Assembly: GCF_021134715.1 (NCBI RefSeq)
Contig: NC_060027.1
Location: 620,001-684,000 of the forward strand
Direction: 5' to 3'
Source of the DNA: Daphnia pulex
Lineage: Eukaryota; Arthropoda; Branchiopoda; Diplostraca; Daphniidae
Length of the DNA: 64,000 nt
The notes under the pieces: generated by a model
Databases searched by the model: none
Seen by the model: the letters and a program-made list of their open reading frames with translations, nothing else
What the model was told of the DNA's origin: nothing
Translations under genes and position numbers: made by a program
In this document: positions 1 through 64,000 of the stretch, piece by piece
Layout of the letters: every line of letters begins with the position of its first letter
How positions within the stretch are numbered: the stretch's first letter is position 1

Positions 1-336
1 AATGTCAAATTGTGATGTTTTATATCGAGTAATGTTCACAAGAAAATACATCGTGATAATTTATTTCTGGGTTTATTGAATCAATGTTTATTTTAGGAGT
101 GCAATTTAAAAAAAATTAAAATTTATAAAACATGCATTGACGGCATTGACGGAGATTGGTCCGTGACCTGGCCGTGATTAAATTGATTGGCCAACAACGC
201 GCGAGCTCTAGAGGAAGGAAGGAGATTTGGCAACGTCAAAGGCTAGGACGAAGCAAGCAACGTGCTTGGAAAGACTTCTCAACTTGAGAGAAGACTTCTC
301 AAGTTCCTCTCAACAAATTTACGTTTTGATTTCATT
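1..336. promoter_or_regulatory. Upstream region and 5' UTR of the UBE2G1-like gene
   Basis: AT-rich DNA without a coding signal. Around 170-200 there is an ATTGGCC (CCAAT-type) motif and a GC-richer patch. At about 270-315 the segment GACTTCTCAA occurs twice with a GAGAG in between, forming a short direct plus inverted repeat just before the start codon. No TATA box is visible at a suitable distance, as expected for a housekeeping gene. The transcription start is not resolved. Confidence 0.35.
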
Positions 337-1173
337 ATGTCCGAATTGCAGTCAGCATTACTTCTTAAAAAACAGCTAGCAGGTAATTCAGTTGTTCTTG
401 GAACAGGTTATGTAAGATGAAGAGCGTGCGAGTCGCTGTACTTTTTATTTGTTTCACCAGTTTCACTCATTCAATGGCGTTGGCTGACGGCTTTCTTGTT
501 TGTTATATGCTTGACTTGAAATTTTTTATCGAGTTTAAGTGTTGTTTTAACATTCGTTTATTTGTCATTTCATCATTTTTGCAGAGTTAAACAAGAACCC
601 TGTTGAGGGTTTCTCTGCTGGACTCATCGATGACAGTGACATTTATCGATGGGAAGTCCTGCTCATTGGACCACCCGACACTCTTTAGTAATTTTTTTAT
701 TAATGTTTTAATGAATTGTAATATCATTTTTATCATTTGAAATTTGACAGTGAGGGAGGGTTCTTCAAAGCACACATCTACTTCCCCAAAGAGTACCCGC
801 TGAGGCCTCCCAAAATGAAGTTCATTACAGAGATTTGGCACCCTAATAGTAAGTTGTGTTTTATTTAATTCATTATTTTATCTATGTATATCTAATTATA
901 TTATTTCCAATAGTTGAGAAGAATGGTGATGTTTGCATATCTATACTTCATGAGCCTGGAGATGACAAGTGGGGTTACGAGAAAGCTTGTGAGCGGTGGT
1001 TACCCATTCACACTGTGGAAACTATTATGATCTCGGTCATCTCTATGCTGGCAGACCCCAATGATCAGAGCCCGGCTAATGTAGACGCAGCCAAAGAATG
1101 GCGAGAGAACTTCCCAGAATTCAAAAGGAAGGTGGCAAGGTGCGTTCGCCGGAGTCAAGAAGAAATGTTGTAA
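337..1173 (+). CDS. UBE2G1: Ubiquitin-conjugating enzyme E2 G1 (UBE2G1/Ubc7 type)
   Basis: E2 enzyme that accepts ubiquitin from E1 on a cysteine and passes it on with an E3; known members of this family build Lys48-linked chains in cytosolic and ER-associated degradation. Four exons, 337-382, 585-687, 751-848 and 914-1173, join in frame to 168 residues, the family length. The start at 337 opens [14 protein letters not shown], the expected N-terminus. The HPN box is followed by the active-site motif [14 protein letters not shown] with the catalytic Cys at residue 90. The insertion after the cysteine ([11 protein letters not shown]), typical of the G1/Ubc7 class, is present. All introns are GT-AG (202, 63 and 65 bases). 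Poly(A) signals AATAAA lie at 1358-1363 and 1738-1743. It converges on the transporter gene whose stop is at 1777. Identification is very safe. Confidence 0.97.
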
Positions 1174-1776
1174 GGAACCGAGTAAAGATGAAATAGGCAG
1201 TGTAATGTCATCCAATAATTCAGTTGTGTCAAGCCCCCTCGACAGGATTTTCTCCTGCCTAACTGAATTTTAGGAAGGATTTCTCTCCAAACTCGCTCAT
1301 TTGTCTTATTTTTCCTCTCCGATTCTATATTGCTTTGAATTCTATACAAAACAAAATAATAAAAGAAACGTTTCGAAAACTTCACAAACGAAATGTTCAG
1401 AGGAATGTCATGAAGGTAGGCCATGCATGAAATCTAGGATTAAAATTTTCTGATGAAAACTTAGTTGCCTGTTGCAAACCGAAAAATTTAACTAATGAAT
1501 TCTCCAACCTTATTTAAATGCAAGAGAAAAACAAAATTCAAACAAGTTATGTCACCACAACTTGTAGTTTCACCTCGTGATATCTTGTCATTTTATATAT
1601 TTTTTTAAAAGCAAGTTTTCTTCCTTCTTTCCTCATCTTTGAAATTAACATTTCCTTACTCGTCACCCTTCAATTTATCCCATACGGGTGATTGTGTGTG
1701 CGTGTTTTTGCACGTCTGAAAAGCAATTTTTGACAAGAATAAATGTCGATTCAGGCCTTGTATTTTGAGCAATCCA
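1174..1776. other. Convergent 3' UTR region
   Basis: About 600 bases between two convergent stop codons. It holds the 3' UTR of the UBE2G1-like gene with two AATAAA signals on the plus strand. The transporter's 3' end must overlap it or lie very close. No other gene is seen. Confidence 0.6.
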
Positions 1777-3892
1777 TTATGATTCACAATTTTCAGCTCC
1801 AGTTAAGGATTTCTTGCGTCCTTCGTTTGAATTGCGCAAAGCAATTCCCAGTAACCCGAAAAGAGCAGCACCTATTCAAATTTACATAATTTCTTATCCC
1901 ATAGATTTAAAAAAAATTATTTTATGAAATTTACTGATCAAGAAGAATCCTGGATAAAACAGAATAAGAGTCTCCCTGTATCCCATAAGCTTGCTGATTG
2001 GAGTAATGATGACTGGCAAATTACCTCCAACCTATTAGAATTGCATGTAAGTTATCATTTCTAATAATAAAATAAAATTTAACTTTAATACATTGTTCAT
2101 AACGAATAAGAAGACAGCAATAACGAAGGAACACGCTGTGGATGGCACCAATTCGATCAAAATGGCGAAAAGTACACCAAACCACATTTCGGCAAAAAGA
2201 TACGCAATCAGCAGAGATGCAAAGCAGTAGGGCGGAGGTAGGAGCAACACACCTGCTGCAAACGGGCTTGCTACCGCCTGGCTAGCTGCCAAAACCCAAG
2301 CCCTAATAATTTAAAAAAAATCATTATCATCAAACTTACAGGTAAGACCAAAATCCAATCACAAAATTCATACCTAGCTTGAAGTCCTGCCCGTTTAACA
2401 ATACGATCCGAAACAGCTCCACCGATCAAAATTCCGCTTGAACCGCCCACAATAGACACCAGAAACAGCCAAAGTCCCACGTCAGTGCCAGGATAGTAGT
2501 AATCGAAGTAGAGTTGGCTGTTGTAAGCCCAGGAAAATCCAGCTACCCAAAAGAACTCATCTTAATTCCAAATGCAAATTCTTGACGAGAAATCGAAGCA
2601 CTCAACCAGTGTGTCTGACACAAGCGCCCAGGCAAAGAAGCAGGACAAACGGATGAAAGAAATGGCTCAAATTGATCCATGCATTGTTCCAGGTAGACGA
2701 AGATTCCACTTCCGTTTTTGAATTGTGTTCATTTTCCAACTGAAAAGTATCATCTTTCTTTGAGCGATTTGAAGAGCGCGGGTCAGAAGTCGTCAAGAAG
2801 AGCAGAGCCGCAAAGAAAAATCCTGGGATGCCACTCAAATAATAAGCCCATCGCCATCCCTAGTCATGCACGAATTTAAAACTGAATCAAACGGAAATTA
2901 AAATTCTTTTGATTACCTGGCCGAGGATGTCCAACGGAGGAATATAATTGCCAACGACATAACTTAAACCATAGCCGAAATAAATGCCCCAGTTCACCAG
3001 TCCAAGAGCAGCACCGTGTAACGACTAAAGGTAATTGAAACAAACATAAAAAATTGTCAACATCTGATAATGACATTGCACTTTTACTTGTGGAAACAGG
3101 GTCATCACTAAACTGGCCGACACGGGCTGACAGGCGGACTCCCTAATTTGAAAGCAAAGTCAGTATTTATTCATGTGATCTGATGAGTGTAAAATTGTTA
3201 CCCAAACGCCACACCAAATCTGAGGAAAATTAAATGCCAAACTTCTTGTGCAGTTCCCATAACAATGGTACAGGTACTAAAAACAATTGTGCTGATAGCT
3301 AAGATCACGATCCTGTTTTTAAAAAATGTTTTTAAAAATTGTCAATTAGATAAATATCATTAATGTACCGGTTATATCTGTCAGCTAATGCTCCAATTAA
3401 AAGGCCACCAATACTAAAGGCGAGTATAAAGCTTGGTCCGGCGAGTATTTGATATTCGATGCCCATTCCATTGTAGTCCCACTGGCAGAATGAACTACCA
3501 CCCGTTTGATCCGTCAGCACATTGTCGCATCTATTATCGTTAAAAAAGTAAACAAAATTACAAATTCTACACCCAACAATTACGTGATCAATTTACGTTT
3601 CTTGGTTTAAGTAGTCTGAGCACGTCGTATTGCCACCGCCGAGATGGACCGGAACGGACTCATTTCTCAAACAGCTCTGATCGCCGTACTCGAGATCTTG
3701 CGACATGGCCCGACTGGTGGTTCCAGGTAAGAAATGTGATAGTTCTCCAATGCCATAGCATAGCGACATGAGTACCACCATGTACCATGCTTTACTACGC
3801 TTAACAGCCTTCGTCAAATCGGTAGCCGTGTTGTCCAGTGTAGGTGCGATCGCCTGGATTCCACTCTCGTCAACCATACATTCTTCCTCCAT
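1777..3892 (-). CDS. Major facilitator superfamily transporter, spinster-like
   Basis: Multi-pass membrane transporter. Spinster proteins export lysolipids or sphingosine phosphate from lysosomes or cells; the substrate here is unknown. Ten exons on the minus strand join in frame to 518 residues: 3892-3597, 3530-3369, 3312-3202, 3142-3088, 3024-2917, 2859-2607, 2542-2374, 2302-2092, 2031-1935 and 1871-1777. All introns are GT-AG and 56-71 bases. The start is the ATG at 3890-3892, just after a likely 5' UTR acceptor. The loop motif ALADRYNR (MFS motif A position) follows TM2, GWRWAYYLSGIPG is a typical fifth/sixth helix region, and MNN-VGGNLPVIITP near the C-terminus resembles spinster proteins. 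The first extracellular loop is long and Cys/Asn-rich (N-glycosylation sites NES and NTT). The canonical DRYTVAG motif of classical spinsters is missing, so this is a divergent arthropod subfamily. Confidence 0.8.
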
Positions 3893-4339
3893 TATCAAAT
3901 CCGCTGCGTATACAGTCAGTATTAGTAATAATATTCAAAGCCAAACCCGTTAAATTCATTTAATCGTTTGATACCCACTGAATTTGTCTGGAGAACGATG
4001 CTCCTTTCACGTATTTCTGAAATCAATCAAGTTCAAGTTCAAATTCAAATGTTTTAGTTGGAGTTGTAGATACGGTTAACAGATGGAGCGAGAGTGGCTA
4101 TTTCCAAGTTAAATTACATAAACACACAACAGCGTGATTATTACGCAAAACAAATTTTAAGTTAGCGTCCAACTTCTTGTTCTAAAGTTTGTCGCATGAA
4201 GCAACCGTTCGAAATCTAACTAGAACCGCACCATGCCAAGAATATTGCCCAACTACTAATTCAAGATGCAGAAAACTAAAAACATTGAAAAGTGAAAATG
4301 TAATATACTTGGCGTGTCAGATCGATCGAGTACTGACAC
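3893..4339. other. 5' region of the transporter gene
   Basis: AT-rich sequence. On the minus strand a possible 5' UTR exon ends at about 3975 (donor GTATCAAACG), with an acceptor at TATACGCAG just ahead of the start codon. No other coding sequence is seen. Confidence 0.35.
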
Positions 4340-4702
4340 CTAGGTGCTCCGCTTAGGACAGAGATTAGCGCCCACTTTGTTTTCCCGTCTGATAAGAAGT
4401 CCTTGTAGTTTGGGGTTGTCGGGCGAAAACCGGAACTGCTGCCACAGCGCAGACACTAAGCTTTCACGAACTTTGATCGATGGGATCTGACCCTGTATAG
4501 AAAAGAGATTTGTTCGGGGTGGGCTCTAGTCATTTCTTAAGGCCGTAGAACATGTAGGACTGCTTTCGTTTGAATCGATAACTGTACAGTCGAGCGCCAA
4601 AATATCCACTAGCGGCCGAACTACAGACTGGGTAAAGGCGCCAATTAATGACGGAATCGAATATCGTGTAATCAGATATAACTTGGCGTTTCTCAGCTTT
4701 CG
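4340..4702 (-). pseudogene. Decayed carboxylesterase-like gene fragment
   Basis: On the minus strand a perfect-looking acceptor (long pyrimidine tract, then CCAG) at 4703 opens a reading frame: KRQVISDYTIFDSVINW, then YFGARLYSYRFKRKQSYMFY, then a stop. About 50 bases further the sequence resumes as SIKVRESLVSALWQQF and stops at 4340-4342. In type-B carboxylesterases the distal part reads: strand with YxYRF, a histidine loop, then VRExLVxLWxxF. Both landmarks occur here in the right order, but the catalytic-His segment between them is lost. I infer a relic of an esterase gene; no N-terminal half is visible upstream. Both the similarity and the decay are read by eye. Confidence 0.45.
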
Positions 4703-5419
4703 CTGGAATTTGAAAAAAAAGAACGAGATAGGCGACATTAACTTGGAAACCCAATCAAAGTAAAATAATCTTAGGCCTAAGGATGTCTAGTTAGACAAAT
4801 CAAATTTGAAAACAAGCACCGTTAAAGATCCAGAATCTCTCTCTGCCTTTGAATAGTACACGTGCCACAGAAATATTTGATCTTACCTGTATTCCTAGAA
4901 AGCGAAGGTCAAATTCATTTTTTTCTGTTACTTACCTTTGCAACAATGCAAAAAAGAAAGGGGTGAAATTGAATCCTTTTTGAAATTTGACCGCAGACAA
5001 AAGAACGTTGGCATTCAATATGCTAGGCACGAAAAAGGAAACAAAAATACCTGCATCTAATCCTTCATATTAAAAAAAAACGCCCATTTGTTTTTCTTTG
5101 AATGTAACTGAACTAATGCGCTCTGGGTGTTATTCTCTATTGCATTAGGTATTTCTATTAGTAGAAGGTGTAGGTAAGCAAACCGATTTACAATAGGTTA
5201 AAAAAAACGTATAAAGGGGGATTTACACAGTTTGTTAAGTTGTCAAACACAAGTTTTAATCAAACCACTGAATTTCTTTTTTTTTCAGATCCTCAATTGA
5301 TTCGATTTCCGCTAGATTTTCACCAACGAGAAAAGACTGTCACCTGGAGAAATGGAAAACAATACTTTCTGTTGGATCAACTGTCCTGTTAAAGTGTCAA
5401 CTGACTCTTCGACTGTGCA
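4703..5419. other. Intergenic, no gene seen
   Basis: AT-rich DNA with short poly(A)/poly(T) runs. No convincing exon, RNA gene or repeat was recognised in this stretch. Confidence 0.5.
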
Positions 5420-5543
5420 TTACGTCATGTCATTATCAAAGTCCTCAGTGACCCTGTGATATTTCTTTAAGTGATCCGCTGTCCGCCGAGTGATTAAAGT
5501 CAGCTCATCGCAACATTCTGGAGTTTCTACCAATCCTGCAACC
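5420..5543 (-). other. Candidate alternative terminal exon of the galactosyltransferase gene (copy C)
   Basis: On the minus strand an acceptor (TTAAG) at 5544 opens a frame in the same phase as the gene's main last exon, reading RVAGLVETPECCDELTLITR and onward to a stop at 5420-5422. Spacing of Gly, Glu-x-Pro-Glu-x-Cys and the following LTxIT mirrors the main exon (RFFVGGATEVPEPC, then TSITW). It is diverged but has an open frame to its own stop. It may be a mutually exclusive last exon, or a relic. Confidence 0.4.
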
Positions 5544-5669
5544 CTTAAGCAATCACGGATAAAAGGTAGGACAATGAAACACTTAATCTCTTTCAAGTGA
5601 ATCAACAAGCGCTGCTAGACCGTAAAACAAAACAATTAACAGTCTCCCAAAAGCCCTGAAATTGTTTTG

Positions 5670-5769
5670 TCAATCGTAAATTTTACAACAGATTTTATTA
5701 GCCAAGTAATAGAGGTGTAAACGCAACAGAGTTAAGGTACTTGTGTTGTTTGTTTCTCCGGTGAAAAAT
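5670..5769 (-). pseudogene. Degenerate duplicate of the galactosyltransferase terminal exon (copy B)
   Basis: The nucleotide sequence matches the start of the main terminal exon (5797-6028) over about 85 bases, with the same acceptor context AAG|ATTTTTC and the shared core ACACCTCTATTAC. Indels shift the frame, so the encoded tail (RFFTGETNNTSTLT and onward) loses the conserved PEPC motif and stops at 5670-5672. It directly follows the main exon in the gene's direction, indicating tandem exon duplication. Confidence 0.55.
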
Positions 5770-5796
5770 CTTTTCTGATCAAATGTAACCGTGAGT

Positions 5797-7326
5797 TTAT
5801 TGTCCATCTGCTCTCGTTGAAAAAATGAAATGAAATTTGTCTTTTTTCGAATTGACCGTTTGGTTTGCAACGCCGGGATCATTTAAAGTGCAATGGGTCA
5901 GGTTATCATAAAAATTCTCAGTAGCCCATTGAGAATTGTTGAGCTGGGCGACAGAATCTGTTAGCCACGTAATAGAGGTGTACACGTGACAGGGTTCAGG
6001 TACTTCTGTTGCTCCTCCGACGAAAAATCTTAATGATTAAAATAAAATGTTAATTGTAATTCGTTTAGGGTATGCCCTCCAAGTGTTATCGCAATCCGTA
6101 CCTGTCGGAAATGCGCACTGTGATCCCCGCTTTGGCTGTACACAATCCAGTGAGAAAAGTATCGTCAAAAGGTAGAAACGGCGTCGTTTGGGAAGCAGCT
6201 AATAAAGGGCCGATCGTGATTCCTGGCATTAGAATAGCCGCTCCTCATGATTTAAGATTTTGGTCAATTCAGTTATTGAATTCAATTAAAATGTTACACA
6301 ATTTAGTACCTCTGAAATAAGTGGGATAGTTTGACCAAGGCCATTCCTCGAAACTAAGGTACCACGTTCCACCTGTCAGTAATGTTTAAAAAATTGAAAA
6401 ATGCGTAATCAAAGTGAATTTCAGAAATTGAATTCAGAGATAAACCCACCCCTATTTGGTAGGCCCTCGGAAAAAGATCCGTACATGCTGTGCTCGGATG
6501 AATTTAAATTCTTCATGACCGTAACCAAATTCCGGGTATTGACGTACACGTCGTCGTCAACTTTCAAAACATAATCCACCCGAGAACAGTGGTCGTTTAC
6601 CCAGTTCAATAGACCAACTACTTTGAGCGTCAGATTGTAATAGTCGTCAATCATTTCAATTTGAAGAATGTCACCGTACGTCTTTCTCTCTTCTTCGATC
6701 CGCTTCTGGATTCCGTCATCGCCTTCCGTCAATCCGACAATGAAACCGAATCCAGCCAAATTCATTAAATTAAGATCAGACTGCATTTGCAAGTGTCGTT
6801 GCCATGTTCGACGAATAATGTCTCGTTTGTGGAAGTATTGAGGTGCGGATATAACCGCCACGAAGAGACTGGGACCACCGCGAACGATCGTATCTCGACA
6901 CCGGGAAATTTGAATCGGGTAATTGAACGATGTCACATCGTTTAACACGGGCCCGAAATCGGGTCGCAAGGGTTTGACGTTTAGCAAATATTTTCTTCTA
7001 GTTTTAGCCACGACATAGCGAGTGTGAGTTTCCACGCCAGGGTACCGAGTATCACGCAATTGGCTGGCTAAATATTCGAAAAAATCACGATTGATGACAG
7101 TTAAATTTTCATCGGATGACGAGTGTTGTTGCTCTTTAATCGGAGGCTGAACATCGTTTGAATGCGCGCACGAATTCAATGCCTGAGTTAAGCGATGGGA
7201 ATCATTTTGAGCACGTCGAAATTCACTTGTTGGGTTGAGTCTTTCGTGTGCTTCAAAGAAAACGTAGACGGTAACTGCCAAGCTGAGCCAAATCAATCCT
7301 AATCGCAAATGTGTAGCGACACCCAT
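5797..7326 (-). CDS. Beta-1,3-galactosyltransferase-like glycosyltransferase (GT31)
   Basis: Type II Golgi enzyme expected to transfer a hexose from a UDP-sugar in beta-1,3 linkage to glycan chains. Four exons, 7326-6450, 6372-6310, 6243-6102 and 6028-5797, join in frame to 437 residues. The start at 7326 gives a short cytosolic tail and one signal anchor (LIWLSLAVTVYVFF, residues about 11-24). GT31 hallmarks in order: RDIIRRTWQRH (RxxIRxTW motif), YVLKVDDDVYVN with the metal-binding DDD at residues 257-259, TWYLSFEEWPWSNYPTYFRG, and PFDDTFLTGLC, the usual E/DDVxxG position. The acceptor of exon 3 (CATGAG) has a weak pyrimidine tract. The last exon gives a Cys-containing tail of about 77 residues that I cannot match. 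Two further versions of this last exon lie downstream. Acceptor specificity cannot be told. Confidence 0.88.
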
Positions 7327-7956
7327 TATTAAATCAAGAGGATGAAGCCGATTGAGAAATAACAAACAAAGTCCGCTTATTCCGTAACTCTCGTTTCCCG
7401 CATTGTTACTCTTACAGAGAACGGTAGACTAGCTTTGCTTACAACTGCTCCTATAGGAATATAGGCACGGCCAATGGAAAAGAGTCTGTGTTGACACATC
7501 TCACAGGTGGTTCTCTTATTATACTTCAAACATTTGTACCAGTTGTACACGAACCGGATACAGTATATATTTAGTAGAAGTATTACAGTATGCATGCCAA
7601 CCTTTTGTTCATGTTTTTTTTTGTAATTCCAGATTTAGCATATAATTTAAATCAATTAAATGATCCAAAGTGGTTTAAATTATGCGGATATGCTGTGATG
7701 TGATAACTAGTACAACATTGCGTTTCGAAGTGGGACTTTTACAGAATTATTTGCGGCTATATTATAAGCGCCAAAGCTGCAAACCAGAGATAAGATGCAA
7801 AGTGTGTAAACAGTTCCTATACACCTGAACAGACATTCCCTAGAATTGGCCAAATTAGTCACGTATGCATGTTGCTATAGTTATAGCAAGCACTGTGTGT
7901 TTGGCTCAGAACTGGAAGAGAAGCCAACGTTACATTTTTAAATCACTTGAGAAAAG
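7327..7956. promoter_or_regulatory. Divergent intergenic region
   Basis: About 630 bases between two divergently transcribed genes, so both promoters must lie here. An ATATTATAAG element near 7757 and a GCTATAGTTATAGC inverted repeat near 7873 are the only visible signals. No small gene is supported; the ORF at 7377-7595 (-) has no coding character. Confidence 0.35.
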
Positions 7957-9292
7957 ATGAAAAATACGGTGTCTGCTGCTGTGCAACAGTGTCGCTCGAG
8001 AAGAGTGTGTGCTTTACTGACCGTCGTACTCGTCTTAGTGTTTCTAATTATTTATTTATTAGTTTCTCCTAGAACAGAGACTTTTAACTACTATCAACAA
8101 TCTCCAAATCGTCAAAGGGAAACTGATGAAATTCCGGCAAAATCTAATATTCCCGGATTGAATCGCAAGTACAATTTGATGGATGAAGTCAATTGGCTGG
8201 GGAAATTGTCGCAATCGCTCAACGGCTACGATAGCAGGATTAGCAGCGAATGCAATGAAGGTAAAACATTTTATGTGATTACGGTTTTTAAATGATTAAT
8301 TATTGTGTCGGATTATTACAGATTACATGAATAATCATAAACTGCCTCAGGATCACCCCTGTGTTATTGAAACTATTAGGAAACATTACCTGATTCAACC
8401 GTCGCCTCAAGATGTCCCACTTAAATTAGACTCTAACGACGACACAGACCGATCACCGGGACAAACTGGAGTCATTTTTAGGCTCTTAAAAAATAAAGTA
8501 TTTCAAATTTCGAAACGCTAAATTTATTGTGTACGTATTAACTGTTCGTTTGTATTTATAGACGAGTGGCTTTTTTGTAGAATGCGGAGCCCTAAACGGC
8601 GAGTACATGTCAAACACAATTGATCTAGAGCGGAAATTCAATTGGGGTGGAATATTAATCGAAGCCAACCCGATTACGTTTCAAAAACTTGCAGCACGCA
8701 ACCGTAAGTCGTGGACGCTGCCCGTCTGTCTCAGCTTGGAACCATTTCCTACCAAAGTATGTCATTTATGTTTTTCAAAATGATGCTGTGATTTCAACCA
8801 ATTGTATTTCATAATTTCAGGTTAGTTTTCAGCCAAAGAGTGGCGATCCCGGTCATAGTCATATCGAAGGAGAAGCTGAAACTTTACAGAAAGCTGGAAT
8901 ACCCGGCGTCGATCCTGATGTGGTATCAGTTCAATGCTTCCCTTTCTACTCAATTCTCCTGGCAGTTGGACGAACTCTGGTGGATTTTTTTAGCCTCGAC
9001 GTCGAAGGCCACGAACTCAAAATCCTGAAGACTATCCCGTGGCACAAGGTTGACATTAAGGTAAATCATCTACAAAGGTTACATTCTGAAAAATATGATA
9101 CAGTGACAGTTGTTTTTTATTCTCTTTATTTATAACTCAATGAAGGCACTGACGGTTGAATGGGATAACATGCCGGAGGGTCAAGAGGCCTTGTCCCGAT
9201 TTATGGAAGAGAGCGGATTCATCAGGATCGGAGCGTTCGATTTTCTTTATTCAAGGGATGTTATCTTCATTAAAGATTTAATAAATCACTGA
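7957..9292 (+). CDS. FkbM-type methyltransferase-domain membrane protein (Star-like)
   Basis: Predicted single-pass protein with a methyltransferase fold of the FkbM family, as in Drosophila Star and its many crustacean relatives; whether it is catalytic is unknown. Five exons, 7957-8260, 8322-8497, 8562-8756, 8821-9060 and 9146-9292, join in frame to 353 residues. A membrane anchor spans residues about 18-37 (LLTVVLVLVFLIIYLLV). FkbM landmarks: a PGQTGVIF lead-in, GFFVECGALNGEYMSNT (SAM-binding loop I), WGGILIEANP, then FFSLDVEGHELKIL, and finally LTVEWDN. Exon phases fit throughout. The donor after exon 2 (AAATAAA|GTATTT) and the last acceptor (ATGAAG) are weak but required by the frame. 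The gene ends with LYSRDVIFIKD, typical for this family. Confidence 0.85.
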
Positions 9293-9711
9293 TTGACTGT
9301 TATCAATTGGTTAACAGTTGCTATCATGATTTTGGGTTTCAAAAACTCATGATTGGACACATTTCGCGAAAAATAATTATTACAGAAAACGAGAAATATT
9401 TCTTGGGGAATTTGAACAGCGCTCAGTATTACAAACCCCGTTCATTCTTAACTTCAAATCGTAAAAACACTTTCCAAACAATTACTCTATTATAATTTCA
9501 ATTTTTTTTTCTTAATCGCAGATGTTCGTCCCCCACTTCCATATGGTAAGGTTCAAACAACACCTGAACTTTAATTTTTAGTTGTTTATTGCTCAACTGA
9601 TGGCACAAGCGTCACACTTATGAATAACTACCGTACAAGGGCTTTTCTTTTAAAAGTTTAGCTCTAAATTGAACGTTTTTTTTTCTCATCAAGTGTTTTG
9701 CTCCTACACGA
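9293..9711. other. Intergenic, no gene seen
   Basis: AT-rich stretch with poly(T) runs between the FkbM-type gene and a minus-strand terminal exon. Nothing else is recognised. Confidence 0.5.
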
Positions 9712-9829
9712 TCACTTAGACTCTGGAGTACTTTTATGTTTTGGATTTATTTTGAAGAGGCTGTTGTAATCGGGAGGCGGTTTGGACGAGGTACCATAGT
9801 GCTTTTGATTATTGGCGGTGAACTGAGAA
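9712..9829 (-). CDS. Candidate C-terminal exon of an unidentified gene (partial)
   Basis: On the minus strand an acceptor (CATTTCCCAATAG) at 9830 is followed by an open frame reading SQFTANNQKHYGTSS then KPPPDYNSLFKINPKH and a stop at 9712-9714. PPPDY is a PPxY motif, a known binding site for WW domains of NEDD4-type ligases, often found in cytosolic tails of membrane proteins. The upstream exons would have to lie beyond 9.9 kb, where the giant inverted repeat begins, so the gene may be truncated or interrupted there. No upstream exon was identified with certainty. Confidence 0.4.
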
Positions 9830-10021
9830 CTATTGGGAAATGAATTAAAACTGGGCCATCCCACGGTAGCCATCCAACGTAAACTTAAAGAAGGAAAGGC
9901 CAGTTTGCATTTCCTCCAATCTCGACGGTCACGAGAAATTTTACGTAAAACTGGCATGCGGTGGTTTAGAGGTTGGGTGAGAATGACACGTGTTTCGTCA
10001 TTCTCAAAGCAGGGTCAATAG

Positions 10022-10256
10022 CCGCAAAGGTAAGCTATTTGGTATTCATTTTGATATTGGTTTTTGTAGACCCATCCCCAGCAACGTCACCTGCACAAAG
10101 AAAGGCCAGTTTGCATTTCAATCGAAGGTCATGGAGATCTTTAAGTAAAACGTGTCATGCAGTGGTGTAGAGGTTGGGCGAGAACGGGACGTTTTACATC
10201 ATTATCAAGAAGGTAAAATAACCGCAAGGCTTAAGAGGAGGGGTGAGAAAAAGTCG
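10022..10256 (+). repeat. Second copy of a 200-base imperfect tandem duplication
   Basis: The segment around 10100-10215 (AAAGGCCAGTTTGCATTTC, then GTTGGGCGAGAA) repeats the segment around 9895-10015 (AAAGGCCAGTTTGCATTTCC, then GTTGGGTGAGAA) with substitutions. Both lie upstream of the TATA promoter at 10257 and could be duplicated promoter-proximal DNA. The same pair is mirrored in the right arm near 19930-20260, but its first copy there is cut short at the arm boundary. Confidence 0.55.
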
Positions 10257-10291
10257 TATAAAAGGAGAGAGAAAAATCGACAGGTATCAGT
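10257..10291 (+). promoter_or_regulatory. TATA box plus initiator of the Tyr/Thr-rich gene unit
   Basis: TATAAAAG at 10257-10264 is followed 32 bases later by TCAGT at 10287-10291, a textbook arthropod core promoter. It leads into a leader with an ATGG|GTAAAT exon end at 10371-10374. Later units have decayed versions of the TATA box (TACAAAAGG, TATGAAAGG). A mirrored copy lies at 19896-19930 on the minus strand. Confidence 0.7.
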
Positions 10292-10364
10292 CGAGCGAGT
10301 ACCTCCGACACGGTAACAGCTGCTCCATTTGCCATCAGCTGCATTCTTAATCGTGTATCAGTTT

Positions 10365-11041
10365 TCAAACATGGGTAAATTTTCTGTTTTTATATGGAGT
10401 TATGTATCAATTTCTATTTTGTTTTCTCTTTGTTAACATGCCAGATATTTATGCATATTAATTGTTCAATTATTTATTGCTTAGTCGTACAAAAGGGCAA
10501 GGAAAAGGCGAAATAATTCAGCAGCCGAGTGAGCATCTCCGACACGGTAACAGCAACTGCAGTGCACCATTTGTCACCAACTGCATTCTTCGTCGAATTG
10601 CTAGTTTGATATCATGGGTAAACATTTTTACATCGAATTGTGAATCAACTTTCTATTTGTTAACATGCCAGTCATAATGTTCACATAATTATTTGTCTAG
10701 TTATGGTCAACTATGGCGTCGTCCTGCTGTTGGGTGATGCATCGTTGATGGCTGGTTCAGCCACTGCCCATTGGTGTGCCGATGACTCCTGGTAAGGCGG
10801 ATAACAAATTGCAACCCCGCCACCTTACTACACAACATACAACACGACCAGTTGCTACACCGTGGCCCCCCAGTACTGCACCAAGGCTCCAGAATATTAC
10901 ATCACAACTTATGCTGCCCTGAGCTACTACACCGAATCCTTGCAGTATTATTCTTCCCCGAGCTACGCTGCTAAAGGGTCGAGTACTACACCGATGCTCC
11001 GAAGTACTACACCACCAAGGCACCGTAGTACTACACCACTA
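10365..11041 (+). pseudogene. Decayed Tyr/Thr-rich secreted repeat protein gene, units 1-2, left arm
   Basis: Unit 1 is only a leader and ATG exon (10371-10374). Unit 2 repeats the leader, has an ATGG|GTAAAC exon at 10614-10617 and a second exon from 10701 reading MVNYGVVLLLGDASLMAGSA, a clear signal peptide. A frameshift after it leads to a stop at the TGGTAA near 10792. Beyond this the original frame can still be read in pieces: YYTTYNTTSCYTVAPQYC, then KAPEYYITTYAALSYYTES and SSPSYAAKG, then another frameshift. The Tyr/Thr/Pro/Ala repeats suggest a secreted structural (cuticle-, shell- or adhesive-like) protein. I recall similar families in Daphnia but cannot name one. The frameshifts make it a pseudogene. 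Confidence 0.65.
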
Positions 11042-11116
11042 CATATCATGGGTAAATATTTGTTACGTTGAGTTTTAATATGCCAAATACTAAATATACA
11101 AATTATTTATTGGATA

Positions 11117-12177
11117 GTCGTATGAAAGGAGAGAAAAGGTGAAAGAATTCAGCAGCCGATTTAGGATCTCCGTTACGTCAACAGGAACTGCCGTGCACCA
11201 TTTTCATCAACTTCATTCTTCGTCGTATCACAAATTTTAAATAAAGGTAAATATTTTTCCATAGAGTTGTGAATCAACTCTATTTCTTTCTATTAGTTTT
11301 TATGCCAGTACCATAATTGAAAATTAATGTTAAAATTTATTAATCGTCTAGTTAACTATGTCGTCTTGCTGCTGTTGGGTGTAGTAACGTTGATAGCCGG
11401 GTCGACCACTGGTGTACCGATATCTCCTGGGTATGGTGGGTATCAACAACAACATACGCAATAACCGCTTACTACACTGAAGATTGTAAGTGCCACACCA
11501 CCGAGGATCAACTTTTTACCCCATCGAAGCGCCCAAGTACTGCACTACAACCTACGTCGCCCCAGCTTACACCACGCAGGGAGCGGAGTACTACACCACG
11601 CAGGGAGCGGAGTACTACACCACGCAGGGAGCGGAGTACTACACCACGCAGGGAGCGGAGTACTACACCACGCAGGGAGCGGAGTACTACACCACGCAGG
11701 GAGCGGAGTACTACACCACGCAGGGAGCGGAGTACTACACCACGCAGGGAGCGGAGTACTACACCACGCAGGGAGCGGAGTACTACACCACGCAGGGAGC
11801 GGAGTACTACACCACGCAGGGAGCGGAGTACTACACCACGCAGGGAGCGGAGTACTACACCACGCAGGGAGCGGAGTACTACACCACGCAGGGAGCGGAG
11901 TACTACACCACGCAGGGAGCGGAGTACTACACCACGCAGGGAGCGGAGTACTACACCACGCAGGGAGCGGAGTACTACACCACGCAGGGAGCGGAGTACT
12001 ACACCAAGGCTCCAGTTTACTTCACTACAACCTACTTTTAAAGTACTACACCACCAAAGGCATTCGAGTAGAAGCTCCGAAAGCACATCTCTGCCCCGAG
12101 TTACTACACCATTAACGCAGCCGAATTATACCCCAAACTACGATTCCGCAATATTCTACAAGGAAATTCCTTATTAC
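11117..12177 (+). pseudogene. Decayed Tyr/Thr-rich repeat protein gene, unit 3 with minisatellite, left arm
   Basis: Third unit of the same family. The leader resembles that of unit 2, but where unit 2 has ATCATGG|GTAAAC this one has ATAAAG|GTAAAT, so the start codon is gone. Exon 2 from 11352 reads NYVVLLLLGVVTLIAGSTTG, a signal-peptide core, then VPISPGYGGYQQQ and a stop. After a frameshift comes TTYAITAYYTEDCKC and after another EAPKYCTTTYVAPAYTTQG, leading into 18 copies of an 8-residue repeat (TTQGAEYY). It ends KAPVYFTTTYF. At least two frameshifts plus the missing start argue for a pseudogene, although an ORF of 183 codons (11490-12041) spans the array. Confidence 0.65.
11571..12002 (+). 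repeat. 24-base coding minisatellite, 18 copies
   Basis: Eighteen head-to-tail copies, with no differences I could see, of a 24-base unit beginning ACCACGCAGGGAGCGG and ending AGTACTAC. It encodes TTQGAEYY in the gene's frame and LRSLRGVV in an open antisense frame. Perfect identity between units implies recent expansion or homogenisation. The mirrored array in the right arm has 25 units. Confidence 0.95.
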
Positions 12178-12714
12178 TAGAGCCGAAATTTCTACTTGAG
12201 GTTATTTATATTTATCGGTTATTTCATGGTAATTGGTCGTTGGGAATTAATTATTGATCTTAAATGAGAAAATAAAAGTTTTAATACGGGTAATTCTTTT
12301 GTAAGACTTTGTTAATAACTTCAAGCCTGTTAACATTGCTACAGGTGTCTTTTGGTGTTGGATTTCTTCAAGGCCAGAATGCTGAGTTGTAAATTGTTTG
12401 ACTACTGCCTTAGTTCCTCTACATGTTCTTGTGGTTTGACGATGACGTTTCAAGGGTAAATAAGAAAGAAACTTGTAACCGTTGATTTTTTCAAATCTTA
12501 TTAGTAGTTGGCTAGTGACTGACCTTAGTATAAATGAAAGACTTTGAAGTTGAGAAAAATATATTGATACAATTCCTAAACAAACCTTGGTATTAATTTA
12601 GAAACAATGAACAAAAGACTTAAAAAAAGAATTGTGTTATATTGTCCCACCTCCACCCACAATTCCACCACATTTTACAGTCACATACATACATACACAT
12701 ATACATACACTAAG
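12178..12714. other. Arm DNA without a supported gene
   Basis: AT-rich arm sequence. A minus-strand ORF of 68 codons at 12247-12453 (mirrored at 17566-17772) is open in both arms but has no recognisable features. A (CATA)n-like stretch lies near 12680-12710. Confidence 0.4.
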
Positions 12715-12990
12715 TTAACCCATTGGCTGCCACGCCATACAACCCGTAGGTTGCTCTCTACTACACTACGCGCCACGTCAGAAGGATCCATGACCAAGTG
12801 GGACTTGCCATTGCTGACAAGTCCGTGCTGAAAAGGGGGAACTATGGTGCATTGCCTGAAACAGGCGCCTTGCGGCAGATTTTGGGCTTGGCGACTCTCC
12901 GACCCCGCGGCTTGTAAACCACGAGACCGAACAGCGCGGCCCGTGCTAAGGAGCTAGGGGAGAACAAAGGCGTGGCAGCCAACGGGTTAA
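12715..12990. mobile_element. piggyBac-type MITE, left arm
   Basis: A 268-base non-coding segment flanked by TTAA on both sides (12715-12718 and 12987-12990) with terminal inverted repeats: CCCATTGGCTGCCACGCC at the left end and the inverse of CCCGTTGGCTGCCACGCC at the right. The TTAA target duplication with a CCC-starting terminus is the signature of the piggyBac superfamily. It holds no transposase, so it is a non-autonomous element. It is GC-richer than its surroundings. Confidence 0.85.
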
Positions 12991-13241
12991 CTAACACTAA
13001 CACAAACGAAATAATACCAACAATACTATGATCCACGTTGATGACGAGTCTCGGAATTCCATCTTCTCGACGTCTCCTCTGCATTACCTGAATAAAGACA
13101 AAACAATTTTTATTTAGTGACATGCCAATAAAAGTTACATAATACAGATAGAAACAATAATCAGGTTTTTAAGCTCAAACATTTAAAGATTCAATTTTTT
13201 TAACTTAAAATCAAGCTCGCAATATTGAGAACAGTAAACAG

Positions 13242-13631
13242 AACAAAGCTCACTTGCTAGTCTTGAAAAAAAAAATTCCGGAAGTATACCGGAAGTAACC
13301 ACAGCGCCTCAACCATTAAGCTGTCGTCAAATTAAACCACATATTCGTGATCTCCATGAAATTTGGGGTCGAATAGGTGTGATTTAAACGAAATCCAAAA
13401 TTTGGCCAAAATCGAGAATTTTCCTGAACTATAGTTCAGGAAAATTTTCAAAACCGGAAGTACGAAAACGTAAAAAAGATTACATGAACTTTGTCACAAA
13501 TTTGATGAGGATCACGAATATGTGGTTCTTTTGCTCCTGGAATGAATATTTACTGAACTACTGACTGAAATGAGCAAACCGGAAGTAAAAAAAAAAAGCA
13601 CTTATCGAAAATTTAACAAGTGAGCTTTGTT
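13242..13631. mobile_element. Self-complementary MITE-like element, left arm
   Basis: Outer inverted repeats AACAAAGCTCACTTG (13242-13256) and its reverse complement (13617-13631) enclose two largely complementary halves. Inside, ACCGGAAGT motifs and ATATTCGTGATC/GATCACGAATAT pairs face each other. A perfect 30-base palindrome at 13417-13446, centred on ACTATAGT, marks the middle. It has no coding capacity. I cannot assign a superfamily. Confidence 0.7.
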
Positions 13632-13873
13632 GCTGGAATAGTAATCGTCAGTTATCACTAAATATTTCAACAAAATAACTGACAATAAATGTTTAAAGAG
13701 ATGTGCAAAGTAACTGAAACTGACTGTTTTGACAGCTGCAAATTATCAAAAAGCCATCTAGCGTTGGAAAAAAGAAACGTCCAAGTAAAACTTCGTTTGA
13801 GCGTAATAAAGGCCTGATTTTGGAAACTATATCACAGACAGAGTCTAACGCACCTAGACTATTAATAGATAAC

Positions 13874-14140
13874 CTACGAAAATAAGTCAATTGTTGGGTA
13901 CCTGGGCATAATCCCGTGGTGAGTGACTCCAGGTGTGTAACAGCGGACGGAAGCGATCACTGAAGGTGTCCAGAAACTCGCCAAGTCGCCAATGAAGTAA
14001 AACAAATTGTGTTTAGAAGCAGTGAAGCTAGATGAGCGAAGATAAGCATGGAGAAGAACGTTGATGGAAGTCCCTCTTCCGTCATGGACAAAGGTCAGCA
14101 TGGGCACAAGAATCTCCGTGCCAGGACCACACGATTCCAT
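13874..14140 (-). other. Unidentified 88-codon ORF with splice signals, left arm
   Basis: Mirror image of 15879-16145. The ORF reads MESCGPGTEILVPMLTFVHD and onward. It is flanked by an acceptor (ATTTTACAG) and a donor (CCCAG|GTACCC), which would define a 255-base exon with a multiple of three bases. No family is recognised. It could be an exon of an unknown transcript carried by the arm. Confidence 0.3.
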
Positions 14141-14369
14141 AAAGAAACTGCGTGCTCTGTAAAATAAAATGTTTCACATTAATGAAAATATAACAAAGAA
14201 TAAAGCATATCAATCTTTACCTTTTCTAAGAAGCACACTGAAATGTTCATGATGAAAAAACCGTAATAATGGAATTCACAGCAACCATTACTCCACGTGT
14301 TGAGATAAATTTCCTGATTCTCAAGAAAGTGTCATGAAGTATTGCAGTAGCATGGTGATAGGTGGTTCA

Positions 14370-14995
14370 CTCTTCATGTCACTGAAACTCTAAGTGGAAA
14401 TGGGACAAGGAAATTCTCTATGTTATTTACAAATTTACACAAATTTACCTATGAGAAATAACTCTGTACCTATCTCTTAGCTGGGTTGCCTTCTAAACAA
14501 AATTAAAAACAGCCATAACAACAAACATGCTGTTGCAAGGTACACCACCAAAATTGCGAGCTTCAGAAAAGATCCTATGGTTCAAGAATACTTATGTTAT
14601 ACATGAAAATCTGAATTTTAATGGTCTGGTAGCAGTAATGGAGAAATACCTGAACTCGGCAGATTTGTATTCCACTATATGCGAGTTTCAAACATCAGTT
14701 TTAGGCTTTTGGCTGCATGAGGATCTAATGGACGGAAATTGACTGAGTGCTAAGTCAACTTGTTGGAATGACTGACAGTACATCTAAAATTTGAAGACAA
14801 AAAATGATACAGTATAAAAATAAGGAAACTAGGTAAATATAAACCTACATGTGCTACAAAGTTCAATTTGGTATGTGAAATCATAGGAATATAAGTATAA
14901 ATTTGCAACAACAATTTGTTTCGCTCATTTCGCCTCGTTTCACCATGAAAGAACAACAAGGGCGACACTAGCGACATCTGGTAATAAGTTTTGAA
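14370..14995 (+). repeat. Inner repeat element, left copy
   Basis: Segment from TCTTCATGTCACTGAAAC to the centre of the palindrome. It exists in three places: here, mirrored at about 15023-15649, and as a more diverged direct copy at about 20672-21306. It carries a 71-codon ORF (14527-14742, MLLQGTPPKLRASEK and onward) that is open in both arms but broken by an early stop in the third copy, so it is unlikely to be a conserved gene. Confidence 0.7.
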
Positions 14996-15022
14996 TCAAG
15001 TTGCCAACTCAAAACGGAACTC
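14996..15022. other. Spacer at the centre of the palindrome
   Basis: 27 bases not shared by the two arms. They contain the short GTTGCCAAC motif. With arms of about 5 kb this would be the loop of a cruciform. Confidence 0.75.
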
Positions 15023-15649
15023 TTCAAAACTCATTACCAGATGTCGCTAATTTCGCCCATGTTGTTGTTCTTTCATGGTGGAACGAGGCGAAATGAACGA
15101 AACAAATTGTTGCAAATTTATACTTAATTCCTGTGATTTCAATTACCAAATTGAACTTTGTAGCACATGTAGGTTTATATTTACCTAGTTTCCTTATTTT
15201 TATGCTGTATAATTTTATTTCTTCAAATTTTAGATGCATACTGTCAGTCATTCCAACAAGTTGACTTAGCGCTCAGTCAATTTCCGTCCATTAGATCCTC
15301 ATGCAGCCAAAATCCTAAAACTGATGTTTGAAACTCGCATATAGTGGAATACAAATCTGCCGAGTTCAGGTATTTCTCCATTACTGCTACCAGACCATTA
15401 AAATTCAGATTTTCATGTATAACATAAGTATTCTTGAACCATAGGATCTTTTCTGAAGCTCGCAATTTTGGTGGTGTACCTTGCAACAGCATGTTTGTTG
15501 TTATGGCTGTTTTTAATTTTGTTTAGAAGGCAACCCAGCTAAGAGATAGGTACAGAGTTATTTCTCATAGGTAAATTTGTGTAAATTTGTAAATAACATA
15601 GAGAATTTCCTTGTCCCATTTCCACTTAGAGTTTCAGTGACATGAAGAG
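15023..15649 (-). repeat. Inner repeat element, right copy
   Basis: Mirror of 14370-14995. Near the centre it differs from the left copy; for example it reads TATGCATCTAAAATTTG where the left has TACATCTAAAATTTG. In this it matches the third copy at 21073-21086, so the right copy keeps the older state at that site. Confidence 0.7.
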
Positions 15650-15862
15650 TGAACCACCTATCACCATGCTACTGCAATACTTCATGACACTTTCTTGAGA
15701 ATCAGGAAATTTATCTCAACACGTGGAGTAATGGTTGCTGTGAATTCCATTATTACGGTTTTTTCATCATGAACATTTCAGTGTGCTTCTTAGAAAAGGT
15801 AAAGATTGATATGCTTTATTCTTTGTTATATTTTCATTAATGTGAAACATTTTATTTTACAG

Positions 15863-16145
15863 AGCACGCAGTTTCTTTATGGAATCGTGTGGTCCTGGCA
15901 CGGAGATTCTTGTGCCCATGCTGACCTTTGTCCATGACGGAAGAGGGACTTCCATCAACGTTCTTCTCCATGCTTATCTTCGCTCATCTAGCTTCACTGC
16001 TTCTAAACACAATTTGTTTTACTTCATTGGCGACTTGGCGAGTTTCTGGACACCTTCAGTGATCGCTTCCGTCCGCTGTTACACACCTGGAGTCACTCAC
16101 CACGGGATTATGCCCAGGTACCCAACAATTGACTTATTTTCGTAG
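15863..16145 (+). other. Unidentified 88-codon ORF with splice signals, right arm
   Basis: Identical mirror of the left-arm ORF. The acceptor TTTTATTTTACAG precedes 15863, and the donor CCCAG|GTACCC follows 16117. A possible preceding exon end (TTAGAAAAG|GTAAAG) lies near 15799. The frame joins are not conclusive. Confidence 0.3.
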
Positions 16146-16387
16146 GTTATCTATTAATAGTCTAGGTGCGTTAGACTCTGTCTGTGATATAGTTTCCAAA
16201 ATCAGGCCTTTATTACGCTCAAACGAAGTTTTACTTGGACGTTTCTTTTTTCCAACGCTAGATGGCTTTTTGATAATTTGCAGCTGTCAAAACAGTCAGT
16301 TTCAGTTACTTTGCACATCTCTTTAAACATTTATTGTCAGTTATTTTGTTGAAATATTTAGTGATAACTGACGATTACTATTCCAGC

Positions 16388-16777
16388 AACAAAGCTCACT
16401 TGTTAAATTTTCGATAAGTGCTTTTTTTTTTTACTTCCGGTTTGCTCATTTCAGTCAGTAGTTCAGTAAATATTCATTCCAGGAGCAAAAGAACCACATA
16501 TTCGTGATCCTCATCAAATTTGTGACAAAGTTCATGTAATCTTTTTTACGTTTTCGTACTTCCGGTTTTGAAAATTTTCCTGAACTATAGTTCAGGAAAA
16601 TTCTCGATTTTGGCCAAATTTTGGATTTCGTTTAAATCACACCTATTCGACCCCAAATTTCATGGAGATCACGAATATGTGGTTTAATTTGACGACAGCT
16701 TAATGGTTGAGGCGCTGTGGTTACTTCCGGTATACTTCCGGAATTTTTTTTTTCAAGACTAGCAAGTGAGCTTTGTT
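16388..16777. mobile_element. Self-complementary MITE-like element, right arm
   Basis: Mirror copy of 13242-13631 with the same outer inverted repeats and the same 30-base central palindrome (16573-16602). Confidence 0.7.
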
Positions 16778-17028
16778 CTGTTTACTGTTCTCAATATTGC
16801 GAGCTTGATTTTAAGTTAAAAAAATTGAATCTTTAAATGTTTGAGCTTAAAAACCTGATTATTGTTTCTATCTGTATTATGTAACTTTTATTGGCATGTC
16901 ACTAAATAAAAATTGTTTTGTCTTTATTCAGGTAATGCAGAGGAGACGTCGAGAAGATGGAATTCCGAGACTCGTCATCAACGTGGATCATAGTATTGTT
17001 GGTATTATTTCGTTTGTGTTAGTGTTAG

Positions 17029-17304
17029 TTAACCCGTTGGCTGCCACGCCTTTGTTCTCCCCTAGCTCCTTAGCACGGGCCGCGCTGTTCGGTCTCGTGG
17101 TTTACAAGCCGCGGGGTCGGAGAGTCGCCAAGCCCAAAATCTGCCGCAAGGCGCCTGTTTCAGGCAATGCACCATAGTTCCCCCTTTTCAGCACGGACTT
17201 GTCAGCAATGGCAAGTCCCACTTGGTCATGGATCCTTCTGACGTGGCGCGTAGTGTAGTAGAGAGCAACCTACGGGTTGTATGGCGTGGCAGCCAATGGG
17301 TTAA
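17029..17304. mobile_element. piggyBac-type MITE, right arm
   Basis: Mirror copy of 12715-12990, again flanked by TTAA (17029-17032 and 17301-17304). Presence at the paired position in both arms shows that it inserted before the arms were duplicated or was copied between them afterwards. Confidence 0.85.
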
Positions 17305-17841
17305 CTTAGTGTATGTATATGTGTATGTATGTATGTGACTGTAAAATGTGGTGGAATTGTGGGTGGAGGTGGGACAATATAACACAATTCTTTTTTTAAG
17401 TCTTTTGTTCATTGTTTCTAAATTAATACCAAGGTTTGTTTAGGAATTGTATCAATATATTTTTCTCAACTTCAAAGTCTTTCATTTATACTAAGGTCAG
17501 TCACTAGCCAACTACTAATAAGATTTGAAAAAATCAACGGTTACAAGTTTCTTTCTTATTTACCCTTGAAACGTCATCGTCAAACCACAAGAACATGTAG
17601 AGGAACTAAGGCAGTAGTCAAACAATTTACAACTCAGCATTCTGGCCTTGAAGAAATCCAACACCAAAAGACACCTGTAGCAATGTTAACAGGCTTGAAG
17701 TTATTAACAAAGTCTTACAAAAGAATTACCCGTATTAAAACTTTTATTTTCTCATTTAAGATCAATAATTAATTCCCAACGACCAATTACCATGAAATAA
17801 CCGATAAATATAAATAACCTCAAGTAGAAATTTCGGCTCTA

Positions 17842-18835
17842 GTAATAAGGAATTTCCTTGTAGAATATTGCGGAATCGTAGTTTGGGGTATAATTCGGCT
17901 GCGTTAATGGTGTAGTAACTCGGGGCAGAGATGTGCTTTCGGAGCTTCTACTCGAATGCCTTTGGTGGTGTAGTACTTTAAAAGTAGGTTGTAGTGAAGT
18001 AAACTGGAGCCTTGGTGTAGTACTCCGCTCCCTGCGTGGTGTAGTACTCCGCTCCCTGCGTGGTGTAGTACTCCGCTCCCTGCGTGGTGTAGTACTCCGC
18101 TCCCTGCGTGGTGTAGTACTCCGCTCCCTGCGTGGTGTAGTACTCCGCTCCCTGCGTGGTGTAGTACTCCGCTCCCTGCGTGGTGTAGTACTCCGCTCCC
18201 TGCGTGGTGTAGTACTCCGCTCCCTGCGTGGTGTAGTACTCCGCTCCCTGCGTGGTGTAGTACTCCGCTCCCTGCGTGGTGTAGTACTCCGCTCCCTGCG
18301 TGGTGTAGTACTCCGCTCCCTGCGTGGTGTAGTACTCCGCTCCCTGCGTGGTGTAGTACTCCGCTCCCTGCGTGGTGTAGTACTCCGCTCCCTGCGTGGT
18401 GTAGTACTCCGCTCCCTGCGTGGTGTAGTACTCCGCTCCCTGCGTGGTGTAGTACTCCGCTCCCTGCGTGGTGTAGTACTCCGCTCCCTGCGTGGTGTAG
18501 TACTCCGCTCCCTGCGTGGTGTAGTACTCCGCTCCCTGCGTGGTGTAGTACTCCGCTCCCTGCGTGGTGTAGTACTCCGCTCCCTGCGTGGTGTAGTACT
18601 CCGCTCCCTGCGTGGTGTAAGCTGGGGCGACGTAGGTTGTAGTGCAGTACTTGGGCGCTTCGATGGGGTAAAAAGTTGATCCTCGGTGGTGTGGCACTTA
18701 CAATCTTCAGTGTAGTAAGCGGTTATTGCGTATGTTGTTGTTGATACCCACCATACCCAGGAGATATCGGTACACCAGTGGTCGACCCGGCTATCAACGT
18801 TACTACACCCAACAGCAGCAAGACGACATAGTTAA
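17842..18835 (-). pseudogene. Decayed Tyr/Thr-rich repeat protein gene, unit 3, right arm
   Basis: Mirror of 11352-12177, with the same premature stop, the same frameshifts and the same lost start codon. The long array makes a 239-codon ORF (18697-17978) in which 25 TTQGAEYY repeats run between YVAPAYTTQG and KAPVYFTTTYF. Shared disabling changes mean that decay came before the arms were last homogenised. Confidence 0.65.
18017..18616 (-). repeat. 24-base coding minisatellite, 25 copies
   Basis: Mirrored array of the same 24-base unit, 600 bases, units identical to those in the left arm. The seven extra units are the only length difference found between the arms. Confidence 0.95.
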
Positions 18836-19145
18836 CTAGACGATTAATAAATTTTAACATTAATTTTCAATTATGGTACTGGCATAAAAACTAATAGAAA
18901 GAAATAGAGTTGATTCACAACTCTATGGAAAAATATTTACCTTTATTTAAAATTTGTGATACGACGAAGAATGAAGTTGATGAAAATGGTGCACGGCAGT
19001 TCCTGTTGACGTAACGGAGATCCTAAATCGGCTGCTGAATTCTTTCACCTTTTCTCTCCTTTCATACGACTATCCAATAAATAATTTGTATATTTAGTAT
19101 TTGGCATATTAAAACTCAACGTAACAAATATTTACCCATGATATG

Positions 19146-19822
19146 TAGTGGTGTAGTACTACGGTGCCTTGGTGGTGTAGTACTTCGGAGCATCGGTGTA
19201 GTACTCGACCCTTTAGCAGCGTAGCTCGGGGAAGAATAATACTGCAAGGATTCGGTGTAGTAGCTCAGGGCAGCATAAGTTGTGATGTAATATTCTGGAG
19301 CCTTGGTGCAGTACTGGGGGGCCACGGTGTAGCAACTGGTCGTGTTGTATGTTGTGTAGTAAGGTGGCGGGGTTGCAATTTGTTATCCGCCTTACCAGGA
19401 GTCATCGGCACACCAATGGGCAGTGGCTGAACCAGCCATCAACGATGCATCACCCAACAGCAGGACGACGCCATAGTTGACCATAACTAGACAAATAATT
19501 ATGTGAACATTATGACTGGCATGTTAACAAATAGAAAGTTGATTCACAATTCGATGTAAAAATGTTTACCCATGATATCAAACTAGCAATTCGACGAAGA
19601 ATGCAGTTGGTGACAAATGGTGCACTGCAGTTGCTGTTACCGTGTCGGAGATGCTCACTCGGCTGCTGAATTATTTCGCCTTTTCCTTGCCCTTTTGTAC
19701 GACTAAGCAATAAATAATTGAACAATTAATATGCATAAATATCTGGCATGTTAACAAAGAGAAAACAAAATAGAAATTGATACATAACTCCATATAAAAA
19801 CAGAAAATTTACCCATGTTTGA
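19146..19822 (-). pseudogene. Decayed Tyr/Thr-rich repeat protein gene, units 1-2, right arm
   Basis: Mirror of 10365-11041 with the same signal-peptide exon and the same frameshifts. The mirrored TATA box is at 19923-19930 and the initiator at 19896-19900. Confidence 0.65.
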
Positions 19823-20260
19823 AAACTGATACACGATTAAGAATGCAGCTGATGGCAAATGGAGCAGCTGTTACCGTGTCGGAGGTACTCGCTCGACTGA
19901 TACCTGTCGATTTTTCTCTCTCCTTTTATACGACTTTTTCTCACCCCTCCTCTTAAGCCTTGCGGTTATTTTACCTTCTTGATAATGATGTAAAACGTCC
20001 CGTTCTCGCCCAACCTCTACACCACTGCATGACACGTTTTACTTAAAGATCTCCATGACCTTCGATTGAAATGCAAACTGGCCTTTCTTTGTGCAGGTGA
20101 CGTTGCTGGGGATGGGTCTACAAAAACCAATATCAAAATGAATACCAAATAGCTTACCTTTGCGGCTATTGACCCTGCTTTGAGAATGACGAAACACGTG
20201 TCATTCTCACCCAACCTCTAAACCACCGCATGCCAGTTTTACGTAAAATTTCTCGTGACC

Positions 20261-20671
20261 TTCAAGCGAGAAGGACATCCTGTCTGGACAAACTGGCCGA
20301 CCTGTCTGCAGGTTGATTTGCATGCAAAAAATCACAATGAATATATGCAAGAATTTTAACGAATCGAAAACTCCTCACACATGTTGACTGTAAAGTTACC
20401 TCGAGTATGAGTGCGGATTCCCTAGAGTCCACAGAGCTATTTTTCCAAACTGATATCAAGACGTCGCTAAAGGCCAGTAACGGCAACCAGCGCCAACTCC
20501 ATAGATCCCAAAGCGAAATTCATAACTTTCGTGGTTGCGCATTTGTTGGAAAGAATAAAATGATTATGGCTATATGGAATTATGGATTTAAAAAATAAAA
20601 TTGTTTCCTATTATATTTCTGTATTCATGTACAGATCTGGTACATGAACATTCACATTGCAGATTATTCAC
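20261..20671. other. Right flank of the palindrome, no gene assigned
   Basis: Unique DNA. On the minus strand a good donor (CTCGAG|GTAACT) lies near 20400, after an open stretch reading DVLISVWKNSSVDSRESA. I could not connect it to a start or to another exon, so no gene is called. Confidence 0.3.
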
Positions 20672-21306
20672 TTCACACTCTTCATGTCACTGAAACTCTA
20701 AGCAGCAATGGGACAAGGAAAATACCTACGTTATTTACAAATATAAACAAATTAACTTATGAGAAATAAACTCTACCTATCCCTCAGCTGGTTTGCCTTC
20801 TAAACAGAAGAAGAAACATCCATAACAAAAAATGCTGTTGCAGGTTACACCGCCAAAATAGATTCTATGGTTCATGAACAAGAATACCTTTGTTACATTG
20901 AAAATCTTAATTGTAATGGTCTGGTAGCAGTAATGGGGAAATACCTAATATCAGCACATTTGTGTTCCACTACATGTGTGCTTCAAGCATGAGTTTTAGG
21001 CTTTTGACAGCATGATGGGCCTAAATATGGATGGAAATTGACTGAGTGCTAAGTCAACATGTTTGAATGACTAACAATATGCATCTAGAATTTGAAGAAA
21101 TAAGTTAGAATAACATATAACAAGAATAAAATAAGAAAACTATCAAGCTAAACCTACATTAGATATGAACTTAAATTCGGTATTTGAAATCACATGAATA
21201 TAAGTATAAATTGGCAAAAAAAATTTTTTCGCACACTTTGCCTCGTTTCGAGATGTAACAACAACAAGGGCGATACTTGCGACATCTAGTAATGAGTTTT
21301 GAACCC
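20672..21306 (+). repeat. Third, diverged copy of the inner palindrome element
   Basis: From CACTCTTCATGTCACTGAAA to CGACATCTAGTAATGAGTT this follows 14370-14995 in order and orientation with many substitutions and indels. The 71-codon ORF is broken (ATGCTGTTGCAGG, then a TAG after the PPK codons). It lies about 400 bases outside the right arm. Confidence 0.75.
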
Positions 21307-22844
21307 TTAGTTGGTTGCACTGGAGTTCTATTGTCGGATATTTTTTAAAATGGAGTTCTTATGTCTTTAGAGTTCTACTGTAGCAAAAATACCTTTTATT
21401 TTTTTTTTTAAATCCAATCACAAAATAGATGCCTTAACCATCGGTGTGGAACTTCTCCCTTCCCCTGTTGGCTGCCATTTTAAATAATTTGCTACATTGC
21501 CATGTCTGCCCTCATTAGTTTAACGCTAGTGGCTACTCGCTAGACAGCGTATTTTCGTGCAAGGTATAAAAGTGCCATTTAAATGTTCCGTAATCCAATC
21601 GAAATAGATAACATAGCAAAAAAAAAGCGAAATAGTATAGCAAATAAGCCTAGATGAGACTTTTAATAAGAAGCTGGTGACATGCGGTATGATTCGATTT
21701 TTACAAAGGCAATGGCGCTAGCTGCGGCTAGCTGCTTAAAGTTTGTAATAAATGTTTATCTCTAACTTTCAATACAAAAAACAAAAATATTAATCACGTA
21801 ACAATCGGTACGTGATGCAGGATTTTTTTCCTCCGAATCTTCAGTCCAAGTTTAGAGAGATTTCAACAAACAGATATAAACTAAAGCATTTGTTTCCCCC
21901 CCAAAAAAGAAGGAGCAATCGTTCACTCAAGATGACTAGGAGCTATTAAACAAGGTTGTTGGCCATCCCGAGAAAAGTTTCCACCTAATAAGGAAATGGC
22001 ACGCGCGCAATATACAAAAACGTATATCTGATTCCCTTCCATTCCATCCAAGTTTTCAACAAGACGCCAATGTTTCTTCAACTTCTGAAGGTCTTTACCT
22101 CTTCGGTCAAAGCCCGTTTGCCCAAAGGCTTCAATTCCTTTCAACAAACGAGAAGCAATAGAATGGCAATTTAAAACCAAAAAAAGTTAAAAACAAGTTT
22201 CTTGTCATCAACGACTACATGCCGGTCGAACTGTATGTACTGCAATCATATACTTTGTTCTTGCGTAGAGAATTCGCCATCCATCGTACAAGACCCGCAT
22301 ATATATCAATTCTACATACGGAATATCATTCAGGGAGAGGGAAAAGTAGAGACACGTATTATATATAACAAAGACAGGCAGAGCATATATAGCATAGATA
22401 TAGAGTGTGAAAGGTGTATCCCCAATTTATAAAAATTCAAAACAAAACTATTAATTTTTTTTAGTAGATATATGCAAACATCTTTGATAATGACAAGCTA
22501 TTCGTCGTACATTGGCCGTTGATGGTAATTCAACGCCGTCGAAACCTATATACTACATCGACTCTTTTCTTTTTAAATTGCGCAAACTCTTTTTCTCCAA
22601 CATTTGCATCACGAATTTGTAACATACTTTTAGGCTATTTATTTTCGTTTCGTCGTCATTTGTCAGACTGTTGTTTCAGGGTCGAATTCCGGCTGGAGGT
22701 TGTGGTGGTGGTGGTGCTGGATCGTTTTTCCGATGTCGTCGATGTCTTGGTCCCCGTCGTTCGTTGTCTGTTGCATAAAATCCTCACGTTAAGTTAATCA
22801 AATAATGACAACATTTTGACTAAACTATTAAGTAATTGGGTTCA
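21307..22844. other. Intergenic DNA and 3' UTR of the large minus-strand gene
   Basis: No gene supported. On the minus strand the 3' UTR of the gene ending at 22845 runs into this stretch; a candidate AATAAA (as TTTATT at 22638-22643) lies about 200 bases beyond the stop. Minus-strand ORF 21923-22180 has no recognisable feature. Confidence 0.45.
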
Positions 22845-25800
22845 TTACGAAGTGGAGATTTTCTGAGTTGATGTTTTGGAAGCTTTTTCTGTTGCGGCGG
22901 CTGCGATCCTTTGATCCATCCGGATTTTGTAATGACCAGAACCTACTGCGACCGGCGTCACTTTGATTCCGCTCACGGCTAAATAAAGAAGTTGAAACAT
23001 TTAAAATAAAAGTTCTTTAATTACTAATTGAATTCTTACCCGAAATCTCATCCGGTTTGGCTGAAGCGGAATTCCGGCTTTTGTAGGATGTGATGGTCAC
23101 TAAACGGTTGGTCCTGTTGGCCAAAGGAACTCCTCCGCTAGGTACGCTGGTCTTGCGATCCACCAGAGGAGCGGGCGATCTCCTCGATGCGGAAGCTGCC
23201 GCTGGAGACTTGGCGGATGAAGCCGCAGTTGCGTTTCGAAGCGTGCTGCCACTGGTAGAGGTCCTCAGACTCCTCCTCTTCACTTCCGTTGACTGGTTGA
23301 CCTGCTGGAGCGCTCGAGGAGGCCGGACAGGAGCTGCCGCCAGAGAACTGGCGCTTTTACTGGATCGGGTGACGGAAGGAACCGTTTTCACTGGGTCTCC
23401 GGTGGATTTGACGCTACTGCTGCCGTTGGAGCGGCGCCGGACTCCCGGAGTCGAGCTCGTTGATGGAGAGGCTGTGCAGGATCGGTGATGACTTCCTCTT
23501 GAAGGAGTGCTGGCCCCACCTCGGCTCTTGCTGGTAGGTGACCTAATCGATGACTTGACAGAAACTGCCGGAACGCCACTCTTATCTTTCCTGATCACAG
23601 TTGGATGTCGTTGGGTTTTATTCCGGCGGATGCTGCTGGATCCCGACCTGGAGAAAGCCGATCCTGTCGACGAGGAGTCGGTCGTCGTCTGACACAAACT
23701 AATGGCGATAGAAGCCGATTCGGATGTAGCGCAAGAATATTCATCCATCAGAGGCGTGACGGCGGAAGAGGAAGGGACCGAATCCAGCAAGGATGGCCTA
23801 TCCTGCCGGTTGATGATGTCGCTGAGTTTGACGCTGCGCTCACTGCAGCTCGAGTAGCGCGACGTGTTGGTCATCGTCATGGATGAAGTCGTGCGGTTGC
23901 TCCGCTCGTCATCGGTGGTCGTGTCCGTCATGACATCCAGGACGGAACCGAAAGACGAAGTGCTCATTCCTTCCGTTTCGCTGGACGGGCGATGGAAGAA
24001 ATCGTCACAATCAACGAAGGACGGGTCCTCCGCCGGAGGCGGCGGAGTCGGAGAAGAAAACGTTTCCACCGCCACTTCCAGCAAACTCTTTTCTTCGCTA
24101 AAGGAGGAAGAAAAGCCCAGCTCGCTCGACTCTTCCATGATCGTCTCTGTCTTGGCCATCCGAGATTTCTTCGTTTCGATGACGGAATTGCCGAAAAATT
24201 TCCGCACTAACAGGGCGGCCTTCTCTTCCGGCATACCTGCAAAATAAACATCAGTGTCAAGTTTCCTGGGCTCCATTGAATCGGATGGGTTATAATTTAC
24301 CTGACGTCAATTCGATGGAATTGGATCGTTTGGCCGGCAGGGGCTTATTCATTCCAACAGCCAAAGGCGCTGTCACACTGGACTTTTTCACTTGCTTCGT
24401 AAACTGCGTCGTCCGCAATTGATTGGTCGTCGTGCTGCTGCGGCTGCTGTTGAACGTGCTGGATGTCATCGAAGTGGCCGAACTGCTTTTGCGGATTAAA
24501 GGCGGATCTGGAAGAACATCATCCGCCGATTTCTCGAACCTGCTCAGCAATTCTTCCACGCTCGAATCAGCCAATTCCGGCACTTCTGCCGAAAACAAAC
24601 AAGGAAAAAAAGAAAAAGCCGTTATGCAAATCATCACGAAACATACGGAGTTAATCAGGGGGATCAAGTCATAATTTCCTCTTCTTCTCTTGTACTTAAC
24701 GAACAGCCCCCCAAAAAAAGAGGTTTATGACAGTGTCGGTTATAAACACTAAGATTGCCGTCGTGATTTACGGCCGCCTTTGCCAGCTGTCGGGAGAGAG
24801 TCTGGCGGTCGCCGGCCCGATTCCGATCAGTTCATTATATATTAAGTGTTACATCTTTTGAGGAAAAAGTCCTGGCGGAGTCTGAAAGCCAATCACGACC
24901 GACTGTTTTTAACTAACCGACTGGTTTATGATGGACGACTGGAATGGTAGGGGTGGTTGGGTGAGCGGCCGTCACGTCATCGTCTTCGACTCCCGAGGCC
25001 ATCACGAACGACAGCCGCCCCTTTTGCTCGGGGCTTGCAAGAAGTTTGACGGGCGTCATCATCACCGTCGGGGTCGTGACGTCGCCATTTTGGTTCTTGT
25101 GGCTAGTGTTGTTGGTGCTGCTGCTCCTGTTATGGTTATTGGACTCGTTCGTTTGCATCAATCTCGACGGGCTTAGAGTCGGATCAGCCCGAAGCTGCGG
25201 ATGCCCATCCGCCAGCAACTTGGTGGTTTCCCGAAGGCGCTGTAATTGGGCATTGGCCGACGCCGCCTTGGCTTCCGGCCCTTCCGCTTCCACGGAATCA
25301 CGACGATTGGATGTCACTATGTACAGAAAGAAAAAATATCATAAAATTGTAGATGAATATTTTGACCGCAATTAGTTGTGTGTAAAAACGAAATGGGAAA
25401 AAACCAAAACAAAAAAACAATGTTTGAGGTTACAGTGAACATCCTGGTAACGAGATACTGGGCACATCACCTAATACCCTCCCGTTACCTTAGTCATATA
25501 ATATGATATGAAAACAAGCCACCGTTCTTTGATATCATCTGAAATATAAAATCCCGTGCTGTATAAATGCGCGCGATTATTTTTCAAATTTGAATTTTCG
25601 AAAAAGAAATGACTGGCGTGTAAGTGATCTCAATCTCCAATATTACCTGTCGAATGATGGTGCGTAGTCTCTTTGGATGACGTCGTGGAATGGAAATACG
25701 AGCGTGAATCTTGGACGGCGCTGCACGGACGGATTTCGCGGACGACGAATCGATTCTCCGGCAATTTCGATGCGCTTTTGGAGTGAACGAGTCCAGCGGG

Positions 25801-28800
25801 AGGTGCGCAAGGTTTTTCGTGATTCTTGGCCGGGCTGCTGCTGGCTGCCGGAGTGAAATCCATCATCTTGGGAGCGACGACTTCGACTGGAATCGAGTGG
25901 ATTGCATTCCGGTCGAATTCCGTGGTTTCGGTGCGGTCCAGCGAACGGATTTCTTCGATCGTTTCGTTGAGCTGGGCGATGGTTTCGTCGATCGTTTTCG
26001 TTTCATCCACCGCCGTCTGTTGTCGAGCAGAGGAGCTGTGGTGGCGCTTGATGAGGCTGGATTCCGCTTCCGGCTCCAGCGAGTGGTAGCCGTGATCGGT
26101 TCTGACTGATTGAGGATCCGATTCCGGCGGAACAATGGTCTCCGCTTCCGGATCAATCGAATTGGATGGCGGCCGGAACACGGATTCTCTGACTTCGCAA
26201 CGGGCTACCATCATGACCGGATTGGGGCGCAGGTTGCGGATGAGCTCAGCCGCCGACATGCCCGGAATCGAAGTGGCCGACGACTCGGATGAAGCTGGCG
26301 ACCGACCGCGGGAAAAGAAGTTTTCCGGAGTGGACGCCCGGGGGACAAACGGCGGGGTTTTCTTCCGGTTGAGTTCGATTCTCCACGGAGGTACTACGAC
26401 TTCCGGCTGCGGCTGTTGCTGGATCGCGACGGAATTGATCGTCGGCGGTTGTTCGACGTGTTTCAAATGAATCCGCCACGGCAGGATCTCCTGCTGTTCC
26501 GGCGGAGGCTCTTTCTTCTGATTCGTCATGGAAACGGTGATTCCGGAATGGACAGACTGACTTCCCGTCACGACTTGAACCGGAATCACTGGGATGGCAG
26601 CCGGAATCACAGGAATAACCGCCGCTTTGATCACGGGTTCGCTGTTCCGGTCAAGATCCAGTAAATTCTCAACGCTCCTCTTCTTCAAGATGCTCTTGGG
26701 CGCCGGAATCGTTTCCTTCTCCTCCAAAATGACGATTTTCCGCTCAACAGAAGAGTCGAAATTGACAATTCCGTTGCGGATGACCATGGGCGTCGGTCTG
26801 GAAGGTGACACTTCCGCCGGCGGAGCAGTAGAGTAAGCTTTCATCAATGGCGGATAACTATCGATAACCACCGATTCCTTCACCACCGGAGTAGTCACCG
26901 CCGGATTAACAACAGCCGTAGGGGTGATGGTGTAGGGTTTTCTAGGCTGCAGGAGTGACCGGAAGGTATCGCTGGTAGGTGAAGACTGAGAAGCGAAATG
27001 ATTGGTTGATGCACTCGATTCCGGCTGCTGCTGGATCGTATCCTTGATGTCGTCACCAAACATCCGAAGCGGCAATCCGCCGCTGGTGGGTGCGCTGATG
27101 CAAATTCCGACGCCAAATTCCGGATGCTGATTGACTGTGGCCGTTTGGTGATGGTGGATGATGGTGGATTTCACTTCTTCCAGCCGCTCTTGCCATTCGC
27201 GCAGTCGCGACTCGGGGCTCCTGGATCGGATCCTTCGAGGTCTGGATCTCTTCTGGTCGCTCTCCTCTTTCACATCCGCCCCGAACGCGACTTTTTTGGC
27301 TTTCCTTTGCCCTTCCGTCTGGTTGATTTGCGTCAGATCCTCGTTGGAATTCTTGACGGAAGCGATGGTCGAACTGCACTCGGTCCAGTCGCCCATCGAA
27401 TAGACGGACCCGGTTTCCGTGTTGACACCAGAGGCCGAATCCATCCGGTCGTGTCTTAAAGGAACGCCGTTGGTCGACACCAGCGGAGTCTCTTCCAGCA
27501 TCCGCATCAATTCGATCGACTTGTGGTGGTTCAATTTGTTGTTGTTGCCCGTCTCGCAGCTAAAGGATGACGCATTGTCCGCTGTGCCGATGCTGTGCAA
27601 ACTCTCACGCGAAGAATTGACAATAACGATGGAACTGCTGGGCACCGGTTTCGCATTGGCTTTATTGGCCGGAACCACGCGGAAGGTTGTCGTGTTGTTG
27701 TTGTGACAGGATTCGATGACCGTCTGGTGATTGGCCAGCTCTTCCCTGGACTCGTTGGACGACGCCAGACTCGAGACGGACACTTTCAACGTCGTCGTTA
27801 CTGCAGGCGCCGGTGGTTTCTCTTCCGATTTCTTCCGGGCGGGTTCGGGCGATGACTGGGCACTGGCCAGGAGGTTCTCGCGCGAGTTGCGCAGATGCTG
27901 CTGGATCTTGCTGGTCGTGCTGGTGTTGGTGAACGTGAAGATGGGCGTGTAATTGTGCGGCTTGGTCGGCGACGGCAGGTGGGAAGTTGAGGAAGTCGGT
28001 CCGGCGGAAGGATCGGGATCGATCAAGGAAAGTCCAGTGGGTCGGAGTTTCACACCCAACCAGACGGGCGTCTCGATCGGCGGTGGCGACTTGATGACGG
28101 GCGGTTTCCGTCGTCCGTCTCGCAAACTCCGCCGGACCCTCAAATCTCTTAACCAAATCGGTTCCGCCTCTTCCAGCACGTTCGTGGCCGAGCGGCTGCT
28201 CTCGGAGCGCTGGACGGACGTCGGAGTCGGTGTCCGTCTCGGTTGGGCGGTCGTTTTATTGTGCTCAGTGGCAACCGAGGAAGGCGTTCCGGATTCACGA
28301 ACCGTATCCTTTTGCGTGAGATGATCTTCTTCCGACTCGTCATCCGCCGAAACGTCATCAATCGACTGGGCGAAATACGAGAGGCGAGAAGAGCCGGTCG
28401 GCGATTTGCCCGTCTCCTCTTCGGCCTGTTTGGGCGAAGGATTCTTGATCCAGGGCGGAATCATTTTCTCAATGGCGCTGGACGTCGAGCGGACGGTGGA
28501 GCAGAGACTGTCGCAGGAGCGGCTGACGGCCGTCCCGGTGATGGACGGCACATCCGAACTGCCGGACGTGTTGAGCAAACTCTGAAGCTTGTCGGCCGCT
28601 TCAAAGCCGTACGATTGGCGGCGCTCGTACCACGCCTCCGACCTGTTCCGCCCGCCGGATCTCATGCGCTGCTGCTCCGTCATGGAGGCGTTGCTGTTGG
28701 TCTCGTCGAGATCGTCAAACGACATGGAGATGGACATGGTGCGCAATGAAGAACCACCAAAACTGGAAGCCGGACTCCCCTTTTCGCCGTACAGGTACGT

Positions 28801-31800
28801 CGAGGCCGGCGGAGTTTTCGTTACAACAACCGGCGCCGGCGATTGTTCTCCTTGTTCCAGCTCCTGAATTTCATCCTCTTCTTCTTGTTCATCTTCCTGT
28901 TGCTGTTGTTGCAACTGTTGTTGTTGCTGACGTCTTTGTTCGATGGTCCGGCGGGCGTTGTAAGCGCTGGCCCGAGCGTTGGCACGTTGGGGCGTGTCAT
29001 CAGGAGCCGCAACGGCCTGATGATGTTCTGTCGTCGCTTTGGATTCGTTCGACTGACTGGAAGTGACTGGCCCTCCGTTGAGCAAAGTGATGTTGATGCT
29101 GCTGGACGATCCCTCAGCGCCTCCAGCGGCGGATGGAGCCGTGCCAACAACCACCACCCGGGGCCCTAAGGTGATGATGGTCCGTCTCCTGACAACTTCT
29201 CCGTCCTCTCCAACCGACTCCTTGTCGTTGATTTCAACGACGTCCGTCATGCCGGGAATAGGAGACGGTGAAGACGACGACACTGAAGCGGAAGAGGACA
29301 CTTCATCCATGACGAAATCCAAATCTTCCCGATCCGGAAGAGGCGGCGGACTGTTGGCCGGCAGGGAAGGCGGAGTGCCAGACCGACTGCAATTCCAGTC
29401 CGTCTGCGGCGGTAGTTGTAAAGTGACTGCCGCTGTCACTGGGACCGGTTGTTGTTGTTGCAGGTCCAGCGGCTTCGGTGGCTGTTGTTGTTGTTGCCGG
29501 AAGACAGGCGGAGGAGGTCGAGGTGGCGGCGTTCTACTCCTACCGCTGCGGATGGATTCGGTTCCATTCATCGATGGAGCCGACGATCCTGTAGGAGCCG
29601 ACAGTTGCTGTTGTTGATGTTGTTGCAGGAGTTGTTGGTGCTCCTCGTAAGGCAGCGATCCTTGACTGTTGACGCGCCGATATCGAATCGTCGGCGGCCT
29701 CCGGCCTCCCAGCGATCCTTTACGGGCGATGGATCCTTTACCCAGCTGAGCGGCCAAGTCCAGCTGCTGAGTCGGCAACTGCCAAAGACAAGAAAAGAAA
29801 AAACAGATTTGCATAAATTATTCATCGTGACGCCCGGAATGCCCCGTTTCATCATGACGGATCTGTGTTGTGTGTGACGTCAAACCCAAAATACAAAAGA
29901 AAAATCCGTCTGCTGGATGCCGTCCAATGCGTTCACCAAGCTGGAAAAAAACCCGGATGCAAATTACCTGGTGGCTGATTAGACTACAAGTTAAAAGGGG
30001 GCCAAGTACTTAACATCTTATCAGCGACCTTGTTATTTGCTCAAATTCCTCCTTCAACCGATTTATACATCACCCACTAGAGATGATGATGGAATGTTTA
30101 AAGTGGGGGGGGGGGGTCTGAAAGGGTTCGTGCCAGTTGCAACTAATCCAACTGGAACACAACAACAACAACAACAAAATAGCCCGAGACAGGTGGGTTT
30201 GTGTGTTCTAATGCGATTTCGATTGCCATCGGGTTGTTTTAATGCCAACGGCCATGGCGAGAAATGTGTGTGTTGTACGGTGCGCTAACATACCCAGAGT
30301 CACGCTCCAACACGGCCCGGCCATCAGCATTCCCGTTCCTTGTTCCATGCTGGCATGGCCCGTGTTCATTCTTCCGTCACGCATTCCTTTGGCTATTTTT
30401 ACTATCTCTTCCGCATTATTTTGTATCATGGGTAACATTTTCTTTGATTCATTTATTTCTTTCTTCTTCTATTGTTGTTGTTTTTACCTGCAAGTCGTCC
30501 AGGTACTGGGCCGAAGTCATCACCGAAGAATTGGGCGCCGCCGCCGCTGATGGGCCGGAATTGCTGCGGATGGTCTGGAACTGAGTGCTGGACGAGCTGC
30601 GGCCGTGAAAGACTCGGTCCTCGGTCACGGTCGTCGAGTATTCGCTCCACTGGGTCGTGTTGACAGTGGCCGTCGCCGATCGGACAATCAGTCCAGGAGC
30701 CACTGTCGTTTTCGATTCCGCCCACTGGGTGGCGTGCTGGACGTGGCGGACAGGCCTCAGAGGCGGGTGGGGTGTCGGGCCATCCGCAAAGAGTGCCGGA
30801 GGCAATCCAGGATCGACTCCCGATCCTTCTCCCTCCTCGTCGCCGTGACTACCCCGAAAGTGGTGATTCCGCAATGGATCCGATCCGCCAGCTGTTGCTG
30901 TTGTCGTCGTCGTAGTTCCAAACGCCGGCGCTGCAAACCCTTTCAAAGTCGACGCTCCGCCGGGCGGGAACATCTGCGTAAAATTTAAAAAACGACGCTC
31001 GGATAAATAGAATCATAATAACAAAAAAATACTAGACGATGGTTATTATTATTCTTATTATTTTGTGTGTTGGAAAAAGAAGAGAAATAGACGCCGCGTC
31101 ATGGAACGGCAACAGGGTGGAGCCGCCGAGGCGTGAACAAACGACGCGCTCCAATGACGTCATGTAGTACTTTTTCCGTTTTTTTTTTTCGTTCGTTCGT
31201 TTGTATTTTTCACGAGCAAATATTGACTTTCAAAGCGTGACAAGAAATCTACAAGGCGTACACAAAAGTTTGGGTATACCTACGTACTTAAAACTAATGA
31301 GAGAATAAGAAAAAATGGACAAGGAAAAATTTAAGAATAGACGATGATTCGGTCGACATTTCGTGTGTTGACGTAACGGGAATTTTTTTTTGTTTCGTTG
31401 GTCGTGTGAAATTTTCCCAGTTGTCAACATCATCATCTGTTTGCTGATGTGTCCACAAGTGCAGAAAATCAGGAAGAAATTTCGAGTTCCACAAAACCGA
31501 AATTGGTGACAGGTGCTGGGAGAGACACACGGGGGAAAAATAACTTCACGGAAGGCGGGAGACTCTACGATTGGAATGCGGGGGATCGGAATGCAGATCA
31601 GACGACGTCATCATCGATTTCTCAGCAGCGAAAAAATAAACATGCGACGACCCGCAATCGCCTTGAGATTTGGTTTCCAGGGGTTCCCACCCGTTGCGAT
31701 CGTGCGGGAGAAAAACAAAAACTAAACAAAAAAATTCCCATCGACCAACAACAACATTGACCACAATCTCTTCGTTCCAATCGATTTCTTCACGTGATTC

Positions 31801-32698
31801 CCGTATTCAATTTTCCCGGTGGCTCTTGACGGATTGCTATGATAATGCACGGATCGCCGCATCCCAGCGCAGCAACCCCAACAAAACAACAAAATGTTTT
31901 TCCTTTTTCTGTGCTGCTGTTGTTGTTTTCCTCCCCCTTTCAAAAACAATCGAACAACATCATTTTTACATTGTCCCTCCCGAAACAAAAATAAAAAAAA
32001 TCCCAACATCAGACGGACCGATCCATCACGAATGATTCCGAGCGACACGCGAAATAGACAACAGACGTCATCAAAATAAGATCGGCCCCCTTTTGATTAT
32101 TTCGCGTTGGGTAAAAGTATAATTCAGATGAAAAATAATTCAACCAAATTACAAGAAGAAGAAAAAAAAACCTGTCGGTAGAGCGGGAGACTTGTGTGTC
32201 CCAATTTGGACCGACGCATTAGGGAAACTATTTTCTCTAGTTCTTTTTTATAATTCTCTTTTTTCTCGTTCTGCTCGATTTCACCAACACAATCCGACAG
32301 TTCCCAAAAAGGGCCAACTAGAGAAAGAGAGAAACCATCAGATTATTATATCAATTGTACAACAACAAAAAAAGTTGACCGGTTTTCACTATATAGTCTT
32401 GACGAGAAAATCCACTCGGACGATTCTCGGCTGTCCCAACTTAGCGTGTAATACACCGTGAGCCCCCCTTCCAAAAAATGATTAAAACTGATTATACATG
32501 CCGTCATAACATCATTCCAGGGGGAGATAGAGAGAGAGAGATGAACTGGAAATTACAGAGCAAAGTAGACCAAGTTGGATTGTATCATAATTGCGGGGGG
32601 TTACACACGTCAAAAATGGGAGAAAATTAGTTTGAACTGACCGTGAAGAGCTGAAGCGGCTGGTTGGTCTTGGTGGCCGTCGCTGCGAAGGTGGTCAT
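22845..32698 (-). CDS. Very large disordered Ser/Pro/Gln-rich protein, unidentified (gene B)
   Basis: Seven exons join in frame to 2229 residues: 32698-32642, 30973-30488, 29778-25647 (4.1 kb), 25316-24918, 24585-24301, 24236-23040 and 22978-22845. All have clean GT-AG sites. The protein starts MTTFAATATKTNQPLQLFT, and exon 2 itself opens with ATG, so an internal start is possible. It has no signal peptide, membrane segment or familiar domain. Visible features: poly-Gln runs and PPRPPPP stretches (residues 220-330), paired PPW/LPWRI motifs (IPPWIKNPSP, LPWRIHLKHV, PPWRIELNRK), a basic RSRPRRIRSRSPESRLREW segment with predicted helix, and a Ser/Arg-rich tail ending KVTPVAVGSGHYKIRMDQR, which looks conserved. 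Such composition suits a cytoskeletal or scaffold protein, but that is inference. The gene lies downstream of gene A on the same strand and may be part of it. Confidence 0.85.
30105..30116 (+). repeat. Poly(G) run in an intron
   Basis: Twelve consecutive G in the intron between exons 2 and 3 of gene B (C on the transcript strand), next to a CAA microsatellite at about 30159-30176. Confidence 0.8.
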
Positions 32699-35600
32699 GT
32701 CCGTTTCACGACTTGCAAGGACTCAAGTCCATAAGAAGATGAAGAACAACCCACAATCTCCCTGAATTTTGCCAGTGCAGTTGTTCTCGCTAGATGTTCG
32801 TTTGTGATTTCCTTTCTCGTTAGGAACCTGTGGATTATATAACAAAAAAGAAGTTGATGTCGCGCAACCCACAAACGTGAAAAACGAAACGACTCATAGA
32901 AAAAAAGGAAGGCAACAACAACAACAGGCAGCACAACAACAACAAACGATGTGCCGGAGAATGGATGGAATCCCGAATCGAGCCGATTTCAGACGCTGTG
33001 AGCTGCTAGAGCCCCTCAAGGCCCCCTATTCTTTTGTCTTTGGTGGCCGCCGCTATTCGTTCAAATTCCTCCTCTGAACGATAAATATACATACAAGTCG
33101 CATTTCATTTTGGCCATCTATACACAAGACCAAAAATTTCGCAAGTCTAGAACGAAGAAGAAAAAGAAGTTCAATAGAAGTTGGCCCGGCCGGTTTCCCG
33201 AGTTCAATGTCACTCGAATTCCATTTTCGGGACTCGACTCTTCTTTTTAAGGAGAGATGCTTTAGATGCTTATCGAAGAAAAAAAGCAAAAACTAAACCT
33301 TAAAAAAAAATAAAAAAAAGTTGTTGGTCCATCAGATCCTCACGGCTATTTGACCTGGCAGAAAGAAAAAAAGAACTAAGCAGCAGCAGCAGCAAGCAGC
33401 AGCTCTCTCTCTCAAAGTCTTTTGCGGCTCACGGCCGCGCGCCCATTCGTCGCCACTAACGACGTCATCATCAGCCTCAGAAGAAACGCTGCCGTTGCAC
33501 GTTCAACTCTCTCTCTCTCCTCTCAAGGTTTTTTTTCTTTTTCAAAACAGAAGAAAGAAAAATAACCCTCGGTTCGGGACGGGCACATTCACTAACGCTC
33601 GGTTCACGCGGGAATCACGAAGACTATACAAGATCACGAAAAATGTATTGAACTTCTTCTTCTTTCTTTTCTTATTCTTCCGCATTCCGCAATAACGATT
33701 CACTTCCTAGATTCATTGTTGTGTGTTTCTGATGGCCCTGGACATTTTTTTAAACTTCAATGTTATACACACAGCTCGGATTATATAGTTTCGCTTCCAT
33801 ATCGGGAGTAGGAAAATTCACGAATATTTTTGGTTTGGTTTTTCTTTTAACGAGAAAAAGTAAAAGGCAAACGAAATTTGTTTTTTTTTTTTTTCAAAAG
33901 GGAAAACTGCGTGTGTTTTGGGTTTCGGTAATCGGAGACGACGACGACGTTCAAGTTGCTGGACATTAAAAAAAAAGGAAAAACGAAACCGGTTGATTTT
34001 GCAACCAGCCGAGGAGAGACAAACTGTCCTTCTCTCTCTCCCTTTTGCAATTAGATACCTGGCAACCATATTGACAAACCGGTGACTTGAACCGTTTCAA
34101 AACCCAAAAGAAAAAAGAAATTTTTAAGATGAAAAACATAGCACCACACCTTTTTCCATTTTGTTCGTCAACACGGCAGCAGCTCTGATTGTGTTACTGA
34201 TTAAAAAGTTAGTCATCGCGTTTTTAATAAAAAAAAAACTGTCGTGATGATCAAATTCAAACCTGAAATCAATTGGAATGTCAAAATTTCCATCTCAACC
34301 GCATTACAAAAAGTCCCTAAAGCTTTTAGATGACCGGAAGGGGATTTGCTTATGTTTGTAATAACACAAGTTATCGTATTAAACGCGTAGGTACTTTTAG
34401 CCTAGGCGGAGGACACGGCCTTGGAAAATTTCGTTTTAAAACATGACACCATGTTTTCTCATTTTCCAGAATAAATATAATTTAGAAGAAAGAGGGAAAA
34501 CAAGTTCCAGGGTATAGTGTAATAACCCCCCTTTTTATTGCATGTGTCTTGTGTGTTGGCCATTTTGTTTGTCGCTATTGCTTGGTTGTTAGTTACTGTT
34601 ACCGACAAGAAACGAAAAATAAATACAATACGGTCCCGCGTGATTGTTGGCGGGCGAAAAAAAAAAAATTGAGCGGCTTTTGTCGAGCAAACCAACACCT
34701 TATATACCTGGAAAATTGTTTTTTCTAAAAAGTATCCCACAGGTGTGTAGATTTGAGCGGGCCCTGTATAAAAAGTAATGTCTCCCTGCCTCTGGCCACC
34801 AACTCCCTACCCATTCCCACCTACCCGCACGCCATTTTCGTCTTATTCCTTTTCCTTTTTTTTCTTTTACCTGCGAGCAGCAGCAGAGACTGGGCTGTGG
34901 CGCTCACGAATCAAACACACACACACAAACGAATATTGCATTTGACGATGATCGCCAAATGTAGCCGAAAGTTTCGTCGAGAGAAACAAGAACCAATCGG
35001 CCACCACACGATTTCTCTTATTCCCCATCTCCGCATCAGTCGTGAACAATCAAATAGAAATAGAACGACTCACCTGTCATCGTAACGACGTGATGTACAT
35101 CCAAATGAATTATGTCAAACGTTACAACACCCAATAACGGCACTGATCAAATCACTTGAAATTGAAACTAAACTTTTTGGGGTTGGAATTTGTGTTTAGT
35201 TTTGGATTTCTTCTTTGCACTGGGCTGGTAATCGGCGGGAGATTTGGGTGAGTCGAACGTGAAAAATAAAACGAACGACACGGACACACACACACACACT
35301 GCACACAAGGTGACGACGGTTTTGGCCACGAATTTTTCTCTGCTTCTCTTCACTTGAGACTCAGTGAGGGTAATAAGTTGGTGGTGGCTGCTGGGCTATC
35401 CTCTGTGAGCTGCTGCTGCTTCTTCTCCCAGGTGGAGTCCGAAGGCGAAAGCCGAGAGAGAGAGAGAAAAAGAATAAATTGACTCAAATATACACGAAAA
35501 AAGAAACGGGGAAAAAAAAGAGAATATCTAACATGCAGCAGCAGGAGAGAACGAGAGAGAGACTCCTCCTACTTGTTCTCCCGGGAAAGGTTGGAACCCA

Positions 35601-38600
35601 ACTACCCAAGGACACTTCAACTTATCAGCTGTGCGGCCGAGCCATCTAGTGGCGGCGCTGTCAAACTTGCAGACGACAATTTTGATTAGCCCCCAGGTTT
35701 TTTAATGTAATGATTGGCCGTGAAATTCTACGAATCGCGTAGAAATAATAATTGGACATTTCCGGATTCTTTAGAATATTTTTTTGATTTAAAAAAAAAT
35801 TTTAAAAACAATTTCAATCAAAGGCAAATGAAATCATCGAAAAGGGTCGGAGCAAAAAACAGACACGCGGTGATGACGCGTCACGTCAAGTGAAATCGCG
35901 TCGGGCGTCGCAATAAATGAGAGAGGGCCGCTTTGCCCCAATCAACCCCTCACCTACCCAAAAATGGTCAATGGAAATGTGTATCCATCCATTCCGCTCA
36001 ATTGTAATTTGCCATTCGCATCCAGACAGCCGTACAGCACAGATAAGCTTGAGTATATATGGCACGCGTGGTGGTGGTCATCCAGCTGCTGCTGCCACGG
36101 CGTGTGTGTAATAATCATTGGCTTCCTACGCCATCTGTGGTTTAGACGAAAATGGAAGCGAGAGTTTTGGAAAGAAAGAAAACAACCGAAAATGTTCAGC
36201 TATAAGAGACGGATGGATGATGGGGGGCTTGATGGCACATTCAACAATTGAAAATGCACACACATGCCAAAGGTTAGCCCAGAGTAGAGAGAGACTCGGC
36301 CTTTCACTTTTGAACTTTTGATGGTCTTCTCTCCTTTCTCGTCACACACAACTATCCTCGCCCTTTTTTCTATCCCGGGTCCCGCCCCCGTTTGTGTCAG
36401 TGAAAGTTTCTTTCTGATTGTGGATGTCGTTGATTTCAAAAGAAGAATTTCGTCTTTTTTCCCCCTATAATACATCAAAAAGAGGCGAATGTTTTATTAT
36501 TATGTATACGTTCAACCTTTTTCTCTGTTGGCCAATTTCGACTGGCAAGAGCAAAGAGAGGCTCCGCAATCTTTTTGGCGTGATTTGGTCACGCCACCTT
36601 TTATCATCTCGACCGGTCATACTCGTTTATTTGTATATACGAGCTGGCCGTGAATCTCTTGGCCTCTCAACAACTCTCTTTCTCTCTCTCTCTCTCTCTC
36701 GGAATGGAAAAGAAGGTAGAAAGAGAAAAAGGAGAGTTTGATCAGAACGAAGGCGATGTCCTTAAAAGGCAACAACGTTATTCCCGCAGCAGCAGCAAAC
36801 ACACAGAAAATCCAGGAGAGAGAGAAGAAGAAGAAGGAGAGATGGGATATGGTGGATAGAGCAGGGCTCCCCCCTTTTCTGGAATACTTTGCCCATTTAA
36901 GGTGAATATTATATAGCCACAGCTCTCTCTCTCTCCCTCTGTTGGTTATTCTTTTTTTTAAAAAATAAATAAAATTTGTTTGATTCTAAACCAAACAGAG
37001 TTTTGTGCGCAGGGATGAGACCTGGGCCGGGGCTAAAGAGATGGGCGAGTCTCTTTTTGAAAATAATAATAAACGAGGAGAGGATGAAACACACCACACC
37101 ACCAACCATCTTTGCATATGGTCTTATTGGGTCCTTAAAAGACTTTGGTCATCACCTCTGTCTGGACTAGGCGAAACTTTCTCTTCTGCTGCTGCTCCCG
37201 ACCATCATCATCGTGTGTCAGACTTGATAAATAAAAAACGGGCGCTGGGTTGTTGTTGTTGTTGTAGGCCATCGCGCGCAATTTGCCCGCCCGTGCAATA
37301 GACAAGTCAAAATGGGGGACCGGACCGAAAGAAGAAAGAAAGAGCGTGTGTGATGGGAGAGAACCTTGAAGTGACCATGTTTAGCCATGGCTCAGCCGTT
37401 TGTGGATGATACACACACAGAGATGGTGGTGGTAGATGTCACGTGATTGGCCGTCTCTATGTATATGTTATATCCAGCCGAGAGTATTTCTTTTTTTTTC
37501 CATCCTAGTAGTAGTCAACATGACCTAACCATAAATGTATAGCGTCCATCCAATCAGGCATTGAAATCACTGAAATTTCAACAACACCATATTCGTCTGT
37601 TTAGTTTCTTTTTTTAAATTAATTTAAACCCCCCCTTCCCCCCTAAATAAAAGTTGACGAAAAAGAAAAACAGCTGGAGTTCAATGTATTTTTTAAATTG
37701 GAATTCGAGTCGGGTCAATAAATTTGCCAAAGAGATTTAAAAAAAAAAAATAAAAACAAGAAAGAAAAAACTGGTATGGGTGAAGGAAAAAAGGAAAAAG
37801 AATTGAAATAATAATCCAACAGAAATCACAAACGAGTTTAACGATCTAGAAAGAGCCGTAATTAAAAAAACAGCCAAAATTATTATCCAGTTCAAATTTG
37901 GACGTTTTTTAAAAAGCGCGCGCGCGCCGTAACCGCTTGTGAGAATGAAAAGAAAAAAAGAATATAATGTAATAATAAACAGAATCATCAAAAAAACAAA
38001 TTTCGTTTTGGTATTTTTACGAGCTTGTTTTTTTAATTAGCGTGTAGAACAAATTTGGCAATGGCTGGACGATGGAGAGTCGGAAAAAAAAGATGAAGAA
38101 ATCGTTTTTTGCGTGTGGTGTATTGATAGTTTTGACTGTTCCAAAAATATCAAGAAAGAAAAGATAAAAAAGCTTCATTATATGACCGTTTTGTGGTTTT
38201 GGTTTGGTTGCTGTGTGTTGTTGTTGTTGTTAATCAATTCCTATATGAAAGCACCTGTTCTGGCAACGGGATTACCATTTTAAAAAGAAAGCCGAAAGAT
38301 AAGAAAGATAAAAGAAGGGAAAACAGTTTTAAAAAATCGCCTCCGCCTACGTACAATATGTATAATATTTAGCTTTATATTCAAATGCCAGGCCTTAATA
38401 TTCATTATTAATCATGGGCGTTTCCTTATTTTTTTCTTCTCTCTCTCTTATTCTCTCTCGTCTTGTGCCGCGTGTGGGTCGTTTGCAACTGTCTAAAAAT
38501 GCATATACATATTACTGATACAGCTGGGCATCATCGTATTTATAATAGACTATTTTTTTTAAATTTATATTAAAAGTGATTATTATTAAAATTAAGAAAA

Positions 38601-38918
38601 AAAAGATTACAACTGGGGATAATATAAAAAAAAAGAAAGTGGAATTATTAGCACCGGAGGGGATTTCAAAAAAAGCCGCCAATTTTGAATGTTTGCGATC
38701 TGCTGTTGGATAACTTTTCTAAGTTAAAAAAAAAAAGATTTCTCATTAGCGAATATCATTATATAATCAAATATTCAAAATCATGGAATATTAGAAAAAT
38801 TTGTTTAAGAAATAAAAATCAGTCGAGGGAGTAAAAGAAAGAAAGAAAGAAAGAAGAATGGCACTCTCTGATTGTTACTTTAATTATTCATGGGAGGGGG
38901 GGAATTGTTTGTTTCTTT
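32699..38918. promoter_or_regulatory. Region between genes A and B: 5' UTR exons and promoters of B, 3' UTR of A
   Basis: No protein-coding exon is supported in these 6.2 kb. On the minus strand the first coding exon of B extends upstream to an acceptor (ATCCACAG) at 32828, so at least one non-coding exon lies further up. Strong minus-strand donors that could end such exons are at 34708 (CCAG|GTATAT), 34871 (GCAG|GTAAAA) and 35074 (ACAG|GTGAGT), suggesting alternative first exons. CT/GA microsatellites near 33410, 35456-35465 and 36680-36700, and a GC alternation at 37917-37927, are present. The part above about 37.7 kb is very AT-rich, fitting the 3' UTR of gene A. Confidence 0.45.
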
Positions 38919-41900
38919 TCACTGCCCACCATTACCCCGAACGGTAATGATGACACCGCCGGATTGCTGAGGCCGGATCGAATGATAGATGGATGGCGAG
39001 AGACGCGGAATGTCGGAGGTCGAGTCGTTGGGCCGGTCGGCCGTCGTGTACTCGGAGCGGCTCATCGTCGTCTGCTGGCTGCTGGATTTGGTTTCGCTGC
39101 TGAATCCGTCGACAAACGGCTGGACGCGCTTGGAATAACTCTGAACAGAGTCGCTCTGGCTGTCCGGATCCTGGTTGGATTTGATGCGGACCGTTTCAGA
39201 GTAATTGACCGGGGCCGGAATTTTGACGGCCGGAATTATGACGCCGCCGTTACTTCCGATCGAGCCCGTGTTGCTGAGCGTCAGCGATCCGCGTCGGAGC
39301 GGGGCCAGCAGGTCGCGCTGCGAGCCGAACGGACTTCCGCCGGAATTGTTGCGGATGAGCAAAGGAGGCGGAGTCAACGGAATCGGGTGATTCATCTTGG
39401 ACGCGCCCGTCACCGGAGTGCTGGTGTAGACGCGGTTGTTGAATCCGCCCAGAGCCTGGGTGGGCGGCGACGGAGTGCGCGGAAGACGAGCATCCGGCGA
39501 CTTGCCGTCAATGACATCCTCTCGATTCACGCGGATGTCCTTCAAATTCTCGTCGCCGTGGATGTGCATGAAGAGTTCCGGCGCTGAATTGAGGAGACCC
39601 TCCAAGAATTTCTGCCTCTTCTCAATCGATTCCACTTCCGGCGACTCTTCCTTCATCATCATCCGCTCGGGTTTGGGCTCCTGCTGCTGGGCTGGCGAGT
39701 GGTACGTTTTCGCCGGAGGTGGAGGCGGAGCTTTGGTCTTGCCACCAACGACGCGCGGCAACGTCTGCGCTGGATTAGCGTAGTGAATTCCGGCATTTTC
39801 GAGCAGAGCGATCCGATCTTTCAAGCTTCTCGCTTCCGGTTCCAATTCCGGTTCCGGCTGCTGCTGCTCACGAGTCTGCGGCTGTTCGTGACCCTTTTCG
39901 TTCTCCTCCTTGATCGTCTCGTTGGTGACGCCCCGGAAGCTGCGATGAGTCGATTTGGTGGACGACTGGAAGCTCATCGGCTGCGATTCGATTGTCGGCT
40001 GCGGAGGTGGTGGCGGAGGTGGCGGAGTGGCCGGCGACGACGAAGAAGTGGTGACGGCCGCTGCCGCCGCTGCCTGCATCTTCCGTCGGTGCAGAGACGA
40101 GTAACTTTCGCCTCTCGATCCGGGCGAATCGTCGATCGTTGGAGATTTCGGCGGCGACGACGACAACTGGACCAGACGATCGCTGATGCCCGTCTGCACT
40201 TTGCTGGACGTCTGAGCCAACTGAAGCGGCTGCCCAAGGATGTCGACTGGCTGCCTGACCCATTCGGCGTCGGGTTCCGGAATTTTGGAGCTGCTGGCGG
40301 TGGTGGCGTTGATTGCGGCGGAGGTGGCGGCGGGAGCGTTAGTGGCCGGCTGGGCGTTACTCCGGCGCCTGGGCAACGTGTAAAGAGCCGAATTCGAGTA
40401 GGGTTGCGGCGGTGGTGGCTGGAACGAATTCAATTCGGTGGTCGATTTGTTCAGGTCCAGTTGGCTCTTGCTGATGCTCGTCACGATGCCTGGACTTTTG
40501 AGCGAGGCGAACGGCTGGTGGCTCAGTTCGGCACCGCTGGTCCGGTTCAGGAACGACGTCGATTTGTAGAGTGGGCTGTTGAGGTTGGACGAGCGGATCG
40601 AGACCGAGCGGAGCGGAGTTGAACTCAGCAGACTCGATCGACGTTGCTGGAGGCTGGAGGAGGCGGCCGGAGCGGCCGGCGTCGTCGTCGTCGTCGCGCT
40701 CTGATTGTGTCCCACCTGGAAACTTTGGCTGCGGTTGACGGCCAACGTCGACGACGATAGATTAGTGACGCTGCTGCTGCTGTTTTTATTGCTGCTCATC
40801 GGGTTGTTGTTGTTGTTGTTTTGAATGTTCTTCACGGGGGTGATGGCAACGATCCGGCTGCTGGCCGGCCGGTTGCTTCCACTCTGATTCAAACCGCCAA
40901 TTTCGGTGGGAAAAGTTTCATTCAGACTGCGGTCCTGGTCGGAAAAGACCCTCGAACTGCTCATGTTGTTGCTGATGTTGGCGCTGTTGTTGAGATGGAT
41001 CGACGTCTCGCTGAGTAACGGCTGCTTGCTGGGCCGTCGGGGCAGAGTCTGAGAGCGGGTCACCTCCGAACGGGCCGGTTTGCTCGGCTGAGACATTTCC
41101 AGTTCAACTTTGCCGTTGACCACGCCCTTGCTGGGCGTGAAAGGATCCTCGCCCATGTAGTATTTCTTCATGGGTTTGCTGCTGGAACGGTCCAGCGTCT
41201 GGCTGTGGTACTGCTGCTGCTGCTGGATCATGTCGTTGCGGATCGTCTGCGGATTGCATTGGGTGCCAGAGTCCGTCTTGACCGTGGTCGGATTGATGCG
41301 TTTCGATTGTTTGCGACGAACGGGACGGACTGGTGGACTGGCCAGCTCCTCCACGGCAAACATGGGCGGCGATTTGGGACTGCGGAAGGATTCAGTCATC
41401 CGCAATTTGTTGTTGGATCCCGACGTGGGGTACATGGATGACGGGCTGCCGTAGTGATTGCTGGTGGGCGGGGCCGGCCTTGGAGGCGGAGTCTTGATGG
41501 CGTAAGATTGAATCACTTTCGGATTGCCGCTGGATCGATTGGGACTCTGGAACGATCGTTCCGTGTCGACGAAATAGCCTTGCGGTTGCGGCGAGTAGTG
41601 GCTGGACCGCTGCTCGCGTTCCGGCACCGACTGGAGCGAAGAGTTGAGCAAATTCATCCGGCTGGTCGTGTTGTGTTGTTGGTTCATGATGTTGTTGCCA
41701 ACCGGAGACGAGTAGACCCGGTCCGGAGTCGACGAATCCTGGAACGGCTGTTTCGATCCGGACGGAGTCAACAGACTCTGCGTCCGTGAAATTCCGGAAT
41801 TCGAAGGCTTCCGTCCGTTGGTTGTTGAATAATCCACCGTCGGGCCGAGCCGGATGATTGTTCCGCCGGAACGATTGGGCGTCGCCTGGTGTTGATGCGG

Positions 41901-44900
41901 CGCCTGGTAGACGGGCGTCGACGTCCTCATGTCGTCCTCTGGTCCGTCGTCGATGGGCTTGACCGGAGGTGGCCATCTCCTAGCTTGGCTGACGGGAGCG
42001 GCGTAAGTCGGCGGGCTGCTGGATTGCTGGACGGGACTCTGATACTTGTCCGGAATTGTCCTGTTCATCGATTGCAAAAAGGACTGACGGGCGGCCAGCG
42101 GATTGCTCTGGTGGCCTTTAAGTTCTTCCTTGTTCATCCACGAATAGATTCCGGTAGCTCTTCCGGCCGTGTGATTGAACGACGAGGCCCTTTTAATCGG
42201 TTCCTGGTCGCCAGCCGACAAGTTTCGGTACAATTCCGGTTTGCCATTATTCAAATTCGTCTGGTAAACGGGCGAGGTGGACAATTTGTTGTAACTGGGT
42301 GACTGAGGTCCACTCTGGATGCGTTGTTGCGTTGTCTGCTGTTGTTGTTGTTGTGTCGTCCGGTTGAAGCTGTTCAATCCGGTGGTGGACGAATAGATTC
42401 GCGAGTTGGTCACCATGGGCTCGTTGGCCAGCGGATCGTAGCGATCCGAGCCGGAAGGATCCGACTTCATGGTGACGTTGATGCCGCCGCTGGAAACTTG
42501 GCTGGGCATCTTGCTCTTCTCCTTGTTCTTTTTGCCCGATTTCGATCCTGATAGTCCTATTTTGCTGCCGTTGGCGGATCCGCCGTCCGTCGATGATTCG
42601 CTCCCGAAATGGCTGTCCAACCAGCGCGACGTTTCCAATTTTCTAGTCTCCTCCTCGGCCTCCAAATCCAGCGGCTTCTTGGTCAGTGCGTCTGTCCGCT
42701 CGGCCGTCTGCTCCGCAGTTTCTTGCGGGGGGATGACTGGAGCCTGGGCCGGCAACTTGTTGGGCTGTTGGGCAGCAGCAGCAGCAACAACAACCGGAGT
42801 AGCTTGCGGCTCTGGAGCAACGTAGAGCCCGTTTCTGGCGCTGTCTACGACGTCGCCTTGGCCGTCGTACTGGACCGTTTTCTGTGTCGTTTGCCTGGGT
42901 CCGTGTCCTAGTTTCACCCCGCCAGAGATGTGGCCGCCCTTTGGCACGGCGATGTATTCCACCTGGGGGCAAAAAGAAAGCCATTGACCATCTTGGAATC
43001 TAAAAGCCGGACACCACCACCACCACCACCACCGTCCAAATAAAGAAACGGCCAAGCCAAAAAACAATTATGGGGAACAAAAACAAATTTTTCAAACGAA
43101 ATAGAAAAAAAGAAACCTGATCTTCGTCCTGGAGGGTCGTGTAGTTGTTGCGCGTCTCTTTGACCACCTCGTGAATGGACGAGGTGTCGGACGCTGGGCG
43201 ATCGTCTTCAGGTTCCTCGTTGTCGTCAATCTCTTCGTGATGTTCGTGACGTTTAGTTTCCGTCGTTATCCGACCGTCTTTTTCCTCACTCCGCTCCTGG
43301 AAAATTTTAAAAATAAGAAAATAAAATGTTTGCCAATTAAAACATTTGTTGGGAAATGACTCATATCCAATCCATCAAATCCGCCGGTGGCGCACGGCGC
43401 GAGAATTGATTGCGTCGAAAGTCACACGGAATACGAAATTTTTGCCGCGTTAAAACCCAAAATTTGAATTCAAATTGAAAATTTGGTTTTGTAACTTTTT
43501 CGGTGACTCACGAAGAAGAAGACGATTTGAATAAAATACAAAAACGGAAACCGGCCGTTGATGTAAATCGATCGAAGGTCAAATTGGCCGTTACTGGGAG
43601 TTCTTTTTGGTGGGGGGAGACGTTGTAACTTGTGTAGCCTTTTATGGAATGCCGTCCAAACGGGCCAAAAGGAATTTTTTTCGGTTTTGGTTTTTCGAGA
43701 GAGGGGTTGGTGGGCAAACGGAGAGAGAAAGTTGTCGACGTTTGTTATTTCTTTCTGTTTTTTTGAAAACAAAACAAAATGGCGCCTTTATAGCGTTCAA
43801 CGTTCAGTCGACATTTGGGAAAGAAAAGCCATTTTGGGCGGGGTCAACTTGGCGGGTTATCACGCACAGATGAAATGATTACATTTCACTCCCGCACTCT
43901 TCTTCTTGTTGCGTATCGCTATGCAACTCTCAAAAATTTGTGACTTTTGTTGCCGCTTTTCGAATGTAATCAATTTGGTTATTTACTTATTTATTTATTT
44001 ATCTATTTGGAAATGTAAATATGTACTATGTATGAAAAATACCTCGGTGTTTTCTTGGTCGATAATCCGCTTGTGTTTGCGTGACTGATGGACGACTCGC
44101 TTGCCCGTCGAATAAGGAGCGACCAACTGTCGCTCGGCGCTTTCACTCCCGCTGCTCCCGCCGCTCACGGACGATTGACGCCGACGCCAAGTCAACGCCT
44201 GGCCCGTTTCACGCTGCTTCTCCAAAGCCTCTTCCAATTCCTGCCAAAACAGAAAAATAAATAAAAGAAATTTATATTTGTTTCCTGTTGACTTTACAGA
44301 GGTCGAAGGTTAAAATAAAAGGCCAAAGGCAGAAAATCCAATTGGTTTTTCTTTAACTTCTTTCACGGCGGTGGTTATTTTCAATCGCGTTCATTTCATC
44401 CGTCACGCGATGGAGATAAAAAGAGAAGAAAAACAAACCTGTCGATATGATTAACATAAATCCGATTTGACGGGGATGAATAAATAATTGAAAAAAAGAA
44501 AATTGGAAAATTTTCTTTTCCCGAAATTATTTCTGTTTTTCCCGAGCGGTTTTCACCTTGTGGCGTTTTGGCCGAACCCAAAAGGCAAAACACAAGTGAG
44601 GCAGCGGGGGTAGAGAGAGAGAGAACCCTCTCGATCGACACACAACACGCACACAAAACACACCTGTGGATGCTAGTGATCACGTCACTCGACTGAACTG
44701 GAGGCCCCGTTCACTTTGCTGCCAGAACCGTTAAGAAAAGACACACACACACACACGAAAAAACAACGAAGGAGGCGACACGGTTCTAAGAGAGCCCCAG
44801 AACCACCACCACCAGTACACTCTGGCCAGCAGCAGGAGCCAACCTAGGAGCCCCCAAAGAGCCTTGTTTGTTAACGCCGCCGCCGCTGCTGCCGTCGTTA

Positions 44901-47900
44901 AAATAACTAAACAACAAAACTAAAAAAAAGAGTCTGGAAATAAAGAAGGTGGCAGAATAGAGCTAAGAGGGAGGCTGGCACTGGCTGCTGCCAAAAGGGA
45001 AAACCTACTTTCTATATCCTCCCGCTCACGGCGGTATCATAGAGCGTTGGTTGGTGTTTTCACCTTGCACGGCTCACGCTATATTCACCATGTAGGCGGC
45101 GGCCCAGCAGCAGCCGCCACCGAGAGAAAGAGAGAGAATGGAAAAATGCCATAATTGACATGGGCATTCCGAAAATAAAATAAAAAACGACGTCCAAATA
45201 ATAAGGACAAGGGTGAGGCGAACTCAAAACCAAACTGATTGTTCTTACATAATTCTGACGTCACATCATCTCGATAGAATTCAAACAAAAATCATCAAAT
45301 CGAAATTTTGGAATTTTTTTTTCAAATTCAAATTTGGCGCGTCCCGCATCGATCCAATCGGGGCGTAACCGGGCTCTTTCAACTGTTCACAATCTCGCCG
45401 ATACGGATAGATAAGAGCCGATCACATCCGACCGGATGCGGATGTCAAACGGCCCGCTGGAAATCGCAGGTGGTCACTTGAAAAAAGACGGACGCCATCT
45501 GCTGTCGTCGCTTATCCTTGCAGCTTTAAAAAAAAAAACATTTTTTGGCAAAAGAACACGCCGGTCGTGATAGGACAGTTTGTTATTGGGGGCCTCTCAG
45601 CGTCCGGCCTTGATGCCAAAAAATGCTGTTTCAAGTCAAACGTCAAGGTCTCCTTATAACACACACAAAGATACACACACACACACACTCGAAAAAATCT
45701 CCAAGAGAGAGGATAGATCTCTCTCTGGCTGTGTACTTGTATGGAATCCGAGTCACGGACGTCGGAGGAAAGTTCTATCTCCCTAAAGGTCTACACACGC
45801 GATCCTGTTTGGGGTCGAAATATGTGTGTTTTTCTTCTCTCTCTCCTATCTGATGATTGCGTTATATGTTGCGATTGTGTCGGTTTGGTCTTGACCGACT
45901 CTAGTCAAACTAACTCTATAGAGACATAATATTTAAATCGGAATTTGATGACTAACGTCGATCGATCGCTTTCGGCAACGTTGCGTCAACTTGTCCGTCT
46001 TTTCTGTGTTCACCGATTTTCTTCAATCGATCAATAAATGATTTGAAAATATCAAATCTGTCGGACTTTCTAGAGGTTGCCACTATTTATAAGCGCGCCA
46101 TAAATAGTTGTTAAAATATTTGAATTTGAAATTTTCCTTCCAGCCTATTTCTGGTAAAAGATCGTGAGAGATGGTAAATTTCACGCAAAAAAAACGAGAA
46201 TGAATCTTGGTAATACCGAGTACGGCGCAATGGTCCAGAGTTGGGGGTTTTGTATGAATAATTTCGAAAATTATCTTCTTCCAACCACCGCATCACATCG
46301 CTGGCTCATTAACTTAAGAAAAACTTTTCGCTGCTGGTGGTGGTGGTGGCGGCGGCTATTTTCTTTCTCTTCTTCCCGACACGTTGCGGAGAAAGTCGCC
46401 TAAATGTTTCGGTATACTTTTTTTAAAATAGTTAAAAGAAGAAAAACCGGGCGATCATGATGATGATGATGGTACTGGGTCACACAATGACGCAAATCTC
46501 TCGTCTCTTTTGAACTCAAAAAGAAACGGCTATCCTCCTCCATTTTATACCTGAACCGGTTATCATTATTACACACGAGCGCTCTAAGCGCTTTTAACCT
46601 GACGGTGATTATCATAACTCTTATAACAAGAAAAAAAAGGAGGAAGGAGGTGAGGGGCAGGTGTGTGTGGTAGTAAGGCACACAGTATATGTACCTGGTT
46701 GGTGAGGTGACCCAAATGGTGAACTTCTTCGGTTTCTAGTCGCTCGTCGATTTCATCTCGGGTGTTGGACTTTTTCTCGTGCGTCTCCCGAACGATCACG
46801 GCCCCGGGAATGGCCACCCAGCCCTCTGGCGGCAATGTCGCAACTGTCCCGTCTCCGTCGCCGCCCGTTTTCTACAAAAAGTAATCACAAAATAATAATA
46901 AGTATCTAAGAGAGAAAATAGAGGATAACACACAACACACACACAAAACGGTCGCGGTTCGTTTGTCCGCGCAGTCGTTCACCTAGCGGTCGGCATTTTG
47001 ACTAGACAATAGACAATTTCAAAAAAAATGTTTTCCTTTTTTTCCCGGACATCATTAGCTAAGGGGAAAATGATTTCGATCGCATATCGCAGAGAAGACC
47101 CCCTACAATCAAAATGGTTCTACAAGAACCCCACCACACGACACTTAATCAGTCAATCACGATCGTGATTTCCACTTTTTCTTCTTCTTCTTGTTAAACA
47201 AATAAAAAAGAAAATGTGAGAATGTCTAGAGTCGTGTTCCGGATGGCGAAAGAGTTAAATATAGGTCGCTGGTGTGAGAAATAAAAAAATAAAAATCAGT
47301 TTTTATTTCTTTTTTTGGTTGGTTTGTTTAGTTTTTCTGTCTGTGCTAGAGACACGGTGACGCAATGACGTGGGAAATGGTGGCGTGTTGCGCACGCTCC
47401 ATCGATTCGGCAACCCCCCTCGTGTCGCAAACTTTTATTATTAAGAATTTCAACCGTTGCGAGTTTTGATTGCGTCATTCTTGTAATTGTAAATGATTAT
47501 TTATTATTATTATTGACTACATGTAGTACCTCCGTGTGTTCTTCTCTTTTGGTTTCCGTGTCTTCCGTGGTTCGGGTGGTCACCTGCGGGCCACTGTCGT
47601 CCAGCACTTGGCCGTCTTCGTTGACAACCACTTGGCGTTTGACTCTGGTCTCGATCTGTTTGGTCGTCACCTGCTCCACTTTGCGTTTCTTGATCCACTC
47701 CTCTGTCATTTCAATAAAGACAAAAGACAATTAACTACCAGAAAATAAAGGTTAAAATCACCACCGTTATAATTCACCTTGTTTCTCGATGGCCATCGTA
47801 TCAAATTCGCCGTCATCCTGTCAAAGAAAAAAGCAACAAAGAAAAATGAAATATCAGATACCTATTTAGGAGACATAATGAAACAACCGAAACAACAAAT

Positions 47901-48772
47901 CAGGTTATACTCCCTGGACAGGTGTGTGTGTGTGTGTGCAGCAGGCGAACTCAATTTAGATTTTCGTTAAAATATACAACGTCAGGAAGCGAAAATGATC
48001 ATGGCCATTCAAGGCAGTCGAACAACTACAACAACATTGACGTAGTAGAAAAAACAAAACAAAAAAAAATCTGTTGCCCAAATTCGTCCAACTAAGTAAC
48101 AATACGCAGATTATATTCTAATATATTTCGATTGTTATACATTCAAGCTGCCCCCCCCCCGTCTCCTTATAGGAACCCACCCAAAAATAAATAATTTTCT
48201 TGGTTTTTCTTTTTGTAAAAATTGAGCCCTAAAGCGCAAGTGGTGATGGATTCGGAGAGAGAGAGCTTTTGCGTACTCCACCCACACCGAAAAAAAAACA
48301 GATAAGAGAAGCCACACACACACACGGAAAACACATAGGTGTGTCGCAATACACCTTTCCAGAAATTATTTCTTTGATATTTTTCACATCGTTTTTTTGT
48401 TTCTTTCCTTTCAATTTTTTTCGGGTTATTTCGGAAACATTTTTTTTCTCCCATTAACTTTTGGAACGTGTAAAAATGTTTTTCAATCACGACGTTGCTC
48501 GACTGTAACCAATAAGTTGTCGAGACTTTCGAAATTCGGGAGAGCGTGAAAAGTGAAAAAAACGGTGGGATGGGGGGGTCGAGGGCGTGTGAAGTGGGTT
48601 CAGGTGGTGGTGATATTGTTTTTAGAAAAATCAATGAAATGAAATTGAAATGAATGAATGTTTGACGTACTTTAAGAACGAGGGCTGACGGCGGTCCCGA
48701 CGTAAAATGTTGCGTGAAAGCGACCGTCTGTCCGTCGTCCGGAGCGCGGATGGACGTCGCTGTCGCTGCCAT
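38919..48772 (-). CDS. Large disordered protein with charged N-terminal exons, unidentified (gene A)
   Basis: Seven exons join in frame to 1637 residues: 48772-48671, 47817-47778, 47702-47530, 46871-46695, 44240-44043, 43296-43117 and 42962-38919. The ATG at 48772 opens MAATATSIRAPDDGQTVAFT. The first six exons (residues 1-290) are highly charged and partly helical: KRKVEQVTTKQIETRVKRQV, RETHEKKSNTRDEIDERLET, ELEEALEKQRETGQAL, KRHEHHEEIDDNEEPEDDR. The 4-kb last exon begins VEYIAVPKGGHISGGVKLGH and is then Ser/Pro/Gln/Asn-rich with poly-Gln, poly-Asn, poly-Pro and poly-Ala runs, a short helix LKDRIALLENAGIHYANPAQ and a segment FLEGLLNSAPELFMHIHG; it ends VIITVRGNGGQ. No domain is recognised. 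Long open frames on the plus strand inside the last exon are composition shadows. Function is unknown; a cytoskeletal scaffold is a guess. Confidence 0.85.
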
Positions 48773-51700
48773 GGCGTCCGCTGACGCAGCAGACGAAACT
48801 CTAAACCGAACTGATTGAACGATTGAAACGATCTAAAAAAACCAAGCGAGAGAGAAATGTGTGCGGTTCGGACGAGAATCGCCACCACCGCCCATGTCAA
48901 TCCCCGCAATGACGTCACTGGCACACACTAGGAAGAGAGGGGGAGGCGTTCAGAAGAGAGAGAGTGGGTGGACGAACGGACTGCACACATGCAGAAATGC
49001 AGGAAGAAGAAGTGTTGTCGGGTAGTAGCCCAGGAAAAAGAGCCCACAACAACAACAACAACAACAACAACTTTTTCCAAATTAAAAAAAAGGAAGGGAT
49101 GAAACGAAACAACGTCGATGTTGCTCCATACGCTGGAGGAGACTGGAACTCTGTGAGCCCTTGACAGGACCATAATTGGCGCTGGTGCGGAGCTCTCCTC
49201 CTTCTTTCTTATTCGGGCTGCCATAAGAGGCGGACGATATTCTCCCACCCACCCATCCACCCCACACCAAGGTCGACTCGTTTTTCTTCTGAACGCATGT
49301 GTGTGTGTATATGCGGGAGGTCGAATACACTCACGGCAGAGGATCCAACCGGCACATATTACACACAAAACGCACACAAGACTTCTTCTCCAGGTAGAGA
49401 GAGAGATATCTTGGCCAGCACGAACGAAAATAAGAAGAAAGGTGAGGCGATGAGGAGGAATGTCTGTCTGTTGAGCAGGTAAAATGCCAGAGGGCACAGC
49501 CTATCATATAATCCCCTTCTCTCTCTCTCTTATTTCGTTTCTCTCATTCTCTCTTCTTTCTTACTCAACCCACTTTAGACACATGTAAGAGTATCCCACC
49601 CCCTTAGCTTCTTGTCCGAAACCCTCCTCACCTGTGATGACGCATCATCAGGTAAAAAAGAAGTGGACGCAGATGATGACGTGATCGTCGGACGTTCTTC
49701 TCCAGAAATTTCTCCCGAGGTTCTGATTTTCTTCTATCTGGTAGCTGGACGATGACCGGTTGCGTTTCAGACATGTCGACATTCTCCACCTGTGCGACAC
49801 ATCAATCAAGAGCTCGTTCATTATTTCCACTTTAATTGTTTTTCTTAGATTTTTCGACTTACCAAATTTGAAAAAAAAGGTTCTGAAGCGATTAATTGAT
49901 TTCCTAGTCAAACGTCATTGGCTCGAACGCAGTCACGTGCGATTTGCGCTTTTTGGGTGGGGATTTTTTCGGTTTTGTTTGGTTTTTTACGATACGCTCA
50001 TTTCCAGATATGGCCAGCCATCGTGAAAAACGAACGACGAAGCGGGTCGGCGACGCTGAAAAAAGAAATAAAATAAAAATTTGGATGGATATCTTATCGG
50101 GACAGAACAAGAAAAGTCGACAAAATACAGCCAAATAATATCCGCGTAGATTTCTTCTTTTTTTAAAAAAAAAGGAAGAAACAAGTTATGGAACATGAAC
50201 TTGTGTGAGTGTGCAAAAATATTTCTTCATCACATCTCCCACTTGAGAAAAACATTAAAAGAAAAAAGGTTATATCTTATATCTTTAAAAAATCCCGTCC
50301 GGGATCTTCCATCATCGTCGATATTTCTCCCGAAACAAAAAGAAGAGCGAAAAAATATGTAATCTGTTCTGACAGACACGAAAAAAAAATGGCTATTGGC
50401 CATTCGGAAAAGAAAAAAAAGAAAATTTTCATCAGCGAATTTTTATAAATATTCATTTTGGCGGAATATACGATTTTGGCGTTCGATCATCTGGCATTGC
50501 CTTATTTGTTTCGCTCAAATCCATATCTCGCCACTCTTAAAGAAAAAAGGTTATTACGTAGTCTTATAGAAAGCTCCGAAAACAGCAGTGGCAGCCACAG
50601 GAGATTTGAACGCACGCAATGTTGAATGGTGTGCCAAATATTTTTGTGTTGTCTGTCCCGAACGGCTGCTACCGCGTCTAAAAAAATCGTGATATCTTTT
50701 TCTCTGCTGGTGTTGTTTCTCTTGAAATGTTTTAAACATATAAACAACCGCTCATCCCGAATCTGAACAAGAAAACAAAAATAAAAAGTTATTTTCCTTA
50801 TTTTTTTTACCAGAAATGTGCGAAAAAGTAGTTGAGACATTAGACAAACACGTAATGATTAGCGGCCTCGGGCGGAATGAGTTTTGACTTGTCCGGGATC
50901 CCGTTTTTTATTTAACATTTTAAATTCTTTTTTAGTGGGCTATCAAAAAAATCCATCATGTCGTCGACTAACTGTGTGGAAGGAAACAAGATGGAGGAGG
51001 AGTTGAACGACATATTTCTACGTGATTGCGCACACGCAGCTTCGAAGTAGCGTGCGCATTTCGACTGCGGGAAAACCGTTAATAAAAACAAGAGACTCGT
51101 GCAACCTTGTCGTTGTTGTTGTTGGGGATAATAGAGAAGGTTTGGACTTCCTCCTTAGATAGGAAATCTGCGCATCAGACAGCTGCCGAGCAACATGTTC
51201 GTGAAACAAAGCCACAACAACAACAACAACAACAACGTGAAAAAACCGAAAAGGAGATGGATGTTGTTGTTACGTAAAAAGATTTCTTTTTCTTTCTATT
51301 ACCTTTGAGCAGGTGTTCACCATCTACCGGTTCGTTGGGGAACCGCGTGAATGCACACGTATACCAATCTAGCGATCCTTGTCGAAACTGAACGGTGCGA
51401 TCAAATCGCTTCTTGCATTCTTTCGGGTTTGTAATTTAGACAGTCCCGACCAAACACATGAATGAATGGCAAAAAAAAAACAGATGTTGTTTTCTGGGTA
51501 TCGGCCATCTAGAATTTCAATCGGATAAAATAAAAGACTGGTCTTATAAGCTGTAAATATTTCTTTGGCGATTCCATCTTTCCGCGTATCCGATCTTGTA
51601 TAGAAACGAGATTGTAGCGGAATATTCGCCAATTTTTCTCTCTCAATATGGAAAACCGATAAAGTGATTATGTTTCTTTTTACCTTGTCAGCTGTCATGT

Positions 51701-53804
51701 AATCAACACACGCCCGGGCAGATTAGCACTTGTTGGTAAACACGCAACACACAGTTTCAAGGTTGCCAGTTGGATAACAATGGCCTCCAATTCATTTCCA
51801 ATACTGACGCAATAAGGTCAGTTCAATCTGAAAAGAAAAAAATTGTTTTAGAATTTCTTGTAATGAGGTGAGATTTCTCTATTTCAAAGAACTTGGTGCA
51901 GCCTTTCAGATTCTTGAAAAAAGGATGACGTAATTTTTAAAACTTTTTAAAAAAACGTACGGTGGATTCCAGAAAAGGTAATCCGTCAAGAATACTTTTC
52001 TCTACAATCTTCTGTCGGTCTTTCGAATTTGAGTAAAACTTTTTTCAATTGCTAAACCGTTTGACGTACTATTAGATTACAAAAAGCTTTTTCTGACCAA
52101 ATTTTTTGAAATGGGAGAAGCCGATTTCACTTGAAAACAAAAACATGGCTATAGTTGTAAAATAAAAGAAGCTGCATAATAAGAATTGGGCGGCTAAACT
52201 TCCTTTGGCATGCAAAATCTTCGCAAGTGATTTGAATAGGTATCAAAGAAATACCTCTTTGTTCTTCTACGTCTCGGGACGTTTGAACAAAGCAGTTAAT
52301 TTGAATAATGGCTTGATTATCATGCCGATTGCACACACACACATACTCTGCGAATGAGAGAAAAACTTTCATTCCCTACGTACATATATTACATGCGACA
52401 CGGTTAAATTGTTATTGGTTAGTTTCTATTCGCCAAAAAAGAATGTCATCAAGGGCTTTCTTTACTGCAAATTTCAACATCTTGGCTCTTAGACCAACGT
52501 TACTTTGTACCCAGATTATAGGATTAGCTCAACGCCAAGTGGGACAAAGTAACTAACAATCTTCAACTTCAATAAAATCTACTAGAAACAAAAAAACCTT
52601 ACTCAATTGGTGAGAAAAATATCCGAATGGTTCAGTCCAACCGCTCCAACGTGTTCGTGAATAAAAAATGGCGCGAAAATGGACGACATGGTGAACAACC
52701 TTCTCCGTTAACGAAAATACTGACAATGAGGTCTCCGATTCAATCGGAGCTGCGTTGCAATTTCATAAATGACAAATTTTTTTTCGAAAATTCCACAAAT
52801 AATTTTTTAATAAAATACTACATAAACTACTGGCCATGTTTCATAATTGTAATTCAGTTAAAAAATATTTTGAAATTTAATTTATCGTGGTGGGTGAAAA
52901 ATGGTTCGATCAAAATAGAAAATGGATGCCAATGAAGAAAGTGAATAGAAAACGTGGAAAACTCAAATGGAAGAGATTCTGACTTGATTACTCCAATTGG
53001 AAATGAAGTAATTGAGTGAAACAATAGTAAAAGAATAATACAATAAAAAAAAGTGAAGAAATCAAATGAAGAAGTAAAAGTAAATTTTACCTTTTATACG
53101 CTTGACCAAGAAACCTACTAACTGGGCGATTTAGCAATTTGAACGCAGGGAAACAAGCAAGACGTACATGGTCGTACATGGTCTGAAAAGAATAAAAATC
53201 GTTCGAAAATTTGCGGGTATAATAGATAAACCTACCTGCAGTAATACACCACAATTTGGATTATTCCCCCATGTTTGGGCGCTAGGATCGAACCACCTGG
53301 AAAACCTAAATCTGTCGGAGAAGAATGAATTTCCAACCCGGGGGATAATCCATCAACGTCGGTCGTAACGGGCGCGGGATGACGCAAAAATAAATAGCAA
53401 ACAAGCGACAAAGCCCGTATATTTATTTAGTAGTGAAATGAAGAATAGCTTGTAACAACATCACAAAAGAAAAGAACACCATATAACAGTGTGTGTATAT
53501 TGCTCATTTTTTCACGCCAAGCTACTGTTCTTCGGTGACCGTTAACGGCCGACGATGGCCATACAAATGATACCTCCGACAAAAGATTTAAGGGGAAAAT
53601 CACGAATTTGAATGGCACGTCTTTGATGTGTTATCGGACAGGCTCTGTGTGTTCGTGATTTCCTTTGATGGTCCTGGAAAAACAGAAGAATTCTCATTTG
53701 TTATGGGCGTTGGTATTAGACGGGCAGTTATGCAGTTTTGTCTCGACAGCATTATCCCAGCAGCTTTCACCAGTGTGACGTCGATATGTTCGGTACACGC
53801 GACT
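48773..53804. promoter_or_regulatory. Upstream region of gene A, no other gene seen
   Basis: A 5' UTR segment before the gene A start includes CAATCAGTTCGG on the minus strand (about 48800-48815), a possible initiator, or an acceptor after a T tract (GGTTTTTTTAG, near 48836). CAA/GTT microsatellites occur near 49050 and 51215. On the minus strand a segment bounded by an acceptor (CGCACAG, 49783) and a strong donor (CACAG|GTGAGG, 49633) may be an untranslated exon. The remainder is AT-rich with no coding pattern. Confidence 0.4.
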
Positions 53805-54190
53805 CTGTAACTTTTAGATCTTCGGTGGGAGTCTCTTGATTGTGCTAGTTGGATCCTGGATAAAGTTCTTCCAGTGGCCTACGTGACTGGGATCACGTCG
53901 TCCAGGCGATAACCATCAAAAAGGATGAGCCCTTGGTGGCGTTCCAGCAGCAGCAGGTCCCAGACTACATCGGAGAAATCTAGGTTAAAGCCAAACAGCT
54001 TTTTGGTGGCCGAAAAAAGAGAAGAAAAAAGGTAGAAGAGGAATAGTTTCTTGTCGGAGCCCTTACAAAACAGTGCATTATTTATAATATTACAAGACCC
54101 GAGGAGATTTCCACCAAGCTGCCCTGATGTTTGAGTTATAACGTCAGACGGACACGTTTTGGATCGGGGCCAGTTATTAGCATAAACCAT
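53805..54190 (-). pseudogene. Orphan coding-like segment
   Basis: A GC-richer island in AT-rich DNA. On the minus strand a long pyrimidine tract leads to a frame reading LFGFNLDFSDVVWDLLLLER, then HQGLILFDGYRLDDVIPVT and a stop; the next frame continues HVGHWKNFIQDPTSTIKRLP to a stop at about 53805. This looks like one coding region broken by a single frameshift, or two pieces joined by an unseen splice. The family is not recognised. Confidence 0.35.
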
Positions 54191-54838
54191 CGGAGTGTGT
54201 AGTATCTATAGTCTCTTAACAAAAATCAAAAGGAAAAAAAATTCTACGAATAGCTAGATTGTTTACGATCACTCACATGGTCGTGGTTATAGCCTATCAC
54301 TGTGTGTGTGTAGCCAATTTTATTGAAGAAAGAAATATACACACCCCGCGACTGCTTATGGTAGAACCAACCGTCGGGGAAAAAACCTATCCGGCAAAGC
54401 CACACGGTGCTGGATTGTCATCTCGTTGGCTATACACACCTCAAAATTCAAGGGAAATGGTCTGTCTACAATTAAATGTAAAGGGTCAATTCTATTGACG
54501 AGATGTGAAAGTGCGGAGACCGAGATAGGCCAGCAGAAAGAGAGAGGGAAAGTGAAATTCTAAATAGAATAACAACAGACTATAAATTTACAAGCACTTG
54601 TGGATTGTTATATACTAAAAGAATGAGTATGCGTATGTACAGGTGCTACCGTTGTCAAATGGTAATCGAGTCGAAACATCTACGACGAAAAAGTGCAAGT
54701 GCAAACGGTAGGGGACATCGCGGGCTTTCACTCAGGTTCAAATTTGCATCCGGGCAAAGTTCGCCCGGGCGTCAGAGACATACATATACATCTAATGGTG
54801 CTGCTACCCAGTAAGCCACCTCCCCCTTTCCCTGCCCT
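54191..54838. other. Intergenic, no gene seen
   Basis: AT-rich stretch without a convincing exon, ending in the promoter of the hydroxylase relic. Confidence 0.4.
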
Positions 54839-54878
54839 TTAAATAAAAGGGCAGAGTTGCCCTGGCACCAGCATCAGT
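54839..54878 (+). promoter_or_regulatory. Core promoter of the first hydroxylase-family unit
   Basis: A TATA-like TTAAATAAAAGG at 54839-54850 is followed by TCAGT at 54874-54878, about 32 bases from the TAAAAG core. The leader then runs to the ATG at 55075. The promoter looks intact although the gene body behind it does not. Confidence 0.5.
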
Positions 54879-55074
54879 GAATACTCCAACCATCCAGTCA
54901 GTTCATGTGAGCCGAACTTACTTGCTGGATCGCCAGTCGTTCCATCAAGTTCTCGAGCAGAAATTGTCCAGCAGCAGTTCCCAAAGAAGAATACAAGTGT
55001 TTGACTTTTGATTTTCCAAGTTGGAGGGGCTTAATTCAACGTCGTCGTCAAGGGGATCCGGGGAAATTGGAATA

Positions 55075-55187
55075 ATGGAGGCCATCCTGGAATCAAACAA
55101 ATCACTCTGGAAGCGGACTGGAAATATGGCGTTGGTTTTCGTCGGTGCCTTGTCCATTTTCTTAGCCTCGGTCGAAGAAGTTCATTT
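55075..55187 (+). pseudogene. First exon of a truncated fatty-acid-hydroxylase-family gene
   Basis: The ATG at 55075 opens MEAILESNKSLWKRTGNMAL and a membrane segment VFVGALSIFLASVEEV, ending at a donor TTCATTT|GTAAGT in phase 2. The two intact paralogues downstream also have a phase-2 first exon with a membrane segment (VITVLLVVCASLPSLW). No exon 2 with the HHVKSGW-like continuation follows. Instead the block that follows the second intact gene reappears at about 55423. I infer that exons 2-5 were deleted, leaving a relic. Alternatively it is the start of an unrelated gene. Confidence 0.45.
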
Positions 55188-55422
55188 GTAAGTTTCTCCA
55201 AATTTCACATGATTCCGACGCCTGTAATTCAATTGGTATTTTTTAAATTTGAACAAAAAGGGATTTGGAACAATTCTGGACAGATTTGGGAGTACCGTCT
55301 CTGTTGCAGCGCATCCTTCCATACGTGGCGGCCGGCTGATTTTTATAGGTCGAAATCAGAAATCATCACGACGTATATATCCGACATATAGGAACAAAAT
55401 CTATAAAACAAAATAAAATGCC

Positions 55423-55870
55423 ATTCAATTTCATTAGGAATAATAGAGTATGTGATACATTTGATTCTATTGACCGCGCAAACGGAACTTTACTGACGAA
55501 ATACAAACACCTTTTTTATTTCCACGACCGCGTCACCGTTACTTTCTAAATTTTAATTTTTTAAGATGTAGCCAATTGTGATTGTATCGCGGGAGTTTTT
55601 TTTTTTTTTGAAATGTCGTCACATTTTTTCCCGACGATTATTAAATGGGAAATCTGTTGATGACGTGCCGAGGAATATTTAACAATCGTGAAAACGAACT
55701 TTTCCCTTTTGTTTCGACAGAAATTTGTAATGCGCCGAATCATGAAACGCCAATTAACTTTGGTGCTGTTTATAACGTCTACGTTTTCAACAGTTGCGAT
55801 GGCGGATCCTTCCAGCTACTCGTTGAACTATTCAAAACACTCGCACGAATACAACTTTCTCTCGTTTTTT
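55423..55870 (+). repeat. Duplicated downstream block, copy 1
   Basis: Homologous to 61548-61955. Shared landmarks in order: ATGCCATTCAATTTCATTAG versus ATGCCGTTCGATTTTATTAG, AATCTGTTGATGACGTGCC in both, GCGCCGAATCATGAA in both, GCGATGGCGGATCCT in both, and ACTCGTTGAACTATTCAAAA in both. In the second location it lies directly behind the last hydroxylase gene, so it is probably part of the tandemly duplicated unit. Confidence 0.75.
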
Positions 55871-55885
55871 TTCTGCAAATGTTAA
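55730..55885 (+). CDS. Candidate small secreted peptide
   Basis: An acceptor-like GTTTCGACAG precedes 55721, and the ATG at 55730 (or 55742) opens a textbook signal peptide (MKRQLTLVLFITSTFSTV, then AMA as cleavage site), followed by DPSSYSLNYSKHSHEYNFLS and a short Phe/Cys tail; 51 residues. The Tyr/Ser/His-rich mature part resembles short cuticle-type peptides, without a named family. In the second copy (near 61845) the same region is disrupted soon after the ATG (LTW then TAG). It may be a first exon whose continuation was lost. Confidence 0.35.
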   Translation: MRRIMKRQLTLVLFITSTFSTVAMADPSSYSLNYSKHSHEYNFLSFFFCKC

Positions 55886-56783
55886 CGTCCTGAAGTTGCC
55901 AGCGGTTCATTTGCCAAACCCTCGACAGGGACGCCAAGTAAAAGATGACGGATAGGCTATTACCTCAAGCACTTTTTTAAAAAATGTTTGCAGTTACCTA
56001 GCAACGGATCAACACCCACGGACATTTTTATGAAACTCATATAACCCAGTATAAAACTATAAATAATCGTCGTAATCCAAAGTGAAAATGAATTTCCTGT
56101 TGTAATAGTCAAGTGGTTTGGAACTCATCATGCAGATCTGTAATAATATTAATGACTTTATTCAGGACATTTTGTTTGATGAAAGTTTTCTTTACAGTCA
56201 ATAACCCCGTTTTCATCCCCGACCCCGCATTATTAGAAAACTTTTAAAGCTAATAACAACTTTTCCCTTATTTCAACCGATATTTTCTAAAGTTAAGCGA
56301 CAGACTTTTTGAACCATGTCAAAAATAAATTTATCTGTTTTTAGCTTCTAAGAATTTCTTATTTTGTTTTCCAGTTACGAATAACGTTGTGTATGACACG
56401 AGATGACCTGAGTTTAACTGTCGTCTAAATGTCTCGAAGGGACCGTAAAAACATCACACATTATGTAACTGTGTCACTCTTTTGTTGTTTTTACGTGCTG
56501 TGCAATTCCTTCTGCGACGAAACGGAGAGAGTTGAAGGATCAAAGATAAATCTGCGCTTCTTCAATGTTCAGATCGGCACACGCACAACGATGCCAATGT
56601 ATGGCGAAAAGTCCAGGATATAAAATAACGGCGATGCTGCAGGTGGCGCTAGAATTTCCCACTTTGACCCCAATACCTGTAATCTAAGAAGACTTTACAC
56701 TTGAGATATTATACATCGATATTTTTACAGCTATTGTCGGCTATTGTAAAACATTTAGGGTAGGGCTTGGGGCTTCCTGTCAC
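55886..56783. other. Intergenic, no gene assigned
   Basis: AT-rich. A 64-codon plus-strand ORF at 56429-56623 (MSRRDRKNITHYVTVSLFCC, with a hydrophobic stretch) is open, but I see no splice, homology or codon evidence for it. Confidence 0.35.
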
Positions 56784-56815
56784 TATAAAACGCGATGATG
56801 TATAAAGCTCAGAGT
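56784..56815 (+). promoter_or_regulatory. Core promoter of hydroxylase gene 1
   Basis: TATAAAA at 56784-56790, with TCAGAG at 56809-56814 as a plausible initiator about 27 bases on. A second TATAAAG at 56801 could serve a start near 56830. The ATG follows at 56947. Confidence 0.5.
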
Positions 56816-56946
56816 GTATAGGGACATGTCTGATTCTCACATTCCTAGATTCTAGTTTTGGCTTCGGTCACATCAAGGTGTTTGATTTGCGTTGAGCAGG
56901 TTTCGACTTAACGCTAAGATTTGGCTAACTTCTAGACATAAAGAAA

Positions 56947-58386
56947 ATGGGTTGGACTCTAACGAAATCCAGTGCTGATAGATGGGCCCTTATGTACGGT
57001 GTCATTACGGTTCTTCTCGTCGTGTGCGCCAGCCTTCCATCATTGTGGTAAGCTGTAATTGTAGGTCTACTTTGCTGCGTGTGAAGTTATTAGCTAACAT
57101 TCGTTTGATGCCACTTGTTAGGCATCACGTGAAGTCTGGATGGGACGACATTGGAATGCGGATGCAACATTTATGGGAACAAACTCTCGATTGGATTGGA
57201 GATGACGGTTTCAAGCTCTACGTTTACGGTATTTGACTTTATAAGTTTAAACAAAACAATTTTAATTTTAAAACTAAACGTTTGAGACCAAAAACAGGGA
57301 TGAACGGTTGGAACATTGTCCTGTACTGGACGGTCGGATTGGCTCTTTTATTCTTGGAAATGTCCGCCTGGCCCAAATGGCTCATTCGTTACAAAATCCA
57401 ACCAACTGTTACCGTTGACAAGAAACGTCTCACATCGGTACATGATGCCTTCAAATTACATTTTGGCGTTATTTAGAAAAGAAGGAAAAGTATAAAGAAT
57501 CAAATGAAAATCAGATAATCCAAAAAGTGTCCGCCCCAGTGATTAAATTATTCAATGTACTATCACAAGTTTCGCATGGGCGTTTTCAAATTTGGATCCG
57601 TATACGTAAATTACATAAGAATAGCGATTAATGTATAAGACTATTAAATTCATTAAATTCACATTTTACAGATTAAGAAACTAAGTATCGAATTCTAGTA
57701 ATGCGCCGAAATGAAGGGTTTAATCAAATTTGTTCCAGCTAATTGCGTTGAACTTGTTCAATCAATTCTTCGTGGCCATTCCGTTCACCATCGTTGGTTA
57801 TTACGTCCTGAAATTCCAAGGAACTTCACCACCAATCCGAGAATTGCCGACATTAATGCGATTGGTGGTCAGTTTAGCCATTTTCGTTGTCATCCAAGAA
57901 ATCGTAGCTTATTACGCTCACAGGTTTAAACACTGAAATCTTAATTCATTTGTGTTCTATGATTTAATCTTTTCTTTCTATTACAGAATGTTTCATCACC
58001 GACTGCTGTACAAGTGGACACACAAGGTGCACCACGAATGGACGGCTCCAATCGCCCTAACCGCCTATTACAATCACCCGTTAGACCATCTGATTGTGAA
58101 CATTTTACCATCTACTGTGGGCCTTTCTTTCACGAACGCCCACTTTTTCACCTCTTGGATTTGGTTAACATGGGCGACTTTAAGGGCTCTGTCAGATCAC
58201 AGCGGCTACAATGTGTTCAAATTTCTACTTCCGAGACGTCACGATTTCCATCATCACAAATTCACAGATTGTTTCGGGGTTTGGGGTCCCCTCGATTACC
58301 TGCACGATACCGAAAAGCTCTTCCAAGCGAATTTAGCTTCATTGAAAGCCAAGAAAAAAAACAAAGCAATAGTTTCTTCAAATTAA
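56947..58386 (+). CDS. Fatty acid hydroxylase / sterol desaturase superfamily protein, FAXDC2-like (gene 1)
   Basis: Membrane di-iron enzyme expected to oxidise a lipid or sterol in the ER; FAXDC2 proteins belong to the C4-methyl sterol oxidase branch, the exact substrate is unknown. Five exons, 56947-57047, 57122-57228, 57298-57437, 57739-57923 and 57987-58386, join in frame to 310 residues, close to the family length. The three histidine boxes are complete: HRMFH (177-181, HX3H), HKVHH (190-194, HX2HH) and HDFHH (263-267, HX2HH). Hydrophobic helices lie at about residues 15-33, 75-93, 120-140 and 153-172. Exon 5 contains the conserved block ALSDHSGYNVFKFLLPRRHD. The C-terminal KAKKKNKAI could act as a basic ER-retention-like tail. 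Confidence 0.92.
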
Positions 58387-58804
58387 TTTGTAACCTATTG
58401 TTAAATGTACAACTCGGACGCCATAAATGTTAAAATCCCACTTCGCTTAAAGTGTTAAATTAGTGTGAAAGTTAAAATTGTTTTTTTTACCCACAGACAA
58501 ATTTGTGAGGTAAAAAAACAGGGCCTAATCTGCAGTTGTTCTAAAAATGGGAGATTTAATGAATCCTTACTGAGTGAACAAAAACGGTAAGAGTTCCACT
58601 CAACCGCCTAGCTCAGGAATTATCGTACTCCGTACTACGTCACGATTTACAATCAACGCCACCAATGAGTCAAGAAGGAAGAATAGATAAGACATTTGTC
58701 CTACCTTTATGCCTGGAAAATTTGGCCAGGTATCCATCCGCAAGTGCTCCATCCGCTGAGGAATTGTATCGATCCATTACATTCGGGATAATAGGGAAAA
58801 GGGG

Positions 58805-58848
58805 GTCCTCGTGAATATACCCACACACACATGGGCATACACGAGGAC
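58805..58848. other. Short hairpin
   Basis: GTCCTCGTG at 58805-58813 pairs with CACGAGGAC at 58840-58848, with an inner CCCA/TGGG pair around a CA repeat. No flanking U-run marks it as a terminator, and it is too short to call an RNA gene. Confidence 0.5.
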
Positions 58849-59521
58849 ATTTAAAGAAATGGAAAGAAGATATAATCGACGACCGACATGTATAGTTTCT
58901 CCAATCAAACAGGATGCTGTTTACCTAAATAAAAAAAATTTGAAATCAGTTACGAAAAAATATTAGCAGATGAAACAACAATATTAAAGTTACTAAGGAA
59001 AAGTTGAAAACATGACAGCTTGGAAAACCCTAATTGTTGAATTAAAGAGAAGAATTGAAGTTTTACATGTAATTCACTGCATTGATGCAAGTCATGCATC
59101 ATTCGAATATCTAGCAGGTTTATAAAAGTAATGGAACGAAAATCATTACTCAAGCGATGACACTGAGATTGTTGCTGAAGACAGGTCCATCACAAGCAAT
59201 TAAAACTTGCAAATCTGGTGGTTATAGTGGATGGCTCAGGTTTCAAATCTGCACAAAGGAAAAGGTTACATAGTGCAAAGAAACTGCCATGGATACATGA
59301 TAATAGCAAGTCAGAAACTAACATTTCAAAATTTGGAACAGGTCTAGTTCTTTTATTTTAGCTCCCATAATCAATATGCTGGTAATCTTGGTTTTATTTA
59401 CCTGATAAACAACAAAGAATGTGTATTAAGCGATTCTATAAAGAGACCCTACACGAGAGTTAACACGACGACCACATTTTTGTCGTTTTATTTCGAATCC
59501 TAGCAGACGACACTAATTTCT

Positions 59522-59601
59522 AATTATTCGTGATTAAGATATCGATAAAAATTTCATAATTAAAACATCGATAGAAATTATTCGTGATTAAGATATCGAT
59601 A
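59522..59601. promoter_or_regulatory. Direct repeat with TATCGATA motifs
   Basis: A perfect 26-base repeat (AATTATTCGTGATTAAGA followed by TATCGATA) occurs at 59522-59547 and 59576-59601, with a related ACATCGATAG between. TATCGATA is the DRE bound by DREF in insects. It lies about 540 bases before the start of hydroxylase gene 2. Confidence 0.45.
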
Positions 59602-60142
59602 GAGCCCCCTCGCCCTAAATTTGAACCGCTCAAAAACGATCAAAGATGTTTTCTCACCCGCGGTCCCGCGCTCGACATCCGCTGAACGGATCGGAATTAT
59701 TTTATCTAATAGTTCGTCATTACACTGAGTCGCCCTCTACCACAGCCAAGAAAAAAGTAAAAATTTGCACGAAACCGGCAAATAATGACTTTTAGACTGA
59801 AATCAACTCAATAAGACTCTCCTGGACCTTCTTATTGGAAGCCAAGAGATTCAAGCGTGAGCATGTATACACATGCCTAGATGGGCAGCTGACGAATAAA
59901 AAAAAAAATAAGGGGGAAGGACTTGTTACGTGTTACGTGAGAGGGATGGTCTAAAAGCCAAGAAGAGAAGATTGCTGTTATCCCGGCTATGCCCCAAGGC
60001 TAACAATGACATTGAAGTCGTTCATATGCGGAAACGTTAGCCATATCCCTGTATAGATTTCCGTTGTTTCTTCAGCCCGACGAAGGAGTTTTATTATTTG
60101 AGCTGTTACCATAGTCACAAAAAGGTTCTACACTCTGACAGG

Positions 60143-61425
60143 ATGAAATCCGGTCATCCTCCATCGAAATTCCGTGCTGATAAGTTGCAATTTACCCACG
60201 GTGTCATTACGGTTCTTCTCGTAATGTGCGTGGGACTTCCATCTATATGGTAAGCTGTAATCGCTTTAGTGTACAATTGTCGGACATTGTTGATTGCTCA
60301 CGTCATGATTTTCTTACCTAACGTTCGTTTATGAATTGCCATATCTGTGTTAGGCATTGCGTGAAATTGGGATATGACGGAATAGGAATACGGATTCAAC
60401 ATTTATGGGAGAAAGCTCTCGATTGGGTTGGGGATGACACTTTTAATCTCTACGTTTATGGTATTTGACTTTTTTGTGGCATTTATGCGGAAATTTTTTA
60501 ATATGTTTATTAAACTTTTGTTTCAAAAACAGGGTTGAACGGTTGGAACATTGTCTTGTACTGGACGGTCGGATTGGCCCTTTTATTCATGGAAATGTCC
60601 GCCTGGCCCAAATGGCTCATTCGTTACAAAATCCAACCAACCGTTACAGTTGACAGGAAACGTTTCACATCGGTACATGATACTTTTATTCTAAAATTTA
60701 TTTTACAAAATTTAAGACAATGAGTATCGAATTCTAGTAATGTGCGAGTAATGTGCGGAAATGAAGGGTGTAATGAAATTTATTCCAGTTGATTGCGTTG
60801 AACTTATTCAACCAATTCTTCGTGGCCGTTCCATTCTCCCTCTTTGGGTATTATTACATCAAGACATTTCCAGCAAGTGTTCCACCAATCCGTGAATTGC
60901 CGACATCAACGCGATTGGTTGTCGATTTAGCAATTATCATTCCCCTCCAAGAAATCTTTGCTTATTACGCTCACAGGTTTAAACACTGAAATCGCATTTT
61001 TATTCAATTTCCTCGGCGATTAACTCTCCTCCTTCTATGACAGAATTTTCCATCACCGACTGCTGTACAAATGGACTCACAAGGTGCACCATGAATGGAC
61101 GGCTCCAATCGCCCTGACCGCCTCTTATAATCACCCGTTAGACCATCTGATTGTCAACATTTTACCGACTACTGTGGGCCTCTTTTTGACCAATGCCCAT
61201 TTTTTCACCACTTGGATTTGGTTGACATGGGCGACTTTAAGGGCTCTGTCAGATCACAGCGGCTACAATGTGTTGACATTTCTACTTCCAAGACGTCACG
61301 ATTTCCATCACCAGAAATTCACAGATTGTTTCGGGGTTTGGGGTCCCCTCGATTACCTGCACGATACCGAAAAGCTCTTCCAAGCGAATTTAGCTTCATT
61401 GAAAGCCAAGAAAAAATCGGATTAA
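60143..61425 (+). CDS. Fatty acid hydroxylase / sterol desaturase superfamily protein, FAXDC2-like (gene 2)
   Basis: Tandem paralogue of gene 1 with the same five-exon structure and phases: 60143-60249, 60354-60460, 60533-60672, 60789-60976 and 61044-61425; 307 residues. The histidine boxes HRIFH, HKVHH and HDFHH are all present, so it should be active. Exons 3 and 5 are nearly identical to those of gene 1, while the N-terminus (MKSGHPPSKFRADKLQF) and the loop KTFPASVPPIRELPTSTRL differ. This uneven similarity suggests gene conversion between the copies or selection on exon 5. It ends KAKKKSD. Confidence 0.92.
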
Positions 61426-61547
61426 TTTGTTTTTCTTTTTTCTTTGTTTTAAGTTTTATTGTTGCATCATTAATTGATGATGCACCATTGCACAACACAA
61501 AATTTTGGTATTTGGTCAAATAAAACAGCGAAACAAATTAAATCCAC

Positions 61548-61955
61548 AAAATAATGCCGTTCGATTTTATTAGAAATCATAAAGCATTTATTTCAATTAA
61601 CTTCACAGACGAACTACATTTTTTTCCATGAACGTCATCTCTGAATTTAACTGTTATAAGATCTCGCGCATTGTGAATTGTGATTGCGTCACCGCAGTTT
61701 TATTTCGATTTTTCCATCACACTGTCAGATGATTATACGAGGGGAAATCGGAGAAATCTGTTGATGACGTGCCATAACAATCGTAAAAGAGAACTTTTCC
61801 CTCTATTGTTTATAACAGAAAACGTCGAATTGCGCCGAATCATGAACAACAAATTAACTTGGTAGAATGTAACGTCATTCCATACTGCCACGACAGGTGC
61901 GATGGCGGATCCTATTCCACTTACTCGTTGAACTATTCAAAATATTTGAATGTTT
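61548..61955 (+). repeat. Duplicated downstream block, copy 2
   Basis: Homologous to 55423-55870. It begins about 120 bases behind the stop of hydroxylase gene 2. The secreted-peptide ORF of copy 1 is disrupted here. No equivalent was found behind hydroxylase gene 1. Confidence 0.75.
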
Positions 61956-62030
61956 AACATTGTCTTTCTTTTAAAAAAATGTTAAAATATAAAGTTATAG
62001 TCTTCTGAGATTTGCGGATATTAGATTTGA

Positions 62031-62256
62031 GAAAATGCAAGTCATCCGCTGTGGAGAGGGGCGGTACCGAGAAATCGGCGGGAAATTCCCCAATGGATCA
62101 AATTTGGTAGATGAAAACTCGCTAGTCGTGTTACTGTTAGACATCTAATTCTGGTCGGTATATTATTCGTGTTGAATATTTGACTCGTTTGGATATTTCC
62201 CGCCGACTTCGGGAGTCGGCAACGCCCAGAGAAAAGATAGATTGACTTGCATTTTC
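62031..62256. mobile_element. Fold-back (MITE-like) element
   Basis: Nested inverted repeats: GAAAATGCAAGTC (62031-62043) pairs with GACTTGCATTTTC (62244-62256), and TCGGCGGGAAAT (62075-62086) pairs with ATTTCCCGCCGA (62195-62206). The interior has no ORF. Target duplications are not evident. Confidence 0.6.
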
Positions 62257-62939
62257 GCCGGTCAAATATTAAACAAGATATAGAGTTGTAGGCTAGTACT
62301 TGCCAGATATGTTGGGAATTTATTGCATCCCAACAGTGATCGACATTATTGCTACTGTTAATTCTGTGTAATTTGTAGGGACCTCAACAGAGGGCCCCGA
62401 TTTTACCCTCTCTTCCCATTCAATCTATTGTTCCCTACCCTACTCAACCCTAAACCAACTATTGAAATACCAAAATGCTGTATTATACGGCAGTGTGAAA
62501 TATAAGGACGAACTAGCAACAACAAAGGTGTCATCTCTTATCTCAATCTTGGAAGTTGAACGGTCGACACCGCCAACAAGAGTTCCATTTCCAACATGGT
62601 CCTTCGAACCGGAGTTTTCTCCAACCAGTGTTAAGTTAGTTTCGCTCTATCACACTCAAATCTTTCTCTCGTTATCTCCTTTTGCTTAATCATTGCCGCC
62701 ATTTATCAAAGAAAATTGTGTTTAATTATGGCAGGTCAGTCATTTATTAGAATCTTTTTCTCTCTCTCTGAGTTTAACTTGTTCTCAGGGGTCTAGTAAG
62801 CAAATAGATCCCTCTAAACAGTAAATTATTTTTCTTCTCTCTCTTGAATTAAAGCTAAAATATTTCCTCAAAGTTTCTTAAAATTAAAATAGGATTCCTA
62901 AATCATTTTTGAAGGGGGATTTCTTTTTTTGTCACGTAA
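62257..62939. other. Intergenic, no gene seen
   Basis: AT-rich with CT-rich patches. A 75-codon plus-strand ORF at 62462-62689 shows no recognisable feature. The inverted pair TGTTGGGA/TCCCAACA near 62310-62335 forms a small hairpin. Confidence 0.4.
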
Positions 62940-63720
62940 ATTATCATCGCCTAAGTTGATTATTCTCTCTTCCCTTTCAACAAATTTTTTTTTTTGGGGG
63001 GATATTGCTTTCCAATATCTAAGATTGGGCAAACTTGGGAACTTCCCTACCTCTTTAACGTGTTCACCTCGTGTGAGCCTTAGGTTAAATTCCCTCTCTA
63101 TCTCTTGATACGCCTCCCGGCATTGTAAAAACGAATCTCAGCTGATTGGGTTCACTGCCCGTTCTTTAAAAATGGGATAACGCGGGAATCTCTTTCCTTT
63201 CAAGAATTTTTTTTTGGGGGGGCTTGCTTCCCTACCTCTTAGATTGGGAAAACGCGGGAACTTCTCTAACCCTTCAATGAGTTCGCCTCGTGTGAGCCCC
63301 AGGGTGAAAAGACTTAAATAAATTATCGCTCTCTTTGCTATGGCCTTAGACCATTTCCCGAAAACAAATCTCTCTCATTTTTTGAATTAATTTGCATTGT
63401 TTGTTATTCAATCATTTGGGTAAATCTCTCTCTGTCTCAGAAGGCACAACGATCTCTCTAAATACGACAGAAAAATATTCTCTTTTTTGGGGGGCTAGGC
63501 CGGTTTCCCCTTTAAACTGGAAAAAACGCGGGAAAATTCTCTACCCTTTCAACGCGTTCGCCTCGTGTGCGCCTTAGGGTGATTAAAACTTGAATTTTTT
63601 TTCTCTCTCTCTATTTACAAAGGCCTTCCGCCATTTCGAAACAAATCTCGCGCTCTTACGCTCTTGCATTTTTTGTTTGCTTAAAGGGAAATCTTTCTCT
63701 TTTTCTGAGAAGGCACAAAG
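62940..63720 (+). repeat. Degenerate tandem repeat, about three units of 230-270 bases
   Basis: Each unit has, in order, a T then G run (TTTTTTGGGGGG), a GGGAACTTCCCTACC-like segment, AACG.GTTC.CCTCGTGTG with AGCCTTAGGGT, a CTCTCTCT stretch and an ACAAATCTC segment. Units start near 62985, 63210 and 63480, and a fragment continues to about 63720. The units are clearly diverged, so the array is old. Confidence 0.6.
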
Positions 63721-64000
63721 CGCCCTCTGAGCACAAAATTGGGAATTAGAAACCGCCGTCTTGCGGCAAAAACTCTTTAAATTCTCTTTCCTAAAAATTG
63801 TTATTATGCCGTTTGTGGGATTGTAAGGAGCTAGAAAATTACCCTAGCTCCAAAATCATTCAGTTTTTGCAGATATCTTCACATAAAGGAATTCAAAGAA
63901 AGTGGAAAAGACAGCAGAATTTAATTCGGCACCACGAATCTCCGAAGACCGAGCAGAACAACAAACAAAAAGGCTAATCAACTTAATCAAAACATTAATT
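63721..64000. other. Window end, no gene seen
   Basis: AT-rich sequence after the tandem repeat. No exon or RNA gene recognised before the window ends. Confidence 0.4.

Follow-up and report, generated by a model that had tools for sequence, protein, structure and literature searches.

A 10.3-kb palindrome in Daphnia pulex with identical arms and a diverged centre, likely an old structure homogenised by arm-to-arm gene conversion

Layout and contents of the palindrome

The stretch of DNA analysed here (the window) comprises 64,000 nucleotides of the Daphnia pulex contig NC_060027.1 (assembly GCF_021134715.1, positions 620,001 to 684,000); coordinates count from its first letter. A first-pass annotation had placed a 10.3-kb palindrome with a 27-base spacer at 9927..20260, and self-BLAST together with exact string comparison of the window upholds it: 9927-14995 and 15023-20260 are mutually reverse-complementary, with the limits of continuous arm identity at 9926/20261. 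The following features can be assigned:

9927..14995, + strand: left arm (self-BLAST, exact string comparison)
15023..20260, - strand: right arm, the reverse complement of the left (self-BLAST, exact string comparison)
14996..15022, no strand: 27-base spacer (comparison with sister palindromes)
14706..14995, + strand: inner left arm, presumably unconverted
15023..15313, - strand: inner right arm, presumably unconverted
14368..14995, + strand: centre element, left half
15023..15651, - strand: centre element, right half
12328..14366, + strand: core segment of the left arm, common to other loci
15653..17691, - strand: core segment of the right arm
10703..11056, + strand: exon 2 of a broken Tyr/Thr-rich gene (copy A)
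19131..19484, - strand: mirror of copy A (coordinates by reflection)
11348..12137, + strand: broken Tyr/Thr-rich gene (copy B)
17882..18839, - strand: mirror of copy B (coordinates by reflection)
11568..12006, + strand: 24-bp tandem array of 18.3 copies, encoding YTTQGAEY repeats
18013..18619, - strand: 24-bp tandem array of 25.3 copies, right arm
12713..12991, + strand: MITE-like 279-bp element with imperfect terminal inverted repeats
17028..17306, - strand: mirror of the 279-bp element
13243..13631, + strand: second MITE-like element, with ends ACAAAGCTCACTTG / CAAGTGAGCTTTGT (direct reading)
16388..16776, - strand: mirror of the second element (coordinates by reflection)

By exact string comparison, an outer block of 1641 bases (9927-11567 against 18620-20260) and an inner block of 2699 bases (12007-14705 against 15314-18012) are reverse complements without a mismatch. 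Thus, when the 24-bp array and the innermost 290 bases are left out, all 4340 compared bases are identical. Every substitution (14) and, the array aside, every indel (4) that separates the arms falls in those innermost 290 bases. Because the copy numbers of the two arrays are unequal, the arms also differ there in length by 168 bp. The description of the arms as near-perfect can therefore be sharpened: outside the centre they are perfect apart from the array, and the differences are confined to the array and the centre. This combination of perfect arms and imperfect centre is the informative part of the pattern. Chance or low complexity as the origin of the arms is excluded by exact blocks of this length.

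Arms that are exact over 4340 bases might also be expected from a false hairpin join or a collapsed repeat, and scaffolding errors are able to create palindromes according to the excerpted text of PMC7953838. However, the two arrays are unequal by 168 bp, and of the 18 arm differences in the centre, six are found again in a sister palindrome that lies 1.73 Mb away and has an identical spacer. Arm differences also persist in the five other palindromes that were read, so the assembly pipeline did not erase such differences. An assembly artefact is accordingly highly improbable.

Each arm carries two copies of a Tyr/Thr-rich gene, and both are broken. Exon 2 of copy A encodes a signal-like peptide followed by two in-frame stops and, further on, a change of frame. 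Copy B contains two frame shifts, and on direct reading of the sequence the ATG typical of the family was not seen at its exon 1. The first-pass annotation had described genes and two MITEs as mirrored between the arms; the two MITE-like elements and their mirrors are confirmed, but "genes" is too generous a word for the broken copies. The 279-bp element is found in other palindromes as well. Pfam gave no match for the Tyr/Thr-rich family protein or for three of the window's long open frames; elsewhere in the window it recognises a galactosyltransferase and a fatty acid hydroxylase. The centre was also considered as a microRNA and rejected: the Rfam matches, MIR7725 and mir-19, score below the gathering threshold and sit on the fold itself, and both look like generic hairpin resemblance.

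Related inverted copies across the genome

Searches covered the same 133-Mb, 13-contig genome, and six of the palindromes found were read in sequence. Among the matches listed, there are at least 36 places on 9 contigs where copies of the Tyr/Thr-rich gene, the core or the centre face each other. The view that such palindromes seldom occur except on sex chromosomes or at amplified loci consequently needs qualifying for this genome. The spread over 9 contigs also speaks against a sex-limited or non-recombining chromosome as their seat, and Daphnia is not known to have sex chromosomes. Searches with the centre, the core and the 279-bp element scored the best 40 of 305, 447 and 339 candidates, respectively, and the counts of gene pairs come from 150 of 354 protein matches.

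The centre halves occur in at least 55 merged places, forming at least 15 fold-type pairs on C3, C7, C9, C10, C11 and C12 (among the matches listed, with C10:3061 kb counted once and an opposite-orientation pair at C9:8231 kb left out). Self-BLAST detects one more centre copy within the window, at 20676-21303. Core identity is mostly 85-89% in the fetched loci of C6, C7, C10 and C12, with one C7 piece at 81%; the inner 727 bases of the core are 93-98% identical in the other C11 copies. In other listed loci, the C11 sisters included, core and 279-bp element also flank the centre face to face. An inverted repeat longer than 1.7 kb is present in 5 of the 13 segments compared (the window region and 12 genome places picked for matching the window) and in none of the other 8; for one of these 8, C10:1776 kb, the partner gene copy lies outside the fetched stretch. 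Arms are about 3-12 kb long in the palindromes read, with about 5 kb in the window and about 12 kb in one on C10 (C10a). In all six, including a palindrome (L030) with a different fold point, inside the core, divergence is higher in the centre than in the outer arms.

This dispersal would suit a Foldback-type transposon, a mobile element with long inverted repeats that would comprise either the full 10.3 kb or just the 1.28-kb centre, and the numerous centre places and fold-type pairs, like the extra copy at 20676-21303, are in keeping with it. However, the arm ends vary by locus, C10a against the window being a case in point, and we consider such an element improbable. A related idea, that the self-facing centre is itself the agent that seeds or carries palindromes and so spreads one gene family over most chromosomes, is conceivable though doubtful. 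If it were true, genome-wide, self-homogenising autosomal palindromes would constitute a natural replicated experiment without a sex chromosome.

Neighbouring copies of the gene lend further support to arm-to-arm conversion: among the matches listed, score (within 0.6 bit) and length are nearly equal in 16 of 24 opposite-strand neighbour pairs versus 1 of 14 same-strand pairs (Fisher P = 5e-4, the pairs being not fully independent), and 22 of the 24 opposite-strand pairs are convergent. Convergence of this kind, along with the broken copies in the window, could point to a hairpin-RNA locus, in which convergent read-through transcripts would form a long double-stranded hairpin and so silence the family. 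This reading is very improbable; the two Rfam hits on the fold do not reach their gathering scores.

Separate histories of arms and centre

The spacer of the window recurs in two other C11 palindromes, exactly in a sister at C11:2364.3-2365.6 kb (C11B) and with two base changes at C11:516.4-517.3 kb. Next to the fold, left/right differences are common to sister palindromes; beyond the fold, the two arms of one palindrome agree with each other but not with those of another. In the comparison of the window with C11B, all 6 informative sites at 14368-14705 group by locus, as do 2 sites at 14706-14860, where 1 further site (14800) is crossed. Within 14861-14995, in contrast, 8 columns group by side and none by locus; these columns represent 6 events, namely 5 substitutions (two adjacent) and one 3-base indel, and 1 crossed gap column (14891) lies beside a C11B deletion. 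The two crossed columns misfit the simple pattern. The ratio of by-locus to by-side counts is 8:0 outside, against 0:6 inside, with a Fisher P of 3.3e-4 for a boundary picked after the sites were seen. That the outer arms of C11B match each other is judged from search scores that are the same for left and right. C11C, the third palindrome on C11, has right-type states in its left half at the majority of these sites, and most of its right half is missing. In a centre tree made without C11B the two halves of the window are sisters, as expected if 338 of the 628 bases were converted; this is not proof of age.

The palindromes of C10 give the same picture. Between C10b and C10c, the centre has 35 sites by side and 0 by locus, the core 24 by locus and 0 by side, and 5 crossed sites beside the centre misfit the simple pattern. 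C10a compared with either of them has 11 centre sites by side and 2 by locus, and in the core 38 sites (C10b) and 17 sites (C10c) by locus with 0 by side. For the centres of C10a, C10b and C10c, a sister relationship of left and right is rejected by approximately unbiased (AU) tests, which also reject grouping by side in the core; for the centre of C7a, such a sister relationship is not rejected (p = 0.435). The core tree is less decisive: the C10a arms are sisters with a support of only 68, and those of C10c are not sisters, at weak nodes (45-53). Arms within a palindrome are more alike than duplicated palindromes are to each other clearly for the window, C10b and C7a and weakly for C10a; the C10c core arms are not. 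Arms of C10a and of C10c differ in patches along their length, which is consistent with the tracts that conversion would leave.

Because centre sites group by side and outer sites by locus, the palindrome probably predates the duplication of the loci, with the arms rewritten since then and the centre not. Left/right-specific centre differences common to loci, in the window and C11B and again in the C10 palindromes, likewise make the palindrome older than its last homogenisation. Within the scope of one assembly of one genome, we therefore regard the palindrome as likely to be an old, repeatedly duplicated structure homogenised by arm-to-arm gene conversion. Of the two accounts offered in the first-pass annotation, recent origin or similarity maintained by gene conversion, the sister palindromes favour the latter, acting on an old palindrome.

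A young inverted duplication would start from a break beside an older 1.28-kb centre repeat, with a fold-back that copied one flank into recent 5-kb arms; the centre differences would then be those of the older short repeat. Such a single event also fits the absence of arm substitutions and the sharp edge at 14706, and the centre repeat does face itself at 15 or more of the places listed. However, given that the same layout of core and 279-bp element recurs around the centre elsewhere, C11 sisters included, independent fold-backs would have to rebuild one arrangement again and again, and the C10a and C10c arms are mosaic rather than uniformly identical. A young duplication is, on this evidence, unlikely.

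Conversion and comparison with known palindromes

In this palindrome, convergent Tyr/Thr-rich repeat-protein gene copies and the shared core flank a short fold point. We infer that pairing of the two arms, in one chromatid or across sister chromatids, is followed by repair that overwrites one arm with the other. Such conversion would seldom extend into the innermost 0.3-1.2 kb, and in C10a and C10c, two of the six palindromes read, the unconverted part would stretch in patches to about 2-3 kb. The centre may be spared because a loop is required for pairing, or because divergence already present stops conversion. Since the gene copies here are already broken, homogenisation of the window copy looks like a by-product of the inverted geometry, not selection for function.

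Most discussion of arm-to-arm conversion treats it as a means of rescue for sex chromosomes or for asexual organisms. In the present genome it seems to act on several related palindromes whose contigs have no known sex-chromosome role, and because these include one with broken gene copies, the inverted geometry alone may suffice. Mutation-accumulation rates have been published for the Daphnia group. The replicate palindromes, some sharing one fold point, could provide a measure of how closely conversion approaches the fold, and how frequently.

Primate Y and X palindromes, according to the excerpted text of PMC8981503, are large gene-bearing inverted repeats with arm identity above 99% via intrachromosomal gene conversion; near-identical inverted arms, with identity ascribed to conversion, are what they share with the structures described here. 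Unlike them, the present palindromes lie on contigs not known to be sex chromosomes and have arms of about 3-12 kb (those read), a 27-base spacer and many related inverted copies, with the gene copies of the window broken. Among invertebrates, excerpts of PMC5490193 and PMC7953838 discuss gene-bearing palindromes of Folsomia candida and Adineta vaga as sites of gene conversion, a likeness to the present case; the Folsomia Dscam2 palindrome has a Ks of 0.2 versus 0 substitutions in 4340 bases here, although the measures differ. Palindromes in PMC7953838 were called from annotated gene order, and D. pulex, lacking annotation, could not be screened there, as its excerpted text states. Among the Daphnia papers listed in literature searches, titles and abstract openings contain no report of these palindromes.

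The inverted duplicate genes hsp70 and Amy of Drosophila undergo concerted evolution by conversion at single loci, whereas here there are many dispersed pairs, several with a shared core and centre. Long inverted repeats and short fold points also characterise Foldback elements and palindromes that have undergone asymmetric centre deletion, and the present palindromes resemble both in these respects; in L030, the fold lies elsewhere in the core.

The window palindrome and its arms

Comparison of the arms places the palindrome where the first-pass annotation had put it, with the following parts:

9927-14995, left arm
14996-15022, spacer of 27 bases
15023-20260, right arm
12328-14366, mirrored at 15653-17691, core
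14368-14995, mirrored at 15023-15651, centre element, beside the spacer
10703-11056, exon 2 of gene copy A, left arm
11348-12137, gene copy B, left arm

From the outside inward, both arms contain a Tyr/Thr-rich repeat-protein gene twice (it encodes a signal-like peptide and repeats such as YTTKAPEY); the core, which includes two MITE-like elements, comes next, followed by the centre element. Apart from a 24-bp array and the 290 bases nearest the centre, no mismatch separates the arms in the 4340 bases compared (1641 + 2699), and the two copies of the core are identical. The arrays differ in length by seven units. The innermost 290 bases contain 14 substitutions and 4 indels; under random placement, the probability that all 14 substitutions would fall there is ~1e-17.

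In copy A, two stops closely follow the signal-like peptide. The frame changes twice in copy B, and on direct reading of the sequence, a family-type ATG was not seen at its first exon. The arms do not differ in this stretch, so the lesions are present in both. An intact relative, a 347-aa reading frame, is present at C7:11323616-11324656 (contig C7) and has no match in Pfam. Within the core, a 279-bp G+C-rich element (12713-12991) is 92-99% identical among 38 listed copies, the window's own two excluded, and has a strong RNA fold (z -4.65). Part of the second MITE-like element (13290-13469) is unusually conserved across eight loci, with a divergence of 2.5-4% vs roughly 6-16% in adjacent bins.

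Histories of arms and centres

Six palindromes were compared in sequence: that of the window, C10a (2461 kb), C10b (2987 kb) and C10c (3062 kb) on contig C10, and C7a (174 kb) and L030 (C7:1520 kb) on contig C7. All six have a centre that has diverged further than their outer arms. In C10a, the first 871 aligned bases contain 130 differences; farther out there are 18 in patches to 2.1 kb and 2 over the roughly 10 kb that remain. C10c is patchier, with core arms 97.45% identical, outer blocks at 99.3-99.8% and scattered arm differences out to ~3.3 kb. L030 has a different fold point, inside the core, and nonetheless shows the diverged centre.

The identity of the window's arms could also be that of a young inverted duplication; if arms were merely young, however, centres and arms would share one history. 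In the core tree, left and right arms are sisters in C10b and in C7a (support 100 each) and in C10a (68), while those of C10c are not (weak nodes). The centre tree pairs C10b with C10c for the left centres (100) and holds a clade of the C10a-d right centres (100); with the sister palindrome C11B left out, the two halves from the window pair as sisters. By AU tests, grouping of the centres within a locus is rejected for C10a, C10b and C10c but not for C7a (p = 0.435), and grouping by side is rejected in the core. Informative sites can group left with left and right with right across loci (by side), join the two arms of one palindrome (by locus), or do neither (crossed). Between C10b and C10c, 35 centre sites group by side and 0 by locus, vs 24 by locus and 0 by side in the core. 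Five crossed sites adjoin this centre, left pairing with right across loci; one of the two centres may have been inverted through crossing-over between arms. C10a compared with C10b and with C10c gives 11 centre sites by side and 2 by locus each (crossed, 2 or 1), and 38 and 17 core sites, respectively, by locus with 0 by side.

C11B (C11:2364.3-2365.6 kb), on the window's own contig, has a 27-base spacer identical to the window's. Between these two palindromes, 6/6 informative sites in 14368-14705 group by locus, and 14706-14860 has 2 by locus and 1 crossed. In 14861-14995, grouping by side is seen at five substitutions (two of them adjacent) and at one indel, 0 sites group by locus, and one crossed gap column lies next to a deletion. 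Thus, the left/right differences at the spacer predate the split of the window palindrome and C11B, and the outer sequence has been rewritten within each. In a third palindrome on this contig (516.8 kb), the left half has right-type states at most of these side-specific sites; its right half is largely missing, and the pattern is less clear than in C11B.

These comparisons show concerted arms, an unconcerted centre and a spacer that recurs between palindromes. The window palindrome is very probably old, its arms kept alike by arm-to-arm gene conversion that largely spares the centre; recent duplication is improbable. The core arms of C10c, the support for C10a and the crossed gap column count slightly against conversion.

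Probable conversion, timing and known systems

Inverted arms would pair, copy repair would follow, and conversion would be scarce near the fold. That conversion may occur without any selective benefit is suggested by the broken gene copies of the window. With a pulex rate from an excerpt of PMC12926508, and assumptions about species and neutral rates, zero differences in 4340 bases place the most recent full homogenisation no further back than roughly 76,000-150,000 generations; for the centre, a divergence of 4.9% translates into about 5-11 million generations.

Mammalian sex-chromosome palindromes, as described in part of PMC8981503, work in the same manner, and the arrangement fits the palindrome idea discussed for Folsomia and Adineta (excerpts of PMC5490193 and PMC7953838). 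Unlike those systems, the palindromes here lie on several contigs, with a very short spacer and many related copies. According to the same excerpt of PMC7953838, a survey of parthenogenetic animals, D. pulex could not be screened for palindromes because annotation was lacking.

Inverted copies in the genome and other features

The genome searched comprised 133,188,837 bases in 13 contigs; the window spans 620001-684000 on contig C11. The best 150 of 354 protein matches merged into 96 gene-sized clusters. Near-identity of copies depends on orientation: for neighbours no more than 25 kb apart among the matches listed, score and length are nearly equal in 16 of the 24 pairs on opposite strands and in 1 of the 14 on the same strand. 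Searches with the centre and the core found, among the matches listed, at least 15 fold-type and at least 11 inverted pairs; merged with the 16 gene pairs, these mark at least 36 separate places spread over 9 contigs; with weaker gene pairs included, there are at least 41 on 10 contigs (among the matches listed). Counter to this picture of a family, no partner is listed within 6 kb for 22 of 55 merged centre matches and 18 of 40 core matches, and 8 of 13 segments compared contain no long inverted repeat.

Just beyond the right arm lies an extra single copy of the centre element (20676-21303, ~80% identical), which, with the adjoining outer arm end, is matched by C7:11316.2-11317.7 kb. On contig C12, inverted unit copies at 1144.7-1147.9 kb and 1300.5-1303.7 kb (L021 and L022), ~150 kb apart, are 97.4% identical over 3.2 kb and are possibly the ends of an inversion.

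Elsewhere, the A+T-rich window contains:

25633-29817, minus strand, G+C-rich open frame of 1395 codons, no match in Pfam
38922-43067, minus strand, G+C-rich open frame of 1382 codons, no match in Pfam
57697-58359 and 60747-61416, direct repeats, 87% identical, the first with a fatty acid hydroxylase-type frame and the second with a similar one
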